Positions 1 through 64,000 of a stretch of 64,000 nt of DNA are shown here, piece by piece (position 1 is the stretch's first letter; each line of letters starts with the position of its first letter). The DNA is from Pelagicoccus sp. SDUM812003 (GTDB taxonomy: Bacteria; Verrucomicrobiota; Verrucomicrobiia; Opitutales; Opitutaceae). Made by a program: the position numbers and the translations under genes. A model generated the notes under the pieces. It made no database searches. It saw only the letters and a program-made list of their open reading frames with translations, and was not told the origin of the DNA. The DNA is taken from the NCBI RefSeq assembly GCF_031127815.1, contig NZ_JARXHY010000010.1, positions 62,001 through 126,000 of the forward strand, in the 5' to 3' direction.

Positions 1-1137
1 CACAAGCTCGTTCACAAGGAAAAGGACAAGGCGGTCAGCTTTTGGGAATCTCAACGCCTCGCCAAGGAGAAAGCCTACGAAAAGAAGGCCAAGCGCTATA
101 AGCTGAAACTCGAGAATCTCGCCGTCTTCACCCAGCAGCTCAGCTCCATGCTCGAGGCCGGACTCCCGCTGGTTTCCGCTCTGGACGCCCTGCAGGACCA
201 GACCGACGACCCCGTCTTCCGCATCATCATCCGCGAAGTGAAAGCGGACGTCTCCCAAGGCAGCAACTTCTCCGCCGCCTGCGCGAAGTTTCCCAAATCC
301 TTCAACAACCTGTTCATCTCCATGGTGGAAGCCGGTGAAGCCAGCGGCGGGCTCGCCGAGATCCTCGGCAAGGTAGCCGGCTACTTCGAAGCCTCCACCA
401 AGCTGACCAAAAAGGTGAAATCCGCCATGACCTACCCGGTCGCGGTCATCGCCCTCGCCATCATCCTGGTGAACGTGCTGCTGATCTTCGTGGTGCCGAC
501 CTTCGCTGAAATGTTCCAGGACTTCGGAGCCCAGCTGCCCAAGCCGACCCAGTTCCTCATCGACCTGTCGGACTTCCTGAAAGGGAACATCCTCTATATA
601 ATCGGGGCCGGATTCGTCTTCTACCAGGCGTGGAGCCGCTTCACCAAGACCCCCAAAGGCCGACGGGTGAACGACCAGCTGCTCACTCGACTGCCGGTCT
701 TCGGCAACCTCATCGTGAAGATCACCCTCTCACGCTTCTGCCGCACCTACGCCACTCTGCTGCGAAGCGGCGTGCCGATCCTCAGAAGCCTCGAGATCGT
801 GGCCGCCAGTTCCGGCAAGACCCAGGTCGAGGACGCCTGCCGCAAGATCTCCAAAGACATTTCGGAAGGCGGACAGGTCTCCACCACCATCGAGCAGATC
901 AGCTTCTTCCCGCCCATGATGAAGCACATGGCCCGCGCCGGCGAGCAAACCGGAAACGTGGACGGCATGATGAACAAGATCGCCGACTTCTACGACACCG
1001 AGACCGACGCCATCATCTCCTCGCTCACCTCGCTCATCGAGCCGATGCTGATCGTCTTCCTCGGCGTAGTGGTAGGCGGCATCGTGATGGCCATGTTCAT
1101 GCCGATCTTCCAGCTTTCCTCCATCGTTTCCGCATAG
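1..1137 (+). CDS. Type II secretion/type IV pilus inner-membrane platform protein (GspF/PilC family), 5' truncated
   Basis: The reading frame is open from the first base, so the start lies outside the window; 378 codons are visible against about 400 in the family. It shows the duplicated GspF domain: a first cytoplasmic helical half (roughly residues 40-140), a membrane segment (about 145-168), a second half (about 240-340), and a C-terminal membrane segment ending at about residue 375. The family forms the inner-membrane platform that couples the assembly ATPase to pseudopilus or pilus extension. A regulator of NtrC type follows 136 bp downstream, which recalls pil loci. Whether it serves a pilus or a type II secretion system cannot be decided without the upstream genes. 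The family call is firm. Confidence 0.93.
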   Translation, partial: HKLVHKEKDKAVSFWESQRLAKEKAYEKKAKRYKLKLENLAVFTQQLSSMLEAGLPLVSALDALQDQTDDPVFRIIIREVKADVSQGSNFSAACAKFPKSFNNLFISMVEAGEASGGLAEILGKVAGYFEASTKLTKKVKSAMTYPVAVIALAIILVNVLLIFVVPTFAEMFQDFGAQLPKPTQFLIDLSDFLKGNILYIIGAGFVFYQAWSRFTKTPKGRRVNDQLLTRLPVFGNLIVKITLSRFCRTYATLLRSGVPILRSLEIVAASSGKTQVEDACRKISKDISEGGQVSTTIEQISFFPPMMKHMARAGEQTGNVDGMMNKIADFYDTETDAIISSLTSLIEPMLIVFLGVVVGGIVMAMFMPIFQLSSIVSA

Positions 1138-1160
1138 ACAGCGCCCCGCGCTGCGAACGG

Positions 1161-1212
1161 CGAGGTCTCGCCCAAATCGCGAGAACCTCGACTTCCAGCC
1201 CATCTGGGCTGA
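1161..1212. other. Two adjacent small inverted repeats between GspF and the regulator
   Basis: CGAGGTCTCG at 1161-1170 pairs imperfectly with the sequence ending at 1190. A perfect 7-bp hairpin (CAGCCCA/TGGGCTG, 2-nt loop) follows at about 1197-1212. Neither is followed by a T run, so they are not convincing terminators. They may be mRNA stem-loops or chance. Confidence 0.3.
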
Positions 1213-1273
1213 GAAAATGCTGGCAGAGAGAGCTGGCGCCTGTTGAATCTGGCCCAACGTTACGAACCAACCG

Positions 1274-2494
1274 ATGCAATCCATTCTCATAGTCGACGAC
1301 CTCGAATCCATTCACGAGATGCTCGACGCGGTCATCCAACCAATCGGATACAACACCGCGTTCGCAACCGACGGCGAGATCGCCCTGCAGAAGCTGCGCG
1401 AAGAACGGTACGACATCGTGCTGACCGACATAAACATGAAGCCGATGGACGGTCTGCAGCTGCTCGCCTCCATCAAAGAGATCGATCCGAAGGCCATCGT
1501 GATCATGATGTCGGGCTACGCCAATATCGACAACGCCACGCAGGCTCTCAAGCTGGGGGCCTTCGACTACCTCACCAAGCCTTTCAAGGTCGACCAGCTG
1601 ATGTCGGCCATCAATCGAGCCAGCCAGGAGCGAAAGAAACGGCTGGAAGCGGGCAGCCCCGATTCGTCAGTGGCCGCCAACGCCCTCGCGGGAGATTCCG
1701 AAACCGTGAAATCGCTCAGCGAAAGCATCGCTCGCAACGCCAAGCTCGGCACGCCCCTGCTCATCACCGGCGAACCCGGCACCCAGAAGGACTCCATCGC
1801 CTCCATGATCCACGCCCAGAGCGACCGCTCCGGCAACCCGCTGATCACCATCGACGCCAAAAACCTCGACGAGGCCGCCCTCTACGAGGCGTTCTTCAAC
1901 GCGGACGGGGCGCCCAGCGAAACCATCGAGTCCGCCAAGGGCAGCACCTTGTACATCGAGCATGTCGAGCGGGTGCCGCTCGCCATGCAAAGCAAACTGA
2001 GCAACCTGGTGCGCGACATCAAAGGCGACGTGCGCATCATCTGCTCCAGCAGCAAGGATCTGGAACAGGTCATCGACGCGGGCGAATTCGAGGACGCCCT
2101 ATTCTTCCGCATCGCCACCAACACCCTTTCGATCCCGCCCCTGCGCGATCGCTCGGAAGACGTGCCCGCCATGGCGTTGGCCTTTTTCAACAACAACGGC
2201 TATTCCCACCTCAGCCTCGGTGAACGGGCCAGCGCCCTGCTGCAAGCCTACCGCTGGCCGGGCAACTACACGGAGTTTGAAGAAATCCTGGCCGCCGCAG
2301 CCTCCACCGCGGAGGACCCGATCATCCACGAAAAGGACCTTCCCGACAAGCTGCAGGACATCTCCAGCTGGCCAACGCTCGAATCATTCCTAAACGATCA
2401 GGCAGTCCGCTACCGACGCCAGGTGCTCAACGCCTGCCAAGGCGACACCGCCAAAGCCGCCGAAGTGCTCGGTTGCGATCCGAGCGAAGTGTAA
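1274..2494 (+). CDS. NtrC-type response regulator with a degenerate AAA+ domain
   Basis: The N-terminal receiver domain (about residues 1-125) has the DD acidic pair, phospho-acceptor Asp52 (LTDINM), and the conserved SGY and KPF motifs. The middle (about 150-330) aligns with the sigma-54 activator AAA+ domain but is eroded. The Walker A motif reads GEPGTQKD instead of GESGTGKE, the GAFTGA loop that touches sigma-54 is absent, and the Walker B-like segment reads STLYIEHVE. The RDRSEDVP and YRWPGNYTEFEE motifs remain. The C-terminus ends in a short Fis-like fragment (AKAAEVLGCDPSEV) at 406 aa, shorter than the usual 440-480. It may be a phosphorylation-controlled regulator that no longer activates sigma-54. 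The neighbouring GspF gene suggests a PilR-like origin. Confidence 0.85.
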   Translation: MQSILIVDDLESIHEMLDAVIQPIGYNTAFATDGEIALQKLREERYDIVLTDINMKPMDGLQLLASIKEIDPKAIVIMMSGYANIDNATQALKLGAFDYLTKPFKVDQLMSAINRASQERKKRLEAGSPDSSVAANALAGDSETVKSLSESIARNAKLGTPLLITGEPGTQKDSIASMIHAQSDRSGNPLITIDAKNLDEAALYEAFFNADGAPSETIESAKGSTLYIEHVERVPLAMQSKLSNLVRDIKGDVRIICSSSKDLEQVIDAGEFEDALFFRIATNTLSIPPLRDRSEDVPAMALAFFNNNGYSHLSLGERASALLQAYRWPGNYTEFEEILAAAASTAEDPIIHEKDLPDKLQDISSWPTLESFLNDQAVRYRRQVLNACQGDTAKAAEVLGCDPSEV

Positions 2495-2498
2495 CCGC

Positions 2499-3473
2499 TC
2501 ATAGCTCCCAGGAGAGCTCCTGCAGCGACGATCCATCCTCGGCCCGCAAACTGGCCGCGATCACGCCGCTCTGCCAGTCGATTTCGATCAGACCGAAGTT
2601 GTTGACCCGCTGCATCTCGCCCACGCGATGGCGGTTGGGCTCCTCCCGCAGCGTTCGGGAAGCATGGGTCAAACTGCTGCTGGTGACATCGATCAAGGGC
2701 CGTTCCACGCCCTCCCACTCGAGACGGGAGATCTCCCCCACATGCCGGTCGCCGGAGAGGAAGATCACGTTTCGCGTTTGGTGACGGGCGAGCTGATCGA
2801 AAAACCACTGTCTGGCCTGAGGAAACTGAGCCCATTTTTCGTAGGGATGCTGTTCGGCGATCACCTGGATTCCAGAGGCGATCAGGGTCACCGCCGCTTC
2901 GTTGCCTGCGAGCTCCGCCTCGATCCAGCGTCGTTGGGCCGCCCCGAAGATGTCTCCCCCCGGATCATTGGGATCGTCTCGATGATAGCGCGTATCCAGC
3001 AGCATCACCTTCACCCGCCGGTCACCCGATCCGAAATCGTAGCTCTCATAGATTCCCTCCCGGGCCCGCCGGTCGCTGTCCGCCGGCTCGTCGAGAAAGT
3101 CCAGCAGCGCCTTCTGAGCCACGACCTTGCCGCGCCATTCCTTGCCGCCATTGTTCTTGCCGAAGTCGTGATCGTCCCAAATGCCCAACACCCGAGCGCC
3201 CTCTCTGAGAGCGCCGTAGCCCGGCTGAGCTTTCACCTTCGCATAAGCGGCCGCCAGAATCGCCGCGTCGTCCGTATCCCCGTAGATGTTGTCGCCAAGC
3301 CAGATCCAGACATCCGGATCCGCTCCATTGACAGCCTCCCAAATGGGAGCGGGTCGGTCCTGATGCAGGCAGGATCCGAAGGCGAAACGCTCGACGGAAG
3401 CCGCCCCATCATCCGCCCAGAGGGCGCCGCCCTCTGGGAAAAGCAAAGCCAAGAAGCAAAGTAACAGTCTCAC
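2499..3473 (-). CDS. Secreted PhoD-like alkaline phosphatase/phosphodiesterase
   Basis: A 324-aa protein with an N-terminal signal peptide (about residues 1-20, ending ALWA). It carries PhoD-family metal-site motifs in order: GSC near 33-35, GDNIYGD at 60-66, WDDHDFG at 99-105, LLDTRYHR near 157, and SGDRHVGE near 242. This family hydrolyses phosphate mono- or diesters outside the cytoplasm using a metallophosphoesterase fold. It is on the opposite strand to its neighbours, ends 4 bp from the stop of the preceding regulator, and is divergent from carB. The substrate is not predictable from sequence. Confidence 0.88.
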
Positions 3474-3655
3474 CCGCCCATCTATGGATGGAGAACGGCC
3501 TCTCGTCCACGCCCCACTCGCTCCGGCGCCAGCTTGTTACCCGGGCCTTCCAGAAAAGGCGTTCCCAAATCCGCTTGCATCTAGCACTGATTCCTTTCTT
3601 TTCACCCTTGCCCAGAGCCAAGCCTGTGCGTCAACTTGGAAAAATTTTTTCTGAC

Positions 3656-6895
<3,240 letters not shown>

Positions 6896-6937
6896 GTCGG
6901 AGCGAGCTTGCTCGCGAAGCCATCGCCAGCAAGCTCC
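6896..6937. repeat. REP-like palindromic element after carB
   Basis: Directly after the carB stop, the word GGAGCGAGCTTGCTCGCGAA (6899-6918) folds as GCGAGC-TT-GCTCGC. A related inverted copy (GCCAGCAAGCTCCC) ends at 6937. It closely resembles repetitive extragenic palindromes known from Pseudomonas and other bacteria. Copy number in this genome cannot be seen here. Confidence 0.5.
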
Positions 6938-6981
6938 CCTCCCACTCCCTCCCTCCTCCTCTCTCCATCTCCCTTTAGAAA

Positions 6982-7833
6982 ATGTCTCCGCACATCGTCG
7001 CCCTGCTCTCCGGTCCCGACCAAAAAGGCCTCGTGTCCAAAGTCTCTGGATGGATCTTCGACAACGGAGGAAACATCATCCATGCGGACCAGCATCGCGA
7101 CGCCGAGGCAGGCGTGTTCTTCCAGCGGGTGGAATGGGCTCTAGATGGCGATACCACGCCTACCGCAGTCGCCACGTCGTTCCAGTCCTTCGGCGACTCG
7201 ATCGGCATGAAGACCAAGGTGGCCATCGCCGGAGAAAAGCCGAAGGTCGCCATCTTCGTTTCCAAGTTCGACCATTGCTTCCACGACCTGATCCTGCGCT
7301 GGAAAGCGGGCGAGTACCCCTGCGAGATCGCCCTCATCATCTCAAACCACCAGACCCTGCGCGAATCGGCGCGTCAGTACGGCATCCCCTTCCACCACAT
7401 TCCGGTCAGCAAAGCCAACAAAGCCGACGCCGAAGCCGAGCAGCTCGCCCTGCTCAAGCAGGAAGGCATCGACCTGGTCATCATGGCCCGATACATGCAA
7501 ATCCTCTCGGCCATCTTCCTCGACACCTTCGGCAAGCCGGTCATCAACATCCACCACAGCTTCCTGCCCGCTTTCGCCGGAGCCCGCCCCTACCACCAAG
7601 CCCACGCCAAAGGGGTGAAACTCATCGGAGCCACCGCCCACTACGCCACGCCCGACCTGGACCAAGGCCCCATCATTCACCAGGACGTGGCACGCATCAC
7701 CCACCGCAACAGCGTGGACGACCTCGTGCGCAAGGGTCGCGATCTGGAAAAGTTCACCCTCGCCCAAGCCGTGCGCTGGCACCTGGAAAACCGCATACTG
7801 GTCTACGGAAACAAGACCGTGGTTTTCGACTAG
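6982..7833 (+). CDS. purU: Formyltetrahydrofolate deformylase
   Basis: It hydrolyses 10-formyl-THF to THF and formate, balancing one-carbon pools and supplying formate to PurT-type purine synthesis. The 283-aa protein has an N-terminal ACT domain (about 1-80, beginning VALLSGPDQKGLVSKVS) and a formyltransferase-like catalytic domain. The catalytic domain has SNH, NIHHSFLPAF and the conserved Asp in TPDLDQGPII. Length and architecture match PurU. It lies 86 bp after carB; both serve nucleotide metabolism but the REP-like element lies between them. Confidence 0.96.
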   Translation: MSPHIVALLSGPDQKGLVSKVSGWIFDNGGNIIHADQHRDAEAGVFFQRVEWALDGDTTPTAVATSFQSFGDSIGMKTKVAIAGEKPKVAIFVSKFDHCFHDLILRWKAGEYPCEIALIISNHQTLRESARQYGIPFHHIPVSKANKADAEAEQLALLKQEGIDLVIMARYMQILSAIFLDTFGKPVINIHHSFLPAFAGARPYHQAHAKGVKLIGATAHYATPDLDQGPIIHQDVARITHRNSVDDLVRKGRDLEKFTLAQAVRWHLENRILVYGNKTVVFD

Positions 7834-7943
7834 CCGCATCGCGCGTCGCCTCGGATTCCAAAATCGGCCCGCGCCACTTGCCAGCGCCAGGCCTGCTCGT
7901 AGCTTAGGGTTCTCCGCCACCTTCGGGGAACACCCATCGTCAC

Positions 7944-10793
7944 GTGAAGCTCCGCACCCAATTCTTTGCGATCCTCCTCATCGCGTTCGGCAGTCTGTGC
8001 ATCCTGCTGGTCATCGGCCGCCAACGGCTCAACGACGCGGTCCGAAACACCTCCGAAATCATCGACAACCAGTTCAATCCGCTGGTGCTCGAAAACGCTC
8101 CTCGCCTCCAGCAGACCTACGAAGGACTCACCTCCCTGCTGGACGCCATGAGCAACGCCCAGTCCGCCCGCATGTTGCAGATGCGCAGCATCGCCCTCGA
8201 CACCCCCAAGGAACTGGCCCCCCTGATCCAGCAAAGCGAAGCCAGCCTGGCCAGCATGCGCGAGACCCTCGACTACGCCGAAAAGTCCTTTCCCGAGCCC
8301 ATCCACGAAAGCTGGAGCAAGCACAAGGTGGTGCTGCAGCGCTGGCACGAAAGGGAGACCCAAATCATCGAACTCACCAAAACCCTAGCGGCCGATCTCG
8401 AGCTGAGAGCTCGCTACCGCGAGAAATCGGAGCAACTCTTCACCCCCTTTCGATCCAGCATCGACGTGCTCGGCGAACAGGTCGACGAAAAGCTCCACAG
8501 CGACCTCACCCGCCAGGAAGCCGAAGCAATCGGCACCGCCATCAGTCTGGTGCTCAATGCCGACCGCGACGCCTATCAGGCCCTGCTGGGAGAGCAGGAG
8601 ATCGTGCATGGCGTCGCCCACGACAGCCAAGTGTTCAATCAGCTCAAACAGGAATACCAAGAAAACCTGCAGCAGATCCGCGACCGCGTGGAAAGCGCCC
8701 GCGAGCTGGCTGGCCCCGAGCTGAAGCCCTCCTTCTCCTTCGTTCTCGGACAATACGAAAACTGGCGCGAAGCCACCCAGCAAGCGGTTTCCATCACCAG
8801 CAGAATCCATCAAAGCCTCAGCGAGCGCAACCGACATGTCGAAGCCTCGACCAGCCTTTTTCTCGAAAGCCAGCAATTACTGGCTGTAGTGCAGGATCGA
8901 CTACGAGAGTTCGCCAACCATCAGCTTGCTTCATTCGAAGTGGCCAGAGACCAAGCAATGGAAAAAAACGAAAAGCTCCGACAGCAGGCGTACAGCTACA
9001 CGCAAATCTTCAACAGCCTTTCGATCCTCGCGTTTCTCTCCTTCATCCAGCTGCTCTTCTTTCAGCGACGGCTTGTATTCAATTTGATAGGACTGTCCCG
9101 CTACCTCTCGAAACTCGATCAAACCAATCTCGAGGAGCCTTTTAAGATTCTTCGCCAGCGCATTCTGCCCACGGCCGAGCTCGAGGAGCTGGAAACCAGC
9201 TTGAACGCCATGAGAACGCGCCTCGCAGAGGTCATCAAAAACCACGAGGACGCCTTGCAGCGGCTGGCCCGAAGCGAAGCGCACTTCTCCCGACTCTTCT
9301 ACAACGACTTCTCTCCCATGCTCCTAGTGGAGCCCTCCACGGGCCGCATCGTCGACGCGAACCAGGCTGCGGCTCAGCTGTACGAGAAATCTGGAGACCA
9401 GCTTAGCCAGTCCAGCATCGACCAGCTGGGCGACGAAGGCTTTTCCTTATCCATTCGCTCGCTGAAGCGAAACGGCCGCCATGTGCTGACGAGCGTCCAG
9501 CGCAAGGGATCCGGCGCCGCCTTCACCGCGGAAATCTTCGCCGGCATGATCGAGCACGAAGAAACGCCGCACGCCCTGCTCATCGTGAGCGACATCTCGC
9601 AACGCATGGCCTTCGAAAACGAATTGCTGAAAGCCAAGACCGCCGCCGAGGAGGCGAACAAGACCAAGGACGAGTTTCTTTCCGTTATGAGCCACGAGCT
9701 CAGAACTCCGTTGAATCCAATCATCGGATACGCTGAAATCCTTGGGCAACACAGCAAGGAAAGCTTCATCCAGGAATGCTCAAAAGTCACCCTCAACGCA
9801 GCACGCCGCATGCTCGAGCTGGTGGAGAGCATCCTCCTGTTCACCCAGCTGAATCACAAGGATACCGATTTTCCGATCGAGAGCTTCACCTTCGATGACC
9901 TCTTCGACGAGGTGACCGCTACCCAAACCCTGCGCCTCTCGCAAAGCAAGATCACCATCGTAAACGGAACCGAGTCACTCCAGCGCATTCCGGAAAACAC
10001 CCAGATCACCGCGCCTCTCAATGTCATCAAGCAGGTGATGATGAACCTTGTGAACAACGCCATCAAATACGCCAATGACTCGCCAATCGAAATCAGGGTC
10101 GGCATCGCGTATCCTCAGTCTGGAGACATGCAAACCATTCGTATCGAGGTGAGCGACCAAGGCCCTGGCATTCCGGATCACTACAAGGAAAAGATCTTCG
10201 ATCCGTTCACGCAGGCGGACAGCTCCACCACACGTTCCCACGAAGGCATCGGTCTCGGTCTCGCCATCTGCTCGAAGCTCACCCGGCTGCTCGGTGGCAG
10301 AATCGGCCTGACGGACAATCAGCCGCATGGCGCTTGCTTCTGGTTCACCACGCCAGTCGTCATGCTTTCGCCACTACCGGCGGGCGAACCTACCGTGGCC
10401 GAGAGCTCCGACGAGCAGCATTCCGGCCTAGCGGTCAAAATACTCGTCGTCGAAGACAACGAGGACAACGCCCGCTATATCTCGCGCGCCATTTCCGCTA
10501 TGGGAGCTCTGCCTCAGCGCGTCAACGACGGCAGAAGCGCCATCGAGCTGTGCCGACGAGAAACCTTCGATATCGTCCTGCTGGACATCAGCATGAGGGA
10601 TATGAACGGATTGGAAACCCTGGACGAGCTTCGCAAGATCCCTCTGTTCAAGCAGAAGACGAGCTGCATCGCAGTCACCGCTCACGCCTCGGTGGAGATG
10701 GAACAGCGATGCCTATCTCGCGGCTTCGACGCCTTCCTGCGCAAGCCCGTCGCGGTGCAGGACCTGAAGCGGGCCATCGCTCAATACGCCTAA
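7944..10793 (+). CDS. Membrane hybrid sensor histidine kinase (PAS, HisKA, HATPase, REC)
   Basis: A 949-aa two-component sensor. A membrane segment at about 7-25 is followed by a roughly 325-residue, strongly helical, charged extracytoplasmic region, then a second membrane segment (about 354-375). Next come a HAMP-like linker (about 375-435), a PAS domain (from about 445, HFSRLFYNDFSPMLLVEP), HisKA with phospho-acceptor His584 (MSHELRTPLN), and a HATPase domain (N box NLVNNAIKYA; DQGPGIP; GIGLGLAI). A C-terminal receiver carries Asp881. Phosphate can thus pass from His584 to Asp881 within one protein. Its stop is 2 bp from the stop of the next kinase, on the other strand. The signal is unknown. 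Confidence 0.93.
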   Translation: MKLRTQFFAILLIAFGSLCILLVIGRQRLNDAVRNTSEIIDNQFNPLVLENAPRLQQTYEGLTSLLDAMSNAQSARMLQMRSIALDTPKELAPLIQQSEASLASMRETLDYAEKSFPEPIHESWSKHKVVLQRWHERETQIIELTKTLAADLELRARYREKSEQLFTPFRSSIDVLGEQVDEKLHSDLTRQEAEAIGTAISLVLNADRDAYQALLGEQEIVHGVAHDSQVFNQLKQEYQENLQQIRDRVESARELAGPELKPSFSFVLGQYENWREATQQAVSITSRIHQSLSERNRHVEASTSLFLESQQLLAVVQDRLREFANHQLASFEVARDQAMEKNEKLRQQAYSYTQIFNSLSILAFLSFIQLLFFQRRLVFNLIGLSRYLSKLDQTNLEEPFKILRQRILPTAELEELETSLNAMRTRLAEVIKNHEDALQRLARSEAHFSRLFYNDFSPMLLVEPSTGRIVDANQAAAQLYEKSGDQLSQSSIDQLGDEGFSLSIRSLKRNGRHVLTSVQRKGSGAAFTAEIFAGMIEHEETPHALLIVSDISQRMAFENELLKAKTAAEEANKTKDEFLSVMSHELRTPLNPIIGYAEILGQHSKESFIQECSKVTLNAARRMLELVESILLFTQLNHKDTDFPIESFTFDDLFDEVTATQTLRLSQSKITIVNGTESLQRIPENTQITAPLNVIKQVMMNLVNNAIKYANDSPIEIRVGIAYPQSGDMQTIRIEVSDQGPGIPDHYKEKIFDPFTQADSSTTRSHEGIGLGLAICSKLTRLLGGRIGLTDNQPHGACFWFTTPVVMLSPLPAGEPTVAESSDEQHSGLAVKILVVEDNEDNARYISRAISAMGALPQRVNDGRSAIELCRRETFDIVLLDISMRDMNGLETLDELRKIPLFKQKTSCIAVTAHASVEMEQRCLSRGFDAFLRKPVAVQDLKRAIAQYA

Positions 10794-10795
10794 GC

Positions 10796-14374
<3,579 letters not shown>

Positions 14375-14629
14375 CGCATGTAGAAATGTAATGCTTTCGC
14401 GCGTTATTACCTGCCCAGCCCTAGGAGCCTAAACTCAGCGATGGGTCGCGATAGGTCAATGCGCCAAAGCGCTTTATCGAAACAATTGTCCCCTTCGCCC
14501 CGTCCAGGCCATGGCCTTCGCCCAGCGAAAATAGTGCTCGAAATTGTCGAGGAATCGCGTTCACTCGATCCTTTTCCTCATCGCCGCCGAGGCGAGCGAG
14601 CCCCCAGAACCACTTTCTCCATCAACAAA

Positions 14630-15283
14630 ATGGCCAAAAAGGATCCCAGCACTCCCTCCAAGAGCGACGAACGCAACATCGTCGGCCCGAACCAAGTCGA
14701 AATCCAGGATATCGAAGATCAGGTCTACATGATCTGGAACGACAACAAAGGGCTCATCATCGGAGGCGTCGTCTTCATCTTCGCCGTGTTCTTCGGCTAC
14801 CAAGGTCTCAAGGTGATGCAGGCCAGCGCCGAGTCCTCCCTCAAGGAAGGCTATCAAGCCGCCGACACCAGCGCTCAAAAGGCCGCCTGGGCCGAGGACG
14901 AAAAAGGCTCCGCCCTCAGCGGCTTCGCCTTCAAGGAGCTGGGCGACGAGGCCTACGCCCAAGGCGACTACTCGCAGGCGGAAACCTACTACCGCGAAGC
15001 GGTGAAATCCGTGGAGACCCCCGTGCTGGAAGCGGCCAACATGGCCCTGGCCATGACCTTGCTGGCCCAATCCAATACCGACGAAGCCAAGGACATTCTG
15101 GAAATCATCTCCAGCAATCCGGAAGCCCTCAACCGGGCCGAAGCCCAGTACCGCTTGGCCCAGATCGCGGCCGACGAAGGCGACGCCGCCACAGCCAAGG
15201 CCTTGATCGCCGCCATTCCGGAATCCTCATTCTTCTGGAAATCGCGGGCCCAGACCTTGGAGGCACAGCTTCCCGAAGCCTAG
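14630..15283 (+). CDS. Membrane-anchored tetratricopeptide protein (YfgM-like)
   Basis: From the ATG at 14630 (MAKKDPSTPSKSDERN) the product is 217 aa. One membrane segment spans about residues 41-60, and about 150 residues of TPR-like helical hairpins follow (AYAQGDYSQAETYYREAV; ANMALAMTLLAQSNTDEAKDIL; AQYRLAQIAADEGDAATAKAL). The layout matches YfgM, a partner of the Sec translocon and periplasmic chaperones. An upstream in-frame start at 14441 would add 63 residues with no protein character and is rejected. A strong terminator follows at 15326. Confidence 0.75.
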   Translation: MAKKDPSTPSKSDERNIVGPNQVEIQDIEDQVYMIWNDNKGLIIGGVVFIFAVFFGYQGLKVMQASAESSLKEGYQAADTSAQKAAWAEDEKGSALSGFAFKELGDEAYAQGDYSQAETYYREAVKSVETPVLEAANMALAMTLLAQSNTDEAKDILEIISSNPEALNRAEAQYRLAQIAADEGDAATAKALIAAIPESSFFWKSRAQTLEAQLPEA

Positions 15284-15325
15284 TTTCGCCGGGCCACGCG
15301 CCCGCCACACCGATTTTTCGCGAAG

Positions 15326-15361
15326 AACGCGGTCCCTGCGCCCAGCAGGACCGCGTTTTTC
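15326..15361 (+). terminator. Rho-independent terminator
   Basis: Perfect 10-bp stem AACGCGGTCC (15326-15335)/GGACCGCGTT (15348-15357) with a 12-nt loop, followed by a T run. It ends the TPR gene transcript. Confidence 0.88.
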
Positions 15362-15705
15362 GCGTCCCCGAAACCTGCTCAAGGACAGCGGTACGACCCC
15401 GGTTTCAGGAAGAACCCTGCTGACCTAGCAGAAACTCGAATCGAAAGCGGCCGGCCGGTGAAGCGCGTCTAATACCGGCGTCGCTCAAAGCCAGACGCGC
15501 TTGATGCCGCGCCCCTTTCATCCCAATTCGAAGCCTGCCGAATTCACTCTACCGCTCGCTGCTCGCCCTCCGCCAGCAGGGACCTTCCCTTCGCTCCGAC
15601 ACAGGCTCGTGGCGAAGGTCTGGATGACTGGCGTTTCCCCGGGCTCTGATAAAGCTAGCGCTCGGGTCCGACGCCTCTATAGTTCGCCTGCAGGAACCAA
15701 CCGCT
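15362..15705. other. 344-bp non-coding gap with a perfect 10-bp inverted repeat
   Basis: No convincing coding frame is seen. AAGCGCGTCT (15461-15470) is perfectly repeated in inverse at 15493-15502 with a 22-nt spacer and no T run. This could be an operator or mRNA stem for the downstream permease. No clear promoter hexamers were found. Confidence 0.4.
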
Positions 15706-17505
15706 ATGACCTGGCAGATCGCCCTCGTGCTCTTCGTTCTCGTCGCGATGTTAGCGAGCTTCATCTGGGAACGCATTCCCGCCGAGCTCACCGCGCTGGC
15801 CGGACTTTGCATCCTGATCGCGAGTGGAGTGCTCTCCACCGACCAGGCTCTGGCGTCGTTCTCCAATTCCGCCCCCATCGCCGTCGGAGCCATGTTCGTG
15901 CTCAGCGCCGCCCTGGAAAAAGGCGGCGCCATCCAGATCCTGGCCAAGCGCCTCAAGGGCCTCGGCAAGCGCGGCGCCTACCTGACGCTTCCTGCCCTCG
16001 TCCTGGTGGTGGCCGCCGTTTCAGCCTTCATCAACAACACTCCGGTGGTCGTGGTCTTCCTGCCAGTGGTGCTTTCCTTGGCCAAGCAAATGGAGGTTCC
16101 CGCCTCCAAACTGCTCATCCCTCTGTCCTACGCTTCCATTTTCGGCGGCACCTGCACCCTCATCGGCACCAGCACCAACATCGTAGTCAGCTCCGTCGCC
16201 CAGGCCAACGGCTTGCGCCCGCTATCCATGTTCGAGCTGGCCGGGATCGGCGTCCCGCTGCTCATCACCGGCACCCTCTACCTCGTCCTCTACGGCTACC
16301 GCATATTGCCCCACCGCGAGACGCTCACCTCCATTCTCAACGACGAAGAGCGCCGAGAATACATGCTGGAAGGCTTCATCGCCGAGGATTCGCCGCTGAT
16401 CGGCAGATCCCTATCGGCCCTGACCAACTTCAAAGGCAGCGGCCTGCGTCCCCTCGAAGTGATCCGCCACGGCGTTTCCATCCAGCGCGATCCGCTAACC
16501 ATCGAACTCCATGAAGGCGACCGCATCCTCGTCGCCGCCAGCGCTCGCGTGCTTTCGCAGGCCCACGCCTCCGCGGACGACTCCCTGTCCTCCCTGCTCG
16601 GAGCGTTCGGGATGGAACCCATCGCCGCCGCCCAAGGCAGCCTCATCGAAGTGGCGATCCGCGCCGAAACCGAGCTGGCAGACTGCAGCTTCAACCAGCT
16701 CAATTTCCGACAACGCTACCGCCTAGCCCCCATCGCCATCCATCGCAACAACATCAACTTGGAGGAAAACATCGCCAATATCCCGCTCCGAGCTGGAGAC
16801 ATCCTCCTACTCGTCGGCAGCACCGAAGCCATCCAAGCCCTGCGACAAAACCCGGACTTCGTAGTGATCGACGAAACCCCCATGGAGACGAAACAAGGCC
16901 TCGGTCCGCTCCTGCTATCCGTGGCGACCATCGCTGGCGTGATCATCGTCTCCAGCTTCGGGCTCATTCCCATCGCAGGCGCAGCCATCATAGGCTCCGT
17001 CTTCCTGCTGCTCTGCGGCTGCTTGACCACTCAGGAAGCGTACAAGTCCATCCATTGGCCCATCCTCTTCATCATCTTCGCGATGCTTGGAGTGAGCCAG
17101 GCCCTCGACTCCAGCGGGGCCTCGCGCCTGATCGCCCAATCGCTGGTTTCCACCATCGACACTTTCGTGACGCCCGCTTGGCAGCCCCTGGTGCTTCTGG
17201 CCGGCATCTACCTCATCACCACCACGCTGACCGAAGTGCTATCCAACAACGCCACAGCGGTGCTCATGACCAGCCTGGCCATCGGAGCCGCCGAGGCGCT
17301 CGGCGTGGACGCCCGCCCCTTCATCATCGCGGTGGCGGCAGCGGCATCGGCGAGCTTCGCGACTCCCATCGGCTACCAGACCAACACCTACGTCTACGGG
17401 ATCGGCGGCTACCGTTTCACCGATTTCATGAAGATCGGCATTCCGCTCAACATCGTCTCCTTCATCATCGCTCTCGTGGTCATCCCCCTGCTCTGGTCGT
17501 TCTGA
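15706..17505 (+). CDS. SLC13/DASS-type permease with two TrkA-C (RCK_C) domains
   Basis: A 599-aa membrane transporter. The N-terminal half has about six membrane segments, including the conserved INNTPVVVVFLPVV and GTCTLIGTSTNIVV motifs of the DASS/ArsB superfamily. A cytoplasmic insert of about 185 residues (about 205-390) contains two RCK_C-type domains, each ending in a GD.ILV-like strand. The C-terminal half resumes with further membrane segments and a second hairpin motif (TEVLSNNATAVLMTSLA; SFATPIGYQTNTYVYG). Such proteins move dicarboxylates, sulfate or other anions with Na+ or H+. Nothing nearby fixes the substrate. Confidence 0.9.
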   Translation: MTWQIALVLFVLVAMLASFIWERIPAELTALAGLCILIASGVLSTDQALASFSNSAPIAVGAMFVLSAALEKGGAIQILAKRLKGLGKRGAYLTLPALVLVVAAVSAFINNTPVVVVFLPVVLSLAKQMEVPASKLLIPLSYASIFGGTCTLIGTSTNIVVSSVAQANGLRPLSMFELAGIGVPLLITGTLYLVLYGYRILPHRETLTSILNDEERREYMLEGFIAEDSPLIGRSLSALTNFKGSGLRPLEVIRHGVSIQRDPLTIELHEGDRILVAASARVLSQAHASADDSLSSLLGAFGMEPIAAAQGSLIEVAIRAETELADCSFNQLNFRQRYRLAPIAIHRNNINLEENIANIPLRAGDILLLVGSTEAIQALRQNPDFVVIDETPMETKQGLGPLLLSVATIAGVIIVSSFGLIPIAGAAIIGSVFLLLCGCLTTQEAYKSIHWPILFIIFAMLGVSQALDSSGASRLIAQSLVSTIDTFVTPAWQPLVLLAGIYLITTTLTEVLSNNATAVLMTSLAIGAAEALGVDARPFIIAVAAAASASFATPIGYQTNTYVYGIGGYRFTDFMKIGIPLNIVSFIIALVVIPLLWSF

Positions 17506-17619
17506 CAGAGGGCAACGCGTGACCTATGGCCTAGGGAGCTCTAGGCCACCCGGCACTGGCGAGAATCCTGTAACCTGCGCTAGGCTGACGGGGAACAACA
17601 GGACACAACTCCTCTCCGC

Positions 17620-18543
17620 ATGACTGCCCTTCTCGCTTCCCAACTGAGCAAATCCTTTGGCCCCATCAAAGCGCTGGACCAGCTCGATCTCGCCATCGAA
17701 GACGGTTCCTTCTTCGGACTGCTAGGTCCCAACGGGGCCGGCAAAAGCACCTTCATGAGCCTGGTTTCCGGATTCCAAAAGCCCGATAGCGGCACGCTGC
17801 AGCTCTTCGGAGTCGCCCTGGACGCGGAAAACCTCCAGCAGAAGAAGACCATCGGCTTCGCTCCGCAGCACATCGCGCTCTACCCGGAATTCACCGCGGA
17901 AAAGAATCTTTCCTTCTTCGGCAAGCTCTACGGGCTCAGCGGCAAGGACCTGGCCCACCGCATCGACTCGGTGCTAGACATCGCCCAGCTCGCCGATCGG
18001 CGCCGCTCGCGAGTGAAGGACTTCTCAGGCGGCATGAAACGACGGCTCAACATCGCTTGCGCCCTGCTGCACCAGCCCCGCATCCTGCTTTGCGACGAGC
18101 CCACGGTCGGCGTCGACCCGCAATCTCGAAATGCCATCTTCGACACCCTGCGGGCCATGAAGGAGCAAGGCATGACAGTGGTCTACTCAACCCACTACAT
18201 GGAAGAGGCGGAACGTCTGTGCGACACCATCGCCATCATCGATCAAGGCCGGATCCTGCGCCGCGGCACTCTGGAGGAGCTCCTCAGCGACCTGCCGCAC
18301 GACACCCTCATTTCCCTGCGCCGTGGGACGCTGGCCGAGCCCCAACTCGCCGCCCTTTCCCAATTCGGAACGGTGCGCGAAAGCGGGCACCACTACCAGC
18401 TGCAGCCCGGCGAAACCTTCAAGCTTTCCCGCTTCTTCGGCTGGGCGGAGGAGCAGGACATACCCGCGCAAACCTTCCAGATCCAGCGTCCCTCCCTAGA
18501 AGACCTTTTCCTCCACCTCACAGGCCGCGATCTGCGCGAGTAG
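17620..18543 (+). CDS. ABC exporter ATP-binding protein
   Basis: 307 aa. Walker A GPNGAGKST at about 36-44, signature FSGGMKRR at 135-142, Walker B ILLCDEPTVGVDP near 152-164, and the switch His in YSTHYMEE near 190. The C-terminal 90 residues are the extension typical of the DrrA/CcmA-like subfamily, which powers ABC-2 permeases. The ABC-2 permease gene follows 53 bp downstream, so the two form one transporter that exports an unidentified substrate. Confidence 0.95.
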   Translation: MTALLASQLSKSFGPIKALDQLDLAIEDGSFFGLLGPNGAGKSTFMSLVSGFQKPDSGTLQLFGVALDAENLQQKKTIGFAPQHIALYPEFTAEKNLSFFGKLYGLSGKDLAHRIDSVLDIAQLADRRRSRVKDFSGGMKRRLNIACALLHQPRILLCDEPTVGVDPQSRNAIFDTLRAMKEQGMTVVYSTHYMEEAERLCDTIAIIDQGRILRRGTLEELLSDLPHDTLISLRRGTLAEPQLAALSQFGTVRESGHHYQLQPGETFKLSRFFGWAEEQDIPAQTFQIQRPSLEDLFLHLTGRDLRE

Positions 18544-18596
18544 CGCCGCTCCCATTCCCCCCTCTCCTGATTCACGTCACCTTTCCCCTCCTTTCC

Positions 18597-19946
18597 ATGA
18601 AAACCATTCTCGCTCTCATCGGCAAAGACGCTCGTCATTTCGCGGGCGACAAGACCGCGGTCCTGCTCACATTCTTCGTGCCCTTCTTCGTCATCTTCCT
18701 GATCGGCAACATCTTCAGCGGAGCGGACGGAAATGGAGGATTGACCACAAAAATCGAACTGGCCGTTCTCGATCTGAGTCCCGATCAGAGCGGAGCCGGG
18801 CTGATCGAGGCCATGCAAGCGGACGAGGGGCTGGAAATCATCACCCAGATCGAACAGGAAGGCGCCGAGCCGATCCCATTCACCCGAGAGAGCATTCGCC
18901 AAGGCATCGTGGACCATCACTACAATTTCGCCCTGATCATTCCGGAGAATTTCGTGAAGGAAGAGGGGCTGGGCGTGCGGCTGGAGTTTCTTTCCAATCC
19001 GAAAAACAACGTGGAAGCCCAGATGATCAACGGGCTCATCCAGAAGAACATCTTCACCGGCCTTCCCAAAGTCTTCGCCAAGCAGGCCGACGCCATGCAG
19101 GCGGAATTTCTAGGCGACGACAACTATCGCCTCTTTCTGGACGGCCTCGCGGCCCTGATCAACCTCTCCTCCGACGAGGCGGACTTAAACCTGAGCGGCG
19201 ATGACATGTCCTTGACCGCCTTCCTGGAAAGCATGGAGGAGATGAACGAAGCGGAAGGCGAAAGCGGCGGCGGGGCTGGCGACATGCTAGCGGATCTCGT
19301 GGTTTTCGAAGAGGATCAGGTTTACGGAAAAGAAGTCCAAAACCCCTACCTGACCCGCATGGTGGGCGGCTACGCCATCATGTTCCTGCTGTTCGCCACC
19401 ACCGGCAGCGCCTCCTCGCTCTTCGAAGAACGAAACGCGGGCATGTTTCTGCGCCTGTTTTCCATGCCGGTCAAACGCACCCACATCCTCTGGTCGAAGT
19501 ACCTCTTCAACATGATGCTCGGCACCGTGCAGGCCATCGCCCTCTTCGTGGGGGCCAACCTGATCTTCGGGGTGCAGATCTACGACAATTTCCTGAACCT
19601 GCTCATCGTGGCCATTTGCAGCGCTTCAGCCTGCACCGCCTTCGGCATGCTGCTGGCCTCCATCTCGAAAAGCCAGCAATCGGCCCAAGGCTTCGGCACC
19701 TTGCTCATCATCAGCATGAGCGCCCTGGGCGGAGCCTGGTTTCCGGTCACCTGGATGCCCGAGCCCATGCAGCTGTTCAGCAAGTTCACCATCGTCTACT
19801 GGGGTGTGGAAGGCTTCCTGGGAGCGTTGTGGGAAAAGGCCTCCTTCGTGGAGCTGCTTCCCATCCTCGGCACCATTCTCGCGATCTCCGTCTTGCTGAA
19901 CGCCGTGAGCATCTGGCGCTTCAAGACCGGCGACCTCTTTCGCTGA
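18597..19946 (+). CDS. ABC-2 type transporter permease
   Basis: From the ATG at 18597 (MKTILALIGKDARHF) the product is 449 aa. A longer frame opens at 18057 but overlaps the ATPase gene and is not homologous. One N-terminal membrane segment (about 20-40) is followed by a roughly 215-residue extracytoplasmic region with an acidic, Gly-rich stretch. About five C-terminal membrane segments follow, with the ABC-2 pattern ALGGAWFPVTWMPEPMQ between the last ones. This is the YhgE/Pip-like single-chain ABC-2 layout. It probably works as a dimer with the upstream ATPase. Confidence 0.92.
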   Translation: MKTILALIGKDARHFAGDKTAVLLTFFVPFFVIFLIGNIFSGADGNGGLTTKIELAVLDLSPDQSGAGLIEAMQADEGLEIITQIEQEGAEPIPFTRESIRQGIVDHHYNFALIIPENFVKEEGLGVRLEFLSNPKNNVEAQMINGLIQKNIFTGLPKVFAKQADAMQAEFLGDDNYRLFLDGLAALINLSSDEADLNLSGDDMSLTAFLESMEEMNEAEGESGGGAGDMLADLVVFEEDQVYGKEVQNPYLTRMVGGYAIMFLLFATTGSASSLFEERNAGMFLRLFSMPVKRTHILWSKYLFNMMLGTVQAIALFVGANLIFGVQIYDNFLNLLIVAICSASACTAFGMLLASISKSQQSAQGFGTLLIISMSALGGAWFPVTWMPEPMQLFSKFTIVYWGVEGFLGALWEKASFVELLPILGTILAISVLLNAVSIWRFKTGDLFR

Positions 19947-20101
19947 CCACGACGGGGATCAATCGGTCGCGACCTCGTCAGACCGCTCTTGCCTCAAAAG
20001 CACGACTAGTCGAGCGTCGCATCAAAATCCGGTCAAAAGCGGTCCGCCTTTTTACTTCGATCCGCGAGCGCAACACAGTGCGGAAGAACATCGCCGCGCC
20101 C

Positions 20102-20842
20102 ATGACTGCTAAAACGCTCCCACTCGACGAGAAATCAATCGACCCCAGCACGCTCAGCCGGGAGGCTCTGATGCGCGAGCTCACCCTTCAAAAACGCCCG
20201 TTTCGCATTCTGCGCGAATTCATGAAGGCCTTGGAGCAGAAACGCGCCGCCAAAGGCCTCGGCTGGTCGCGTCCCTGGAACAAGTATGGGCTCACCGTCT
20301 TTCGAACACACATCCACCCTATCGGTCAGGACGCCAAATACCTGATCGACGCTCGAGAGCTCATACAGCCCTGCATCGCGAAGCTCCCCGACGAGTATCA
20401 GCTTTTCGTAGACGATCTTTGGTGCGACCCGAACCTCAAGGCCTTCACCTTCTACCACAACAACAAGGACGAGTGGGGAGAGTTCGAGGGCCTCTCCTTA
20501 TCGCTCGGCAGAAAGGTCGCCCACGATCCGAGCAAGCGAGACCGAATCGACCTGATCCTCGAAGATAAACGCGTTGACGGGGCAGTGGACGGTTCGATCG
20601 AGCGCGTCCGTCTCTACGTCAACCCGTGGCTAACGTATCAGAATAGGGAATACAAACTGATCGAACAGGGCGGTCCCTTCGAACCCGTCGACGAAGGCTA
20701 CCAAGACTTCTATCAAGAAAGCTGTCGGCGGTACGACCGGTGGAAGACCGACAAGTCCCGCCAATGGTCGCACTGGTCGGCCAACTACATCGAATACTTT
20801 GGCCCTCGCTGCTTCATCCCGAAAGGCAGTTCCTTCATTTGA
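20102..20842 (+). CDS. Hypothetical protein, 246 aa
   Basis: The ATG at 20102 (MTAKTLPLDEKSIDPST) gives 246 aa with sensible composition. The frame opens further upstream at 19616 but there runs across the permease gene. No signal peptide or membrane segment is seen; the protein is charged and rich in aromatic residues, with many Trp and Tyr in the last 80 residues. I recognise no family. It stands alone, convergent with argG, with a shared terminator hairpin between them. It is real by coding character but has no assigned function. Confidence 0.7.
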   Translation: MTAKTLPLDEKSIDPSTLSREALMRELTLQKRPFRILREFMKALEQKRAAKGLGWSRPWNKYGLTVFRTHIHPIGQDAKYLIDARELIQPCIAKLPDEYQLFVDDLWCDPNLKAFTFYHNNKDEWGEFEGLSLSLGRKVAHDPSKRDRIDLILEDKRVDGAVDGSIERVRLYVNPWLTYQNREYKLIEQGGPFEPVDEGYQDFYQESCRRYDRWKTDKSRQWSHWSANYIEYFGPRCFIPKGSSFI

Positions 20843-20847
20843 TGCCT

Positions 20848-20878
20848 GAAAAAGGCGAAGCCGTTTCCAGCTTCGCCT
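20848..20878 (-). terminator. Terminator of the arginine cluster
   Basis: A 9-bp stem AGGCGAAGC (20853-20861)/GCTTCGCCT (20870-20878) with an 8-nt loop. On the minus strand it is followed by a five-T run. It lies 35 bp past the argG stop. Confidence 0.82.
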
Positions 20879-20912
20879 CTCGGAAAAATCAGTATCAGTA
20901 TCCGTAAATCGA

Positions 20913-22142
20913 CTACTTCTCGATGAACTGGCTCTGCGTCGCGGCGCGAGCCCGAAGGCGTAGACCTTGCAAGCGGATGAAACCAGTCGCGTCGTCCGGA
21001 TTGTAGGTGGACTGCACGCCTTCCATCGAGGCCACGTTCTCGTCGTAGAGCGAGTACGGAGACTTGCGACCCACGGTGGTTACGTTGCCCTTGTAGAGCT
21101 TGAGACGTACCGTTCCGGTGACGCTCTTCTGGCTATTGTCGATGAAGGCCTGCAGGGCTTCGCGCTCGGGCGCGAACCAGAAACCGTTGTATACCAGTTC
21201 CGCATACTTCGGAATCAAGCTGTCGCGCAAGTGCTCGAGGTCGCGGTCCATGGTGAGCGACTCGACCTGCTTGTGGCCCATCATCAAAATCGTGCCACCT
21301 GGCGTTTCGTAAACACCGCGGCTCTTCATGCCGACGAAGCGGTTTTCCACGATATCCACCCGGCCGATGCCATGCTTGCCCGCGATCTTGTTGAGCTTGT
21401 AGATCGCTTCGGCTGGCGTGACCTTCTGGCCATCGATGGCAGTGCAGTCGCCCTTTTCGAAATCGAGCTCGATGTACTGAGCCTGATTCGGCGCGTCCTC
21501 GGGATCGACGGTGAGCTTGTACATCTTCTTGTTTTCCGGCGTGGTCGGGTCGAACCAAGGATCCTCCAGGATACCGGCTTCGTAGGAGATGTGCAGCGAG
21601 TTGCGGTCCATGGAGTAGGGCTTGGATGCCGACGCTTCCACGTTGATGTTGTTGTCCGCGCAGTACTGGATCATCTCCTTGCGGCCCGGGAAAGCCTTGC
21701 GGAAAACTTCCATGCGCCACGGGGAAATGATCTTCAGGTCAGGAGCGAGAGCGGCGTAGCCGAGCTCGAAACGCACCTGATCGTTGCCCTTTCCGGTGGC
21801 TCCATGAGCGACCGCGTCGGCGCCCACCTTGCGGGCCAGATCGATGTGAGCCTTGGCGATGAGGGGGCGAGCGATGGAAGTGCCGAGGTAGTACTGGCCT
21901 TCGTAGATCGCATTGGCCCGAAGCATCGGGAAGATGAAATCCTTGGCGAACTCGTCCTTTAGATCGAGCGTGTAGTGCTCGGAAGCGCCGGTGGCCTTGG
22001 CCTTTTCCTCCAGACCGTCCAGCTCTTCTTCCTGGCCGACGTCAGCAGCGAAGGTCACGATTTCCGCATTGTAGTGGTCCTTGAGCCAGCGAACGAGCAC
22101 CGAAGTGTCGAGTCCGCCCGAGTATGCGAGTACGATTTTCAT
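20913..22142 (-). CDS. argG: Argininosuccinate synthase
   Basis: It joins citrulline and aspartate using ATP to give argininosuccinate, the penultimate step to arginine. The 409-aa length is normal. The N-terminal PP-loop motif YSGGLDTS is at residues 8-15, and the conserved [13 protein letters not shown] and [15 protein letters not shown] segments follow. It is the last gene of the argC-J-B-D-F-G run; argH, needed for the final step, is not in the window. The 114-bp gap to argF holds an ATTCGTG-type repeat, so argG may be transcribed separately. Confidence 0.97.
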
Positions 22143-22222
22143 ATAAAGTCTTTCTTAATAGTAGGCTTCCCCACGAATCTCACGAATGGGCACGGAATTG
22201 AGCCTTAAGGACTAAGTACAAG

Positions 22223-22250
22223 ATTCGTGAAGATTCGAGCAATTCGTGGG
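22223..22250. repeat. ATTCGTG-type intergenic repeat, copy 1
   Basis: A 28-nt word between argF and argG (ATTCGTGAAGATTCGAGC..., ending AATTCGTGGG). Its reverse complement matches the copy at 24497-24524 at 26 of 28 positions. Looser ATTCGTG-like words lie at 22174-22190. Confidence 0.6.
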
Positions 22251-22256
22251 AGAAAT

Positions 22257-23201
22257 TTATCTGCGGGCTGCCTCAGCCAGCACCGCCATGATGGCTTTCT
22301 GGGTGTGCAGGCGGTTTTCCGCCTCGTCGAAGATGACCGACTGCGGACCGTAAAGCACGTCCTCTTGGGCTTCCATGCCCTTGTAAGCGGGCAGGTCGTG
22401 CATGAAGAGGGCATCCTTCTTGCCGAGTTTCATCAAATCGGAGGTCACCGAATAGGGCTTCATCACATTGATGCGCTCGGCCGACTCCTTCTCCTGCCCC
22501 ATGCTCACCCAAGTATCGGTGTAGAGCACGTCAGCATCGCGAGCCGCTTCCTCTGGGTCAGTGGTGAAGCTCCAAGTTGGCACGTAGCCGCTTTCAGCCA
22601 AGGTGGCTTTGATCTCCTCGCCCGGCTCGTAGCCAACCGGTCCGGAGAGAAGCAGCTCCATGCCGAACATGGCGGCGCCGAGGATCCATGAGTTGGCGAT
22701 GTTGTTGGCGGTATCGCCGAAGTAGGCGATCTTCTTGCCTTTGAGGGATTCGAAGTGATTGCCGCCGTCGGACCAGCGCTCGGACATGGTGAAGGCGTCG
22801 GTGTAGATCTGACAGGGGTGCAGGTAGTCGGTCAAGGCGTTGATGACCGGGATGCTGCCAAGATTCGCCAGCTCCTCAACTTCCGCATGCTCGTAGGTCC
22901 GCACAATCAAGCCGTGCACGAAACGGGACAGCACGTTGGCGGTATCGTAGATCGATTCTCCGCGGCCGAGCTGGATGTCGCCCTTGTTGAGAAAGATTGG
23001 ATGGCCGCCGAGCTCGTGAATGCCCACATCGAAGGAAACGCGGGTACGGGTGCTGGACTTGGAGAAAATCATGGCCCAAGTCTGGCCCTTGAGAGCGGGT
23101 GGGGTGTGGCGACCGCGACCCTTCTTGAAACTAGCGGCGAGCGAGAAGACCTCGCTCGCTTGGTTCAGGGTCAAGTCCGTCTCTTTTAGGAAGTGTTGCA
23201 T
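22257..23201 (-). CDS. argF: Ornithine carbamoyltransferase (HDLP variant)
   Basis: It transfers the carbamoyl group to ornithine, giving citrulline. 314 aa, with the carbamoyl-phosphate site SSTRTR near 50-55, LGRGESIYDT and HPCQ. At the place where most OTCases have HCLP, this protein reads HDLPAYKG, with Asp269 instead of the Cys that contacts ornithine. The rest of the C-terminal ornithine domain looks intact. Its place between argD and argG supports an arginine-pathway role. A paralogue acting on N-acetylornithine or another amino acid is the alternative to consider. Confidence 0.92.
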   Translation of the reverse strand: MQHFLKETDLTLNQASEVFSLAASFKKGRGRHTPPALKGQTWAMIFSKSSTRTRVSFDVGIHELGGHPIFLNKGDIQLGRGESIYDTANVLSRFVHGLIVRTYEHAEVEELANLGSIPVINALTDYLHPCQIYTDAFTMSERWSDGGNHFESLKGKKIAYFGDTANNIANSWILGAAMFGMELLLSGPVGYEPGEEIKATLAESGYVPTWSFTTDPEEAARDADVLYTDTWVSMGQEKESAERINVMKPYSVTSDLMKLGKKDALFMHDLPAYKGMEAQEDVLYGPQSVIFDEAENRLHTQKAIMAVLAEAARR

Positions 23202-23242
23202 TTCTTGAGTTGAGTTTCGATTACTTCGTATTGGGGATTCAC

Positions 23243-24472
23243 TTACGCCGGTGTCGCGGACAACTCCGCTACCCGAGACGCTACTACGTTCTTCACGATT
23301 GCGAGAGCCTCGTCGATATCAGCCTTGCTTGCGATGAGCGGCGGAAGAAAACGGATCACGTTTCCACCAGCTGGCGGCACTACCAGTCCCGCTTCTCTGA
23401 GCTTGACAACCATTTCGAGCGGAACTTCGGCGATCTGAATGCCAAGCATGTATCCACGTCCTCTGACATCGAGGACGTAGGAGGGAAACTCGGCCTTTAG
23501 CGCTGCCAACTGTTCGACGAAATACGTTCCGTTCGTCCGCACGTTCTGCAGGAGCTGCTCTTCGTCGAGAACTTCCAGCGTCGCTAGCGCCGCGGCGCAG
23601 ATCAGAGGCGTGCCGCCAAAGGTCGTGCCATGCGAGCCTGCGTGGAAGAGCGACGCATGCTTGTCGTCGATCCAAACCGCGCCGATGGGAACGCCTCCGC
23701 CGAGCCCCTTCGCCATGCCAATCGCGTCGGGGCGAATGCCCGCCTCTTCGAAGGCGAAAAACGTACCCGATCTTCCGATACCGCACTGCACCTCGTCGAT
23801 GAGCAGCAAGATTCCTTTTTCGTCGCAAAGCGCCCGCAAGCCCTGAAGAAACTCGATTTCGCACGGATTCACTCCCCCTTCTCCCTGGATGGTCTCCACG
23901 AAAATGGCGCTGGTCGACTCGTCGACCGCCTTTTCGAAGGCCGGCAAATCGTTGAGCGGAGCCGTCTCGAATCCCGGCACCAAAGGGCGGAATCCGCCTT
24001 GAATCTTCTCCTGAGGCGTGGCGCTCATGCCGCCGAAGGTCCGGCCATGGAAGGCCTTTTCCGCCACGATCACCTTGAACTGCTTCGCCTCCTGACCTGA
24101 CTTGGCCTTTCCATAGAGACGCGAAAGCTTGATCAGCGCCTCGTTGGCCTCCGCTCCGCTGTTGCAGAAAAACACCTTTCCGCCGCCACCGGCTTTCCGG
24201 TTTAGTTCGGCAGCCAGCAAAGCCTGTTTTTGATTGCGATACAAGTTGCTGACATGGATGAGCTCCGCCGCTTGCGCTTGAATCGCGGATACATGCTTCG
24301 GGTGGCTATGTCCAAGGGTCAATACTGCGATGCCGGAACAGAAATCGATGTACTCCTTGCCCGCATCGTCCCATACACGCACGCCGCGGCCTCGGGTAAA
24401 CGTGATAGGCGGCAATCCATAATTGCCGAGTACGTTATCCTTATAAAGCTGCTCGGTGTTTTGTGTAGTCAT
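23243..24472 (-). CDS. argD: Acetylornithine aminotransferase
   Basis: A PLP-dependent class III aminotransferase that makes N-acetylornithine from the semialdehyde. 409 aa with FCSGIAVLTLGHSHPKHV, FCNSGAEANEALIKLSR, the Asp of LLLIDEVQCGIGRSG, and Lys in GMAKGLGGGVPIGA as Schiff-base lysine. It sits between argB and argF. The 89-bp gap to argB carries the second ATTCGTG-type repeat. Confidence 0.97.
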   Translation of the reverse strand: MTTQNTEQLYKDNVLGNYGLPPITFTRGRGVRVWDDAGKEYIDFCSGIAVLTLGHSHPKHVSAIQAQAAELIHVSNLYRNQKQALLAAELNRKAGGGGKVFFCNSGAEANEALIKLSRLYGKAKSGQEAKQFKVIVAEKAFHGRTFGGMSATPQEKIQGGFRPLVPGFETAPLNDLPAFEKAVDESTSAIFVETIQGEGGVNPCEIEFLQGLRALCDEKGILLLIDEVQCGIGRSGTFFAFEEAGIRPDAIGMAKGLGGGVPIGAVWIDDKHASLFHAGSHGTTFGGTPLICAAALATLEVLDEEQLLQNVRTNGTYFVEQLAALKAEFPSYVLDVRGRGYMLGIQIAEVPLEMVVKLREAGLVVPPAGGNVIRFLPPLIASKADIDEALAIVKNVVASRVAELSATPA

Positions 24473-24496
24473 GATGTGTTTCAGGTTTTTCCTTCA

Positions 24497-24524
24497 CCCA
24501 CGAGTTTCTCGAATCTTCACGAAT
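24497..24524. repeat. ATTCGTG-type intergenic repeat, copy 2
   Basis: CCCACGAGTTTCTCGAATCT... ending CACGAAT, between argB and argD. It is an inverse copy of 22223-22250 with two mismatches. A further GTTATTCGTGGGCAC word lies at about 24542-24556. Confidence 0.6.
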
Positions 24525-24561
24525 CGATTCGAGTATATTTGTGTTATTCGTGGGCACAAAC

Positions 24562-25440
24562 TTATTGGATAATTTCCGTGCCGATGCCGGTATCGGTGAA
24601 GATTTCCAGAAGAAGGCTATGCGGGAGGCGCCCGTCGATGAAGTGGACACGGTGCACGCCCGCGTCCAGAGCCTTGATGGCGCTGTCGATCTTTGGCAGC
24701 ATTCCAGCGCTGATGGTTCCATCCTTCTTCAGCTTGTTGACCTGACCCACCTTCAAGGTAGAAATCAACGTATCCAAATTCTTGGGATCTGATAGAAGCC
24801 CTGGAACATCGCTCATGTAGACCAAGCGTCGAGCTCTCAAAGCGCTAGCCACGCAGGCGGCTGCGACATCGGCGTTCACATTGTAGTACTGCCCCTTCTC
24901 GTCCACGGCGATGGGAGAGATGACCGGAGTGTAGCCGTCTTTGATCGCTTTCTTGATGATCTTCGCTTTGACCGTGGTGATATTTCCCACGTAGCCCAAA
25001 TCCGCAGGATCACCGTTTACATCCGTATCCAGTTTTTCACACTGGAGCACGTTCTCACCAGGAATTCCTAGGGGATGATCCTTGCGGATCTGCAGCATCT
25101 CGCAAACTTCACTGTTCACCTGCCGGCTGAGCACATCCCGAACCACGGAAACGGTTTCTCCATCCGTGAAGCGCAAACCGTTGACGAACTTCGTTTCGAT
25201 GTTCTTCTCCGCGAGAGCCCGCGTGATGGCCTTGCCGCCACCATGAACGACGACCGCGTGGATACCCACTGCGGAGAGGAAAGCAATGTCGCCAGCGACC
25301 CGCGCCCGAATCTCCGGGTCCGGATCGTCCATAAAACTACCTCCGTATTTGATAACGAAGATAGATCCCCGAAAATTCTGCACGTATGGCAAAGCCTCCA
25401 CCAGTACGGCAGCTTTGGAAATGATTTCCTGCATGTTCAT
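24562..25440 (-). CDS. argB: Acetylglutamate kinase
   Basis: It phosphorylates N-acetylglutamate, usually the controlled step of arginine synthesis. 292 aa. The phosphate-binding VIKYGGS is at about 29-35, HGGGK near 64-68, and the segment [10 protein letters not shown] near 203-212 belongs to the nucleotide site. An N-terminal helix of about 25 residues ([20 protein letters not shown]) precedes the core. In the family this helix is found in arginine-inhibited, hexameric enzymes, so feedback inhibition is likely but inferred. Confidence 0.97.
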
Positions 25441-25569
25441 TGATCTAGAGGGAATAAGGGAAGAAAGGGAGCGTCTTATCGAATCGCTCGAAACGTCACA
25501 AAAGGGAGATTCTCTGATTGGATTATAAGGAATTCGAGAGGATTCGCGCCATGGATCGGTGACAATTCG

Positions 25570-26790
25570 CTACTCGCTCTTGTTGAAGTCGACGTAGCCT
25601 TCGGTCAAATCGGTGGCCCGCAGGCGATAGGAAGCGTCTCCGGCATGCAAGTCGATGCGAATGGTGAAGCGTTTCTGGCTGACGATCTCCTTCCATTTCG
25701 GCTTGTTTTCGGGTATCGGAGTGCTGGATACAAGAGCAGGAACATCTCCGTAGTGGATATCGATCCCGTCCGGATCGAATTCGGAATCTGCGTAGCCGAG
25801 GGCATCCATCAACCGGCCCCAGTTCGGATCGTTTCCAAACCAGGAGGTTTTGACTAGCAACGAGTTGCCAATGGCCCGGGCGATGTTTTCCGCGCCCTGT
25901 TCGGAGTCCGCTCCCGATATGAGCAGCTCCACTACCTTGGTGATGCGCTCCCCATCCGCCACGATCTTGTCGGCAAGGGCGTCGCAAATCCGAAACAACG
26001 CCTCCTTGAAGGACTCGAGGCAAGCGCCATCAAGCGATACACCCGATTCGCCATTGGCCAAAACCAGGACGGTATCGTTGGTGCTCATGTCGCCATCGAC
26101 GGTGATCGCATTGAAAGTCCGCTTCACAACTTCGGAGAGAAGCGACTTCAGGGTGGCGCTGTCGGCGGCGATGTCAGTGGTCACGAAGGCCAGCATGGTC
26201 GCCATGTTGGGTTGGATCATGCCCGCGCCTTTGGCGGATCCGGCGAGGGTCACCTTTTTTCCGTCGACCTCGAAGCTGGCGGTGCAGGTTTTCTTTCGCG
26301 TATCGGAAGTGAGGATACAGTTGGAAAAGGACTCGCCGTCGGGCTCGCCTGCCGCAGCAGCGGCTCCTGCTTTAGCGATGGCGCCGGAAATCTTGTCCAT
26401 GGGAAGCAACTCGCCGATGCGTCCGGTCGAGCAGACAAGGAAGCTACCTGCCGAGACCCCGCAGGCCGCGGCGGCTTGCCGAGCCATCGCCTCGGCGTCC
26501 TTCTTGCCTTGCTCGCCCGTGCAGGCGTTGGCGTTTCCGCTGTTGGCCACGATGCCATGGATGGGGGCACCCGAATCGAGCGTCCTAACACATTCCAGAA
26601 CCGGAGCCGCCTTCACCCGATTCTTCGTGAAAACGCCTGCAGCGGAACACGGCTTCCTAGAAAAGACGATTCCCGTATCCAACCGATCATTACCCTTGCG
26701 GCGTATGTCGGCGGAGACTCCCTTCGCGAAGAATCCTTTCGGATCCGTTACTCCTGCAGTGTTTTGGGTGAATGTGATTTCAGTTGGCAT
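25570..26790 (-). CDS. argJ: Bifunctional glutamate N-acetyltransferase/ornithine acetyltransferase
   Basis: ArgJ recycles the acetyl group from acetylornithine to glutamate. The ATG at 26790 (MPTEITFTQNTAGVTDP) gives 406 aa, normal for ArgJ; a start at 26931 would add 47 unrelated residues. The self-cleavage site is present in KGAGMIQPNMATMLAFVTTD, with the Thr of ATML becoming the nucleophile of the beta chain. The TRNGT-type C-terminus is not conserved. No argA is seen, consistent with a cyclic acetyl pathway. It starts 61 bp after argC. Confidence 0.96.
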   Translation of the reverse strand: MPTEITFTQNTAGVTDPKGFFAKGVSADIRRKGNDRLDTGIVFSRKPCSAAGVFTKNRVKAAPVLECVRTLDSGAPIHGIVANSGNANACTGEQGKKDAEAMARQAAAACGVSAGSFLVCSTGRIGELLPMDKISGAIAKAGAAAAAGEPDGESFSNCILTSDTRKKTCTASFEVDGKKVTLAGSAKGAGMIQPNMATMLAFVTTDIAADSATLKSLLSEVVKRTFNAITVDGDMSTNDTVLVLANGESGVSLDGACLESFKEALFRICDALADKIVADGERITKVVELLISGADSEQGAENIARAIGNSLLVKTSWFGNDPNWGRLMDALGYADSEFDPDGIDIHYGDVPALVSSTPIPENKPKWKEIVSQKRFTIRIDLHAGDASYRLRATDLTEGYVDFNKSE

Positions 26791-26851
26791 AGTGAAAAGA
26801 TGAGTCGGGTAGAACGGTTTCGCGAAAGGCTGGCTGCTAGGAGAGGGAGAT

Positions 26852-27877
26852 CTAGACCAGACCGGCGGTCTCGTCCCAGCCTTGCCAGAGGTTGAGAATC
26901 TGAATGGCCTGGCCGCTGGCCCCTTTGACAAGGTTGTCCTCGGCGGAGGTGATGACGAAGTTTCCGGTCCGATCGTCCTTCACCGCGGAGATGTCGACCC
27001 GGTTCGTGCCGACCACGTATTTGGTCTCCGGGCGCTGGTCCTGCGGCAATACGAAAACGAACGGCTTGTCCGCGTAGGTCGCATTCCAGACCTCGTAGAG
27101 CTGCTCGATGCTGGCCCCGTTAGATGGGACCGTGATGGTGGTGGCGATGCCCCGGTTCATGGGGGCGAGGTGCGGGTTGAACTGGATGACGATCTTCTCT
27201 CTCGCCGCCATCCCGAGCTGTTCCTCGATCTCCGAAAGGTGCCGATGCTTGGGAAGACCGTAGGCCTTCACGCTTTCGTTCACTTCGCAGAAGGAAAAGG
27301 CCTCCTTGCTCTGCTTGCCGGCGCCGCTGGTGCCGCTGTAGGCGTTGGCCACGATGTGCTGCTTGGACACGACGCCCGCTTTGAGCAGTGGAAGCAGGGG
27401 AATGAGAATGCTGGTCGGGTAGCAACCGGGGCAGGCGAAAAGGTCCTTTTCCTGCCAGCCGTCCTCCGTGAGTTCGGGCAGCACGTAGACCGACCGGCCG
27501 AGCAGCTCCACATCTGGATGCGGCGCCCCGTAGAACTCCTCGTAGATCGCGGGATCGGAGATCCGAAAGTCGGCGCTCAGGTCGATCACTTTCTTGCCCG
27601 CGTCCACCAAGTGCCGGGCGTATTCCGCCGCCGCTCCATGCGGCAGGGCCAGAAAATAGACATCGATATCCTCTCGAGCCGCAAGCTCCTGAGGATCAGA
27701 GGCTTCAAAAAGCATATCATCAAGCGCGCCCCGCATGGCCGGGATGACGGCGCTCACCGGCTGGCCCGCCTTGCTGCGCGAGGTGACGGCCTTAAGCGTG
27801 ACCTTCGGATGAGCGGCGAGGAGCTTGACTAGGATTTCACCTCCGTAGCCGGAGGCGCCTACGATTGCTGCGTTCAT
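26852..27877 (-). CDS. argC: N-acetyl-gamma-glutamyl-phosphate reductase
   Basis: The first gene of the minus-strand arginine run. It reduces N-acetylglutamyl phosphate to the semialdehyde with NADPH. 341 aa with the nucleotide-binding start VGASGYGGEILVKLLAAHP, the active-site Cys in ACPGCYPTSILIPLLPL (CPGCYPT near 165-171), and a later KHRHLSEIEEQL segment. It is type 1 ArgC by length. A 170-bp gap separates it from the rpsI terminator region, so the promoter of the cluster should lie there. Confidence 0.97.
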   Translation of the reverse strand: MNAAIVGASGYGGEILVKLLAAHPKVTLKAVTSRSKAGQPVSAVIPAMRGALDDMLFEASDPQELAAREDIDVYFLALPHGAAAEYARHLVDAGKKVIDLSADFRISDPAIYEEFYGAPHPDVELLGRSVYVLPELTEDGWQEKDLFACPGCYPTSILIPLLPLLKAGVVSKQHIVANAYSGTSGAGKQSKEAFSFCEVNESVKAYGLPKHRHLSEIEEQLGMAAREKIVIQFNPHLAPMNRGIATTITVPSNGASIEQLYEVWNATYADKPFVFVLPQDQRPETKYVVGTNRVDISAVKDDRTGNFVITSAEDNLVKGASGQAIQILNLWQGWDETAGLV

Positions 27878-27988
27878 TGGACTATAGTGAAACTGAGTGT
27901 GAGGAATTCAGAAGGCGCCCCCGTTGGATCTCCCGTTTCGATCCTGGGTCCGGCTTCGGCGCTTGGTTGGATGCTTGGCATGAAAATA

Positions 27989-28023
27989 GAAAAAGCCCTC
28001 ATGGTCGGTGACCAGTGAGGGCT
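27989..28023 (-). terminator. Terminator of rplM-rpsI
   Basis: Stem AGCCCTCA (27994-28001)/TGAGGGCT (28016-28023), extended inside by GGTC/GACC, with a five-T run on the minus strand. It lies 25 bp past the rpsI stop. Confidence 0.9.
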
Positions 28024-28048
28024 TCGAAAAATTCTGAGATAAAGCGGT

Positions 28049-28447
28049 TTAGCGCTTCGAGAATTGGAACTTCTTGCGTGCCCCTGGCTGACCAGCCTTC
28101 TTACGTTCCTTCATGCGCGGGTCGCGAGTGAGCAGACCAGCTTGCTTGAGAGGAGCTCGCAGTTCGGCGTCGAGCTTGAGAAGGGCGCGGGCGATGCCCA
28201 AGGAGATCGCGCCAGCTTGTCCGCTGTCGCCGCCGCCTTGCACCTTCGCCACGATGTCGACCTTGTCCTTGAGCTCTGCGGTTGCGAGCGGAGACAGGGC
28301 GATGCGTTGGAAGTTCTCGTGCGAGAAGAAGCTTTCCGACTCCTTGCCGTTCACCACGATCTTGCCGCTGCCTTCTTGAAGACGAACGCGAGCGACAGCG
28401 GTCTTGCGACGGCCAGTGCCAAGAAAAACGTTTGATTCGACTGACAT
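28049..28447 (-). CDS. rpsI: 30S ribosomal protein S9
   Basis: 132 aa. The N-terminal GTGRRKTAVARVRL motif and the C-terminal basic tail ending KFQFSKR are diagnostic; the tail reaches the P-site tRNA in the ribosome. It follows rplM by 23 bp, the order conserved in nearly all bacteria. Confidence 0.98.
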   Translation of the reverse strand: MSVESNVFLGTGRRKTAVARVRLQEGSGKIVVNGKESESFFSHENFQRIALSPLATAELKDKVDIVAKVQGGGDSGQAGAISLGIARALLKLDAELRAPLKQAGLLTRDPRMKERKKAGQPGARKKFQFSKR

Positions 28448-28470
28448 GATTCTGAGTGGGCTTTCCTAGG

Positions 28471-28899
28471 TTAGACGGAGAGAGCCTCTGGGTTTTGTGC
28501 TTCGTGTGGATGCTCTTCGCCAGCGTACACCTTGAGCTTGGTGAGCATCTTGCGAGCGAGACGGTTCTTCGGCAGCATGCCCTTGACGGCGTGCTTGACC
28601 ACGAAATCCGGCTGGCGCTCCTGCATCTGCGCGACGCTCAGACGCTTTTCGCCGCCAACGTAACCGCTGTAGAACATGTACTGCTTCTGCTCCCCCTTCT
28701 TGCCGGTGAGGGCGATCTTGTCTGCGTTGATGACAACGACGAAGTCTCCCGTGTCCACGTGCGGAGTGTAGGTAGGCTTGTTACGACCGCGCAGGACGTT
28801 GGCGATCTTCACAGCGAGACGGCCAAGCACTTGATCCTTAGCGTCGATCACGTACCAGTTGCGTTGTACCGTTTCCTTTTTAGCGAGAAATGTTTTCAT
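28471..28899 (-). CDS. rplM: 50S ribosomal protein L13
   Basis: 142 aa with the expected N-terminus ([20 protein letters not shown]), [17 protein letters not shown] and the [20 protein letters not shown] segment. First gene of the two-gene rplM-rpsI operon, with a promoter candidate just upstream. Confidence 0.98.
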
Positions 28900-28923
28900 C
28901 GGATTTCGAGAAAAAGAGCAAAA

Positions 28924-28951
28924 CTCCTAGCCTTCGCGGAGGCCTTGTCAA
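28924..28951 (-). promoter_or_regulatory. Probable rplM promoter
   Basis: On the minus strand a perfect TTGACA (-35, 28946-28951) is followed 16 nt later by TAGGAG (28924-28929), a weak -10. This lies 25-50 bp before the rplM start. The -35 match is strong, the -10 is not. Confidence 0.5.
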
Positions 28952-28988
28952 TGGTTTACTTGGTTATTTTTGGGAAAGCGCAGCCTCG

Positions 28989-29663
28989 CTAGAAGCCGTA
29001 GCTCAAGGATACGCTTCCATAGAGATGCTCATCTGGAATTCCCAGACCGATGTCGTTGTCCGCGTAATGCACTCCGAGTTCAAGCCTCATCTGATCGCCC
29101 ACCTCGATCGGATAGATCAAGTCCACCCCGTAATAGGTGTAGTCGATCTGATCCCGAGTCTCGATGCGACCGAGATAGAGCTTCACCTCGCCCGGAAACC
29201 CATCCAGCGGCAAAGCCACCCCGCTAGAAAGCTCTAGCGTGAAGGCCTCCAGATCGAAATCGTAGTAGGCGTAGAGCGAAGGGGAAAAGGTGCCGAGCTC
29301 GGCGTTCACTCCCAGATAGGTCTCGAAACTGCTATCGCTGTCCTCGTAGGCGTAGAAGGTCGCGCCGGCATCCCAGAAGACCCGATCTCCTGCAGCCCAG
29401 CCCTTTCCCAGGTAAAAATCGTACTCGTTCTCGAAGCGGTCCGGAGCCGACCGGTTCTCCAGCGGCAAGGCCGCGAAAAAGCCCGCATACCAGTCCGAGG
29501 CAGCCCATTCGATGGAGGGATGAAGCGTGAAGTCGCCTAGCTGGAAACCGCGGTCCTGATAGAGACTGGTCACTTTCAGTTCGGAGAAAACACTGCTTTC
29601 CTGGGAAATCGCCCGCAGAGGCAAGGCAAGAAGCGCCATGAGGAGGGTTGCGCGTAGCATCAT
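28989..29663 (-). CDS. Putative outer-membrane beta-barrel protein (TorF/Gcw_chp-like)
   Basis: 224 aa with a signal peptide (about 1-19, ending RAISQ). The mature part alternates hydrophobic and polar residues in short strands rich in Tyr, Phe and Gly. It begins SELKVTSLYQDRGFQLGD and ends in a strand closing with aromatic Phe (YGSVSLSYGF), as outer-membrane barrels do. The opening motif resembles the TorF-like porin family. The role is unknown. It is divergent from the DUF423 gene. Confidence 0.65.
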   Translation of the reverse strand: MMLRATLLMALLALPLRAISQESSVFSELKVTSLYQDRGFQLGDFTLHPSIEWAASDWYAGFFAALPLENRSAPDRFENEYDFYLGKGWAAGDRVFWDAGATFYAYEDSDSSFETYLGVNAELGTFSPSLYAYYDFDLEAFTLELSSGVALPLDGFPGEVKLYLGRIETRDQIDYTYYGVDLIYPIEVGDQMRLELGVHYADNDIGLGIPDEHLYGSVSLSYGF

Positions 29664-29730
29664 CTGAGTCAGTCTTTCGTTCTATTAATAGCTCGCCCCA
29701 GAGGCGGAGCGAACCATTCCGTTTACGCAT

Positions 29731-29774
29731 TATAATTTTGGACGTTACAAGTTTTTATTTTGATTATTCAAAAT
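29731..29774. promoter_or_regulatory. AT-rich divergent promoter region with a dyad
   Basis: A perfect TATAAT at 29731-29736 and a dyad ATTTTGA-TTAT-TCAAAAT at 29757-29774 lie between two divergent genes. No good -35 is placed at the right distance, so the direction is open. Confidence 0.35.
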
Positions 29775-29809
29775 CATAGCCAATTCCAGTCGCAACCCCA
29801 TTCTGCCTG

Positions 29810-30184
29810 ATGAACCGTCTCACCCTCGTCTGTTTGATCGCCGCGCTTGGCATTGTCCTCGGGGCCTTCGGAGCCCACGCGCTGAAAGACCTCCTCGCGG
29901 AAAACGGGAGCGCCGAATCCTGGAGAACCGCGGTACTGTACCATCTTATTCATGCCGTCGCCTTGCTGGCGGTAGTTTCCCGAGGCAGCTCTCTCCGCGC
30001 CAAGTGGAGCGTGCCGCTGTGGGTTTTAGGCATTTTGCTTTTCTCCGGTTCCATCTACGGGCTTGCGCTCACCGGCTGGAAACTGCTGGGTCCGATCACG
30101 CCGCTCGGCGGTCTCGCCTTCATCGCGGGCTGGATCTTGCTGGCCATCGAGAACCGAGGCATTCAGGAATCGAAATCCGAGTAA
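29810..30184 (+). CDS. DUF423 family small membrane protein
   Basis: 124 aa with four predicted membrane segments and the family hallmark LGAFGAHALKD near residues 17-27, followed by the HAVALLAV helix. The family (E. coli YgdD) has no settled function. It is first in the plus-strand run leading to cca. Confidence 0.92.
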   Translation: MNRLTLVCLIAALGIVLGAFGAHALKDLLAENGSAESWRTAVLYHLIHAVALLAVVSRGSSLRAKWSVPLWVLGILLFSGSIYGLALTGWKLLGPITPLGGLAFIAGWILLAIENRGIQESKSE

Positions 30185-30237
30185 CCGTTTGCCCTCGCGG
30201 GGGTAAGGCTTCCGAGAAGCCGCCTCCTCTCTCTCCC

Positions 30238-31677
30238 ATGCCTGTCGAACCTAAACGCCAGCCCCTAGCTCTCGAGCTTCCGCGACCGCTGGAAAGCGCC
30301 ATCGAAACCCTGCGAAATGCGGGAGGACGCTGTCGCATCGTGGGCGGTTCCGTGCGGGACGCCTTGCTGGGCCTGATTCCCAAGGACTTCGACGTCGAGG
30401 TCTACGGCCTCGATCTAGACGCCATCTCGGAAAAGCTGTCCCAAATCGGGAAGACCGATCTGGTGGGCAAGTCCTTCGCGGTGGTGAAGCTGTGGACACG
30501 GGGCGAGGAGTACGATTTCGCCATACCGCGCCGCGAATCCAAAAGCGGGACGGGCCATCGAGGGTTCGCCATCGAAGCGGACGCCCGAATGAGCGAGTTC
30601 GACGCCCTGCAGCGACGCGATTTCACTATCAACGCCCTGCTCTACGATCCGGCCAGCAAGCAAGCGCTCGACTACTGCGGCGGTCTCGACGACCTGAAAA
30701 ACCGCATCCTTCGCCATGTCAGCCCCGCCTTCAGCGAAGACCCGCTTCGCGTGCTGCGCGGCATGCAGTTCGCAGGGCGTTTTCGCATGAGTCTCCATCC
30801 GGAAACCGCAGCCCTCTGCCGCGCCATCCGCAACGAGTTCCACAGTCTCTCCAAGGAGCGGGTCTGGGGCGAATGGGAAAAATGGGCCAGCCGCTCCACC
30901 TCCCTCTCCCACGGCCTGCGAGCTCTGCAGGACAGCGGCTGGCTGCCGCACTTCCCGGAGCTCAACGCGCTGGTCGGGCTGCCGCAGGACCCTGCATGGC
31001 ATCCTGAAGGCGACGTTTGGGCTCACACCTGCTGCTGCCTGGACGCTTTGATCCAGCACACCGATTGGGCTTCGCTTCCCCCCACCAAACGAGCCCTGCT
31101 GGCCTTCGGCACGCTTTGCCACGACCTCGGCAAGGCTCGCAGCACTCGGTGGGCCCTCAAGCGCGGCGCCAAGCATTGGATCAGCCCGGGCCACGACACG
31201 AACAGCGTCTGGCTTGCCCAGCAGTTCTTCGACCGCATGCGAGCCCCGCATCTGATCCGCGACAAGGTCATGCGACTGGTCGGCAATCACCACTTTCTCA
31301 ATACCGTACCGGAGGGCGGTCACAGCGACGCCAGTTTGCGTCGCCTTTCCAAGCGCCTCGCCCCCGCGACGAGCGAAGAGCTGCACTATGTGATGGTGTC
31401 GGATCATCGAGGACGCCCGCCTTTCGTTTCCAAAGCCCAAGACAAGCGTCTCGCCCAGTTCAAACAGCGTATCCAAGAACTGGATCTCAAGGAATCCGCC
31501 CCCAAGCCCCTCCTGCAAGGCCGCGACCTCATCGCCCGCGGATTCAAACCCAATCCGGATTTCAAATCGCTTCTCGAGTCGGCATACGAAGCCCAGCTCG
31601 ACGGCGCCTTCTCCTCACACGCCCAGGCTCAAGCCTGGTTTGACGACTTCCTGCAAAGCCGCGACCGCGCGAACTGA
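30238..31677 (+). CDS. cca: CCA tRNA nucleotidyltransferase with HD domain
   Basis: It adds or repairs the 3' CCA of tRNAs. The ATG at 30238 (MPVEPKRQPLALELPRP) gives 479 aa; the frame's upstream opening at 30004 overlaps the DUF423 gene. The nucleotidyltransferase core has GGSVRDALLG near 33-42 and the metal-binding DFDVEVYG near 47-54. The RNA-binding DFTINALLY and FSEDPLRVLRGMQFAGR motifs follow. The C-terminal part carries an HD phosphohydrolase motif (CHDLGKA) and GNHHFLN, as in E. coli-type enzymes with phosphatase activity. It ends 17 bp before the spermidine synthase-like gene, so the two may be co-transcribed. Confidence 0.94.
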   Translation: MPVEPKRQPLALELPRPLESAIETLRNAGGRCRIVGGSVRDALLGLIPKDFDVEVYGLDLDAISEKLSQIGKTDLVGKSFAVVKLWTRGEEYDFAIPRRESKSGTGHRGFAIEADARMSEFDALQRRDFTINALLYDPASKQALDYCGGLDDLKNRILRHVSPAFSEDPLRVLRGMQFAGRFRMSLHPETAALCRAIRNEFHSLSKERVWGEWEKWASRSTSLSHGLRALQDSGWLPHFPELNALVGLPQDPAWHPEGDVWAHTCCCLDALIQHTDWASLPPTKRALLAFGTLCHDLGKARSTRWALKRGAKHWISPGHDTNSVWLAQQFFDRMRAPHLIRDKVMRLVGNHHFLNTVPEGGHSDASLRRLSKRLAPATSEELHYVMVSDHRGRPPFVSKAQDKRLAQFKQRIQELDLKESAPKPLLQGRDLIARGFKPNPDFKSLLESAYEAQLDGAFSSHAQAQAWFDDFLQSRDRAN

Positions 31678-31694
31678 TCGCTCTCCCTTCCGAA

Positions 31695-33416
31695 ATGGAC
31701 TCCGTTTCCCATTCCTCGCTACCTATCGAATCGAAGCTCGGCTCCTCTTCTCGCAGCCTACAGACCTGGGCCATCGCCATCGTCATGTTCATCATGGGCG
31801 GCTGCGGCATGGCCTACGAATACACGCTGAGCAAGATCGCCTCCGACATATTGGGAAACTCCGTGCAGCAGTGGGCCATCGTCATCGCGGTGATGCTGTT
31901 TTGCATGGGCCTCGGAGCGGAGATCCAGAAACACATCCCAGATCGCAAGGTCGTGGATACGCTGGCCTATAGCCAGATCGCACTGGCCCTGCTGGGCGGC
32001 TTCAGCTCGCTGCTGATGCTGCACGTCTTCAGCGCCTTGCCGTCCCACTTCGTGCTCACGCAATACCTTCTGGTCAGCGCCATCGGCATCCTGATCGGCT
32101 TCGAGATCCCCTTGCTCACCCGAATCAACGAGCAGTTTTCCAGCGATGTTAAGAGCAACCTCGCCCGTATCCTGAAAATGGATTACATCGGAGCCCTCAT
32201 CGGAGCCCTCATCTGGGTCTTCTTCCTCTTCCGCACCTTCTCCATGGTGCAGACCGGACTCATCCTGTCGCTCACCACCTTGCTCGCCTGCCTGCTTTTC
32301 GTAGCGGCGTTTCGAGACCGGGTCCAAAAAGCCAGCAGACTGTACGTTTGCCTTTTGCTCGCAGCAGCAGCCATCGGCATCGGCTTCGCGTTCGAAAAGG
32401 ACTGGACCGCCACCGCGGAGCAACGCCTCTACCGCGACCGTATCATCTTTTCCACGACCACCAAGTACCAGCACATCGTGCTCACGGAAAATCGTGCCGG
32501 CGTCATGTCCTGCTTCATCAACGGCCACTTGCAGTTCAACGGCTACGACGAGCACATCTACCACGAGCACCTGGTCCACCCCGCCATGTCGATCGCCCCT
32601 CGGCGCGACAGGGTGTTGATTTTGGGCGGAGGCGATGGATTGGCTTTGCGCGAGGTCTTGAAATACGACGACGTGGGCCAGGTCACCTTGGTGGACTTGG
32701 ACCCAGTGATGACGGAACTGGCTCGCGACAATGAGCATTTTCTAAAACTCAACCACGGCAGCCTGCGCTCCTCCAAAGTATCCACCATCGCCAATACAGC
32801 CTTCCAAACCGACGCATCGCTGCAGATCCAACGCATCGCCCAATCCGGAGGCATCGACCAGAACCAGACCCTCAACCTGCCGCCAGTCCAAGTCATCAAC
32901 GTCGACGCAGCGGAGTTCGTGGCCCAAGCGCCCGGGCTCTACGATGTGATCATCATCGACTTCCCCGATCCCAATTCCGTGGAGCTGGCCAAGCTCTACA
33001 GCCAGCACTTCTACGGCTTCCTTCGACAAAAGCTTAGCGCCGACGGCATATTCGCCCAGCAGTCGACCAGCCCCTACCACGCGAAAGAAGCATTCCTGTG
33101 CATCGGTCGCACCATGCAGTCTGCGGGACTGGCTGTCGCGCCCTATCACGACAACGTTCCCTCCTTCGGCGAGTGGGGATGGTGGATCGGCGGACGAGAC
33201 AGCCACCAGAGCGCGGACGGCATACGCCAGCGCTTGCGATCAATCCCCTCCTTGACTGCCCCCACCCGCTACCTTACACCCGAAATCGTCGAGGCCTCCC
33301 TCGTCTTCGCGAAAAACCAACTCCATACCGACCGAACCGAGGTGAATACCATCACCAACCCCTGCATCTACACCTTCTATCTAGACGCCTGGAAGGAAAC
33401 GCGCGGCATCCTCTAA
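31695..33416 (+). CDS. Membrane-anchored polyamine aminopropyltransferase (spermidine synthase-like)
   Basis: 573 aa. The N-terminal ~235 residues form about seven membrane segments (from about residue 25). The C-terminal part is a spermidine synthase fold with YQHIVLTE (about 257-264), the decarboxylated-AdoMet site LGGGDGLALREVL (about 310-322), VDLDP, and the active-site DFPDP near 418-422. This membrane-fused form is known next to PspA/DUF350 genes. It should transfer the aminopropyl group made by the SpeD-like enzyme at 38442, but the acceptor and the purpose of the membrane part are unknown. It opens the nine-gene locus. Confidence 0.9.
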   Translation: MDSVSHSSLPIESKLGSSSRSLQTWAIAIVMFIMGGCGMAYEYTLSKIASDILGNSVQQWAIVIAVMLFCMGLGAEIQKHIPDRKVVDTLAYSQIALALLGGFSSLLMLHVFSALPSHFVLTQYLLVSAIGILIGFEIPLLTRINEQFSSDVKSNLARILKMDYIGALIGALIWVFFLFRTFSMVQTGLILSLTTLLACLLFVAAFRDRVQKASRLYVCLLLAAAAIGIGFAFEKDWTATAEQRLYRDRIIFSTTTKYQHIVLTENRAGVMSCFINGHLQFNGYDEHIYHEHLVHPAMSIAPRRDRVLILGGGDGLALREVLKYDDVGQVTLVDLDPVMTELARDNEHFLKLNHGSLRSSKVSTIANTAFQTDASLQIQRIAQSGGIDQNQTLNLPPVQVINVDAAEFVAQAPGLYDVIIIDFPDPNSVELAKLYSQHFYGFLRQKLSADGIFAQQSTSPYHAKEAFLCIGRTMQSAGLAVAPYHDNVPSFGEWGWWIGGRDSHQSADGIRQRLRSIPSLTAPTRYLTPEIVEASLVFAKNQLHTDRTEVNTITNPCIYTFYLDAWKETRGIL

Positions 33417-33463
33417 TGCCTAGTCGATATGAACCTTCGAAGCCTTAACCTCTCGCAGCGCCC

Positions 33464-34330
33464 ATGAGCTCTCTCCTCAAAATCGGACTCGGCATCTTCG
33501 CCTTCCTCTTCCTGCTCTCGTTCTATTCGAGCTGCTCGAATCGCATTCGCTACAACGACACCTACCAGGTCACCGTGCAGCAAACCAACATCCAAGACGC
33601 CGCGAGCGGGCTGGACCTGCAAGCGGTCGGAGAAATGGTCAAACGAGCCAGCACCGGAGCGGAATTCGAGCGGCTGCTCAACGACCCCGCAGTAGCTGTC
33701 AACAACCTCGACCTCGACGAGGACGGCCTGGTGGACTACATAAAGGTCACCGAATACGGCGAAGGCGACGTCAAAGGCTTCTCTCTCACCGTCGACCTTG
33801 GCGAAAACCAAACCCAGGAGGTCGCCACTATCGAGATCGAAAAGACCTCTGACGGACAGGCGAACATACAGACCCACGGAAACCCACACCTGTATGGCCA
33901 AAGCCACTACTACCACAGCCGCACCTCTCTCACCGATCTCCTTATCCTAGGGTGGCTCTTCAGCGGAAACCGTCCCTACTACAGCTCGCCTTGGGGCTAC
34001 AACAACTACCCGAACGACTATCGTCGCTGGACTCCAATGGGTGGATACAACTATCAGCGTCGAGCGGACAGCTATCGATCAGGCTCCAGCTGGTCGCAAG
34101 CGAACTCCTCCACGCTCAGCAAGACCCCCACCTCTCCCAACGCCACCAAGAACGCGACCAACATCAAAGCGCCGCTGAGAAACCCGACGGCCTCCCAAAA
34201 AAGCTTTCAAGCCCGCAATCCCTCCAAGCAGATCCGCAGCGGCGGCTTCGGCAAATCCAGCGCCACCCAATCCTCCTCGCCTAGCTTTCGCAGCAGCAGC
34301 TCCTCCAGCTTCCGCAGCGGCGGCAAATAA
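33464..34330 (+). CDS. Membrane- or lipid-anchored protein with an EF-hand-like loop and Ser/Gly-rich tail
   Basis: 288 aa. An N-terminal hydrophobic segment (about 5-22) ends in YSSCSN, which could be a lipoprotein site though the lipobox is poor. A calcium-loop-like DLDEDGLVD sits at 83-91. A second hydrophobic stretch (LTDLLILGWLFSG, near 155-167) is followed by Tyr/Asn-rich and then Ser/Gly/Arg-rich sequence. The tail contains GGFGKSSA, reminiscent of the GGFG tail of DUF1190 proteins such as E. coli YjfM, which accompany DUF350 and PspA. That link is suggestive only. Confidence 0.65.
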   Translation: MSSLLKIGLGIFAFLFLLSFYSSCSNRIRYNDTYQVTVQQTNIQDAASGLDLQAVGEMVKRASTGAEFERLLNDPAVAVNNLDLDEDGLVDYIKVTEYGEGDVKGFSLTVDLGENQTQEVATIEIEKTSDGQANIQTHGNPHLYGQSHYYHSRTSLTDLLILGWLFSGNRPYYSSPWGYNNYPNDYRRWTPMGGYNYQRRADSYRSGSSWSQANSSTLSKTPTSPNATKNATNIKAPLRNPTASQKSFQARNPSKQIRSGGFGKSSATQSSSPSFRSSSSSSFRSGGK

Positions 34331-34354
34331 CCCCTTTTCGGAAAGAGAAACAAG

Positions 34355-35254
34355 ATGGAATCACTCAACGAATTGTTCGGCACCGAAGAGGTTTTCTCCC
34401 TCATCGACCCCCTCGCCATCGTCTTCCTCGGCATCTCGATCGTCATCCTGTGGATCGGCAAGTGGGTCAACGACCTCTGCACCCCCTACCAGCTCTCCCA
34501 AGAACTGACGCAAAAGGACAACAAAGCGATCGCCGTATCCTTTTCTGGATACATCCTTGGCATCGGCATCATTCTTTGGGGCGTGCTTCGCCAAGACGTT
34601 TCCGCTCAGGCGGTCAATCCAAATACCAACATCCTGCTACGCGACCTCGGCGGCACCGTCCTTTGGTCGCTCTTCGGCATCGCCCTGCTGCAAGTGGCCC
34701 GCGTGGCGAACGACAAGCTGCTGCTGCGTCGCTTCAGCAACACCAAGGAGCTCGTGGAAGACCAGAACATCGGCACCGGCGCCGTGCAGGCCGGCTCCTA
34801 CATCGGATCGGCCTTCATGATCAAAGCCGCCACCTACGGCGAATCCTCCGGCAGCCTGCTTGCGGACATCCTCCTCACCCTGATCTATTTCGTGGTGGCT
34901 CAAGCGGCCTTCATCCTCTTCGCGATGGTCTACCAAAAGATCAGCGCCTACGATCTGCACGACGAAATCGAGCGCGACAACGCCGCGGCGGGCGTCGGCT
35001 TCGGAATCACCCTCGCCGCGATCGGCATGCTGCTCTCCAGCTATATCGTATCCAGCGATTCCCTACTGGGTCTCGCGGTCTGGTTCGTGATCTGCGTTTT
35101 TCTCCTCTCCGTCTGCCGTTTCGCCATCGATCGCTTCATCCTTCCGGGATCCTTGCTGGATGACGAAATCTCAAAGGACCGCAATTGGGGAGCCGCCTTG
35201 ATCGAGGGCGCTTCCGCCATCGGCCTGGCCTTGATTCTCGGCGCCTTGTTCTAG
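34355..35254 (+). CDS. Duplicated DUF350 (YjfL-like) membrane protein
   Basis: 299 aa with about eight membrane segments. The DUF350 pattern, a charged KDN/RDN-type turn followed by Ala/Gly-rich helix, occurs in two tandem units. Unit one has TQKDNKAIAVSFSGYILG and EDQNIGTGAVQAGSYIG; unit two has IERDNAAAGVGFGITLA and SKDRNWGAALIEGASAIG. E. coli YjfL has one unit. The family is linked by gene neighbourhood to PspA and polyamine genes but lacks a biochemical function. It overlaps nothing and is spaced 24 bp from the previous gene and 6 bp from the next. Confidence 0.9.
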   Translation: MESLNELFGTEEVFSLIDPLAIVFLGISIVILWIGKWVNDLCTPYQLSQELTQKDNKAIAVSFSGYILGIGIILWGVLRQDVSAQAVNPNTNILLRDLGGTVLWSLFGIALLQVARVANDKLLLRRFSNTKELVEDQNIGTGAVQAGSYIGSAFMIKAATYGESSGSLLADILLTLIYFVVAQAAFILFAMVYQKISAYDLHDEIERDNAAAGVGFGITLAAIGMLLSSYIVSSDSLLGLAVWFVICVFLLSVCRFAIDRFILPGSLLDDEISKDRNWGAALIEGASAIGLALILGALF

Positions 35255-35260
35255 TTTCCC

Positions 35261-36070
35261 ATGTCGGAAAAAACCAACTACACCGTTAGCGAGACCCAGA
35301 AGCAGCAGTTCGCTGCCATCTATCTACTGGAGTACATGATCAACGCTCCCAAGGTTTTCCAGCTCATGCTGGAGCGGGAGGAGGAAGATCTGGAGCCCAT
35401 CCTGGAATGGCTGCTGACGCGGGACTTCATTCAAATCAAGGATCAGGAAAAGTACGCGCCGACGGAGAAAGGACGCGACGCTCTGCAGCGTTTCATGCGC
35501 CGCTACACCGATTTCCTGACCTTCTTCGACGTCTTCTGCGCCGTCGATCTTCAGGAAGGGACCTTCGCTTTCGCCAGCTACTTCGACTTCGACAACAAGC
35601 TGGAATGGCAACGTTTTCTCAATGACGAGCGCTGGGAAGATTTGCGAGTGGCCGTGGCCGCCTACAAAGGCATCGATCCGGTGGAGATCGTTTTCATGAG
35701 CTTCCTCAGCGAAAACCGGTTCGGCCGCAACGAGACGGGATGGCAGTTCGACCTGCTGCTGGGCAGCGTCTGGGACGAGATCCTGGAAATCTGCAAAACC
35801 GCCGTATCCGCCGAGCAGCTTGGATGGGAGGACGATGATGGTTTCGTCCCGGGCGAGTCCGTAATCAAAGATGTCATCGAGCAAGGTCTCGCTCTGATTG
35901 AGCAACTCCACATTCACGAGACCGCGCCCCACCGGAACATCGAACACCAAAGCCAAGATTCGCCAAGCGAAGCCACGGTCCAGAAAGTTGACTTGCTGGC
36001 CCAGCGATCCAACCGCTTCGACGCCACGCCAGAACCACCCGACGAATGGCAGGAACCTTGGTCCCTGTAG
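35261..36070 (+). CDS. Conserved-looking hypothetical protein of the PspA locus
   Basis: 269 aa, soluble and acidic. The first ~85 residues look like a winged-helix fold (IYLLEYMINAPKVFQLML ... DFIQIKDQEKYAPTEKGRDAL). The central part is helical with FLTFFDVFCAVDLQEGTFAF. The last 60 residues are polar and probably disordered. I cannot assign a family; in position it matches the YjfK/DUF2491 or DUF4178 slot of related loci, but I see no clear similarity to either. Tight spacing (6 bp upstream, 31 bp downstream) places it in the operon. Confidence 0.7.
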   Translation: MSEKTNYTVSETQKQQFAAIYLLEYMINAPKVFQLMLEREEEDLEPILEWLLTRDFIQIKDQEKYAPTEKGRDALQRFMRRYTDFLTFFDVFCAVDLQEGTFAFASYFDFDNKLEWQRFLNDERWEDLRVAVAAYKGIDPVEIVFMSFLSENRFGRNETGWQFDLLLGSVWDEILEICKTAVSAEQLGWEDDDGFVPGESVIKDVIEQGLALIEQLHIHETAPHRNIEHQSQDSPSEATVQKVDLLAQRSNRFDATPEPPDEWQEPWSL

Positions 36071-36101
36071 GCGGTTATTCGATACATTTCAACGAATCAG
36101 G

Positions 36102-37199
36102 ATGCTCTTTCAGATAATCAGACGAATCATCAACAGGGGGGACGAAACCACAATCCGTCTCACTAAGGTTCTTTTGGTGGCGTTGGGGCTAAACCTGTTT
36201 TTCGGAACTGGATACTATCTCGCCGAGCGCAGCTATCAGGAGGGACTCGGCTACCTCGACTCTCTCTGGTGGGCCATGGTCACCATGACCACCGTCGGCT
36301 ACGGCGACTATTTTCCTCAAAGCTTCGTCGGTCGTTTCGTCATCGCCTACCCGTGTTTTCTGGTAGGAATCGGACTGCTTGGCTACCTGCTTGCCACCAT
36401 CACCGAAGCAGTGCTCGAACGCGTATCCAAAAAACGGAAAGGCGCCATGAAAATCAAAGACTCCAATCACATCATCATCTGCAATTTTCCGAGTCTGGAC
36501 AAAGTCCTGCAAATCCTCGACGAACTGCAGGGAAATCCAAGCTACGCCAATAAAAAGGTCGTCATCGTCACCGAATCCATCGACGAGCTCCCGGCGGCTT
36601 TGCTCAAACGAGGCGTCCTCTTCGTGAAAGGCCTACCGACTTCCGAAGAAGTCCTCTACCAAGCGAACGTCACGGAATCCGACGGCGTATTCATTCTTCC
36701 AGCACACCCAGGCGACGCCTCGTCAGATGCGTTGACTTACGCTATCGGCTCCATCGTGGAGATGATCGAGACAGAGACCGGCAAACCCATCAAAACCGTG
36801 GTGGAGCTAGTCAGCTCGCGCAACCTGAAGATGATGCAGCGCGCCCAGACCGATGGCATCATCCTATCCGATGGGATCAACGAGCGCATGATCGTGCAGG
36901 AGTTCTTCTATCCGGGCATTCGCAAGACCTTCGAGCAGCTCATCACCTGCCGCGAAGGCAGCCAATTCTACACCCACGCCACTCGCTTCGTGGGAAAGCG
37001 TTTTATGGACCTGCAGATGGCGTTTATCCAGCATCCGGTCAACCTGCAGCTCATTGGACTCATCAAGGGCGACCAGCATGTGCTCAATCCGAACAAGCGA
37101 ACCATCGTGGAAAAGGGGGATCGGCTGATCATCCTTGCTGACAAACCCGAAGACTTTCTTTCAATCGAAAACGACATCGAGCCCCAGCTGTCAGCCTGA
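36102..37199 (+). CDS. Potassium channel with cytoplasmic RCK (TrkA-N/TrkA-C) domains
   Basis: The ATG at 36102 (MLFQIIRRIINRGDE) gives 365 aa; a frame opening at 35898 overlaps the previous gene and is rejected. Two membrane segments (about 20-40 and 80-105) flank a pore loop with a perfect selectivity filter TVGYGDYF near 65-72. A TrkA-N domain (about 115-240, HIIICNFPSLDKVLQIL) and a TrkA-C domain (about 270-360) follow, as in MthK-type channels. The dinucleotide-binding Gly motif of TrkA-N is altered (CNFPSLDKVL instead of GxGxxG), so ligand control may differ. VIC-type channels recur beside PspA and DUF2170 genes. Confidence 0.92.
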   Translation: MLFQIIRRIINRGDETTIRLTKVLLVALGLNLFFGTGYYLAERSYQEGLGYLDSLWWAMVTMTTVGYGDYFPQSFVGRFVIAYPCFLVGIGLLGYLLATITEAVLERVSKKRKGAMKIKDSNHIIICNFPSLDKVLQILDELQGNPSYANKKVVIVTESIDELPAALLKRGVLFVKGLPTSEEVLYQANVTESDGVFILPAHPGDASSDALTYAIGSIVEMIETETGKPIKTVVELVSSRNLKMMQRAQTDGIILSDGINERMIVQEFFYPGIRKTFEQLITCREGSQFYTHATRFVGKRFMDLQMAFIQHPVNLQLIGLIKGDQHVLNPNKRTIVEKGDRLIILADKPEDFLSIENDIEPQLSA

Positions 37200-37223
37200 G
37201 GCGTCCAACCTAACCCATCCCAG

Positions 37224-37634
37224 ATGAACGAAGTGATAGTAAAAATAGAAAAACAAGAGGAGTTCTCCCGCTTCCTCACCCTCCACGGATTCCAGGTCGA
37301 GGAACTGGACAACCAAGTGTATCAAGTAACCCGTGACGGGGAGCTTCCGGTCTTCGTTAAGATCTCCGAAACCAGCATCTACTTCGAGGTGGACCTTGGC
37401 AACCTGAACGCCTTCGGCTCCTCCGATCTTCACTTCAAACTGCTCGATCTGAACACGGAAATCCTTCCCGTCAGCTTCGGCATCAACAACACCAACCCCG
37501 AGGACCCGCGCCTGGTACTGGTGGAAAGCCGAGAAACCGGCAGCCTCAACGACCACGAGATACTGAGCGTGTTCGACGCTCTGGAACTCGCCACCGACCG
37601 GGCCGAAGTCCTGCTCACACAACACATCGCCTAA
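37224..37634 (+). CDS. DUF2170 family protein (YjfI-like)
   Basis: 136 aa. The conserved core runs GELPVFVKISETSIYFEV, a short linker, HFKLLDLNTEILPVSFGI, and a C-terminal helix SVFDALELATDRAEVLL. This matches the DUF2170 family. In E. coli yjfI lies directly before the PspA paralogue yjfJ, and the same order is seen here with a 24-bp gap. The biochemical function is unknown. Confidence 0.82.
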   Translation: MNEVIVKIEKQEEFSRFLTLHGFQVEELDNQVYQVTRDGELPVFVKISETSIYFEVDLGNLNAFGSSDLHFKLLDLNTEILPVSFGINNTNPEDPRLVLVESRETGSLNDHEILSVFDALELATDRAEVLLTQHIA

Positions 37635-37658
37635 GCCCCCTCAACCGAAGGATATCAA

Positions 37659-38354
37659 ATGAGCATTTTCTCACGCATTTTCAAGGTAGGCGAAGCCGCC
37701 GCAAACAAGGTTGTCGACAAGATGGAGAAGCCCGAGCTCATGCTCGAGCAGGCCATCCGCGACAAGGAGAAGCAGATCATGGAAGCCAAGAAGTCCGTGC
37801 AGGGCTGCATCGCGACCGAACGCCAGACCAAGGCCCTGCTGGAAAAGGAAAAGGCCGACAAGTTCACCTGGGAGCAGAAGGCGGAAATGGCCCTCAAGGC
37901 CGGCAAGGAAGACCTCGCCGTGCGGGCCCTGCAGCGAGCCACCGAGCACGAGCAGAAAATGACCAGCTTGGAAACGCAGTGGCAGAGCCAACGCGCCTCG
38001 GTCGACGAGCTTAAGAAGGAAATCATCAAGATGGGCGACGAGCTGGCCGAGTTCAAACGAAACAAGGACTTCATCATCGCCCAAAGCAAAGCGGCTCAAG
38101 TCAAGAAGGACATCTACGAAGCCAAGGCCCGCATCTCCAAGAACAACAAGGCCGACGACCTCATGGCTCGCATGAAAGCCAAGGCGGAACGCCAGTCCTA
38201 CGAAGCGGACGCGGCCAAGGAACTCTCCGAAGTTTCCGGCGGATCAGGCGACACTCTGGACAGGGAGTTCGAAGAGCTGGGTAGCGGCGGCGCCTCCTCG
38301 CCCGCAGTCAACGACAAGCTGGCCGCCTTGAAAGCGAAATTAGGCAACGCCTAG
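37659..38354 (+). CDS. pspA: PspA/IM30 family envelope-stress protein
   Basis: 231 aa, almost wholly helical and coiled-coil. It begins MSIFSRIFKVGEAAANKVVDKMEKPELMLEQAIRDKE in outline, the PspA/IM30 hallmark with an amphipathic first helix and the P-E-x-M-L-x-Q turn. Long heptad-patterned helices run to about residue 190, then a Gly/Ser-rich tail. PspA proteins bind stressed inner membrane and form rods or rings related to ESCRT-III. It is the YjfJ-type paralogue by context rather than the pspABC operon form. GAAGG 8 nt before the ATG is a fair ribosome site. Confidence 0.92.
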   Translation: MSIFSRIFKVGEAAANKVVDKMEKPELMLEQAIRDKEKQIMEAKKSVQGCIATERQTKALLEKEKADKFTWEQKAEMALKAGKEDLAVRALQRATEHEQKMTSLETQWQSQRASVDELKKEIIKMGDELAEFKRNKDFIIAQSKAAQVKKDIYEAKARISKNNKADDLMARMKAKAERQSYEADAAKELSEVSGGSGDTLDREFEELGSGGASSPAVNDKLAALKAKLGNA

Positions 38355-38368
38355 CAGAATCCTGAGTC

Positions 38369-38432
38369 TGTAGGTCGCCGCGCCGAGGCGACAAAACATT
38401 GCAAGTCAGGCGGGTCACCGCCCCGCCCTACA
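38369..38432. repeat. REP-like twin-hairpin element between pspA and the AdoMet decarboxylase gene
   Basis: A 64-bp element bounded by inverted TGTAGG (38369-38374) and CCTACA (38427-38432). Inside are two 6-bp hairpins with 7-nt loops: GTCGCC/GGCGAC (38374-38392) and GGCGGG/CCCGCC (38409-38427). This looks like an inverted pair of REP units. It ends 9 bp before the GTG start of the next gene. Confidence 0.55.
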
Positions 38433-38441
38433 ACCAAACTG

Positions 38442-38852
38442 GTGAAGCTTACCAATACAGCCGAAAATCAAACGAGTCTTTCGAATGCCGAGGGCCGTTC
38501 TACCGCCCTCGGCACTCACATCTTGCTAGAGCTCGAGAACTGCCCGGACGAGCTCTTGCTTGATGCCGAGAAGCTGGAGGAAACGCTCGTCGCCGCCGCG
38601 ACCGATGCGGGCGCTCACGTGGTTAAGAGCGTCTTTCACCAATTCAATCCCCATGGGCTTTCCGGAGTCGTGGTCATCGCGGAAAGCCACATAGCCGTCC
38701 ATACCTGGCCCGAATACGCGTACGCGGCCATCGACATATTCACCTGTGGCGATGCCGTCATTGCTCAGCGGATACAAAACCAAATCGCCTCGTCCTTCGC
38801 TCCCGCGAGCGTATCGTCTCAGCTCGTCGAACGCGGTCCCCATAGCGGCTGA
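38442..38852 (+). CDS. speD: S-adenosylmethionine decarboxylase proenzyme (SpeD-like)
   Basis: It makes decarboxylated AdoMet, the aminopropyl donor. 136 aa from a GTG start at 38442, the only start codon before the conserved region [13 protein letters not shown]. The self-processing site is intact: Glu81-Ser82, where Ser82 would become the pyruvoyl group, followed by His87 in HTWPEY and Cys102 in IDIFTCGDA. These match the prokaryotic class 1B enzymes. It carries about 22 extra N-terminal residues. The nearest aminopropyltransferase is the membrane enzyme at 31695, nine genes apart in the same locus. Confidence 0.93.
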
Positions 38853-38888
38853 CCTGAGCAGCAGCGCGCCAAGCCTTCCTCCAAACCG

Positions 38889-40235
38889 ATGGACACCATT
38901 CGAGCAGCAGCGCGAAGCTGCCTCAAGGACTTCTCTGCCACCAAGCGGGAGCTCATGTCGAAGCATTCCTGCTCCGATTTCGAAATCGATTTCGAGCTGC
39001 GCTTCGCCCTCTTTCTCGCCAGCCTCATCGATGGGGAAAGGAACGCCTCCGAACGCATCTTCCTGCAAACGGCAAGCGCCACCCTCGGTTGGTCGGAAAT
39101 GTACGACTCGCTGCTGACGTCCCGTATCGAAAGCTTGCCGACCTACGAGCTCGATCAGCTGCGCATCGCCCGCGAGCGCCCCTCGCTCGCCAAAGAGGTC
39201 TTTCGCGCCGCCTTCGCCCTTTGCTTGTGCGACAGCGACCTCACCGCCGACGAGCGCATTTTTCTCTCCAACCTCTCCCAAGCGCTTTTTCCAAAAAACA
39301 ACGCCCTCGCTGCTCAGCTGGAAGCGCAAGCTCGCGAATTGCTGTCCAGAAAGGGTCCGCCTCTGATCGAATCTCCCGTCGAACAAGCCCAAGTCGCTCC
39401 TCAGGAGGACGTCGACGATTCGGCGACGCTCGAAGATGAGCTGCAAACGCTCGACGAGCTGATCGGTCTGGCTCAGGTGAAACAAGAAATCCAAGGGCTC
39501 GCCCGCTTCCTGGAAATCCAAAAACAGCGACTGGAACACAACCTGAAAGCCACCCCGCTTTCGCTCCATTTGGTTTTCTCAGGCAACCCAGGCACGGGCA
39601 AAACCACCGTGGCCCGCATCCTGGCTCGCATCTTCAAGAAACTGGGAGTCCTGCAGAAAGGCCATCTCATCGAAACCGATCGCATGGGTCTGGTGGGCCA
39701 GTACGTCGGCCACACCGCCAAGAAAACCTCTGAGGTCGTGGAGAGCGCCCTCGATGGCGTGCTCTTCATCGACGAAGCCTACAGCCTTTTAAGCGGTGGC
39801 GAAGGCGACTTCGGTAGTGAAGCGATCGATACGCTGGTCAAACGCATGGAGGACTATCGCGACCGCCTGATCGTCATCGTGGCGGGCTATCCCGCCAACA
39901 TGGAGGAATTCATTCAGACCAATCCCGGACTGCGATCACGCTTCAGCAAAACCATCCTCTTCGAAGACTACCAAAGCGAGGAGCTCCTGAAAATCTTCCA
40001 AATCTTCTGCGCCAAGAATCAGTACGAGCTCTCCGAAAAGGCCAAGGAAAAGCTGACTCAACTTTTTGAATACATCCTCGCCCAACCCCGCAACGACTTC
40101 GGGAACGGCCGCTACGCGCGAAACTTGTTCGAACAAGTCATCCGCAACCAAGCCTTGCGCCTGAGCCAAATCGAAGGCGACCTCGATAAATCCGCCCTAA
40201 TCACCATCGAAGCCGACGACATCGTATTCCCGTAA
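38889..40235 (+). CDS. TerB-like/CbbX-type AAA+ ATPase
   Basis: 448 aa. The N-terminal half has two TerB-like helical repeats, each with an acidic motif before E-R-I-F-L ([17 protein letters not shown] near 40-56; [19 protein letters not shown] near 112-130). The C-terminal half is a CbbX/SpoVK-type AAA+ domain: Walker [10 protein letters not shown] starting at about 231, pore-loop region GQYVGHTA, Walker [12 protein letters not shown], sensor IVAGYP, and arginine finger NPGLRSRF. Such ATPases remodel protein complexes. At the end of the PspA locus it may remodel PspA or its partners, an inference from position. A stem-loop follows at 40261. Confidence 0.88.
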
Positions 40236-40553
40236 AGTAGGGAATACGTTTATGCTATCAGCTGGTTTTTGCGAAACCGGCAGGCAGTTAACAAGTCGAT
40301 CTCCACAAGAAGGCGCGAAGAATAAGCATTTCCTAAACCAGGCTTCTATAGCTGGTCACAGCGCATTGGTTTTCGTGCCTCTTCGTGGCGAGAACCAATC
40401 ATCGATTCAGATCGAACGAGGCTGATTCCAAACAACAGCGACTCTGCCTTGCGCTTCCACGTCCTCGCCAGCCGCATGCAAAAGGGGTTAACCACTTTTC
40501 TTCTGGCAAGGATACGGATAGATCCCTAGTAGTTCCTGCGATTCCTCCTCTCC
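40236..40553. other. 318-bp non-coding gap with two inverted repeats
   Basis: No gene is seen. GCTGGTTT/AAACCGGC (40261-40281, 5-nt loop, one G-T pair) could end the preceding operon but has no T run. ATTGGTTTTCG (40365-40375) pairs with CGAGAACCAAT (40389-40399) with one mismatch and encloses TTCGTG-type words like those in the arginine cluster. The gap looks like degraded intergenic repeat sequence. Confidence 0.45.
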
Positions 40554-40850
40554 ATGCCCACCCGATTCCTGCAACAGCTGGTCGACAACCCCGACCGCGG
40601 CCCCGGACGCGTCTTCGCTTGGTTCATCCAGATCGTTATCATAGTTTCGATACTCGATTTCACCATCGAAACCATGCCCAGCATCTCGCCCACGCTTCGC
40701 TCTAGCCTGTGGCTGGTCGAAGTCGTCTCCATCGCCATCTTCACCGTAGAGTTTCTGCTGCGAGTCTGCTTTTCGAAAAAAGGCATACGCTACGCATCAA
40801 TTTCGTTTCCAAACAAGTTCTCCTACGAAACATCGATAAGTCTTGCATAA
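40554..40850 (+). pseudogene. Truncated voltage-gated ion-channel gene (N-terminal fragment)
   Basis: 98 codons. The first ~80 residues match the start of bacterial Kv-type ion transport proteins: a short cytoplasmic start, S1 (WFIQIVIIVSILDFTIE, about 23-39) and S2 (LWLVEVVSIAIFTVEFLLRV, about 52-71), then KKGIRYA. Homology stops near residue 79 and about 19 unrelated residues lead to a stop. S3-S6 and the pore are absent here and after the next two genes. The break lies next to the XRE-ImmA/PIN pair, which suggests that its arrival removed the rest. Confidence 0.75.
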
Positions 40851-40869
40851 TTGACTTTTGCAAGATTTA
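40837..40869 (+). promoter_or_regulatory. Dyad operator candidate before the XRE-ImmA gene
   Basis: TAAGTCTTGCA (40837-40847) and TGCAAGATTTA (40859-40869) are inverse copies with one mismatch and an 11-nt spacer. TTGACT (40851-40856) inside the spacer could be a -35 box. The site lies 31 bp before the ATG of a gene with its own HTH domain, so autorepression is plausible. Confidence 0.5.
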
Positions 40870-40899
40870 GGCAGATGTTTCCTCAACCCGGAGCTAGCT

Positions 40900-42012
40900 A
40901 TGGACTCACTCTCTCGACTCATCGGCGAACGCGTAAAACTCGCTCGGCAGGAGGCGAAACTCTCGCAAGAAAAGCTTTCGCACACCCTCGATTTCAAGGA
41001 CCGGCAAACCTTGTCCACCATCGAAAATGGCCAACGCCGCGTCAGCGCGGAGGAACTCGTTCAATTCTCCGAAGCTCTTCGCAAACCTTTGGACTATTTC
41101 ACAGATCCCTACCTGGTCGCGGGCGAGAAAGCCTTCTCCTATAGGTCGCTAAATGCGTCCGAAACGGAGATCGCAGACTTCGAGTATCTGGCCGGCTCTT
41201 ACATCGCCACCCACCGTCGTTTCCAGGAACTGCTCGAACAAACGGCAAGCCCCGCACAAGCGAAGATTTCTTCGATCGGAGAGAAGACCCCTCTCGATTT
41301 CGCGACATACCAAGGCGAACGCTGTGCCGCTGCATGGGATCTAGGAGACGTACCCACAAAAAGACTACGCGAGGCGGTCACACAAGAACTTGGAATTCAA
41401 GTTTTATACGTCGACGCGCCTGCCTCAATATCTGGAGCTGCCTGTCGTTTAGACGATGGAGCTTATATTCTGATTAATCGAAACGAGCCCAATACTCGAC
41501 AGAACTTTGATATTGGACACGAACTGTTTCACTTGCTCACTTGGGACAAGCTCCCCCCGGCGCGTCTCGATCTCGTTATCGATGAATCAGAGATCAAGAA
41601 AAAGCGCCCCGCTGCTGAGAAGCTCGCTGACGCATTCACAGCTGGACTACTTATGCCCTCCGAAACAATGAGACAGATTTGGGCAAGACGTGGCGACCAA
41701 GACCATGAAGAGTGGATCACCCAAACAGCAGACCAGCTTGGTGTTTCGCCCATGGCTGTCTATTGGAGAATGGTCAATCTTCGCGTCTTCAAGAAAACCC
41801 GCGAAGCACAGCAGGCCGCTGCAGCCCTTCGCGGAAAAAGTGTGGAAGCCCGTCCACAACTTTTCAGTCCAGAGTTCGTAGGAGATCTGTACAAAGTGTT
41901 GGAGCGTGGGGCCATCACAGTGCGAAAGGCGCTCAAGCTTCTCGACATTGATCAGGAGGAACTCGAAGATCTTTTCGCTTCCTACAAACTAAAGCCACCA
42001 TTCGAGCTGTAG
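40900..42012 (+). CDS. XRE-family regulator fused to ImmA/IrrE metallopeptidase
   Basis: The ATG at 40900, with CGGAG six bases upstream, gives 370 aa; a TTG at 40858 is in the dyad and is rejected. The N-terminal XRE helix-turn-helix (about 5-65) reads RLIGERVKLARQEAKLSQEKLS. The C-terminal half is an ImmA/IrrE-type zinc peptidase with HELFH at 207-211, and the DAFTAGLLMPSE segment that follows is typical. This is the COG2856 layout, which acts as the sensor/antidote in toxin-antitoxin or phage-response pairs. The PIN-like gene starts 8 bp after its stop. Base use is more AT-rich than in flanking genes. Confidence 0.92.
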   Translation: MDSLSRLIGERVKLARQEAKLSQEKLSHTLDFKDRQTLSTIENGQRRVSAEELVQFSEALRKPLDYFTDPYLVAGEKAFSYRSLNASETEIADFEYLAGSYIATHRRFQELLEQTASPAQAKISSIGEKTPLDFATYQGERCAAAWDLGDVPTKRLREAVTQELGIQVLYVDAPASISGAACRLDDGAYILINRNEPNTRQNFDIGHELFHLLTWDKLPPARLDLVIDESEIKKKRPAAEKLADAFTAGLLMPSETMRQIWARRGDQDHEEWITQTADQLGVSPMAVYWRMVNLRVFKKTREAQQAAAALRGKSVEARPQLFSPEFVGDLYKVLERGAITVRKALKLLDIDQEELEDLFASYKLKPPFEL

Positions 42013-42019
42013 TTACCTA

Positions 42020-42532
42020 GTGAATCCTCCGACTCGAAACAGTATCATACTTGTTGATACAAATGCTATCGCCGCTGCTCACAAACTCAACTGCTGGAAT
42101 GCCCTCAAGCGAAGCTACAAACTACATACAGTAGAGCTCTGCATAGAAGAGGCCACACGACCAAACAGACAAGGACGCCGTCTTGTCGATCGAGATCCCG
42201 ATCAGCTAAAAAGTGACTTTGCGAAAGTCGTCATGGTGGATAAGAAATCCCAAGCTGAACTGATGCTTGCAGTGGGAAACCGCAACGATGTCGATGAGGG
42301 AGAACGCGATCTTCTGGCCTACGCCAAATCTCTTTCAGGAAATGTCTGGTGGCTCTGCGGGCCCGACAATGGCACGGTTCATGCCATGAGGATCTTAAGA
42401 CTTTTCGAACGGATGGTTTCTCTCGAGGCCATTGCCCAAGGTTGCGGACATCGCTTCAAATCCCTGCCACAAAACTATTCCGAAGAATGGCTAGCGAACC
42501 ACCGACGAGCATTCCTCTTCGATGACCTGTGA
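42020..42532 (+). CDS. PIN-like domain protein, candidate RNase toxin
   Basis: 170 aa from a GTG start. It has the spaced acidic residues of PIN nucleases: Asp13 in ILVDTNAI, Glu43/44 in ELCIEEA, Asp97 within DVDEGERDLLAYA, and Asp116 in LCGPDNG. PIN proteins cleave RNA and often form toxins. Its partner is the XRE-ImmA gene just upstream. This pairing is known for PIN-like families such as DUF4411, but I cannot place the exact subfamily. The toxin role is inferred. Confidence 0.75.
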   Translation: MNPPTRNSIILVDTNAIAAAHKLNCWNALKRSYKLHTVELCIEEATRPNRQGRRLVDRDPDQLKSDFAKVVMVDKKSQAELMLAVGNRNDVDEGERDLLAYAKSLSGNVWWLCGPDNGTVHAMRILRLFERMVSLEAIAQGCGHRFKSLPQNYSEEWLANHRRAFLFDDL

Positions 42533-42588
42533 CCAGCTTCTGAATTGAGTTAGCTGTTCTCAAAGAAGAGTCATTTCCGAAAAGCCGC

Positions 42589-42619
42589 AAAAAAGGCGCC
42601 CGATGCTAATCGGGCGCCT
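42589..42619 (-). terminator. Terminator of tal
   Basis: Perfect 11-bp stem AGGCGCCCGAT (42594-42604)/ATCGGGCGCCT (42609-42619) with a GCTA loop. On the minus strand a T run follows at 42589-42593. It may also stop transcripts from the PIN gene side. Confidence 0.9.
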
Positions 42620-42642
42620 TTCGAAAAAAAGTATCGAAAAAC

Positions 42643-43617
42643 CTAGGACAGCTTGGACTCGATCAGTTCTTCGAGCTTGACGATGTCCTTGGCGAAGTTG
42701 CGGATGCCTTCGGCGGTCTTTTCCGTGGCCATGGCGTCTTCGTTGAACATCCAGCGGAAGGTGTTCTCATCCATGGCGATCTTCTCGATATCCTGCTCCT
42801 GAGCGATCTCAGGGCTGAGCTTGCGCTCGACCTTGCCGGATCCGTTCTTGAGCTCTTCCAGAAGATTTGGAGAGATCGTAAGGAGGTCGCATCCAGCGAG
42901 TTCTAGGATTTCGCCCGCGTTGCGGAAGCTCGCTCCCATAACCTCGGTTTTGTATCCAAACTTCTTGTAATAGTTGTAGATGGCTTGTACGGAAAGCACG
43001 CCTGGATCTTCCGGCGCTTCGTAGGTCTTGCCTTCCTTCGCCTTGTACCAATCCATGATACGGCCGACGAAGGGGGAAATTAGCGTGACCTTGGATTCGG
43101 CGCAATGAACGGCTTGAGCCATGGAGAATAGGAGTGTAAGGTTGCAGTGGATACCTTCCTTTTCGAGCTCAGCTGCCGCGTTGATGCCTTCCCAGGTCGA
43201 GGCGATCTTAATGAGAATGCGGTCACGGGAAACGCCCTTCTTTTCGTAGAGGGCGATGATTTCACGAGCCTTCGCGATGGAACCTTCAGTGTCGAAGGAA
43301 AGACGGGCGTCGACCTCGGTGGAAACGCGGCCCGGCACGATATTCAAAATTTCGATACCGAAACGAACCAGCAGTTCGTCGATGATGGCGTCGACGCGCT
43401 TCGCCTTGGGCTTGCTCGAATCATCCGCTTCCTTGATGGCGGCATCGACGATGGAGGCGTATTCATCCTTTCCAGCAGCCTTCAAGATGAGGGTCGGATT
43501 GGTGGTCGCGTCGCGAGGTTCGAACTCCTTGATGGATTGGAAATCGCCAGTGTCGGCAACGACCGTGGTGAATTCCTTAAGCTGATCCAGTTGAGTGAGG
43601 GTTGATACTTCTGTCAT
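42643..43617 (-). CDS. tal: Transaldolase
   Basis: A pentose-phosphate enzyme moving a dihydroxyacetone unit between sugar phosphates. 324 aa with [13 protein letters not shown] near 35-47, the Schiff-base Lys in [12 protein letters not shown] near 132-143, [11 protein letters not shown] and [11 protein letters not shown]. Length and motifs place it in the classical TalB-type subfamily. Monocistronic, with a strong terminator. Confidence 0.97.
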
Positions 43618-43756
43618 AATGTTTTGTTTAAGCGTTAAGTGCGGCTTACAGTTTTTAGGTGCGCTTTATAGCAGTGAAAGCCTTAGCCGGTCGAACGTTA
43701 TTCCCCTTGTTTCCCCTTTGTTTCCCGAACAGTCTTCACAGCCAAAAGTTTCATTC

Positions 43757-44479
43757 ATGCTTAAGGAAAACTATTTTAAGACTACGCAGGTCCTGCTCGA
43801 ACGCGTCTACCTTCACAACCAGTCAACGATCGAAACGCTCGGTCCATTGATGGCAAAATCTGTCGCCGAAGGGGGCGTGATCCACACCTTCGGCAGCGGA
43901 CATTCGGAAATCATTGGCCGCGAGATGGTTGGACGAGCTGGCGGTCTGGTCTGCGTAAGCGCCATTCTGGATATGACTGGCGGATTCATTGAAAATCTGG
44001 AGGGCTACGGCACCCAGCTGGCTGCCCGCTACGACAGAAACCACGGGCTCAAGGCAGGCGAGTTTCTCATCGCGATCTCCAATTCGGGAAAGAACTGCTC
44101 GCCCATCGAAGTCGCCCGCTACGCTCATGAAAAGGGCTTGAAAGTCATCGCCCTCACATCGGTGGGCATGGCTCAGCAAGTGAAGACCACTCATTCGGAA
44201 GGCAAGAAGCTGCACGAAATCGCCGACTTCGTTTTGGACAACTGCGGATCCATGGGAGACGCCATCGTGGAACTGCCGGAGAAAGGCAAGTTCGCCGGCC
44301 CGACTTCGACCATGGCTGGAGCCCTGCTGATCAATTTGCTGCAGATGGAGATTCTGCAGCATCTCGACGCGATGGGCGTGGAGGCTCCGCTGCTGCGCAG
44401 CCAAAACACCGAGGGAGCCATGGAAGCGAATCGGGCTCTGGCTCGCAGCTACCAAGGACGACTCAGCAAGCCCCTCTAA
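43757..44479 (+). CDS. SIS-domain sugar-phosphate binding protein
   Basis: The ATG at 43757 (MLKENYFKTTQVLLERV) gives 240 aa; the upstream opening at 43595 overlaps the tal start region. A single SIS fold is seen: VIHTFGSGHSEIIGREMVGRAGG near 34-56 and LIAISNSGKNCSPIEVARYA near 106-125. SIS domains bind phosphosugars as isomerases or regulators. It resembles the UPF0309/putative phosphosugar isomerase group. The substrate is unknown; it is divergent from tal. Confidence 0.85.
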   Translation: MLKENYFKTTQVLLERVYLHNQSTIETLGPLMAKSVAEGGVIHTFGSGHSEIIGREMVGRAGGLVCVSAILDMTGGFIENLEGYGTQLAARYDRNHGLKAGEFLIAISNSGKNCSPIEVARYAHEKGLKVIALTSVGMAQQVKTTHSEGKKLHEIADFVLDNCGSMGDAIVELPEKGKFAGPTSTMAGALLINLLQMEILQHLDAMGVEAPLLRSQNTEGAMEANRALARSYQGRLSKPL

Positions 44480-44486
44480 GCGCCAG

Positions 44487-44510
44487 GCAAGCGTCGCGAC
44501 TCGCGCTTGC
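44487..44510. other. Stem-loop after the SIS gene
   Basis: GCAAGCG (44487-44493) pairs with CGCTTGC (44504-44510). It lies 8 bp after the SIS gene stop and has no T run. Confidence 0.3.
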
Positions 44511-44690
44511 GGCGGCGGACTCGGCAGTGGTCCATGCTGGAGCGTGACTCTACCTAGGGCCGCGAATCCTGATCCCTTTCGCTGAAAACGAGGCGCAATT
44601 TTTGCAATGCTTGGCGGCATCAGCTACGATTGAGCGTTGCGTTTCAACCAGCATACGCAGAATTGGAGCTTAATAACTTATCAACGAATC

Positions 44691-45041
44691 ATGTTCCAGG
44701 TCACCTTTAACGATCAGGCCCTGAAGGAGCTGGAAAAGCTCCCCACGCTAAAGCAGCTGGCCGTCATCGACCCGCTCAGCAACTTGACGGAATTCCAGCT
44801 GAACCATCCGGAAGAGCCGCTGGGCAGCTTCCGCCGCGACGGAGCCACCATCTTTCGCCTGCGATCCGGCGATCATCGCATCTACTTCAAGCGCGAAGGC
44901 GTCTCGCTGAACACTTTGTGCATCCTGCACAAGAACACGCTTACCGATTTCATCTACCGCACCAAGCTGCCCATCTCCGAAGAGCAGCTCGCGGAGCAGC
45001 ATTCCTCATTCTGGAAATATCTGGAAACGCTGAAGCACTAA
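44691..45041 (+). CDS. RelE-like protein without an obvious antitoxin
   Basis: 116 aa from the ATG at 44691 (MFQVTFNDQALKELEKL); an upstream TTG-type start at 44637 lacks support. The fold pattern fits RelE/ParE: a helical hairpin, then GATIFRLRSGDHRIYFKRE and TLCILHKNTLTDF. No antitoxin gene lies on either side; the next gene, pssA, starts 19 bp later. It may be a domesticated member, or its antitoxin may be elsewhere. Confidence 0.72.
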   Translation: MFQVTFNDQALKELEKLPTLKQLAVIDPLSNLTEFQLNHPEEPLGSFRRDGATIFRLRSGDHRIYFKREGVSLNTLCILHKNTLTDFIYRTKLPISEEQLAEQHSSFWKYLETLKH

Positions 45042-45059
45042 CCCCCCTCCTCTCACCTT

Positions 45060-45923
45060 TTGGACGAAGACCCCGAACTCGAACCCAAGGAAGTCGCAAA
45101 GATAGACGGAAGTCAGGCCAGCAAGATCTACCTGCTCCCCAATCTCTTCACCGCTGGAAATCTCTTTTTCGGCTTTCTCGCCATCAAAAACTGCATCCAA
45201 GCGCGCTACAACGTGATGCTTGGCGACGATTCCTCCGATCCGAACGCCCTCTACCGGCAGGCCGTACTGTTCATCCTCGGCGGCATGCTGTGCGATTCGC
45301 TCGACGGCCGGGTGGCCCGGCTCGGCGGGCGAGAGTCCCTCTTCGGCAAGGAGTTCGACTCCATCGCCGACATCGTCACCTTCGGCATCGCGCCATCCCT
45401 GATGGTGCTCTTCCTGCTGCTCAATCCCGCCCACAACGAGGACTACTCCACCAAGGTCGGCTTCTTCCTGGCATTCGTCTACCTCCTGTGCGCTGGCGTG
45501 CGCCTGGCGCGCTTCAACGTAATCACCCACCCCGCGGTGTATTCCGAAAAGCTGGACAAATCCAGCGGAGACTTCCTAGGGCTTCCGGTGCCGGCCGCGG
45601 CTGGCATGATCGCTACCCTGGTCCTCGTCATGACTAAACATGGTCTGGAGCAGCGTTGGGCTATCGCCCTGCCGGTGCTGATGCTCTTCATCTCCTACCT
45701 GATGATCAGTTCGATCCGCTATCCCAGCTTCAAGAACATCGGCTGGCAGACTCAGATCCGTTTTCGAACCTTCGTGGCGGTGCTGGCGCTTTTCGCCATC
45801 ATCTACTTCTCCCGCGAATACGCCTTGGTGCTGATGTTTCTCGGCTACCTCTTCTACGGCGTCGTTCGCCATCTGTTGCGCCTGCGCAAGAAAGGCGAAG
45901 GAGCAGATCCCGCCGAGGAATAA
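45060..45923 (+). CDS. pssA: CDP-diacylglycerol-serine O-phosphatidyltransferase
   Basis: It makes phosphatidylserine, the precursor of phosphatidylethanolamine. 287 aa from a TTG start at 45060 (no ATG precedes the conserved region). The CDP-alcohol phosphatidyltransferase signature is complete: D-x2-D-G-x2-A-R-x8-G-x3-D-x3-D within DSLDGRVARLGG and FGKEFDSIAD. About seven membrane segments follow NLFTAGNLFFGFLAI. The acidic N-terminal 20 residues and the basic end are cytoplasmic in type. Confidence 0.94.
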   Translation: MDEDPELEPKEVAKIDGSQASKIYLLPNLFTAGNLFFGFLAIKNCIQARYNVMLGDDSSDPNALYRQAVLFILGGMLCDSLDGRVARLGGRESLFGKEFDSIADIVTFGIAPSLMVLFLLLNPAHNEDYSTKVGFFLAFVYLLCAGVRLARFNVITHPAVYSEKLDKSSGDFLGLPVPAAAGMIATLVLVMTKHGLEQRWAIALPVLMLFISYLMISSIRYPSFKNIGWQTQIRFRTFVAVLALFAIIYFSREYALVLMFLGYLFYGVVRHLLRLRKKGEGADPAEE

Positions 45924-46189
45924 GCCTTCCAATAAGTGGCAACAACTCGTGAAGAACCGCGCAATAAGCTGGTGAAATTCGTTTTTTTTTAACATGCGCT
46001 TTTTTGCCAGCAAAGAAACCCCACAGGCTTGCACATTTTCGAATCCTTCTTAGTGCTTGAATTCCATTTCTTTACGTCGCTTATCCCCGATATTCACAGA
46101 GCATAAGAATACGGCTTATCTTTTTAAATTAATTAACTACTATCCATTGGAATTGTCAGAAACTCCAAAACTCCGCTAACTCGTCCCCA
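45924..46189. other. Candidate replication origin region before dnaN
   Basis: A 266-bp gap with DnaA-box-like words TTATCCCCG (46081-46089, 7/9 to TTATCCACA) and ATATTCACA (46090-46098, 8/9 to TTATTCACA). A third TTATC word is at 46116. An AT-rich stretch TTTTTAAATTAATTAACTA lies at about 46121-46139, and T tracts at about 45982-45990 and 46001-46005. Sampled lines show excess G on the plus strand to the right and excess C in plus-strand genes to the left. None of these is decisive alone. Confidence 0.4.
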
Positions 46190-47332
46190 ATGAAGTTCAA
46201 AATCCACCGCGATCATTTCAGCAACGGTCTCCAACAAGTTCTCAACGTCGTTGGATCGAAGGCAACGATGCCAATCCTCAGTAACGTTCTCATCGAGGCG
46301 GAAGGCGAAACGATCTCGCTCACCACGACCAACCTTGACCTCGGAATCTGCGCTCGAATCAAGGCCACGGTGGAGGAGGAAGGCGCGGTGACCTTGCCGG
46401 TGAAGCGTCTGGCGACCATCGTGAAGGAGCTTCCCAATAGCGACGTGAAGGTCGAGGCTTCGCCCAACAACCAGGTCAAGATCGCATCCGGTGGTTCGAA
46501 CTTCAAGATCATGGGCATCAGCCGCGACGAGTTCCCGGCCTTGCCTGAGTTCAGCGACGATCGCTCCTTCACCATCGAACAGGGCAACCTGGCCAGCATG
46601 ATCAAGAGCGTGTCCTACGCCCAGTCGACCGACGAGACACGCTACATGCTCAACGGGGTGTTCTTCAATTTTCTCGAACCGGAAGAAGGCGCTTCCGGGA
46701 AGCTGAGCCTGGTGGCTACCGATGGTCGCCGCTTGGCGAAGATCGACCACGAGATGGAAGTGGGCGAAGGCATGTCCGGCAGTCTGATCCTTCCTGCCAA
46801 GACCGTTTCCGAGCTGGTTCGCCTGCTCGACAAGGGCGAGACCTTGAAGATCGCTTTCAACGATCGTCGAGTGGCCTTCCAGATTCATACCAAGGACGAT
46901 TCCGACGGTTTCGTGGGCGACATCCATCTGGTTTCCAAAGTGGTCGAGGGCAATTATCCGAATTATCAACAGGTTATCCCCAAGGAGACGCATCAGCGCA
47001 TCAAGGTCGAGCGTGAGCTCTTCCTGCAGTCCATTCATCGCGCCGCCCTGGTGACCACCGATAAGTCGAACCAGGTTAAGATCCAGATCAGCAACAACTT
47101 GATGGAGCTTTCCGCGTCCAGCCCCGATTTCGGCGAGTCTCACGAGTCGCTGGCGATCGACTACAGCGGTCCGGACCTGCAGGTCGCCTTCAATCCTCAA
47201 TTCCTGATGGATCCGCTGAAGGCCTTGGCCAAGGACGAGATCTTCTTCGAGTTGAAGGACGAGGTCAGCCCTGGCGTTTTCAAGACCTTGGAGAGCTTCC
47301 TCTGCGTGATCATGCCGGTTCGGTTGACCTGA
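46190..47332 (+). CDS. dnaN: DNA polymerase III sliding clamp (beta subunit)
   Basis: 380 aa, normal length. Three clamp domains are recognisable: the first from [22 protein letters not shown], the second around [25 protein letters not shown], and the third from [26 protein letters not shown]. It ends with the [13 protein letters not shown]-terminus that closes the protein-binding pocket. The clamp dimer tethers polymerase III to DNA. Neither dnaA nor recF is adjacent: pssA is upstream and a membrane protein downstream. It has its own terminator. Confidence 0.98.
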
Positions 47333-47365
47333 GCGAGGTCGACCCGAGCGGACCCCGATTTTCCA

Positions 47366-47395
47366 AGACCCGCTTCTTGTGAGGCGGGTCTTTTT
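47366..47395 (+). terminator. Rho-independent terminator of dnaN
   Basis: Stem AGACCCGC (47366-47373)/GCGGGTCT (47384-47391) with a 10-nt loop and a five-T run, 34 bp after the dnaN stop. Confidence 0.88.
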
Positions 47396-47535
47396 GCGCA
47401 GCGGCGCCTTGTTTGATGAAATCAACGCTTCGTGCTGGATCGTAACCCAATCTCAGCGTAGTTTTCAGAGCTTCGTCCTCTTTAGGATTGAGGACGCGAT
47501 GAACCCGCATTTTGTGCTCAGCCAAGTTTTCTAAA

Positions 47536-48429
47536 ATGGATATTCCGCAAAGCGCCCTTTCTCCCTACGTGGAGTATTTTGTCTATATCTGCATCGGACT
47601 CTCCCTCTTTCTCGGGATTATGAACAACCGTAGCACATCCCTGAAAGTGTCCGTATTCAATCGTTGGGCACGCTGGCTGGCAGTGTCGCAGGGCGCAGCC
47701 TACCTGGCTTTCGAGGGAAACTGGTTCGAGCGGCCCTTCTGGGTGCTCAGCGTGACCTTCTTCCTCGGCTGGATGCTGCTGGAGACCATTTACACCTGGT
47801 TCGCCATCAGCGCCCTTAGTCAGAGCGGACTGGCTCTTTTTCCTCGTTTCAAGGAAAACACCTCGGGAGAGGAATGGCCGGCTCAGAAGCAGCTGTTCGA
47901 GGTCAAGGACTGGCTTAGAGGAAAAGGCTTCTCGCGATCCACCGCGGTTTTGGCAGACCTAGGCCACGGGATCCAGGTTCGCTCCAGCATCTTCCAGAGC
48001 GAGGACAATTCGATTCGTTTTCAGATCCTCTTCGTGCCGCAAAGCAATGGAGATATCGGCTACTGCTTTTCCTTCGCCTCGGAAACCGAGTCAGGGGAAC
48101 GCATCGTGACCGACAATCTCTACATGCCCTACGGAGGCTTCTATCCGTCGAGCTGGTACGTGCTGCGCAAGCCTTGGTGCCGCAGCATCGTGTCCCTCTA
48201 CAAGCAGCATAGGAAGCGATTGAAAAACAGAAAGCTGCAGGCCTTCGACGACGATCCGATCGACGACCTGAACAATCAGCAGCGCGTGCTCGAAAAGACC
48301 AATATCGAGGAAGGCTTCCTCGTGCCTCCCCACCTCCAAGAGGAGATGGGCCGCATCACTTGGGAAGGCCGATACCGTGTCTGGAAGGAAGTTTGGCTGC
48401 TCAACTATTTCGGTCGCCCGACAGTCTAA
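47536..48429 (+). CDS. Hypothetical membrane protein
   Basis: 297 aa from the ATG at 47536 (MDIPQSALSPYVEYFVYICIG); a TTG at 47512 is an alternative adding 8 residues. Three or four N-terminal membrane segments lie within residues 10-105. A soluble domain of about 190 residues follows, rich in aromatic residues, with GDIGYCFSFASETESGER and a basic QHRKRLKNRK stretch. I recognise no family. It has no operon partner, with a terminator upstream and convergent dabA downstream. Confidence 0.7.
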   Translation: MDIPQSALSPYVEYFVYICIGLSLFLGIMNNRSTSLKVSVFNRWARWLAVSQGAAYLAFEGNWFERPFWVLSVTFFLGWMLLETIYTWFAISALSQSGLALFPRFKENTSGEEWPAQKQLFEVKDWLRGKGFSRSTAVLADLGHGIQVRSSIFQSEDNSIRFQILFVPQSNGDIGYCFSFASETESGERIVTDNLYMPYGGFYPSSWYVLRKPWCRSIVSLYKQHRKRLKNRKLQAFDDDPIDDLNNQQRVLEKTNIEEGFLVPPHLQEEMGRITWEGRYRVWKEVWLLNYFGRPTV

Positions 48430-48508
48430 GCAGCCGTACTGGGTTTAGACTGTCGAAAGGCGATGTCGGATAAACAGCGGTCGGTGAGAACCGCTGGGCA
48501 ATAGTCGT

Positions 48509-50977
48509 TCAGGACTGCTGCGAGGCTTCCGCTTCGATTTGGTCGGGTAGCAGCCATTGGCCGCTTTCGTGTCGACGAGCCCACTTGTCGCCTTGCTCGC
48601 CAAGGGCCACAAGATGTATCCAGCTATTGGTTACGAGATCGTTCAAGTGTGGCTGCTGCTGCAAGATGCGATCGATGGTGGCCGGTTCGGCGGCGATGCA
48701 GGCCAGCAAGCGGGCGGGCCGGTGGGCAAAGTCCTTTCCGTCGTGCACGGACTGCCAAGGCAGTCCCACCTTGAGGTCGTTCTCGTTGCCAATCGCGACG
48801 CCGATGCCGCCCACCACGTTGTGGATGGTCTTTTGACCGCTGCCGTAGGTCTCGTTGTTGGAGGCGGAAGCGAAGTACTGGAGATTGATCCAGCTCCCCA
48901 CCACCAATGGACCTGCGAGAATGTTCTCGAGCCGCATTCCGTCGGGATCGTTCCCAGCGTCGTATTCGTGCAGGAAGGCCTTGCCCTTCAAGTCGCTCGC
49001 TCGGGTCCACGAGCGTGGAGCGACGATGAAGGCTTCGTTTCCGGCGAGCCCCCATTCGGGGCGCACCTGCGACCAGTCCCGACTACGAGCGCGGATTTGC
49101 TCGGTATTGGTTTGGCTGGAAGCGATGCCCAGCGTGGCGCGTCGTTCTAGCAGACAGAGGTCGCCCGCCTGTTTCAAGGCCTGTTCGGTTTCAGCCACTT
49201 TCGCTCGGCTCCCCACTGGGATGCTCTCCGTGTCGAAAAGCTCCACTTCGTCTGTTGTGGTATTATGGATACCGGCAAGGAAAAGGCTGTCGTCTGGAAT
49301 CACAATGCCACGGGCTTTCAGACCGCTGCGAATGGCCTTGTCGTTGAGCAGGCTGACCGCTAGGCGAGCATTGACGTCGCCCGCGTTTCCCCCGCAGGCG
49401 CCGCAGTCCAAGCTCGAACCGTAGGGATTGTTGGCCGTTTCGCTGCCGTGTCCGCAGATGAGCACGATGGGGGCGACGTTTTCCGTGAGGTTTATTCCTC
49501 TCAGAAGGGTTTCCGCTAGATCGAGGCGCTGCTTCTGCCCAAGGGCATCCAGGAACTTTGGCACTAGCTTGTTTCGGAACGAAGGATCAGACTTAGCCAG
49601 ACTTGGAAAGCTGGCTTTGAGGAGCTTGCTCAGATAGCTCAGGCCGATGGCTTCCACGAAAGTGAAACAAGATGCCGCGGATTCGCGAAAGCGTCTCCAA
49701 GCATCACGCTTGCTGGCCGCCTCGCCTGCTTGGCTCTGCAGCGAAATCCACTCGTCGCAGTCCAGGCGCGAAACGCTCGGCGCGGTCTTGACCGGTGGAG
49801 CCAGCAGAGCTGGACAAAGCGCCTTGTCACTTTGGGTTCCAGGGATGTGGTGATGAGCAGGAATGCCGAAGAATCCGGCGAAGCCGATGGTTTGGGCGTC
49901 CGGCATGACCGACTCGAGGCTGCGGCGAAACCGTTCCGAACGAACGTCGATGCAGAAAACCGCCTGCAGCGAAGGTCGATCCTTCACTGGCTCGTTTTGA
50001 GGAACGATCTGGGTTCTCAAATGGTTTTCGACAGAGAGCTCCACTGCCGATTGCCAGAGGAGCCGAAGCGCCAGCTCGACCGAGATCCCGGGCTCTCCGG
50101 TGTCGCTGAGGTCTTCCATCAAACTGCGTTTCCAACCGAGGATTCTATCTTCGTCGTCATTGGAATTCAGATACAGGACGAGTTCGTAGCAGAGCAAGAT
50201 GGCGAGCAGCTGCAGGCAGTTGTCGTCGGATTCGCCACGTAGTTCCCTCTCACGATCGAGGTATCTTAGGTAGCCTGACCAGCCAGGCAGCTCGAGGAAC
50301 GCCCGCTCCAGAATATCGGCGCAGCGTTCCGCGGGAATCTCTAGGCAGGCAATCACATAGCGAATCGCCTCCGTAGGACTATCAGGAATCGAAGCGATGA
50401 TGCCCTGCACGTTTTTGAGCCCATGGTAGGAGAGGTTGCGATCGATAGCGGCAAAGCGTCTCCAGCCCGAGAACAGCGACTGTTCTTTCCAGGGAGAGCT
50501 CCAGATAGATTGTCCGCGGTCGAAGTGAGCGGCGCACCACTTGCCCGCCTCCTGCTTGAGGACATGGTTCCAGCGCGTGCCCTCTCTTCGGTCGAGATAG
50601 GCGCTGAAGGTGCCGATCTGAAACTCCGGATAGTCCGGCTTCTGATAGGATGCGGTCAGGCGGATCGACGTGTCAGCGTCGAAGCGAAGGTCGCGCTGCG
50701 TGAAGGCTTCCCGAATGGCGGGCGACGCGAGGTCATGGGCTTTTTGTAGGCAATCTTTGGATACGTGACCGTCGGTATGCTGTTGGTGGAGATAGTCGAG
50801 CGCAGGCAGCGGATAGTCGCCGTGCGAAAGCTTCAAATGGCTGGATGCCTCCCAGATAGGTCGATCGGCGTACCCGATGAATGGGTTTACGGCGACGAAG
50901 TGAGTGAGCGGCCATAGTGGGGCGATGGTGTTGATCGCCTGCTCGATGTCGCTTTGCAGGTTGTGATTCGTTTTCAT
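48509..50977 (-). CDS. dabA: Inorganic-carbon uptake subunit DabA (DUF2309)
   Basis: 822 aa. It carries the beta-carbonic-anhydrase-like zinc site of DabA: Cys and Asp in VFCIDVRSERFRRSLE, and His and Cys in LICGHGSETANNPYG and LDCGACGG. The conserved start IAPLWPLTHFVAVNPFIGY and the late GGIGVAIGNENDLKVGLPWQSV are family hallmarks. DabA pairs with the membrane subunit DabB to capture CO2 as bicarbonate using the proton gradient. dabB is 21 bp upstream in the same operon. The former name is YbcC/UPF0753. Confidence 0.95.
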   Translation of the reverse strand: MKTNHNLQSDIEQAINTIAPLWPLTHFVAVNPFIGYADRPIWEASSHLKLSHGDYPLPALDYLHQQHTDGHVSKDCLQKAHDLASPAIREAFTQRDLRFDADTSIRLTASYQKPDYPEFQIGTFSAYLDRREGTRWNHVLKQEAGKWCAAHFDRGQSIWSSPWKEQSLFSGWRRFAAIDRNLSYHGLKNVQGIIASIPDSPTEAIRYVIACLEIPAERCADILERAFLELPGWSGYLRYLDRERELRGESDDNCLQLLAILLCYELVLYLNSNDDEDRILGWKRSLMEDLSDTGEPGISVELALRLLWQSAVELSVENHLRTQIVPQNEPVKDRPSLQAVFCIDVRSERFRRSLESVMPDAQTIGFAGFFGIPAHHHIPGTQSDKALCPALLAPPVKTAPSVSRLDCDEWISLQSQAGEAASKRDAWRRFRESAASCFTFVEAIGLSYLSKLLKASFPSLAKSDPSFRNKLVPKFLDALGQKQRLDLAETLLRGINLTENVAPIVLICGHGSETANNPYGSSLDCGACGGNAGDVNARLAVSLLNDKAIRSGLKARGIVIPDDSLFLAGIHNTTTDEVELFDTESIPVGSRAKVAETEQALKQAGDLCLLERRATLGIASSQTNTEQIRARSRDWSQVRPEWGLAGNEAFIVAPRSWTRASDLKGKAFLHEYDAGNDPDGMRLENILAGPLVVGSWINLQYFASASNNETYGSGQKTIHNVVGGIGVAIGNENDLKVGLPWQSVHDGKDFAHRPARLLACIAAEPATIDRILQQQPHLNDLVTNSWIHLVALGEQGDKWARRHESGQWLLPDQIEAEASQQS

Positions 50978-50998
50978 GAGTGAAAGGCGTTGGAACAG

Positions 50999-52561
50999 TT
51001 AGGCTTGATCAGGATGAAGGCGGAGGAAACGGATGGTGCGGTCCGCGATTGTGTTCAGATAGAATCCGTTGAAGGCATGCACATAGAGTTTCGATACCCA
51101 GCTGTCAGGTCTCGCTGCTTTGGATAGGTTTTGTAGCAGTATCGTAAAAATGAATACGCAGAAGATAATTCCGGCTAGCGTTGCGTCGAAAACGGAGCTG
51201 GTGAGAGTATGCACAGAAATTTCAGGAGCTACCCACCACGCTGCGAAGTTCGTGAGCAGGAGATAAGCGCTTCCGATAGCGGCGGCCGAGAGGAAGCCGT
51301 TGGCAGGGCGCTGTGTGGGAGATTGATAGAGCAGCTGTATCAGAGCCGCGGCCAGCACCGCAGCGAATACGTAGGCGCCTGGCTTGCTGTCGAATCCGCC
51401 AGACAGCGCGACAAAGAGACCGAGAGACAGCAGGAATCCCGCTGCAGCTGCAGCGACCAGCTTGAGCGGAGTCCTAGGCTCTGTATTTGCTGGAGCGCTA
51501 CGGGTTTCAATGGCGCGCACGCTCGACCCGGAAGAGAGAAAACTGTGCGCCTTGTAAAGCGAGTGGGCTACGATATGCAGCAGCGCCAGGTGGAAGGCGC
51601 CGAGCCCGCACTGCATCAGCATGAAACCCATTTGGGCCACGGTAGAATAGGCGAGGCTTCGTTTGACGCTGGTCTGCGAGAGCATGACCAACGACCCGAA
51701 AGCCGCTGTGATCGCTCCGGAAAGGGCTAGCAGATGGAGTGGAGCCGATGTATCCGAAAATTGGTAGAATGGCGCGAAGGTGATGATAAGGATCCCGCCT
51801 GCGTTGACGATGCCGGCGTGCATGAGGGCCGAAACGGGAGTTGGTGTTCCCATGGTCTCAGGTAGCCAGGTGTGGAACGGGAACTGCACCGACTTCAGGA
51901 TCGCCGCCGCTGCGATGAGCCAAGGAATGTAGCTAGGAAGGACCGTCTCCTCAGCGCGCAGGGAATAGAAAATCTGCTCGAAGCTTTGACTGCCAAAGGC
52001 GAAGTAGGTCCCGCTGAAAGCGATGGCCAATAGCAGGTCGCTGATGCGACTAACTAGAAATTTCTTGCGAGCGGAGTACCGGGTGCCGCGTCGGGCAGGA
52101 TAGAAGACCAGAAGCTGGTGCAGGCAAAGGCTTGTCGCGATCCAGGCGACGAGAAACTGAGCCAGTCCCGGGGCCATCACGAGAGCGATCACGGAGCCGA
52201 AGGTGGCGCACATCCACTTGGTGAAACGTCCGTGGTCCGGCTCGCCTGCGAGATAGTGCTTGGAGAAACGCAATATGATCGCGGCCAGGAAAGTGATGAG
52301 AAGCGCTAGGGGGATGGACAAGGCATCGAATCGCAGACCGATCCACTGATCGCGCGTCACGGATAGGAGTACCCCTTCTCGCCCGGCCACAAGCCAGGCA
52401 GCTCCAGCGAGTAAAGTAAGCGCGAAAGCGAGCCACCCATGGCGCTCCCCGAGCGAAGCGGCCCGCAGCGGGTTCGCGTTCAGCCGAGCTGACGAAGCGA
52501 GAAGCCAAATCAATAGCGAAATGGTGGAGAAGGAAGCTCCGATGAATAGGATGTTGTCCAT
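50999..52561 (-). CDS. dabB: DabB, NuoL-like membrane subunit of the Dab bicarbonate pump
   Basis: The ATG at 52561 (MDNILFIGASFSTIS) gives 520 aa; a TTG at 52597 would add 12 polar residues inside the promoter region. It has about 14 membrane segments and the antiporter-like core of complex I subunits: FHTWLPETMGTPTPVSALMHAGIVNAGG and a later HIVAHSLYKAHSFLSSG with the conserved His and Lys. Together with DabA directly downstream it forms the Dab pump rather than respiratory complex I; no other nuo gene is near. Confidence 0.93.
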   Translation of the reverse strand: MDNILFIGASFSTISLLIWLLASSARLNANPLRAASLGERHGWLAFALTLLAGAAWLVAGREGVLLSVTRDQWIGLRFDALSIPLALLITFLAAIILRFSKHYLAGEPDHGRFTKWMCATFGSVIALVMAPGLAQFLVAWIATSLCLHQLLVFYPARRGTRYSARKKFLVSRISDLLLAIAFSGTYFAFGSQSFEQIFYSLRAEETVLPSYIPWLIAAAAILKSVQFPFHTWLPETMGTPTPVSALMHAGIVNAGGILIITFAPFYQFSDTSAPLHLLALSGAITAAFGSLVMLSQTSVKRSLAYSTVAQMGFMLMQCGLGAFHLALLHIVAHSLYKAHSFLSSGSSVRAIETRSAPANTEPRTPLKLVAAAAAGFLLSLGLFVALSGGFDSKPGAYVFAAVLAAALIQLLYQSPTQRPANGFLSAAAIGSAYLLLTNFAAWWVAPEISVHTLTSSVFDATLAGIIFCVFIFTILLQNLSKAARPDSWVSKLYVHAFNGFYLNTIADRTIRFLRLHPDQA

Positions 52562-52584
52562 GCGACACAGTGTACGCGATTGAC

Positions 52585-52634
52585 ATTTATAAATCAAATA
52601 TAAGTATTATAAGAAATCGTTCACTTTTATAAAA
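52585..52634. promoter_or_regulatory. Three TTATAA palindromes phased at 20 bp between dabB and the LysR gene
   Basis: TTATAA occurs at 52587-52592, 52607-52612 and 52627-52632, centres exactly 20 bp apart. The outer two extend to full palindromes (ATTTATAAAT; TTTTATAAAA). The array lies in the 86-bp divergent gap, where a LysR operator is expected. Confidence 0.55.
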
Positions 52635-52647
52635 CCATAGGCCTTGG

Positions 52648-53543
52648 ATGACTCAGCTCAACTATCACCACCTCAGGTACTTTCATGCCATCGCGCGGGA
52701 GGGCAGTCTGACCAAAGCGGCCGATCGGCTAAACGTTTCGCAGTCCGCTTTAAGCATTCAGCTGAAGAAGCTGGAGGAGTCGCTTGGCTGCTTCTTGTTC
52801 GAGCGCGAGCACAAGACGCTTTCGCTTACGGAGGAGGGGCGCATGGTGTTGAACTATGCGGATGCGATCTTTCGCACGGGCGAGGAGATGCTGGCCACGC
52901 TGCACAACCGCGGCGGGCACTACCGCAGCGTGATTCGAGTCGGAGCGGTGTCTACTCTTTCTAAGAACTTCCAGATCACCTTCCTCAGCGACGCCCTCGA
53001 CGATCAGGAGGTGGAGGTGGTCATCTACTCGGCTAACTTGCAGGAGCTGATCGGCCAGCTGAAGGCTCACACTCTAGATATCGTTTTGTCGAACAGCGCC
53101 GTGCCAGCGGAGGTGGAGCCCATGACCCGTACGCAGATCGTGGCTGAGCAAGCGGTGAGTCTGATCGCTCCTCGGGACTATGAGTTCAAGGTGGATTTTC
53201 GTTTTCCCCAGGATTTGCAAGGGGCTCCGGTGGTGCTGCCGAGCCGCGAAAGCAGCCTTCGCTCGAGCTTCAACCTGCTTTTGGAGAAGGCGGGAATCGT
53301 GCCTCTCATCGCGGCGGAAGCCAATGACATGGCGACCTTGCGTTTGATCGCTCGCGAGGTGAACGCTATCACTCTAGTGCCCCCGATCGTGGTCTTGGAT
53401 GAGCTTCGCAGCGGCGAGCTCAAGGAGCTTTGTCAGGTACCGAATCTGAGGGAAACGTTTTACGCCATCACCGCGGATCGCCGCTTCCCAAACCGATACG
53501 TGCAGCGTCTACTGGACAAGCCATGGCAGGGCGGGTTTGCGGT

Positions 53544-53547
<4 letters not shown>
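52648..53547 (+). CDS. LysR-family regulator, probable controller of dabBA
   Basis: 299 aa. The N-terminal winged helix-turn-helix is typical: YHHLRYFHAIAREGSLTKAADRLNVSQSALSIQLKKLEESLG (about 6-47). The effector domain (about 90-295) begins VIRVGAVSTLSKNFQITFL. It resembles the NhaR/CbbR-like group. It is divergent from dabB with an 86-bp gap, the classic arrangement for a LysR regulator and its target. Such regulators also sit next to dab genes in other bacteria. The inducer is unknown. Confidence 0.93.
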
Positions 53548-54557
<1,010 letters not shown>

Positions 54558-54639
54558 TCGATCGTCTAATATGAAGCAAGCGGAGCGTCAGGTAAAGCGG
54601 CAAGCGAAGGCCTGAGCTTAGCTGCTGATCTAGAGGCGC

Positions 54640-55956
54640 TTACTTTAGCGATCTGAGGATCTTGTCGGATTCCGCCTTGAGGGCGCTGTGCGCGTCGTCG
54701 TCCAGTTTCTCGTTCGCCAGAAGCTCGCGTCTCAGCCAATCCAAGGCGGCGGCATGGGCCCGGCGCTTGATGCTTGCTCGAGTTCCTTTGAAGAAAAGCT
54801 TCTTGGCCCAGGTGCCGCGGGGCGAGTGCAAGCCGAGGTAGATGGTGCCGACCGGACAGTTTTCGTTCCCTCCGTTCGGACCGAGGTAGCCAGTGGTGCT
54901 GAGGGCGAAGTCGGACTCCAGCTTTTCCGAGATGCCGACGGCCATGGCGATGGCGACCTCCATGCTGACCTCGCCGTGCTGCTGCATCATCTCGGCGGGT
55001 ACGCCCAGTAGCTCCTCCTTGCTGGAGCTGGTGTAGGCGATGAGGCTGCCCTTGAAGAAATCCGTGGCGCCCGAAAGGTTGGTGAGCTCGTCGGAAACCA
55101 TTCCGCCGGTGCAGCTCTCCGCGATGGCGAGGGTGAGTTTCTTTCGCTTCAGCAGGTTCGCAACCGTCTTCTCCAGAGAATCGTTTCCGCAGGAGATGAA
55201 GTTTTCGCCGAGCAGCTCTCGGCATTCGTAGGCGATTTCGACCAGCTCGTCGTAGCGATCTACCGTATCCGAGTATCCGATACGGAAATCGACCATTCCC
55301 AGATGGGCGCAGTAGGCGACCTGCAGGCCCTCGCGCTTGTCGAATACGGGCTGGAGCAACGTCTCAAGGGAGGACTCCCCCACTCCCGAGGTGCGAAGCT
55401 GGATGTGGTTTTGCTCGCCGCCCAGGATATCCTTTTCACGCAAGCGCGGCATGACCTGATTCTCGAACATCGGCCGTAGCTCCCCTGGCGGACCCGGCAG
55501 CATGACGAGGATCTTGCCGTCCTTTTCCAGCCAGATGCCTGGCGCGGTACCGTTTGGGTTCTCCAGCGCTTCAGCGTTTTGGAAGCGATAGGCCTGTTTC
55601 CGGTTGTTTTCGGTGAGCTCGATGCCGAGCGCCGCGAAGCGATCTTCGATGGCCTGCATGAGGGTCGGGTCGAAGACCAGCGGTTCGCCGAGGCATTCGG
55701 CGATGACTTCCCTAGTCCGGTCGTCTACAGTGGGACCCAAGCCTCCGCTGGTGATCAGGACGTCAGACTTCTCCCAGTAGTGCTTGAAATGCTCCTCGAT
55801 GTCGGCCGGATCGTCGGAAAGGGTGAGGTTCGCGTGCATGGTGGCACCCGCTAGCCGAAGCTGTTCTCCGATATAGGTCAGGTGGGTGTTTGCGGTCAAA
55901 CCCAGCAAAAGCTCTTCGCCTAGAGTGAGTAAAATGATTTTAGAAGCGGAGACCAT
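54640..55956 (-). CDS. cinA: CinA-family protein, ADP-ribose pyrophosphatase/nicotinamide-nucleotide amidase
   Basis: 438 aa with both halves. The N-terminal molybdopterin-binding-like domain (about 1-170) has SGGLGPTVDDRTREVIAE. The C-terminal PncC domain (from about 260) has the catalytic ESCTGGMVSDELTNLSG and GAF-like AYTSSSKEELLGVP. The full-length form removes damaged pyridine nucleotides and returns NMN to the NAD pool. It lies 82 bp before moaA on the same strand and is divergent from uvrC. Confidence 0.93.
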   Translation of the reverse strand: MVSASKIILLTLGEELLLGLTANTHLTYIGEQLRLAGATMHANLTLSDDPADIEEHFKHYWEKSDVLITSGGLGPTVDDRTREVIAECLGEPLVFDPTLMQAIEDRFAALGIELTENNRKQAYRFQNAEALENPNGTAPGIWLEKDGKILVMLPGPPGELRPMFENQVMPRLREKDILGGEQNHIQLRTSGVGESSLETLLQPVFDKREGLQVAYCAHLGMVDFRIGYSDTVDRYDELVEIAYECRELLGENFISCGNDSLEKTVANLLKRKKLTLAIAESCTGGMVSDELTNLSGATDFFKGSLIAYTSSSKEELLGVPAEMMQQHGEVSMEVAIAMAVGISEKLESDFALSTTGYLGPNGGNENCPVGTIYLGLHSPRGTWAKKLFFKGTRASIKRRAHAAALDWLRRELLANEKLDDDAHSALKAESDKILRSLK

Positions 55957-56030
55957 CGATGATCTTAACGATTCGCGATGGAATCGGATTGGTTTCTGGG
56001 CATAATTAGAATGAATTCACTTTGAGACAA

Positions 56031-57509
56031 ATGCCAACCTCTGTGCCGAGTAATTTGAAGGAAAAGGTGCGGCGACTGCCGGATCGCCCTGGGGTCTACT
56101 TGATGAAAGATCGTTTAGGGTCAGTGATTTACGTGGGAAAAGCCAAGAGTCTGAAAAAGCGCGTTTCCACCTATTTTCAAGCTTCCCGTCGCTTCGCCGA
56201 CCAGCCGAAGATCCGCGCTCTGGTGCAGATGATCCGCGATTTCGAGATCATCGAGGTGAAATCCGAGCCGGAGGCCCTGTTGCTGGAAGGCAAGCTGATC
56301 AAGAAATGGAAGCCGAAGTACAATACGGATTTCGTTGATGATAAACGCTTTCTGCTGGTGCGAGTCGATATGACCCGGGATCTGCCGCGCTTCACTCTCG
56401 CTCGCTTCAAAAAAGAGGATGGGGCCCGCTATTTCGGACCGTTCGCTCACGCCCAACATATTCGAAAAACGTTGAGCGAAATGCGTCGCCGCTTCGGCAT
56501 CCTGCTCGGCGATGCCAGCCCTAGGCGTTTGGAGGACGGCAGGTTTCGGCTTTACGACGACGTACGCTCCGAGATTTACGGCCATGAGAACGTGGTCACG
56601 GTCGAGGGCTATCTGGAACGGCTTGAGGAGGCGTGCCAGTTCCTGGAAGGCAAGTCCCGCGAGTGGCTCGAGGAGCTGAAGGTCGAAATGGCGGAGCAGG
56701 CGTCCGCTCGCAACTACGAAAAGGCCGCGGAGCTTCGCGATATCGTTTTCTCGCTAGAGGCCTCGCTGAAGAAGACGCGCAAGTTCAAGCGCGAAGTCCA
56801 GGTTCCGAATACGGGTCAGGAGAGCATGGCTCTGCTGGGCAAGGAGCTCCAGCTGGCAGAGTTGCCGCGCGTCATCGAGTGCTTCGACATCTCCCATATA
56901 TCGGGCACCTTCGTGGTAGCGTCCATGGTTCAATTCGTAGACGGAAAGCCGAACAAGACGGGCTATCGCCGCTTCAAGATAAAGAGCTTCGAGGGCAACG
57001 ACGACTTCCGCTCCATGGAGGAGGTGGTAGGCCGACGGTATCGCCGCTTGAACGAAGAAGGAAAAGGCTTTCCCGACCTGATCGTGATCGACGGGGGACG
57101 TGGGCAAGTCGGGGCCGCGATCAAAGCCTTCCTCCTGCTGGATCTGGAGCCGCCGCTGGTGATCGGTCTAGCGAAGAAGCACGAGACCATCATTTTCGCC
57201 GACGAGCGCCCTCCCCTGCAGCTACCGCTGAACCATGCGGGACTCCAGCTCCTGCAGCGCTGCCGCGACGAGGCCCACCGCTTCGCCAATACCTTCAACG
57301 CGGACCTGCGCAGCAAGCGTATCCGCGAAAGCATACTGGACGACTTTTCTGGTCTCGGTCCGAAGCGCAAAGCCAGCCTGCTCGACGAATTTGGAAGCAT
57401 CGACCGACTTAAGGCAGCCTCCATCACGGAATTGAGAACGGTGGAAGGCATCGGGCTCGAAACCGCGACGCGCTTGAAGCGGTTTCTGGACGAGCACTAT
57501 ACGCGATAG
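56031..57509 (+). CDS. uvrC: Excinuclease subunit C, compact form without the Fe-S cysteine segment
   Basis: The dual-incision nuclease of nucleotide excision repair. The ATG at 56031 (MPTSVPSNLKEKVRRL) gives 492 aa, about 100 shorter than usual. Order: GIY-YIG domain (GVY 21-23, YVG 34-36), a UVR domain near 215-250 (EMAEQASARNYEKAAELRD), an RNase H-like domain (CFDISH; VIDGGRGQ; DEAHRFAN), and a C-terminal HhH pair (LGPKRKASLLDEFGSI; VEGIGLETATRL). The segment between GIY-YIG and UVR has no cysteine from about 141 to 201. Most UvrC proteins have a four-Cys Fe-S site there. Confidence 0.93.
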   Translation: MPTSVPSNLKEKVRRLPDRPGVYLMKDRLGSVIYVGKAKSLKKRVSTYFQASRRFADQPKIRALVQMIRDFEIIEVKSEPEALLLEGKLIKKWKPKYNTDFVDDKRFLLVRVDMTRDLPRFTLARFKKEDGARYFGPFAHAQHIRKTLSEMRRRFGILLGDASPRRLEDGRFRLYDDVRSEIYGHENVVTVEGYLERLEEACQFLEGKSREWLEELKVEMAEQASARNYEKAAELRDIVFSLEASLKKTRKFKREVQVPNTGQESMALLGKELQLAELPRVIECFDISHISGTFVVASMVQFVDGKPNKTGYRRFKIKSFEGNDDFRSMEEVVGRRYRRLNEEGKGFPDLIVIDGGRGQVGAAIKAFLLLDLEPPLVIGLAKKHETIIFADERPPLQLPLNHAGLQLLQRCRDEAHRFANTFNADLRSKRIRESILDDFSGLGPKRKASLLDEFGSIDRLKAASITELRTVEGIGLETATRLKRFLDEHYTR

Positions 57510-57529
57510 AACAGAGCTGCTCGAATCGA

Positions 57530-60088
57530 TCAGTCCTTTAGCAGATCTTCCACGGCGTTAGCCAGATAGAGGTAGAGGCTGCCCATCGGTATCACATACT
57601 CGTTCTGACCCCAGAAGAACGGCCAGTCGCTCTTGTTTTCCGGATAATCAGGAGGGAGAATCAACACGCCAGGGACCACTCCTCCAGGTATGAAGGAGAA
57701 ATCCGCCCGATTCGCCCCGTAGGCCACAGTCTGAGAATTAGCTCCGACTCCGGATACGAACGAGTAGTTGGAATCTGGATGCACGCCATGCAGATAGTCG
57801 ATGCTGCGGAAAACGGGATTGGTTTCGATCAAATCGGGAAACGATTTGTGGAGGGCGTAGTTGGTAATGCCATACCGGATGACGGCTCCAGATCCGGCCC
57901 ATCCCCCTCGAGTGATCGGGACTCCATACGGGTTTTCGGAAACCATCTCCTGGGCATTTTCCTTGTACTCGATGGCAAGTTCGCGAATGCGGTCACGGTA
58001 GTCGCCATCCATGAAGGGAATGGCTTGAGCGAGTATGAAAGCATTGAGAAAGAAACGCTCTTCCACCTGCGGGACCAGCTCCCTTATCGCATCGCTATAT
58101 TGAGCATCTCCAGTGCAGATGAGCAGCTCGACTGCCGCTTTCAGCTTTTCCTCCTCCAGTCGCCCACCAGTGGTGTTTCCGACGCGAAACAGGTTTGGCT
58201 CCCGGCCGCTTTCGTAATCCCAAACCGATTTCGCTGTCTGGAGGCATTCTTGAGCTAGGGACGCATTGTGGGAGTCGAGAGCCCTGCTGGCGGCGGCAAG
58301 GGCGGCGGCTGAGCCGTAGTTGAGCGCCGAGGTATTCGTAGTGAAAGCCCATCGATCGTCGAAGCGGCTACTGTATCCATTTTCCTCGATTGGCGCCGGT
58401 TCGTTCGGCGTCGGATCCACGGTGGATGGCAGGTATTGCTGGCCCACAGTGCGCGAGGAAGCGATCGGATCCAAGCTGGGATCGTAGATCAGTCCATCCG
58501 TTTTGGTGATGCCGTCACCAAGATGCGGATACTGATAAAGGTGACCCGATACGATGCCCGGAATGGCATGTCCTACCGCTCGGTGCTGGGCGATCAGGGC
58601 CAGGGTGCCGTGCTCGATCTGCTGCAGGATATCCGCCGCTCCGTCCGGGCGCTGGATCTCAGCGTACTTACGGGCTTGGCTCACGGTTGTATTGTCTCGT
58701 TCCGGTCGAAATTGCTCCCAGACGTGAACGAGTAGCTGCACCGTGGAGTACTGCGACTGAGTTCGAATGTCGTAGTCTCCTGCGTCGTGCCACCCGCCGT
58801 AGTTGAGACCGGGTATGTGTTCGAAGGGGGCGAAATCAGTATCGGTGTCCTCTCCATGAGCGAAAAGATCGAAGTGCTCGTAGTTGGGCGGGGCTTGCAG
58901 AGCGTCGTCCAAGTGGTCCGCTCCGTGCCATACGCGATAGGCTTCTCGCACCTTCATGTGATCCATTTGCACGGGGAAAAAGACGTCGAGCGTAAGGTGC
59001 CAGTTTCCCTCTTGAGCTTTTTTCGAGATGGGAAAAGCGTTTGTTTTCGTATCGCCGTACTCGATACGATAGAGCCCTTCGTCCTGCGCTGAAGAAAAGT
59101 CGAATTCCAAATAGCGATAGCGCAGATAGCGTCCCCAAGACGTTGGCGCTCGCCGTGCCACCAGCTCTTCGCTGCCATCGGAGTTCACTCTGAGAAGACT
59201 GACTTCCGACGCGGGTTCGTCGTTGCTGTCGAGTTCGATGATAGCTCGCTTCGGCTGATTCGGGTGGTAGCCAACCTGTGAAAATCCGATCACGGGCTCG
59301 CGTATCCAGTTTTCTAATCCGCTAATATCCAACTCCCATTCGGCGACCTTTCCGGACTTGCCACCTGGCAGGAGGGAGCGAGTGACATACCAGCCATTTT
59401 GAGCTTTCGATCGACCGTCGTAAAGGCGCAGGGGTTGATCTCCTTCCACCACTCGGATGCGAACCCGCTGCTTCGAATCGGCAGGGGCCAAGACAAGCTC
59501 GTTTCCCTCCGCTATGGGGCTTGGCTCGGTCAAACCGTTTTCGCTTGTGATCATTTGGGCGGACGGATGTCGGGGGAAAAGTCCGGGCTCCCCGTCCATG
59601 ATGTAGGATTTACCGAAATAGGCGGCGGGGAGGAACTCCATGTTGAATCCTGCCTTTCCGACCAGATGCTCGGGAAGCGCCTCGTCGAGATGAATGCTGG
59701 CGAGAATCTTGCCAGCCTCCGTCTTCACGACCACGCGATAGCGAAGCTCATGCTCCGGGTATTCGAGCAGGGTCGTGATGGTTTGGGTCTGGTGATCGAT
59801 TTGCCGATCCACCAAGACCCCCATGCCATCCCATTGCTCCGGCGTGGGAAGAAGCCGAAGGTCCCCATTGGTCGCGGTTCGCTCGCCGTGGTGGATGATT
59901 TCGATGCCGCTCGTTTTGGCGTCGAAAAAGGTGCCGCCTGGAGGATTGCTGAATGCCAGGACGTTCACCCCGGGTTTTTCGAAATAGGATTCTTCGTTGA
60001 GGGAATAGGGCTCCTGGGCGAACAAGGTTGGAGCGGCGCAAAGCGCCAGCAGGGAAAGCGAGGCGAGTAGTCTTGGGGCTAGTGTCAT
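57530..60088 (-). CDS. Secreted glycoside hydrolase family 9 enzyme with N-terminal Ig-like domain
   Basis: The ATG at 60088 (MTLAPRLLASLSLLALC) gives 852 aa; a start at 60121 would push 11 polar residues before the signal peptide. After the signal (about 1-24) comes a ~240-residue region of unknown type. The CelD_N-type Ig-like domain follows (PVIGFSQVGYHPNQPKRAII), then the (alpha/alpha)6 GH9 domain with GGWHDAGDYD, holding the two acidic catalytic-base residues. Near the end WGQNEYVIPMGSLYLY holds the candidate acid Glu. The usual HPHHR motif is not found, so the substrate may not be plain cellulose. The neighbouring surface protein is on the same strand. Confidence 0.85.
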   Translation of the reverse strand: MTLAPRLLASLSLLALCAAPTLFAQEPYSLNEESYFEKPGVNVLAFSNPPGGTFFDAKTSGIEIIHHGERTATNGDLRLLPTPEQWDGMGVLVDRQIDHQTQTITTLLEYPEHELRYRVVVKTEAGKILASIHLDEALPEHLVGKAGFNMEFLPAAYFGKSYIMDGEPGLFPRHPSAQMITSENGLTEPSPIAEGNELVLAPADSKQRVRIRVVEGDQPLRLYDGRSKAQNGWYVTRSLLPGGKSGKVAEWELDISGLENWIREPVIGFSQVGYHPNQPKRAIIELDSNDEPASEVSLLRVNSDGSEELVARRAPTSWGRYLRYRYLEFDFSSAQDEGLYRIEYGDTKTNAFPISKKAQEGNWHLTLDVFFPVQMDHMKVREAYRVWHGADHLDDALQAPPNYEHFDLFAHGEDTDTDFAPFEHIPGLNYGGWHDAGDYDIRTQSQYSTVQLLVHVWEQFRPERDNTTVSQARKYAEIQRPDGAADILQQIEHGTLALIAQHRAVGHAIPGIVSGHLYQYPHLGDGITKTDGLIYDPSLDPIASSRTVGQQYLPSTVDPTPNEPAPIEENGYSSRFDDRWAFTTNTSALNYGSAAALAAASRALDSHNASLAQECLQTAKSVWDYESGREPNLFRVGNTTGGRLEEEKLKAAVELLICTGDAQYSDAIRELVPQVEERFFLNAFILAQAIPFMDGDYRDRIRELAIEYKENAQEMVSENPYGVPITRGGWAGSGAVIRYGITNYALHKSFPDLIETNPVFRSIDYLHGVHPDSNYSFVSGVGANSQTVAYGANRADFSFIPGGVVPGVLILPPDYPENKSDWPFFWGQNEYVIPMGSLYLYLANAVEDLLKD

Positions 60089-60121
60089 AGATAGGGAAAC
60101 GGTATCCCAATCGCCCGACAA

Positions 60122-60340
60122 ATCAAATGGCTCGGCGTTCGACGTCCACCGCTGAGCGCGCCTAGCGTCTCGCTGCTTCAGGCCAGCAGTGCGCTATATA
60201 GATAGAGCTTTTTCATCTGTAGGTCGATAGCGAGCGCGAGCTGTCGAGCGAAGAGAGAAACGCTAATATGGAGCTGCGGTGCGCTGGATCCTTGTATGTA
60301 AAGAAAGGATAAAGAGTAGGCGCGTGGGCATCGCTCGGTC
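60122..60340. other. 219-bp gap between the GH9 and LTD/CotH genes
   Basis: No coding frame, strong terminator or promoter was recognised here. Confidence 0.4.
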
Positions 60341-63300
60341 TCACTCCGAGATCTTGATCTGGATCTGGTAAAACGATGTTTTATCGAAATCGAGTATCCG
60401 CCAACGAAGCAACGAAGTTCCGTCGCCCAGAGCTCGCTCGCTTTCCAAGACCAGCGCTGCGGGTTTCCAATCCTTGAGATCGATCGAGGCGTGTACCGTC
60501 TGCGTGTAGTCTGGCGCGGCGAGATTTCGTCGATGGGCTAGGTGGAGAGAGCCTTGATCAAGAAAGAGAAATGGGGCGAACGCTGGCCCACTACCGCCGA
60601 AGGCGTGATTCGCCAGATCGCTCAGACCGTCACCATCCTGGTCCTGTGAGGCGTCTCCGGTGAAGATGCTTCGATAGGGCTGACCGGGAGAGCCGTTTGA
60701 CGATGGGCTCGCTCGCCATGCCCACTCCTCATCCAGGTCGGCCTGCGCATAGGGATTCGTCCGAACGAGGCTAAAGCCATCCCCGTCTGCCGATTCCGGC
60801 CAAGGCGAGTCATCGTGATAGGAGAAGTCGAAAATGGCGTTTCCGGATGTATCTTCGAGGCGAATACGCTCTCCACCGTTCGCTAGTTTACCATTGACGA
60901 AGGCGCCGGCGATTGGGAGCTCCGGGCCATAGCGAACCACGAAGGCGTCGCGATTGTTGACGATTAGGATCGTTTCGCCCCGCTCTAGAATGAGTTGCGC
61001 CTCGACTGGGAAGGCGAATTCGACTCCTTCCGTGAAGCGCAAGCCGCTGAGATCGATGGCGCTCACCCCGATGTTCTGCAGCTCGATGTACTCGAAGTAC
61101 GACTCGTCATCATATCCCGCCGCTATTTCCTGAGCGCTCGGCTGGGCAGGGTGATACATCAGTTCGCTGATGCTGAGGTTCTTCGAGCTAGGGGATTCGA
61201 GGGAACTCGTATTGAGTATTGTGATACTATCAAATCCAGAGATCTGACCCTGGTGGTCGCTGGCGACAAGGCTGAGCTCGTTTTTTCCAATCTGGAGTGG
61301 TAGGTCGATCTGCCAGCTACGCTCGTCGATCCATTTCACATCCAACCGCTCGCCCGTTTCCAGGACGGTGAGTTCCGATACGTCCACCCATCCAGTGCCT
61401 TCAAGTCTTGTAGTGGGGGTTGGCGATTCGAAATCATCGCCTCCATTCGTCGTAATGGAAAAAGGGATGTAAGGAAATTCGGAATACACCTGAACGAGAG
61501 CGTTGTCTCTTCGGGCGGCTATCCAGCTGTGGAAATGTTCAGCGAATGGGGCTTCGGTGCGGTCCGAAAAGTAGCTGATCCAACGGTTGATATAGTCCGC
61601 GTCGAAACCGTTTTCGGCGATATCGATCACATGCCCCAAGTAGCTGCGACGATGGCGTGGGATATTCATGAAGGATTTGAATGCGGTATTGCGCCCTCCT
61701 CCGTCGATGGACGCTTGCGGAGACTCGTAGAAGGAAATGTCGACATCCCAGGGAATGGCCATGACCCGCTGGTCGGTTGGGCGCTCATAGAGCAGAAGGT
61801 TGTGCGGAAGGCCCCGCTGATTGTAGGTGTCAATGGTACCGGTCAACGCTTGCATGGCCATGACGCGCAGCCAGTTGTCGATATCGATCACCTCCGAAAG
61901 GGCTGCCTCCAAGTCTTCGTCTTCGCTCATGGCTTTGGCCAGCTTGACTATGGGCGTGAAGTCGTCCCGCGAAAGGTTGTCTTTGATCAGGAAGTTGTGC
62001 CGATACGCCTCCTTGTCATTTCCAAGATAGCGAATGGGTACGGATTTTGTTTCATCGAAAACCGACTTCGAGCTTTCGGGATCGCCGTCGATAGTGCTGC
62101 TTGGGTAGTAGATCACTTCGTATTCGAAGGTCGTTCCTTCGTCGCCATCCTCGTAGCTCGACTCCTTCCAGATATCTCCGAACCGGGCCAGTTTCAGCTG
62201 CGCGTGCTTGTCGTCGGTGGCTCGAGGCGCTTCGATGTAAGCGAGGTCGCTGAAGTGGGTGGGAATGCCACCGACTCGTTCAGCGATCTGGTAGTAGATG
62301 AGCTCGTTCGTCGCAACACCTGCTCCGTTCGCGAGGAAGCTCTCGCCATCGCCCTTGGGTATGGATCGACCGCCGTCGATGGATATGGTGTCGTGCGCCC
62401 CGCGAAACAGGTGGTCGCTGGGAAACTTCACATTCCAGCCGACGCGAGGGGAACGACGACCGAAGGGCGAACCGCGAAGGCGGACGCCCGCGTCGTACCA
62501 GATCTCGCTATCGCCGTATACCACCGTGGCTCCGAGTCGTCGCTCGCTGGTCACGTCGACATTTGAGTGCATGGAGTTCGCGTCATCGTCTGTCATGATT
62601 AGCCTCAGGATCGGGCTTGGCGTAGAATTCTCAGTACGGTCCCCAATGCGAATCAAAGCCCGTGATCTTTCGCCAGCGGGTGGGTGGAGGGCGCTGACCT
62701 GCTGCCCAGAAATTGCCTCTACATAGAACTGGATGATGGCGCCTGTCTTGAATGATGGAAGCATCGCTACGTATTCATTTCCTGAATGCAGAGACATCGG
62801 TACGCTTTTCCACTGGCTTTGGTCGCGGTAGTGTACCGTAGTGGACGAGGATTCACTTGGAAAATCGACGAAAGCGGAGATCCTGATGGGTTCTCCCTCC
62901 ATGGGGACAAGCGGACTGTGACTCACTCCGAGGATGGAAGGAGGAGGACCGCCATGAAGAAGCGTGCTGTTGGCTTGGCCGGGAGTGCCGCTGGATGACG
63001 GCTGGGAGAGGATATGAGCGCGGGCGAGACGATTGAAGTAGAGGCCTGTACGGAGTTGGGGAGATCCCGACAGCCATTTGGCCCTAAAGCTGATTTGGTA
63101 AGTTGATTCTGGATCGATCTGGTGTTGATCAGCGAGTGTTGTGGACGCGACATTGTAAGTGTGGTCCATGGCGGAACTGGCGTTGAGGCGAAGGGCTTTT
63201 CCCCCTCCTCCCAGATAGACTACCTGGCTTTCGAGGTGTGTGCCGAGGATGCGCCAGTTCAAGGGGGTGCTTCCGAGCGCATCAGTTTCGAAGTCTCCGT

Positions 63301-64000
63301 TTTGTATCAGTTCTTTCGCTACACCGTCGGGATCTAAGACTATCGAAATGTCGTCGATCAAAACCTCTCCGCGATCCAGCAAGCCAATGAGAAGTTCATG
63401 GAAGCCTATCGGGTTGTTCGTCCCTTCCGGTTCGGTGGCCAGTCCGCGATAGGAAATGTTCTGCCACATGGACTTTTCCGATTCGTCGCTAGCTTTCCAG
63501 GATGCGGGGTTTCCATTGTCGGCGAACGGATGCACAAGCTCCAGAGTAGATCCATCTCCATCGGCCCCTTTGGGCCACGGGACATCATCAAAGTAGTGCA
63601 CGTAGTCCGCGGTGTTCCCATTTGCATCGAGAAGGTGGATACGATCGTTCGAGTTGCTTAGACTTCGGGAAAATGCCTGATCGTTGAGAACGAGATACTG
63701 TCCCGGGCCCAAGCTCGCTCCGTTTGGAAAGTCGTATTCGAAGGCGTCTTGAAATGACCAACCGGAGAGATCGACCTGCTCCGAAGAGCGATTGTAGAGC
63801 TCGATCCATTCCAATCCGTTTTCCTGGTATTCGATACTGTTGTTAGGATCTGAATACGTCGGTCGAGCGTGGTAGTGGATCTCATTGATGACAATCTGAT
63901 CGTGATAGGCGAAGGCATTGGTCGATCCAGGGGTGTCCTGTTTCGGCGTTTGCCAAAGTCCGCGTTGGAAGTCGAAGCTACAATTTGCCTCCCCCATTCG
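60341..64000 (-). CDS. Giant extracellular protein with lamin-tail (LTD) and CotH domains, 5' truncated
   Basis: The frame runs off the right edge. The Met at 63997 is probably internal, because the first visible residues (RGLWQTPKQDTPGSTNAF) look like the end of an earlier LTD domain. In the 1218 visible residues there is an LTD domain (IVINEIHYHARP ... LEWIELYNRSSEQVDLSGW) and then a beta-rich region. A CotH kinase-like domain follows (ATVVYGDSEIWYDAGVRLRG; LIKDNLSRDD; MAIPWDVDISFYE). A second LTD domain ends the protein (LSISELMYHPAQPS ... YFEYIELQNIGVSAIDLSG). Such proteins are common and large in Verrucomicrobiota and Planctomycetes; the role is probably surface-related. Confidence 0.87.
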   Translation of the reverse strand, partial: RMGEANCSFDFQRGLWQTPKQDTPGSTNAFAYHDQIVINEIHYHARPTYSDPNNSIEYQENGLEWIELYNRSSEQVDLSGWSFQDAFEYDFPNGASLGPGQYLVLNDQAFSRSLSNSNDRIHLLDANGNTADYVHYFDDVPWPKGADGDGSTLELVHPFADNGNPASWKASDESEKSMWQNISYRGLATEPEGTNNPIGFHELLIGLLDRGEVLIDDISIVLDPDGVAKELIQNGDFETDALGSTPLNWRILGTHLESQVVYLGGGGKALRLNASSAMDHTYNVASTTLADQHQIDPESTYQISFRAKWLSGSPQLRTGLYFNRLARAHILSQPSSSGTPGQANSTLLHGGPPPSILGVSHSPLVPMEGEPIRISAFVDFPSESSSTTVHYRDQSQWKSVPMSLHSGNEYVAMLPSFKTGAIIQFYVEAISGQQVSALHPPAGERSRALIRIGDRTENSTPSPILRLIMTDDDANSMHSNVDVTSERRLGATVVYGDSEIWYDAGVRLRGSPFGRRSPRVGWNVKFPSDHLFRGAHDTISIDGGRSIPKGDGESFLANGAGVATNELIYYQIAERVGGIPTHFSDLAYIEAPRATDDKHAQLKLARFGDIWKESSYEDGDEGTTFEYEVIYYPSSTIDGDPESSKSVFDETKSVPIRYLGNDKEAYRHNFLIKDNLSRDDFTPIVKLAKAMSEDEDLEAALSEVIDIDNWLRVMAMQALTGTIDTYNQRGLPHNLLLYERPTDQRVMAIPWDVDISFYESPQASIDGGGRNTAFKSFMNIPRHRRSYLGHVIDIAENGFDADYINRWISYFSDRTEAPFAEHFHSWIAARRDNALVQVYSEFPYIPFSITTNGGDDFESPTPTTRLEGTGWVDVSELTVLETGERLDVKWIDERSWQIDLPLQIGKNELSLVASDHQGQISGFDSITILNTSSLESPSSKNLSISELMYHPAQPSAQEIAAGYDDESYFEYIELQNIGVSAIDLSGLRFTEGVEFAFPVEAQLILERGETILIVNNRDAFVVRYGPELPIAGAFVNGKLANGGERIRLEDTSGNAIFDFSYHDDSPWPESADGDGFSLVRTNPYAQADLDEEWAWRASPSSNGSPGQPYRSIFTGDASQDQDGDGLSDLANHAFGGSGPAFAPFLFLDQGSLHLAHRRNLAAPDYTQTVHASIDLKDWKPAALVLESERALGDGTSLLRWRILDFDKTSFYQIQIKISE

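What the first reader, a model, noticed from the sequence alone, without database searches (positions are those of the whole stretch)
31695..40235. Nine-gene PspA-polyamine-ion channel-AAA+ locus
Genes with 6-88 bp spacing join a membrane spermidine synthase, an EF-hand-like/Ser-rich protein, duplicated DUF350, an unknown protein, a K+ channel with RCK domains, DUF2170, PspA, SpeD and a TerB-like AAA+ ATPase. Parts match E. coli yjfI-yjfJ-yjfL and known PspA neighbourhoods (established). Having both enzymes of aminopropyl transfer inside one PspA locus suggests that a polyamine, or a polyamine-modified molecule, acts in membrane-stress repair (inference).
Basis: partly seen in the sequence, partly recalled or inferred. 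Interest (0 to 1): 0.85.

Follow-up and report, generated by a model that had tools for sequence, protein, structure and literature searches.

The report
PspA–aminopropyltransferase–AAA+ membrane gene cluster
Nine adjacent genes, probably from a Verrucomicrobiota bacterium, form a cluster conserved in other bacterial phyla that joins a membrane-repair protein (PspA) to its own ATPase motor and to an enzyme pair that transfers aminopropyl groups; it is a richer variant of an operon type already described from genome comparisons, and its function is still inferred.

Summary
The nine genes exist at the given coordinates, on one strand, 6–87 bp apart. Two labels change: the 'DUF2170' protein matches CesT/Tir chaperones instead, and the AAA+ protein is CbbX/EccA-class with an N-terminal domain that is TerB-like in about half its homologues.

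The cluster is no accident. Five of 28 named loci carry all nine families in the same order; g1–g7 recur in a Calditrichales genome and in Thermodesulfobacteriota-type genomes. Of 132 sampled genomes of the host's order, seven have the full-length ATPase, all with the aminopropyltransferase; all six strong SpeD hits lie inside the cluster.

The host also encodes SpeA, an agmatinase and a carboxyspermidine synthase-like/decarboxylase pair, plus a canonical pspF–pspA. So here SpeD and the membrane aminopropyltransferase are probably not for bulk spermidine. Several other cluster-bearing genomes show no such second route.

The core idea (polyamine or aminopropyl chemistry linked to CesT–PspA, DUF350 and a K+ channel) is published (Ravi 2024; Li 2019 by recall), as are other AAA+ links to CesT–PspA. 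I did not find in print the TerB–CbbX-type ATPase, its MoxR counterpart in one lineage, or family g4. New variant of a known kind; mechanism inferred.

The parts
31695..33416 (+). g1: hydrophobic membrane domain fused to a spermidine-synthase-type aminopropyltransferase domain (NCBIfam NF002956/PRK03612)
   Evidence: Pfam PF01564 1.3e-33; NF002956 592.7 bits, cut-off 472; D285, Y289, D314, D336, D404, D422, D425, Q456 the same in 15 of 15 aligned sequences. Number of TM helices not computed
33464..34330 (+). g2: one N-terminal hydrophobic segment, conserved acidic Ca-binding-like loop (LDLDEDGLVDYIKV), Ser-rich tail; probably membrane-anchored
   Evidence: no Pfam match; conserved in 3-row alignment A4; homologues in other phyla
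34355..35254 (+). g3: two DUF350 (YjfL-type) membrane domains in one protein
   Evidence: PF03994 4.8e-60, two stretches
35261..36070 (+). g4: no Pfam or NCBIfam family; predicted winged-helix-like N-terminal part plus a mostly helical C-terminal part
   Evidence: 17-row alignment; AlphaFold pLDDT 81.4; MarR/PadR-type rows at Z 5-5.9, weak and tied
36102..37199 (+). g5: K+ channel with TVGYGD filter and RCK-type cytoplasmic region
   Evidence: PF07885 4.8e-15, PF22614 4.8e-08, Castor_Poll_mid 3.1e-06; filter
37224..37634 (+). g6: CesT/Tir-type chaperone-like protein next to PspA
   Evidence: CesT_Tir_1 in 6 of 6 members, best 2e-07; no DUF2170 match
37659..38354 (+). g7: PspA/IM30-family protein, distinct from the host's canonical PspA
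   Evidence: PF04012 2.2e-42; 84.8 bits against cut-off 242.95 of canonical PspA TIGR02977
38442..38852 (+). g8: S-adenosylmethionine decarboxylase SpeD, the only hit in the host genome
   Evidence: TIGR03330 132.6 bits, cut-off 75.65; S82, H83, H87, C102 invariant in 18 of 18 rows; one genomic hit
38889..40235 (+). g9: helical TerB-like N-terminal domain plus CbbX/EccA-class AAA+ ATPase domain
   Evidence: CbbX 3zuh E 6.5e-58; TerB PF05099 in 7 of 13 homologues; model against CbbX 3syl: Z 25.8, rmsd 3.8, 262 aligned
40223..40248 (+). terminator-like hairpin (9 pairs, then TTTATGCTAT) at the end of g9
   Evidence: 20 terminator-like sites in 29500-41000 on both strands, 12.8 expected from shuffles

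Best explanation
The locus is one co-inherited module for remodelling or repairing the inner membrane. SHOWN by sequence: SpeD (g8) keeps its processing and catalytic residues; g1 is a membrane-fused aminopropyltransferase with its conserved acidic residues; the host encodes a separate spermidine route and a canonical pspF-pspA. INFERRED, in order of confidence: (1) g8 makes decarboxylated AdoMet for g1, which in this host transfers aminopropyl groups at the membrane to an acceptor other than the cell's bulk putrescine (a lipid head group, a membrane protein, or a local polyamine pool). (2) PspA (g7), held by the CesT-like protein (g6), polymerises on damaged or altered membrane, and the TerB-CbbX-type ATPase (g9) takes the polymer apart or reshapes it, doing for PspA what Vps4 does for ESCRT-III. 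In one Thermodesulfobacteriota-type lineage a MoxR ATPase takes that place. (3) The RCK-type K+ channel (g5), DUF350 protein (g3) and loop-bearing anchored protein (g2) sense or set the membrane state; g4 is a winged-helix-like scaffold that does not bind DNA.
For: Conserved order across phyla. In the order: full-length g9 in 7 of 132 genomes, all 7 with g1; SpeD at E<1e-30 in 6 of 132, all six inside the cluster. In G011, g1, g2-g3-g4 and g9 lie on three contigs and are all kept. Host spermidine route: SpeA; carboxyspermidine synthase-like, NspC and agmatinase adjacent. NspC in 7 of 8 g1-bearing genomes of the order, over its cut-off in 6. Of 19 named loci with PspA and at least 1.3 kb after it, 16 have an AAA+ gene just downstream: 9 CbbX-type, 7 MoxR. 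Pairwise distances of the nine families correlate at r 0.62-0.96. SpeD as AdoMetDC rather than arginine/ornithine decarboxylase: PMC10407285 says its anomalous SpeD genomes lacked canonical SpeA/SpeC (passage), whereas this host has SpeA.
Against: No aminopropyl acceptor is identified; no expression or phenotype data. g1 without SpeD: G011 and G144, the genome of L081, have g1 but no SpeD hit. SpeD without g1: L067 keeps g4 and g6-g9 but no g1, g2, g3 or g5 within 10 kb. No NspC was found in cluster-bearing G004 or in G132, G136, G137, G139 and G140 (completeness not told), where the pair could make ordinary spermidine. The g1-NspC association is not significant (p 0.06), and co-occurrence tests are not corrected for phylogeny. 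L073, L085 and L087 show no such ATPase in 1.6-8.5 kb after PspA. The seven MoxR genes are 83-100% identical to that of L081, so they count as one lineage. CbbX and EccA, the nearest relatives of g9, have no ESCRT-like role that I know of.
Confidence: 0.48

Rival explanations
1. The SpeD-g1 pair is an ordinary or second spermidine (or aminopropylagmatine) supply; the cluster raises free polyamine near the membrane, which stabilises it and blocks or gates the K+ channel.
For: g1 scores over the cut-off of a polyamine aminopropyltransferase model. The host has SpeA and an agmatinase, so agmatine and putrescine should be available. No NspC was found in G004 or in G132, G136, G137, G139 and G140.
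Against: The host and 6 of 7 other g1-bearing genomes of its order carry NspC, as do the Pelagicoccus, Puniceicoccaceae K14 and Opitutaceae genomes G133-G135. By recall (paper not held), Li et al. 2019 found that such membrane fusions did not complement a spermidine synthase mutant. Neutral: the nine other sampled genomes of the host's family had no hit to g1, SpeD or NspC.
Confidence: 0.27
2. g9 is a CbbX/EccA-like chaperone for another client (for example the g1/DUF350/channel membrane proteins), and PspA is only a neighbour.
For: The best-matching solved relatives are CbbX and EccA1. The locus has several membrane proteins that could be clients.
Against: In Lentisphaeria L067, g9 stays next to CesT-PspA-SpeD although g1, g3 and g5 are absent within 10 kb. 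A different AAA+ class, MoxR, sits in the same place after PspA in another lineage.
Confidence: 0.2
3. The cluster is only a loose neighbourhood of envelope genes without a joint mechanism.
For: G011 keeps several of the genes on separate contigs; gene content varies.
Against: Same order in other phyla at 42-64% protein identity (L070, L071, L081) while the window's adjacent genes are not shared; co-occurrence in the order.
Confidence: 0.05

Closest known systems
Second group of CesT/Tir-PspA operons in Ravi et al. 2024 (PMC11237479, passages read; example AAN56744.1/AAN56746.1)
   Same: CesT-PspA dyad, membrane-fused spermidine synthase-like protein, long YjfL/DUF350 protein; that operon also has a lipoprotein that g2 may correspond to (not tested)
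   Different: The passage names no SpeD, K+ channel or AAA+ gene in that operon. DUF4178 is named there; no window protein of the cluster matches it, but it lies beside the cluster in L029 and L030
Third group of the same paper (PspA dyad with glutathionylspermidine-synthetase-like ATP-grasp, K+ channel, DUF350, DUF1190, DUF2491)
   Same: K+ channel, DUF350 and polyamine enzymes with PspA; AdoMetDC in related variants
   Different: None of the nine proteins matches ATP-grasp, DUF1190 or DUF2491; a membrane aminopropyltransferase instead
[quoted passage not shown]
   Same: An AAA+ gene linked to a CesT-PspA dyad
   Different: Different ATPase architecture; none of the nine proteins here matches flotillin or band-7. 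So the AAA+ link as such is prior art; the TerB-CbbX class is what differs
AdoMetDC + membrane-spermidine-synthase fusion + DUF350 clusters, Li et al. 2019 Biochem J 476:2579 (recalled; not held; reference seen)
   Same: Recalled: functional AdoMetDC beside a membrane-SpdSyn fusion that does not make spermidine, with DUF350
   Different: I do not recall PspA, CesT, K+ channel or AAA+ partners from it; could not be checked
ESCRT-III/Vps4 systems (survey PMC10936438, passages read)
   Same: PspA belongs to the ESCRT-III superfamily; an AAA+ gene and a possible winged-helix protein are encoded with it
   Different: The ATPase is CbbX/EccA- or MoxR-class, with a TerB-like instead of an MIT domain; [quoted passage not shown]
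P. aeruginosa bac cluster (PMC10948618, passages read)
   Same: CesT-fold protein (BacA) beside a PspA (BacB); biofilm phenotypes
   Different: BacA is DUF2170; the paper finds no spermidine synthase homologue in or around that operon

Membership tests
Canonical PspA (TIGR02977) | score over the curated cut-off 242.95 bits | tested here: not met
   g7 84.8 bits; the host's PspA on contig C4 scores 261.9, beside a PspF at 458.9 (cut-off 443.55)
PspA/IM30 superfamily (PF04012) | Pfam domain over cut-off | tested here: met
   145.6 bits, cut-off 33.9
DUF2170 / YjfI (PF09938) | Pfam match | tested here: not met
   no match at E<=1 in 6 of 6 members
CesT/Tir superfamily | Pfam match over cut-off | tested here: inconclusive
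   window protein 22.4 bits (cut-off 27) and 21.3 (cut-off 22); 6 of 6 members match CesT_Tir_1, best 2e-07
Membrane-fused polyamine aminopropyltransferase (NF002956/PRK03612) | score over cut-off 472 | tested here: met
   592.7 bits
Spermidine synthase by function | putrescine to spermidine activity | not testable with these tools
   needs an assay; TIGR00417 speE 129.9 bits, cut-off 249.55
AdoMet decarboxylase, B. subtilis type (TIGR03330) | score over cut-off; processing Ser, His, Cys | tested here: met
   132.6 bits, cut-off 75.65; residues invariant in 18 of 18. These residues are shared with SpeD-derived Arg/Orn decarboxylases (PMC10407285), so activity is not proved
CbbX (TIGR02880), SpoVK (TIGR02881), EccA (TIGR03922) equivalogs | score over cut-off | tested here: not met
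   245 of 459.25; 318.3 of 422.95; 249.3 of 466.65 bits: same class, none of these proteins
TerB (PF05099), N-terminal part of g9 | Pfam match | tested here: inconclusive
   7 of 13 homologues, best 2.5e-05; window protein none at E<=0.05
Winged-helix protein (g4) | fold match well above background | tested here: inconclusive
   best Z 5.9 (rmsd 8.2, 106 aligned), many tied rows; Foldseek none at E<=0.001
Ravi group-2 PspA operon | CesT-PspA dyad + membrane-fused spermidine synthase + double-length DUF350 | tested here: met
   against the passage; the 7TM and 8TM counts of the paper were not computed here
Ravi group-3 PspA operon | glutathionylspermidine-synthetase-like ATP-grasp gene | tested here: not met
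   none of the nine proteins matches such a family
ESCRT-III/Vps4 system | AAA+ partner binds and disassembles the ESCRT-III polymer | not testable with these tools
   only gene linkage shown

The most novel reading that the evidence does not exclude
A bacterial ESCRT-like machine: PspA with a dedicated, exchangeable AAA+ motor (TerB-CbbX type in Verrucomicrobiota and Lentisphaeria, MoxR in a Thermodesulfobacteriota-type lineage) and a winged-helix scaffold, coupled to a membrane enzyme that marks lipids or proteins with aminopropyl groups. It would be both an unassigned membrane modification and the energy source for PspA remodelling.
Probability: 0.25. Interest if true: 0.88.

Novelty: new variant of a known kind. 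Interest (0 to 1): 0.57.

Why it matters
Ravi et al. 2024 state that it is unknown how PspA homologues without an associated AAA ATPase regulate their assembly (passage). This cluster offers a specific ATPase to test, with a different ATPase class in the same place in another lineage as a comparison. It also offers hosts in which aminopropyl transfer can be separated genetically from a second spermidine route, which makes the question of another acceptor testable.

Tried and rejected
DUF2170 for g6: rejected. An EF-hand family for g2: no Pfam match. A sigma-54 promoter: 22 pattern matches in the window against 26.5 expected by chance. Sigma-70-type promoters at 29500-41000: 1 found, 2.8 expected. 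Rfam at 29000-43000: no match. An anti-phage role: I scanned 5 of the 9 proteins (g1, g2, g4, g6, g9) against PADLOC; g1 hit mad2 (4.7e-15) and g9 hit IetA, DolB and TRIP13 models (best 2.4e-10), which I read as shared methyltransferase-like and AAA+ domains; g2, g4 and g6 had none. A first host search with PF02784 showed only SpeA and LysA and made me think a carboxyspermidine route was absent; the NspC model overturned that. Agmatine deiminase: PF04371 hits in the host, but the best is below the AguA cut-off, so I rely on the agmatinase. Fold search with the g9 model listed no TerB structure, the AAA+ domain filling the list. The PspA C-terminal tail (NDKLAALKAKLG-type) is conserved in 28 rows and recalls a Vps4-binding motif from memory, but it is equally present where the ATPase is MoxR, so I draw nothing from it.

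Print searches behind 'not found in print': and term searches in the main text of PMC11237479 (CbxX, TerB, Verrucomicrobi, MoxR, CbbX and EccA each 0). Its supplementary tables were not read, and the library lacks most subscription papers, so the linkage may be recorded elsewhere.

Because of the last two I lowered the best explanation from 0.50 to 0.48 and raised the first rival from 0.25 to 0.27.
Full report
WHAT IS THERE. The window holds nine same-strand ORFs at 31695-40235, with gaps of 47, 24, 6, 31, 24, 24, 87 and 36 bp. In order: g1 membrane-fused aminopropyltransferase, g2 anchored protein with a conserved acidic loop, g3 double DUF350, g4 a family without a model, g5 RCK-type K+ channel, g6 CesT-like protein, g7 PspA, g8 SpeD, g9 AAA+ ATPase. 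A terminator-like hairpin overlaps the end of g9 (such matches are common in the region). g6 is not DUF2170. The TerB-like label for g9 is borne out in 7 of 13 homologues, and its ATPase domain is closest to CbbX and EccA. That the host is a Verrucomicrobiota near Pelagicoccus is my inference from the nearest named loci.

HOW WIDESPREAD. I searched 132 sampled genomes of the host's order with three cluster proteins. g9 at E<=1e-20 hits 17 of 132; 7 are full-length hits including the N-terminal domain, and the other 10 match the ATPase part only. g1 hits 8 of 132, one of them (G111, 75% complete) a fragment. g4 hits 4 of 132. The 7 genomes with full-length g9 are all among the 8 with g1 (Fisher p 6.8e-11, not corrected for phylogeny). 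None of the nine other sampled genomes of the host's family had a hit to g1, g4, g9, SpeD or NspC at the thresholds used, so the cluster is patchy. In five of the six other genomes with full-length g9 the genes found lie within about 20 kb (L026-L030), with differences: L027 shows no g2, g4 or g5; L029 and L030 no g2 or g4; in L028 the DUF350 gene is inverted and g1 lies several kilobases away. In G011, g9, g2-g3-g4 and g1 lie on three contigs, and no SpeD was found; g5-g7 were not looked for beyond those stretches.

A search with the g6 alignment in named genomes matched 46 stretches and gave 28 loci. 25 of 28 have PspA near g6; the three Delongbacteria loci do not. Five of 28 (L063, L064, L065, L066, L068) have all nine families in the same order; L068 has 3.3 kb between g1 and g2 and appears to be the same contig as G008:C47 (same length). 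L070, L074 and L081 (Deltaproteobacteria, 'Proteobacteria' and Thermodesulfobacteriota by record title) have g1-g7 in order, and L071 (Calditrichales) has g1-g8 with one extra ORF before pspA. Many loci are cut by contig ends. The window's genes directly before g1 and after g9 had no hit in the 28 loci. In Pelagicoccus (L066) the cluster lies near the same transaldolase gene as in the window (85% identity), so the two share a chromosomal site.

THE AMINOPROPYL ARM IS PROBABLY DEDICATED IN THIS HOST. The host has one SpeD and one spermidine-synthase homologue, both in this locus. It also has SpeA (730.5 bits, cut-off 624.1), and on contig C2 three adjacent genes: a carboxynorspermidine synthase-like protein (4.6e-127; 424.6 bits, below that model's cut-off of 800), NspC (507.8 bits, cut-off 409.05) and an agmatinase (186 bits, cut-off 174.3). 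By established pathway knowledge this is a separate route to spermidine. NspC at E<=1e-40 is in 67 of 132 genomes of the order (60 over the cut-off) and in 7 of the 8 with g1 (6 over it; G111 has fragments); the association is not significant, p 0.06. All six SpeD hits below 1e-30 in the order lie inside this cluster; G111 and G127 have only weak hits.

Results outside that sample are mixed. I looked at the genomes behind 16 of the 28 named loci: SpeD in 13, NspC in 4 (completeness not told). G133, G134 and G135 (Opitutaceae, Puniceicoccaceae K14, Pelagicoccus) have one SpeD each, in the cluster, plus NspC. G132, G136, G137, G139 and G140 have the cluster SpeD but no NspC, so ordinary spermidine synthesis is possible there. 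G138, G141, G142 and G145 have a strong SpeD on a contig other than that of the CesT-PspA locus, or outside the stretch held for it. G144 (L081) has g1 but no SpeD hit, as in G011.

Both enzymes look active. g1 residues D285, Y289, D314, D336, D404, D422, D425 and Q456 are the same in 15 of 15 sequences; that these include the canonical donor-binding and catalytic positions is recalled, in line with the alignments to solved enzymes. In SpeD the processing serine, two histidines and cysteine are invariant in 18 of 18 rows, three of them very divergent (L085-L087). These residues do not separate AdoMet decarboxylase from SpeD-derived arginine or ornithine decarboxylases (PMC10407285, passages). 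That paper reports that genomes with such anomalous SpeD lacked canonical SpeA or SpeC, while this host has SpeA, so I keep AdoMet decarboxylase.

PSPA AND ITS ATPASE. The locus PspA is not the host's canonical PspA: it scores 84.8 bits on TIGR02977 (cut-off 242.95), while contig C4 carries a canonical PspA (261.9) beside a PspF (458.9, cut-off 443.55). A third PspA_IM30 hit is on C8. Of the 19 named loci with PspA and at least 1.3 kb after it, 9 have the TerB-CbbX-type ATPase (in L072 cut by the contig end) and 7 have a MoxR gene downstream (L077, L078, L079, L081, L082, L083, L084); L073, L085 and L087 have neither. The MoxR genes are 83-100% identical to that of L081, so they are one lineage. 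Pfam was run on, and confirms, MoxR in L081 and L078; in L081 it is followed by DUF58, DUF4381, two vWA proteins and BatD. No SpeD lies in the sequence held around the seven MoxR loci. Of the seven, only L081 shows g1-g5; L078 has 6 kb and L082 3.6 kb upstream without them, and L083 shows the end of g5. I read this as exchange of the AAA+ partner of the same CesT-PspA pair; it is gene linkage, not binding. Ravi et al. 2024 already describe other AAA+ links to PspA, including a CesT-PspA operon with a beta-propeller-fused AAA+ protein, and propose ATP-dependent remodelling (passages). PMC10936438 says PspA genes are often next to winged-helix proteins (passage).

g4. No family model matches above cut-off. 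The model (pLDDT 81.4) has a winged-helix-like N-terminal part: best VIA-align Z 5.9 at rmsd 8.2 over 106 residues, many tied rows, so weak. Foldseek has no match at E<=0.001. The helix in the recognition position carries conserved acidic residues (E45 invariant, D43 nearly so), which argues, by inference, for protein contacts rather than DNA binding.

MECHANISM AND CONFIDENCE. I give 0.48 to the combined model. The unit itself I regard as near certain; a dedicated aminopropyl arm in this host about 0.65; the ATPase acting on PspA about 0.5; the roles of channel, DUF350, g2 and g4 are guesses.

RELATION TO WHAT IS KNOWN. The main concept is published: CesT/Tir-PspA operons with a membrane-fused spermidine-synthase-like protein and DUF350, others with a K+ channel and polyamine enzymes, and the suggestion that PspA systems respond to polyamine level or aminopropylation (PMC11237479, passages). 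Li et al. 2019 (recalled) proposed a polyamine-independent role for AdoMetDC with such fusions. The locus here merges features of both published operon groups and adds the TerB-CbbX ATPase and g4. I did not find these additions in the main text of that paper by term search or in six library searches; its supplements were not read.

Noticed in passing
window 38370-38432: GC-rich stretch between pspA and speD that folds into paired hairpins (fold z -1.86); one copy in the window at up to 3 mismatches. May be a REP-like element or a processing site.
   Followed up: partly
window 40858-42532: HTH + COG2856-like gene (PADLOC RmrA models, best 3.2e-26) followed by an ORF that looks PIN-like by eye: possible toxin-antitoxin-like or stress-regulator pair just after the cluster.
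   Followed up: partly
L040 9844-11721 (host contig C4): Canonical divergent pspF-pspA pair in the same genome, so the host has at least two PspA systems.
   Followed up: yes
L081 11314-18645; also L077, L078, L079, L082, L083, L084: MoxR gene after CesT-PspA in seven related loci; in L081 followed by DUF58, DUF4381, vWA and BatD genes.
   Followed up: partly
L073 2112-4840: Calditrichia: an extra ORF (RluA-like by eye) between the CesT-like gene and pspA, and a patatin-like phospholipase gene after speD.
   Followed up: partly
L029 7848-8594 and L030 2716-3336: DUF4178 gene beside the cluster in one Opitutia family, as in the published group-2 operons.
   Followed up: partly
L085, L086, L087: Short, very divergent SpeD-like proteins after pspA that keep the processing serine, histidines and cysteine.
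   Followed up: partly
L088, L089, L090: Delongbacteria: a g6-like gene without PspA nearby; in L088 and L090 followed by small ORFs of unknown kind.
   Followed up: no
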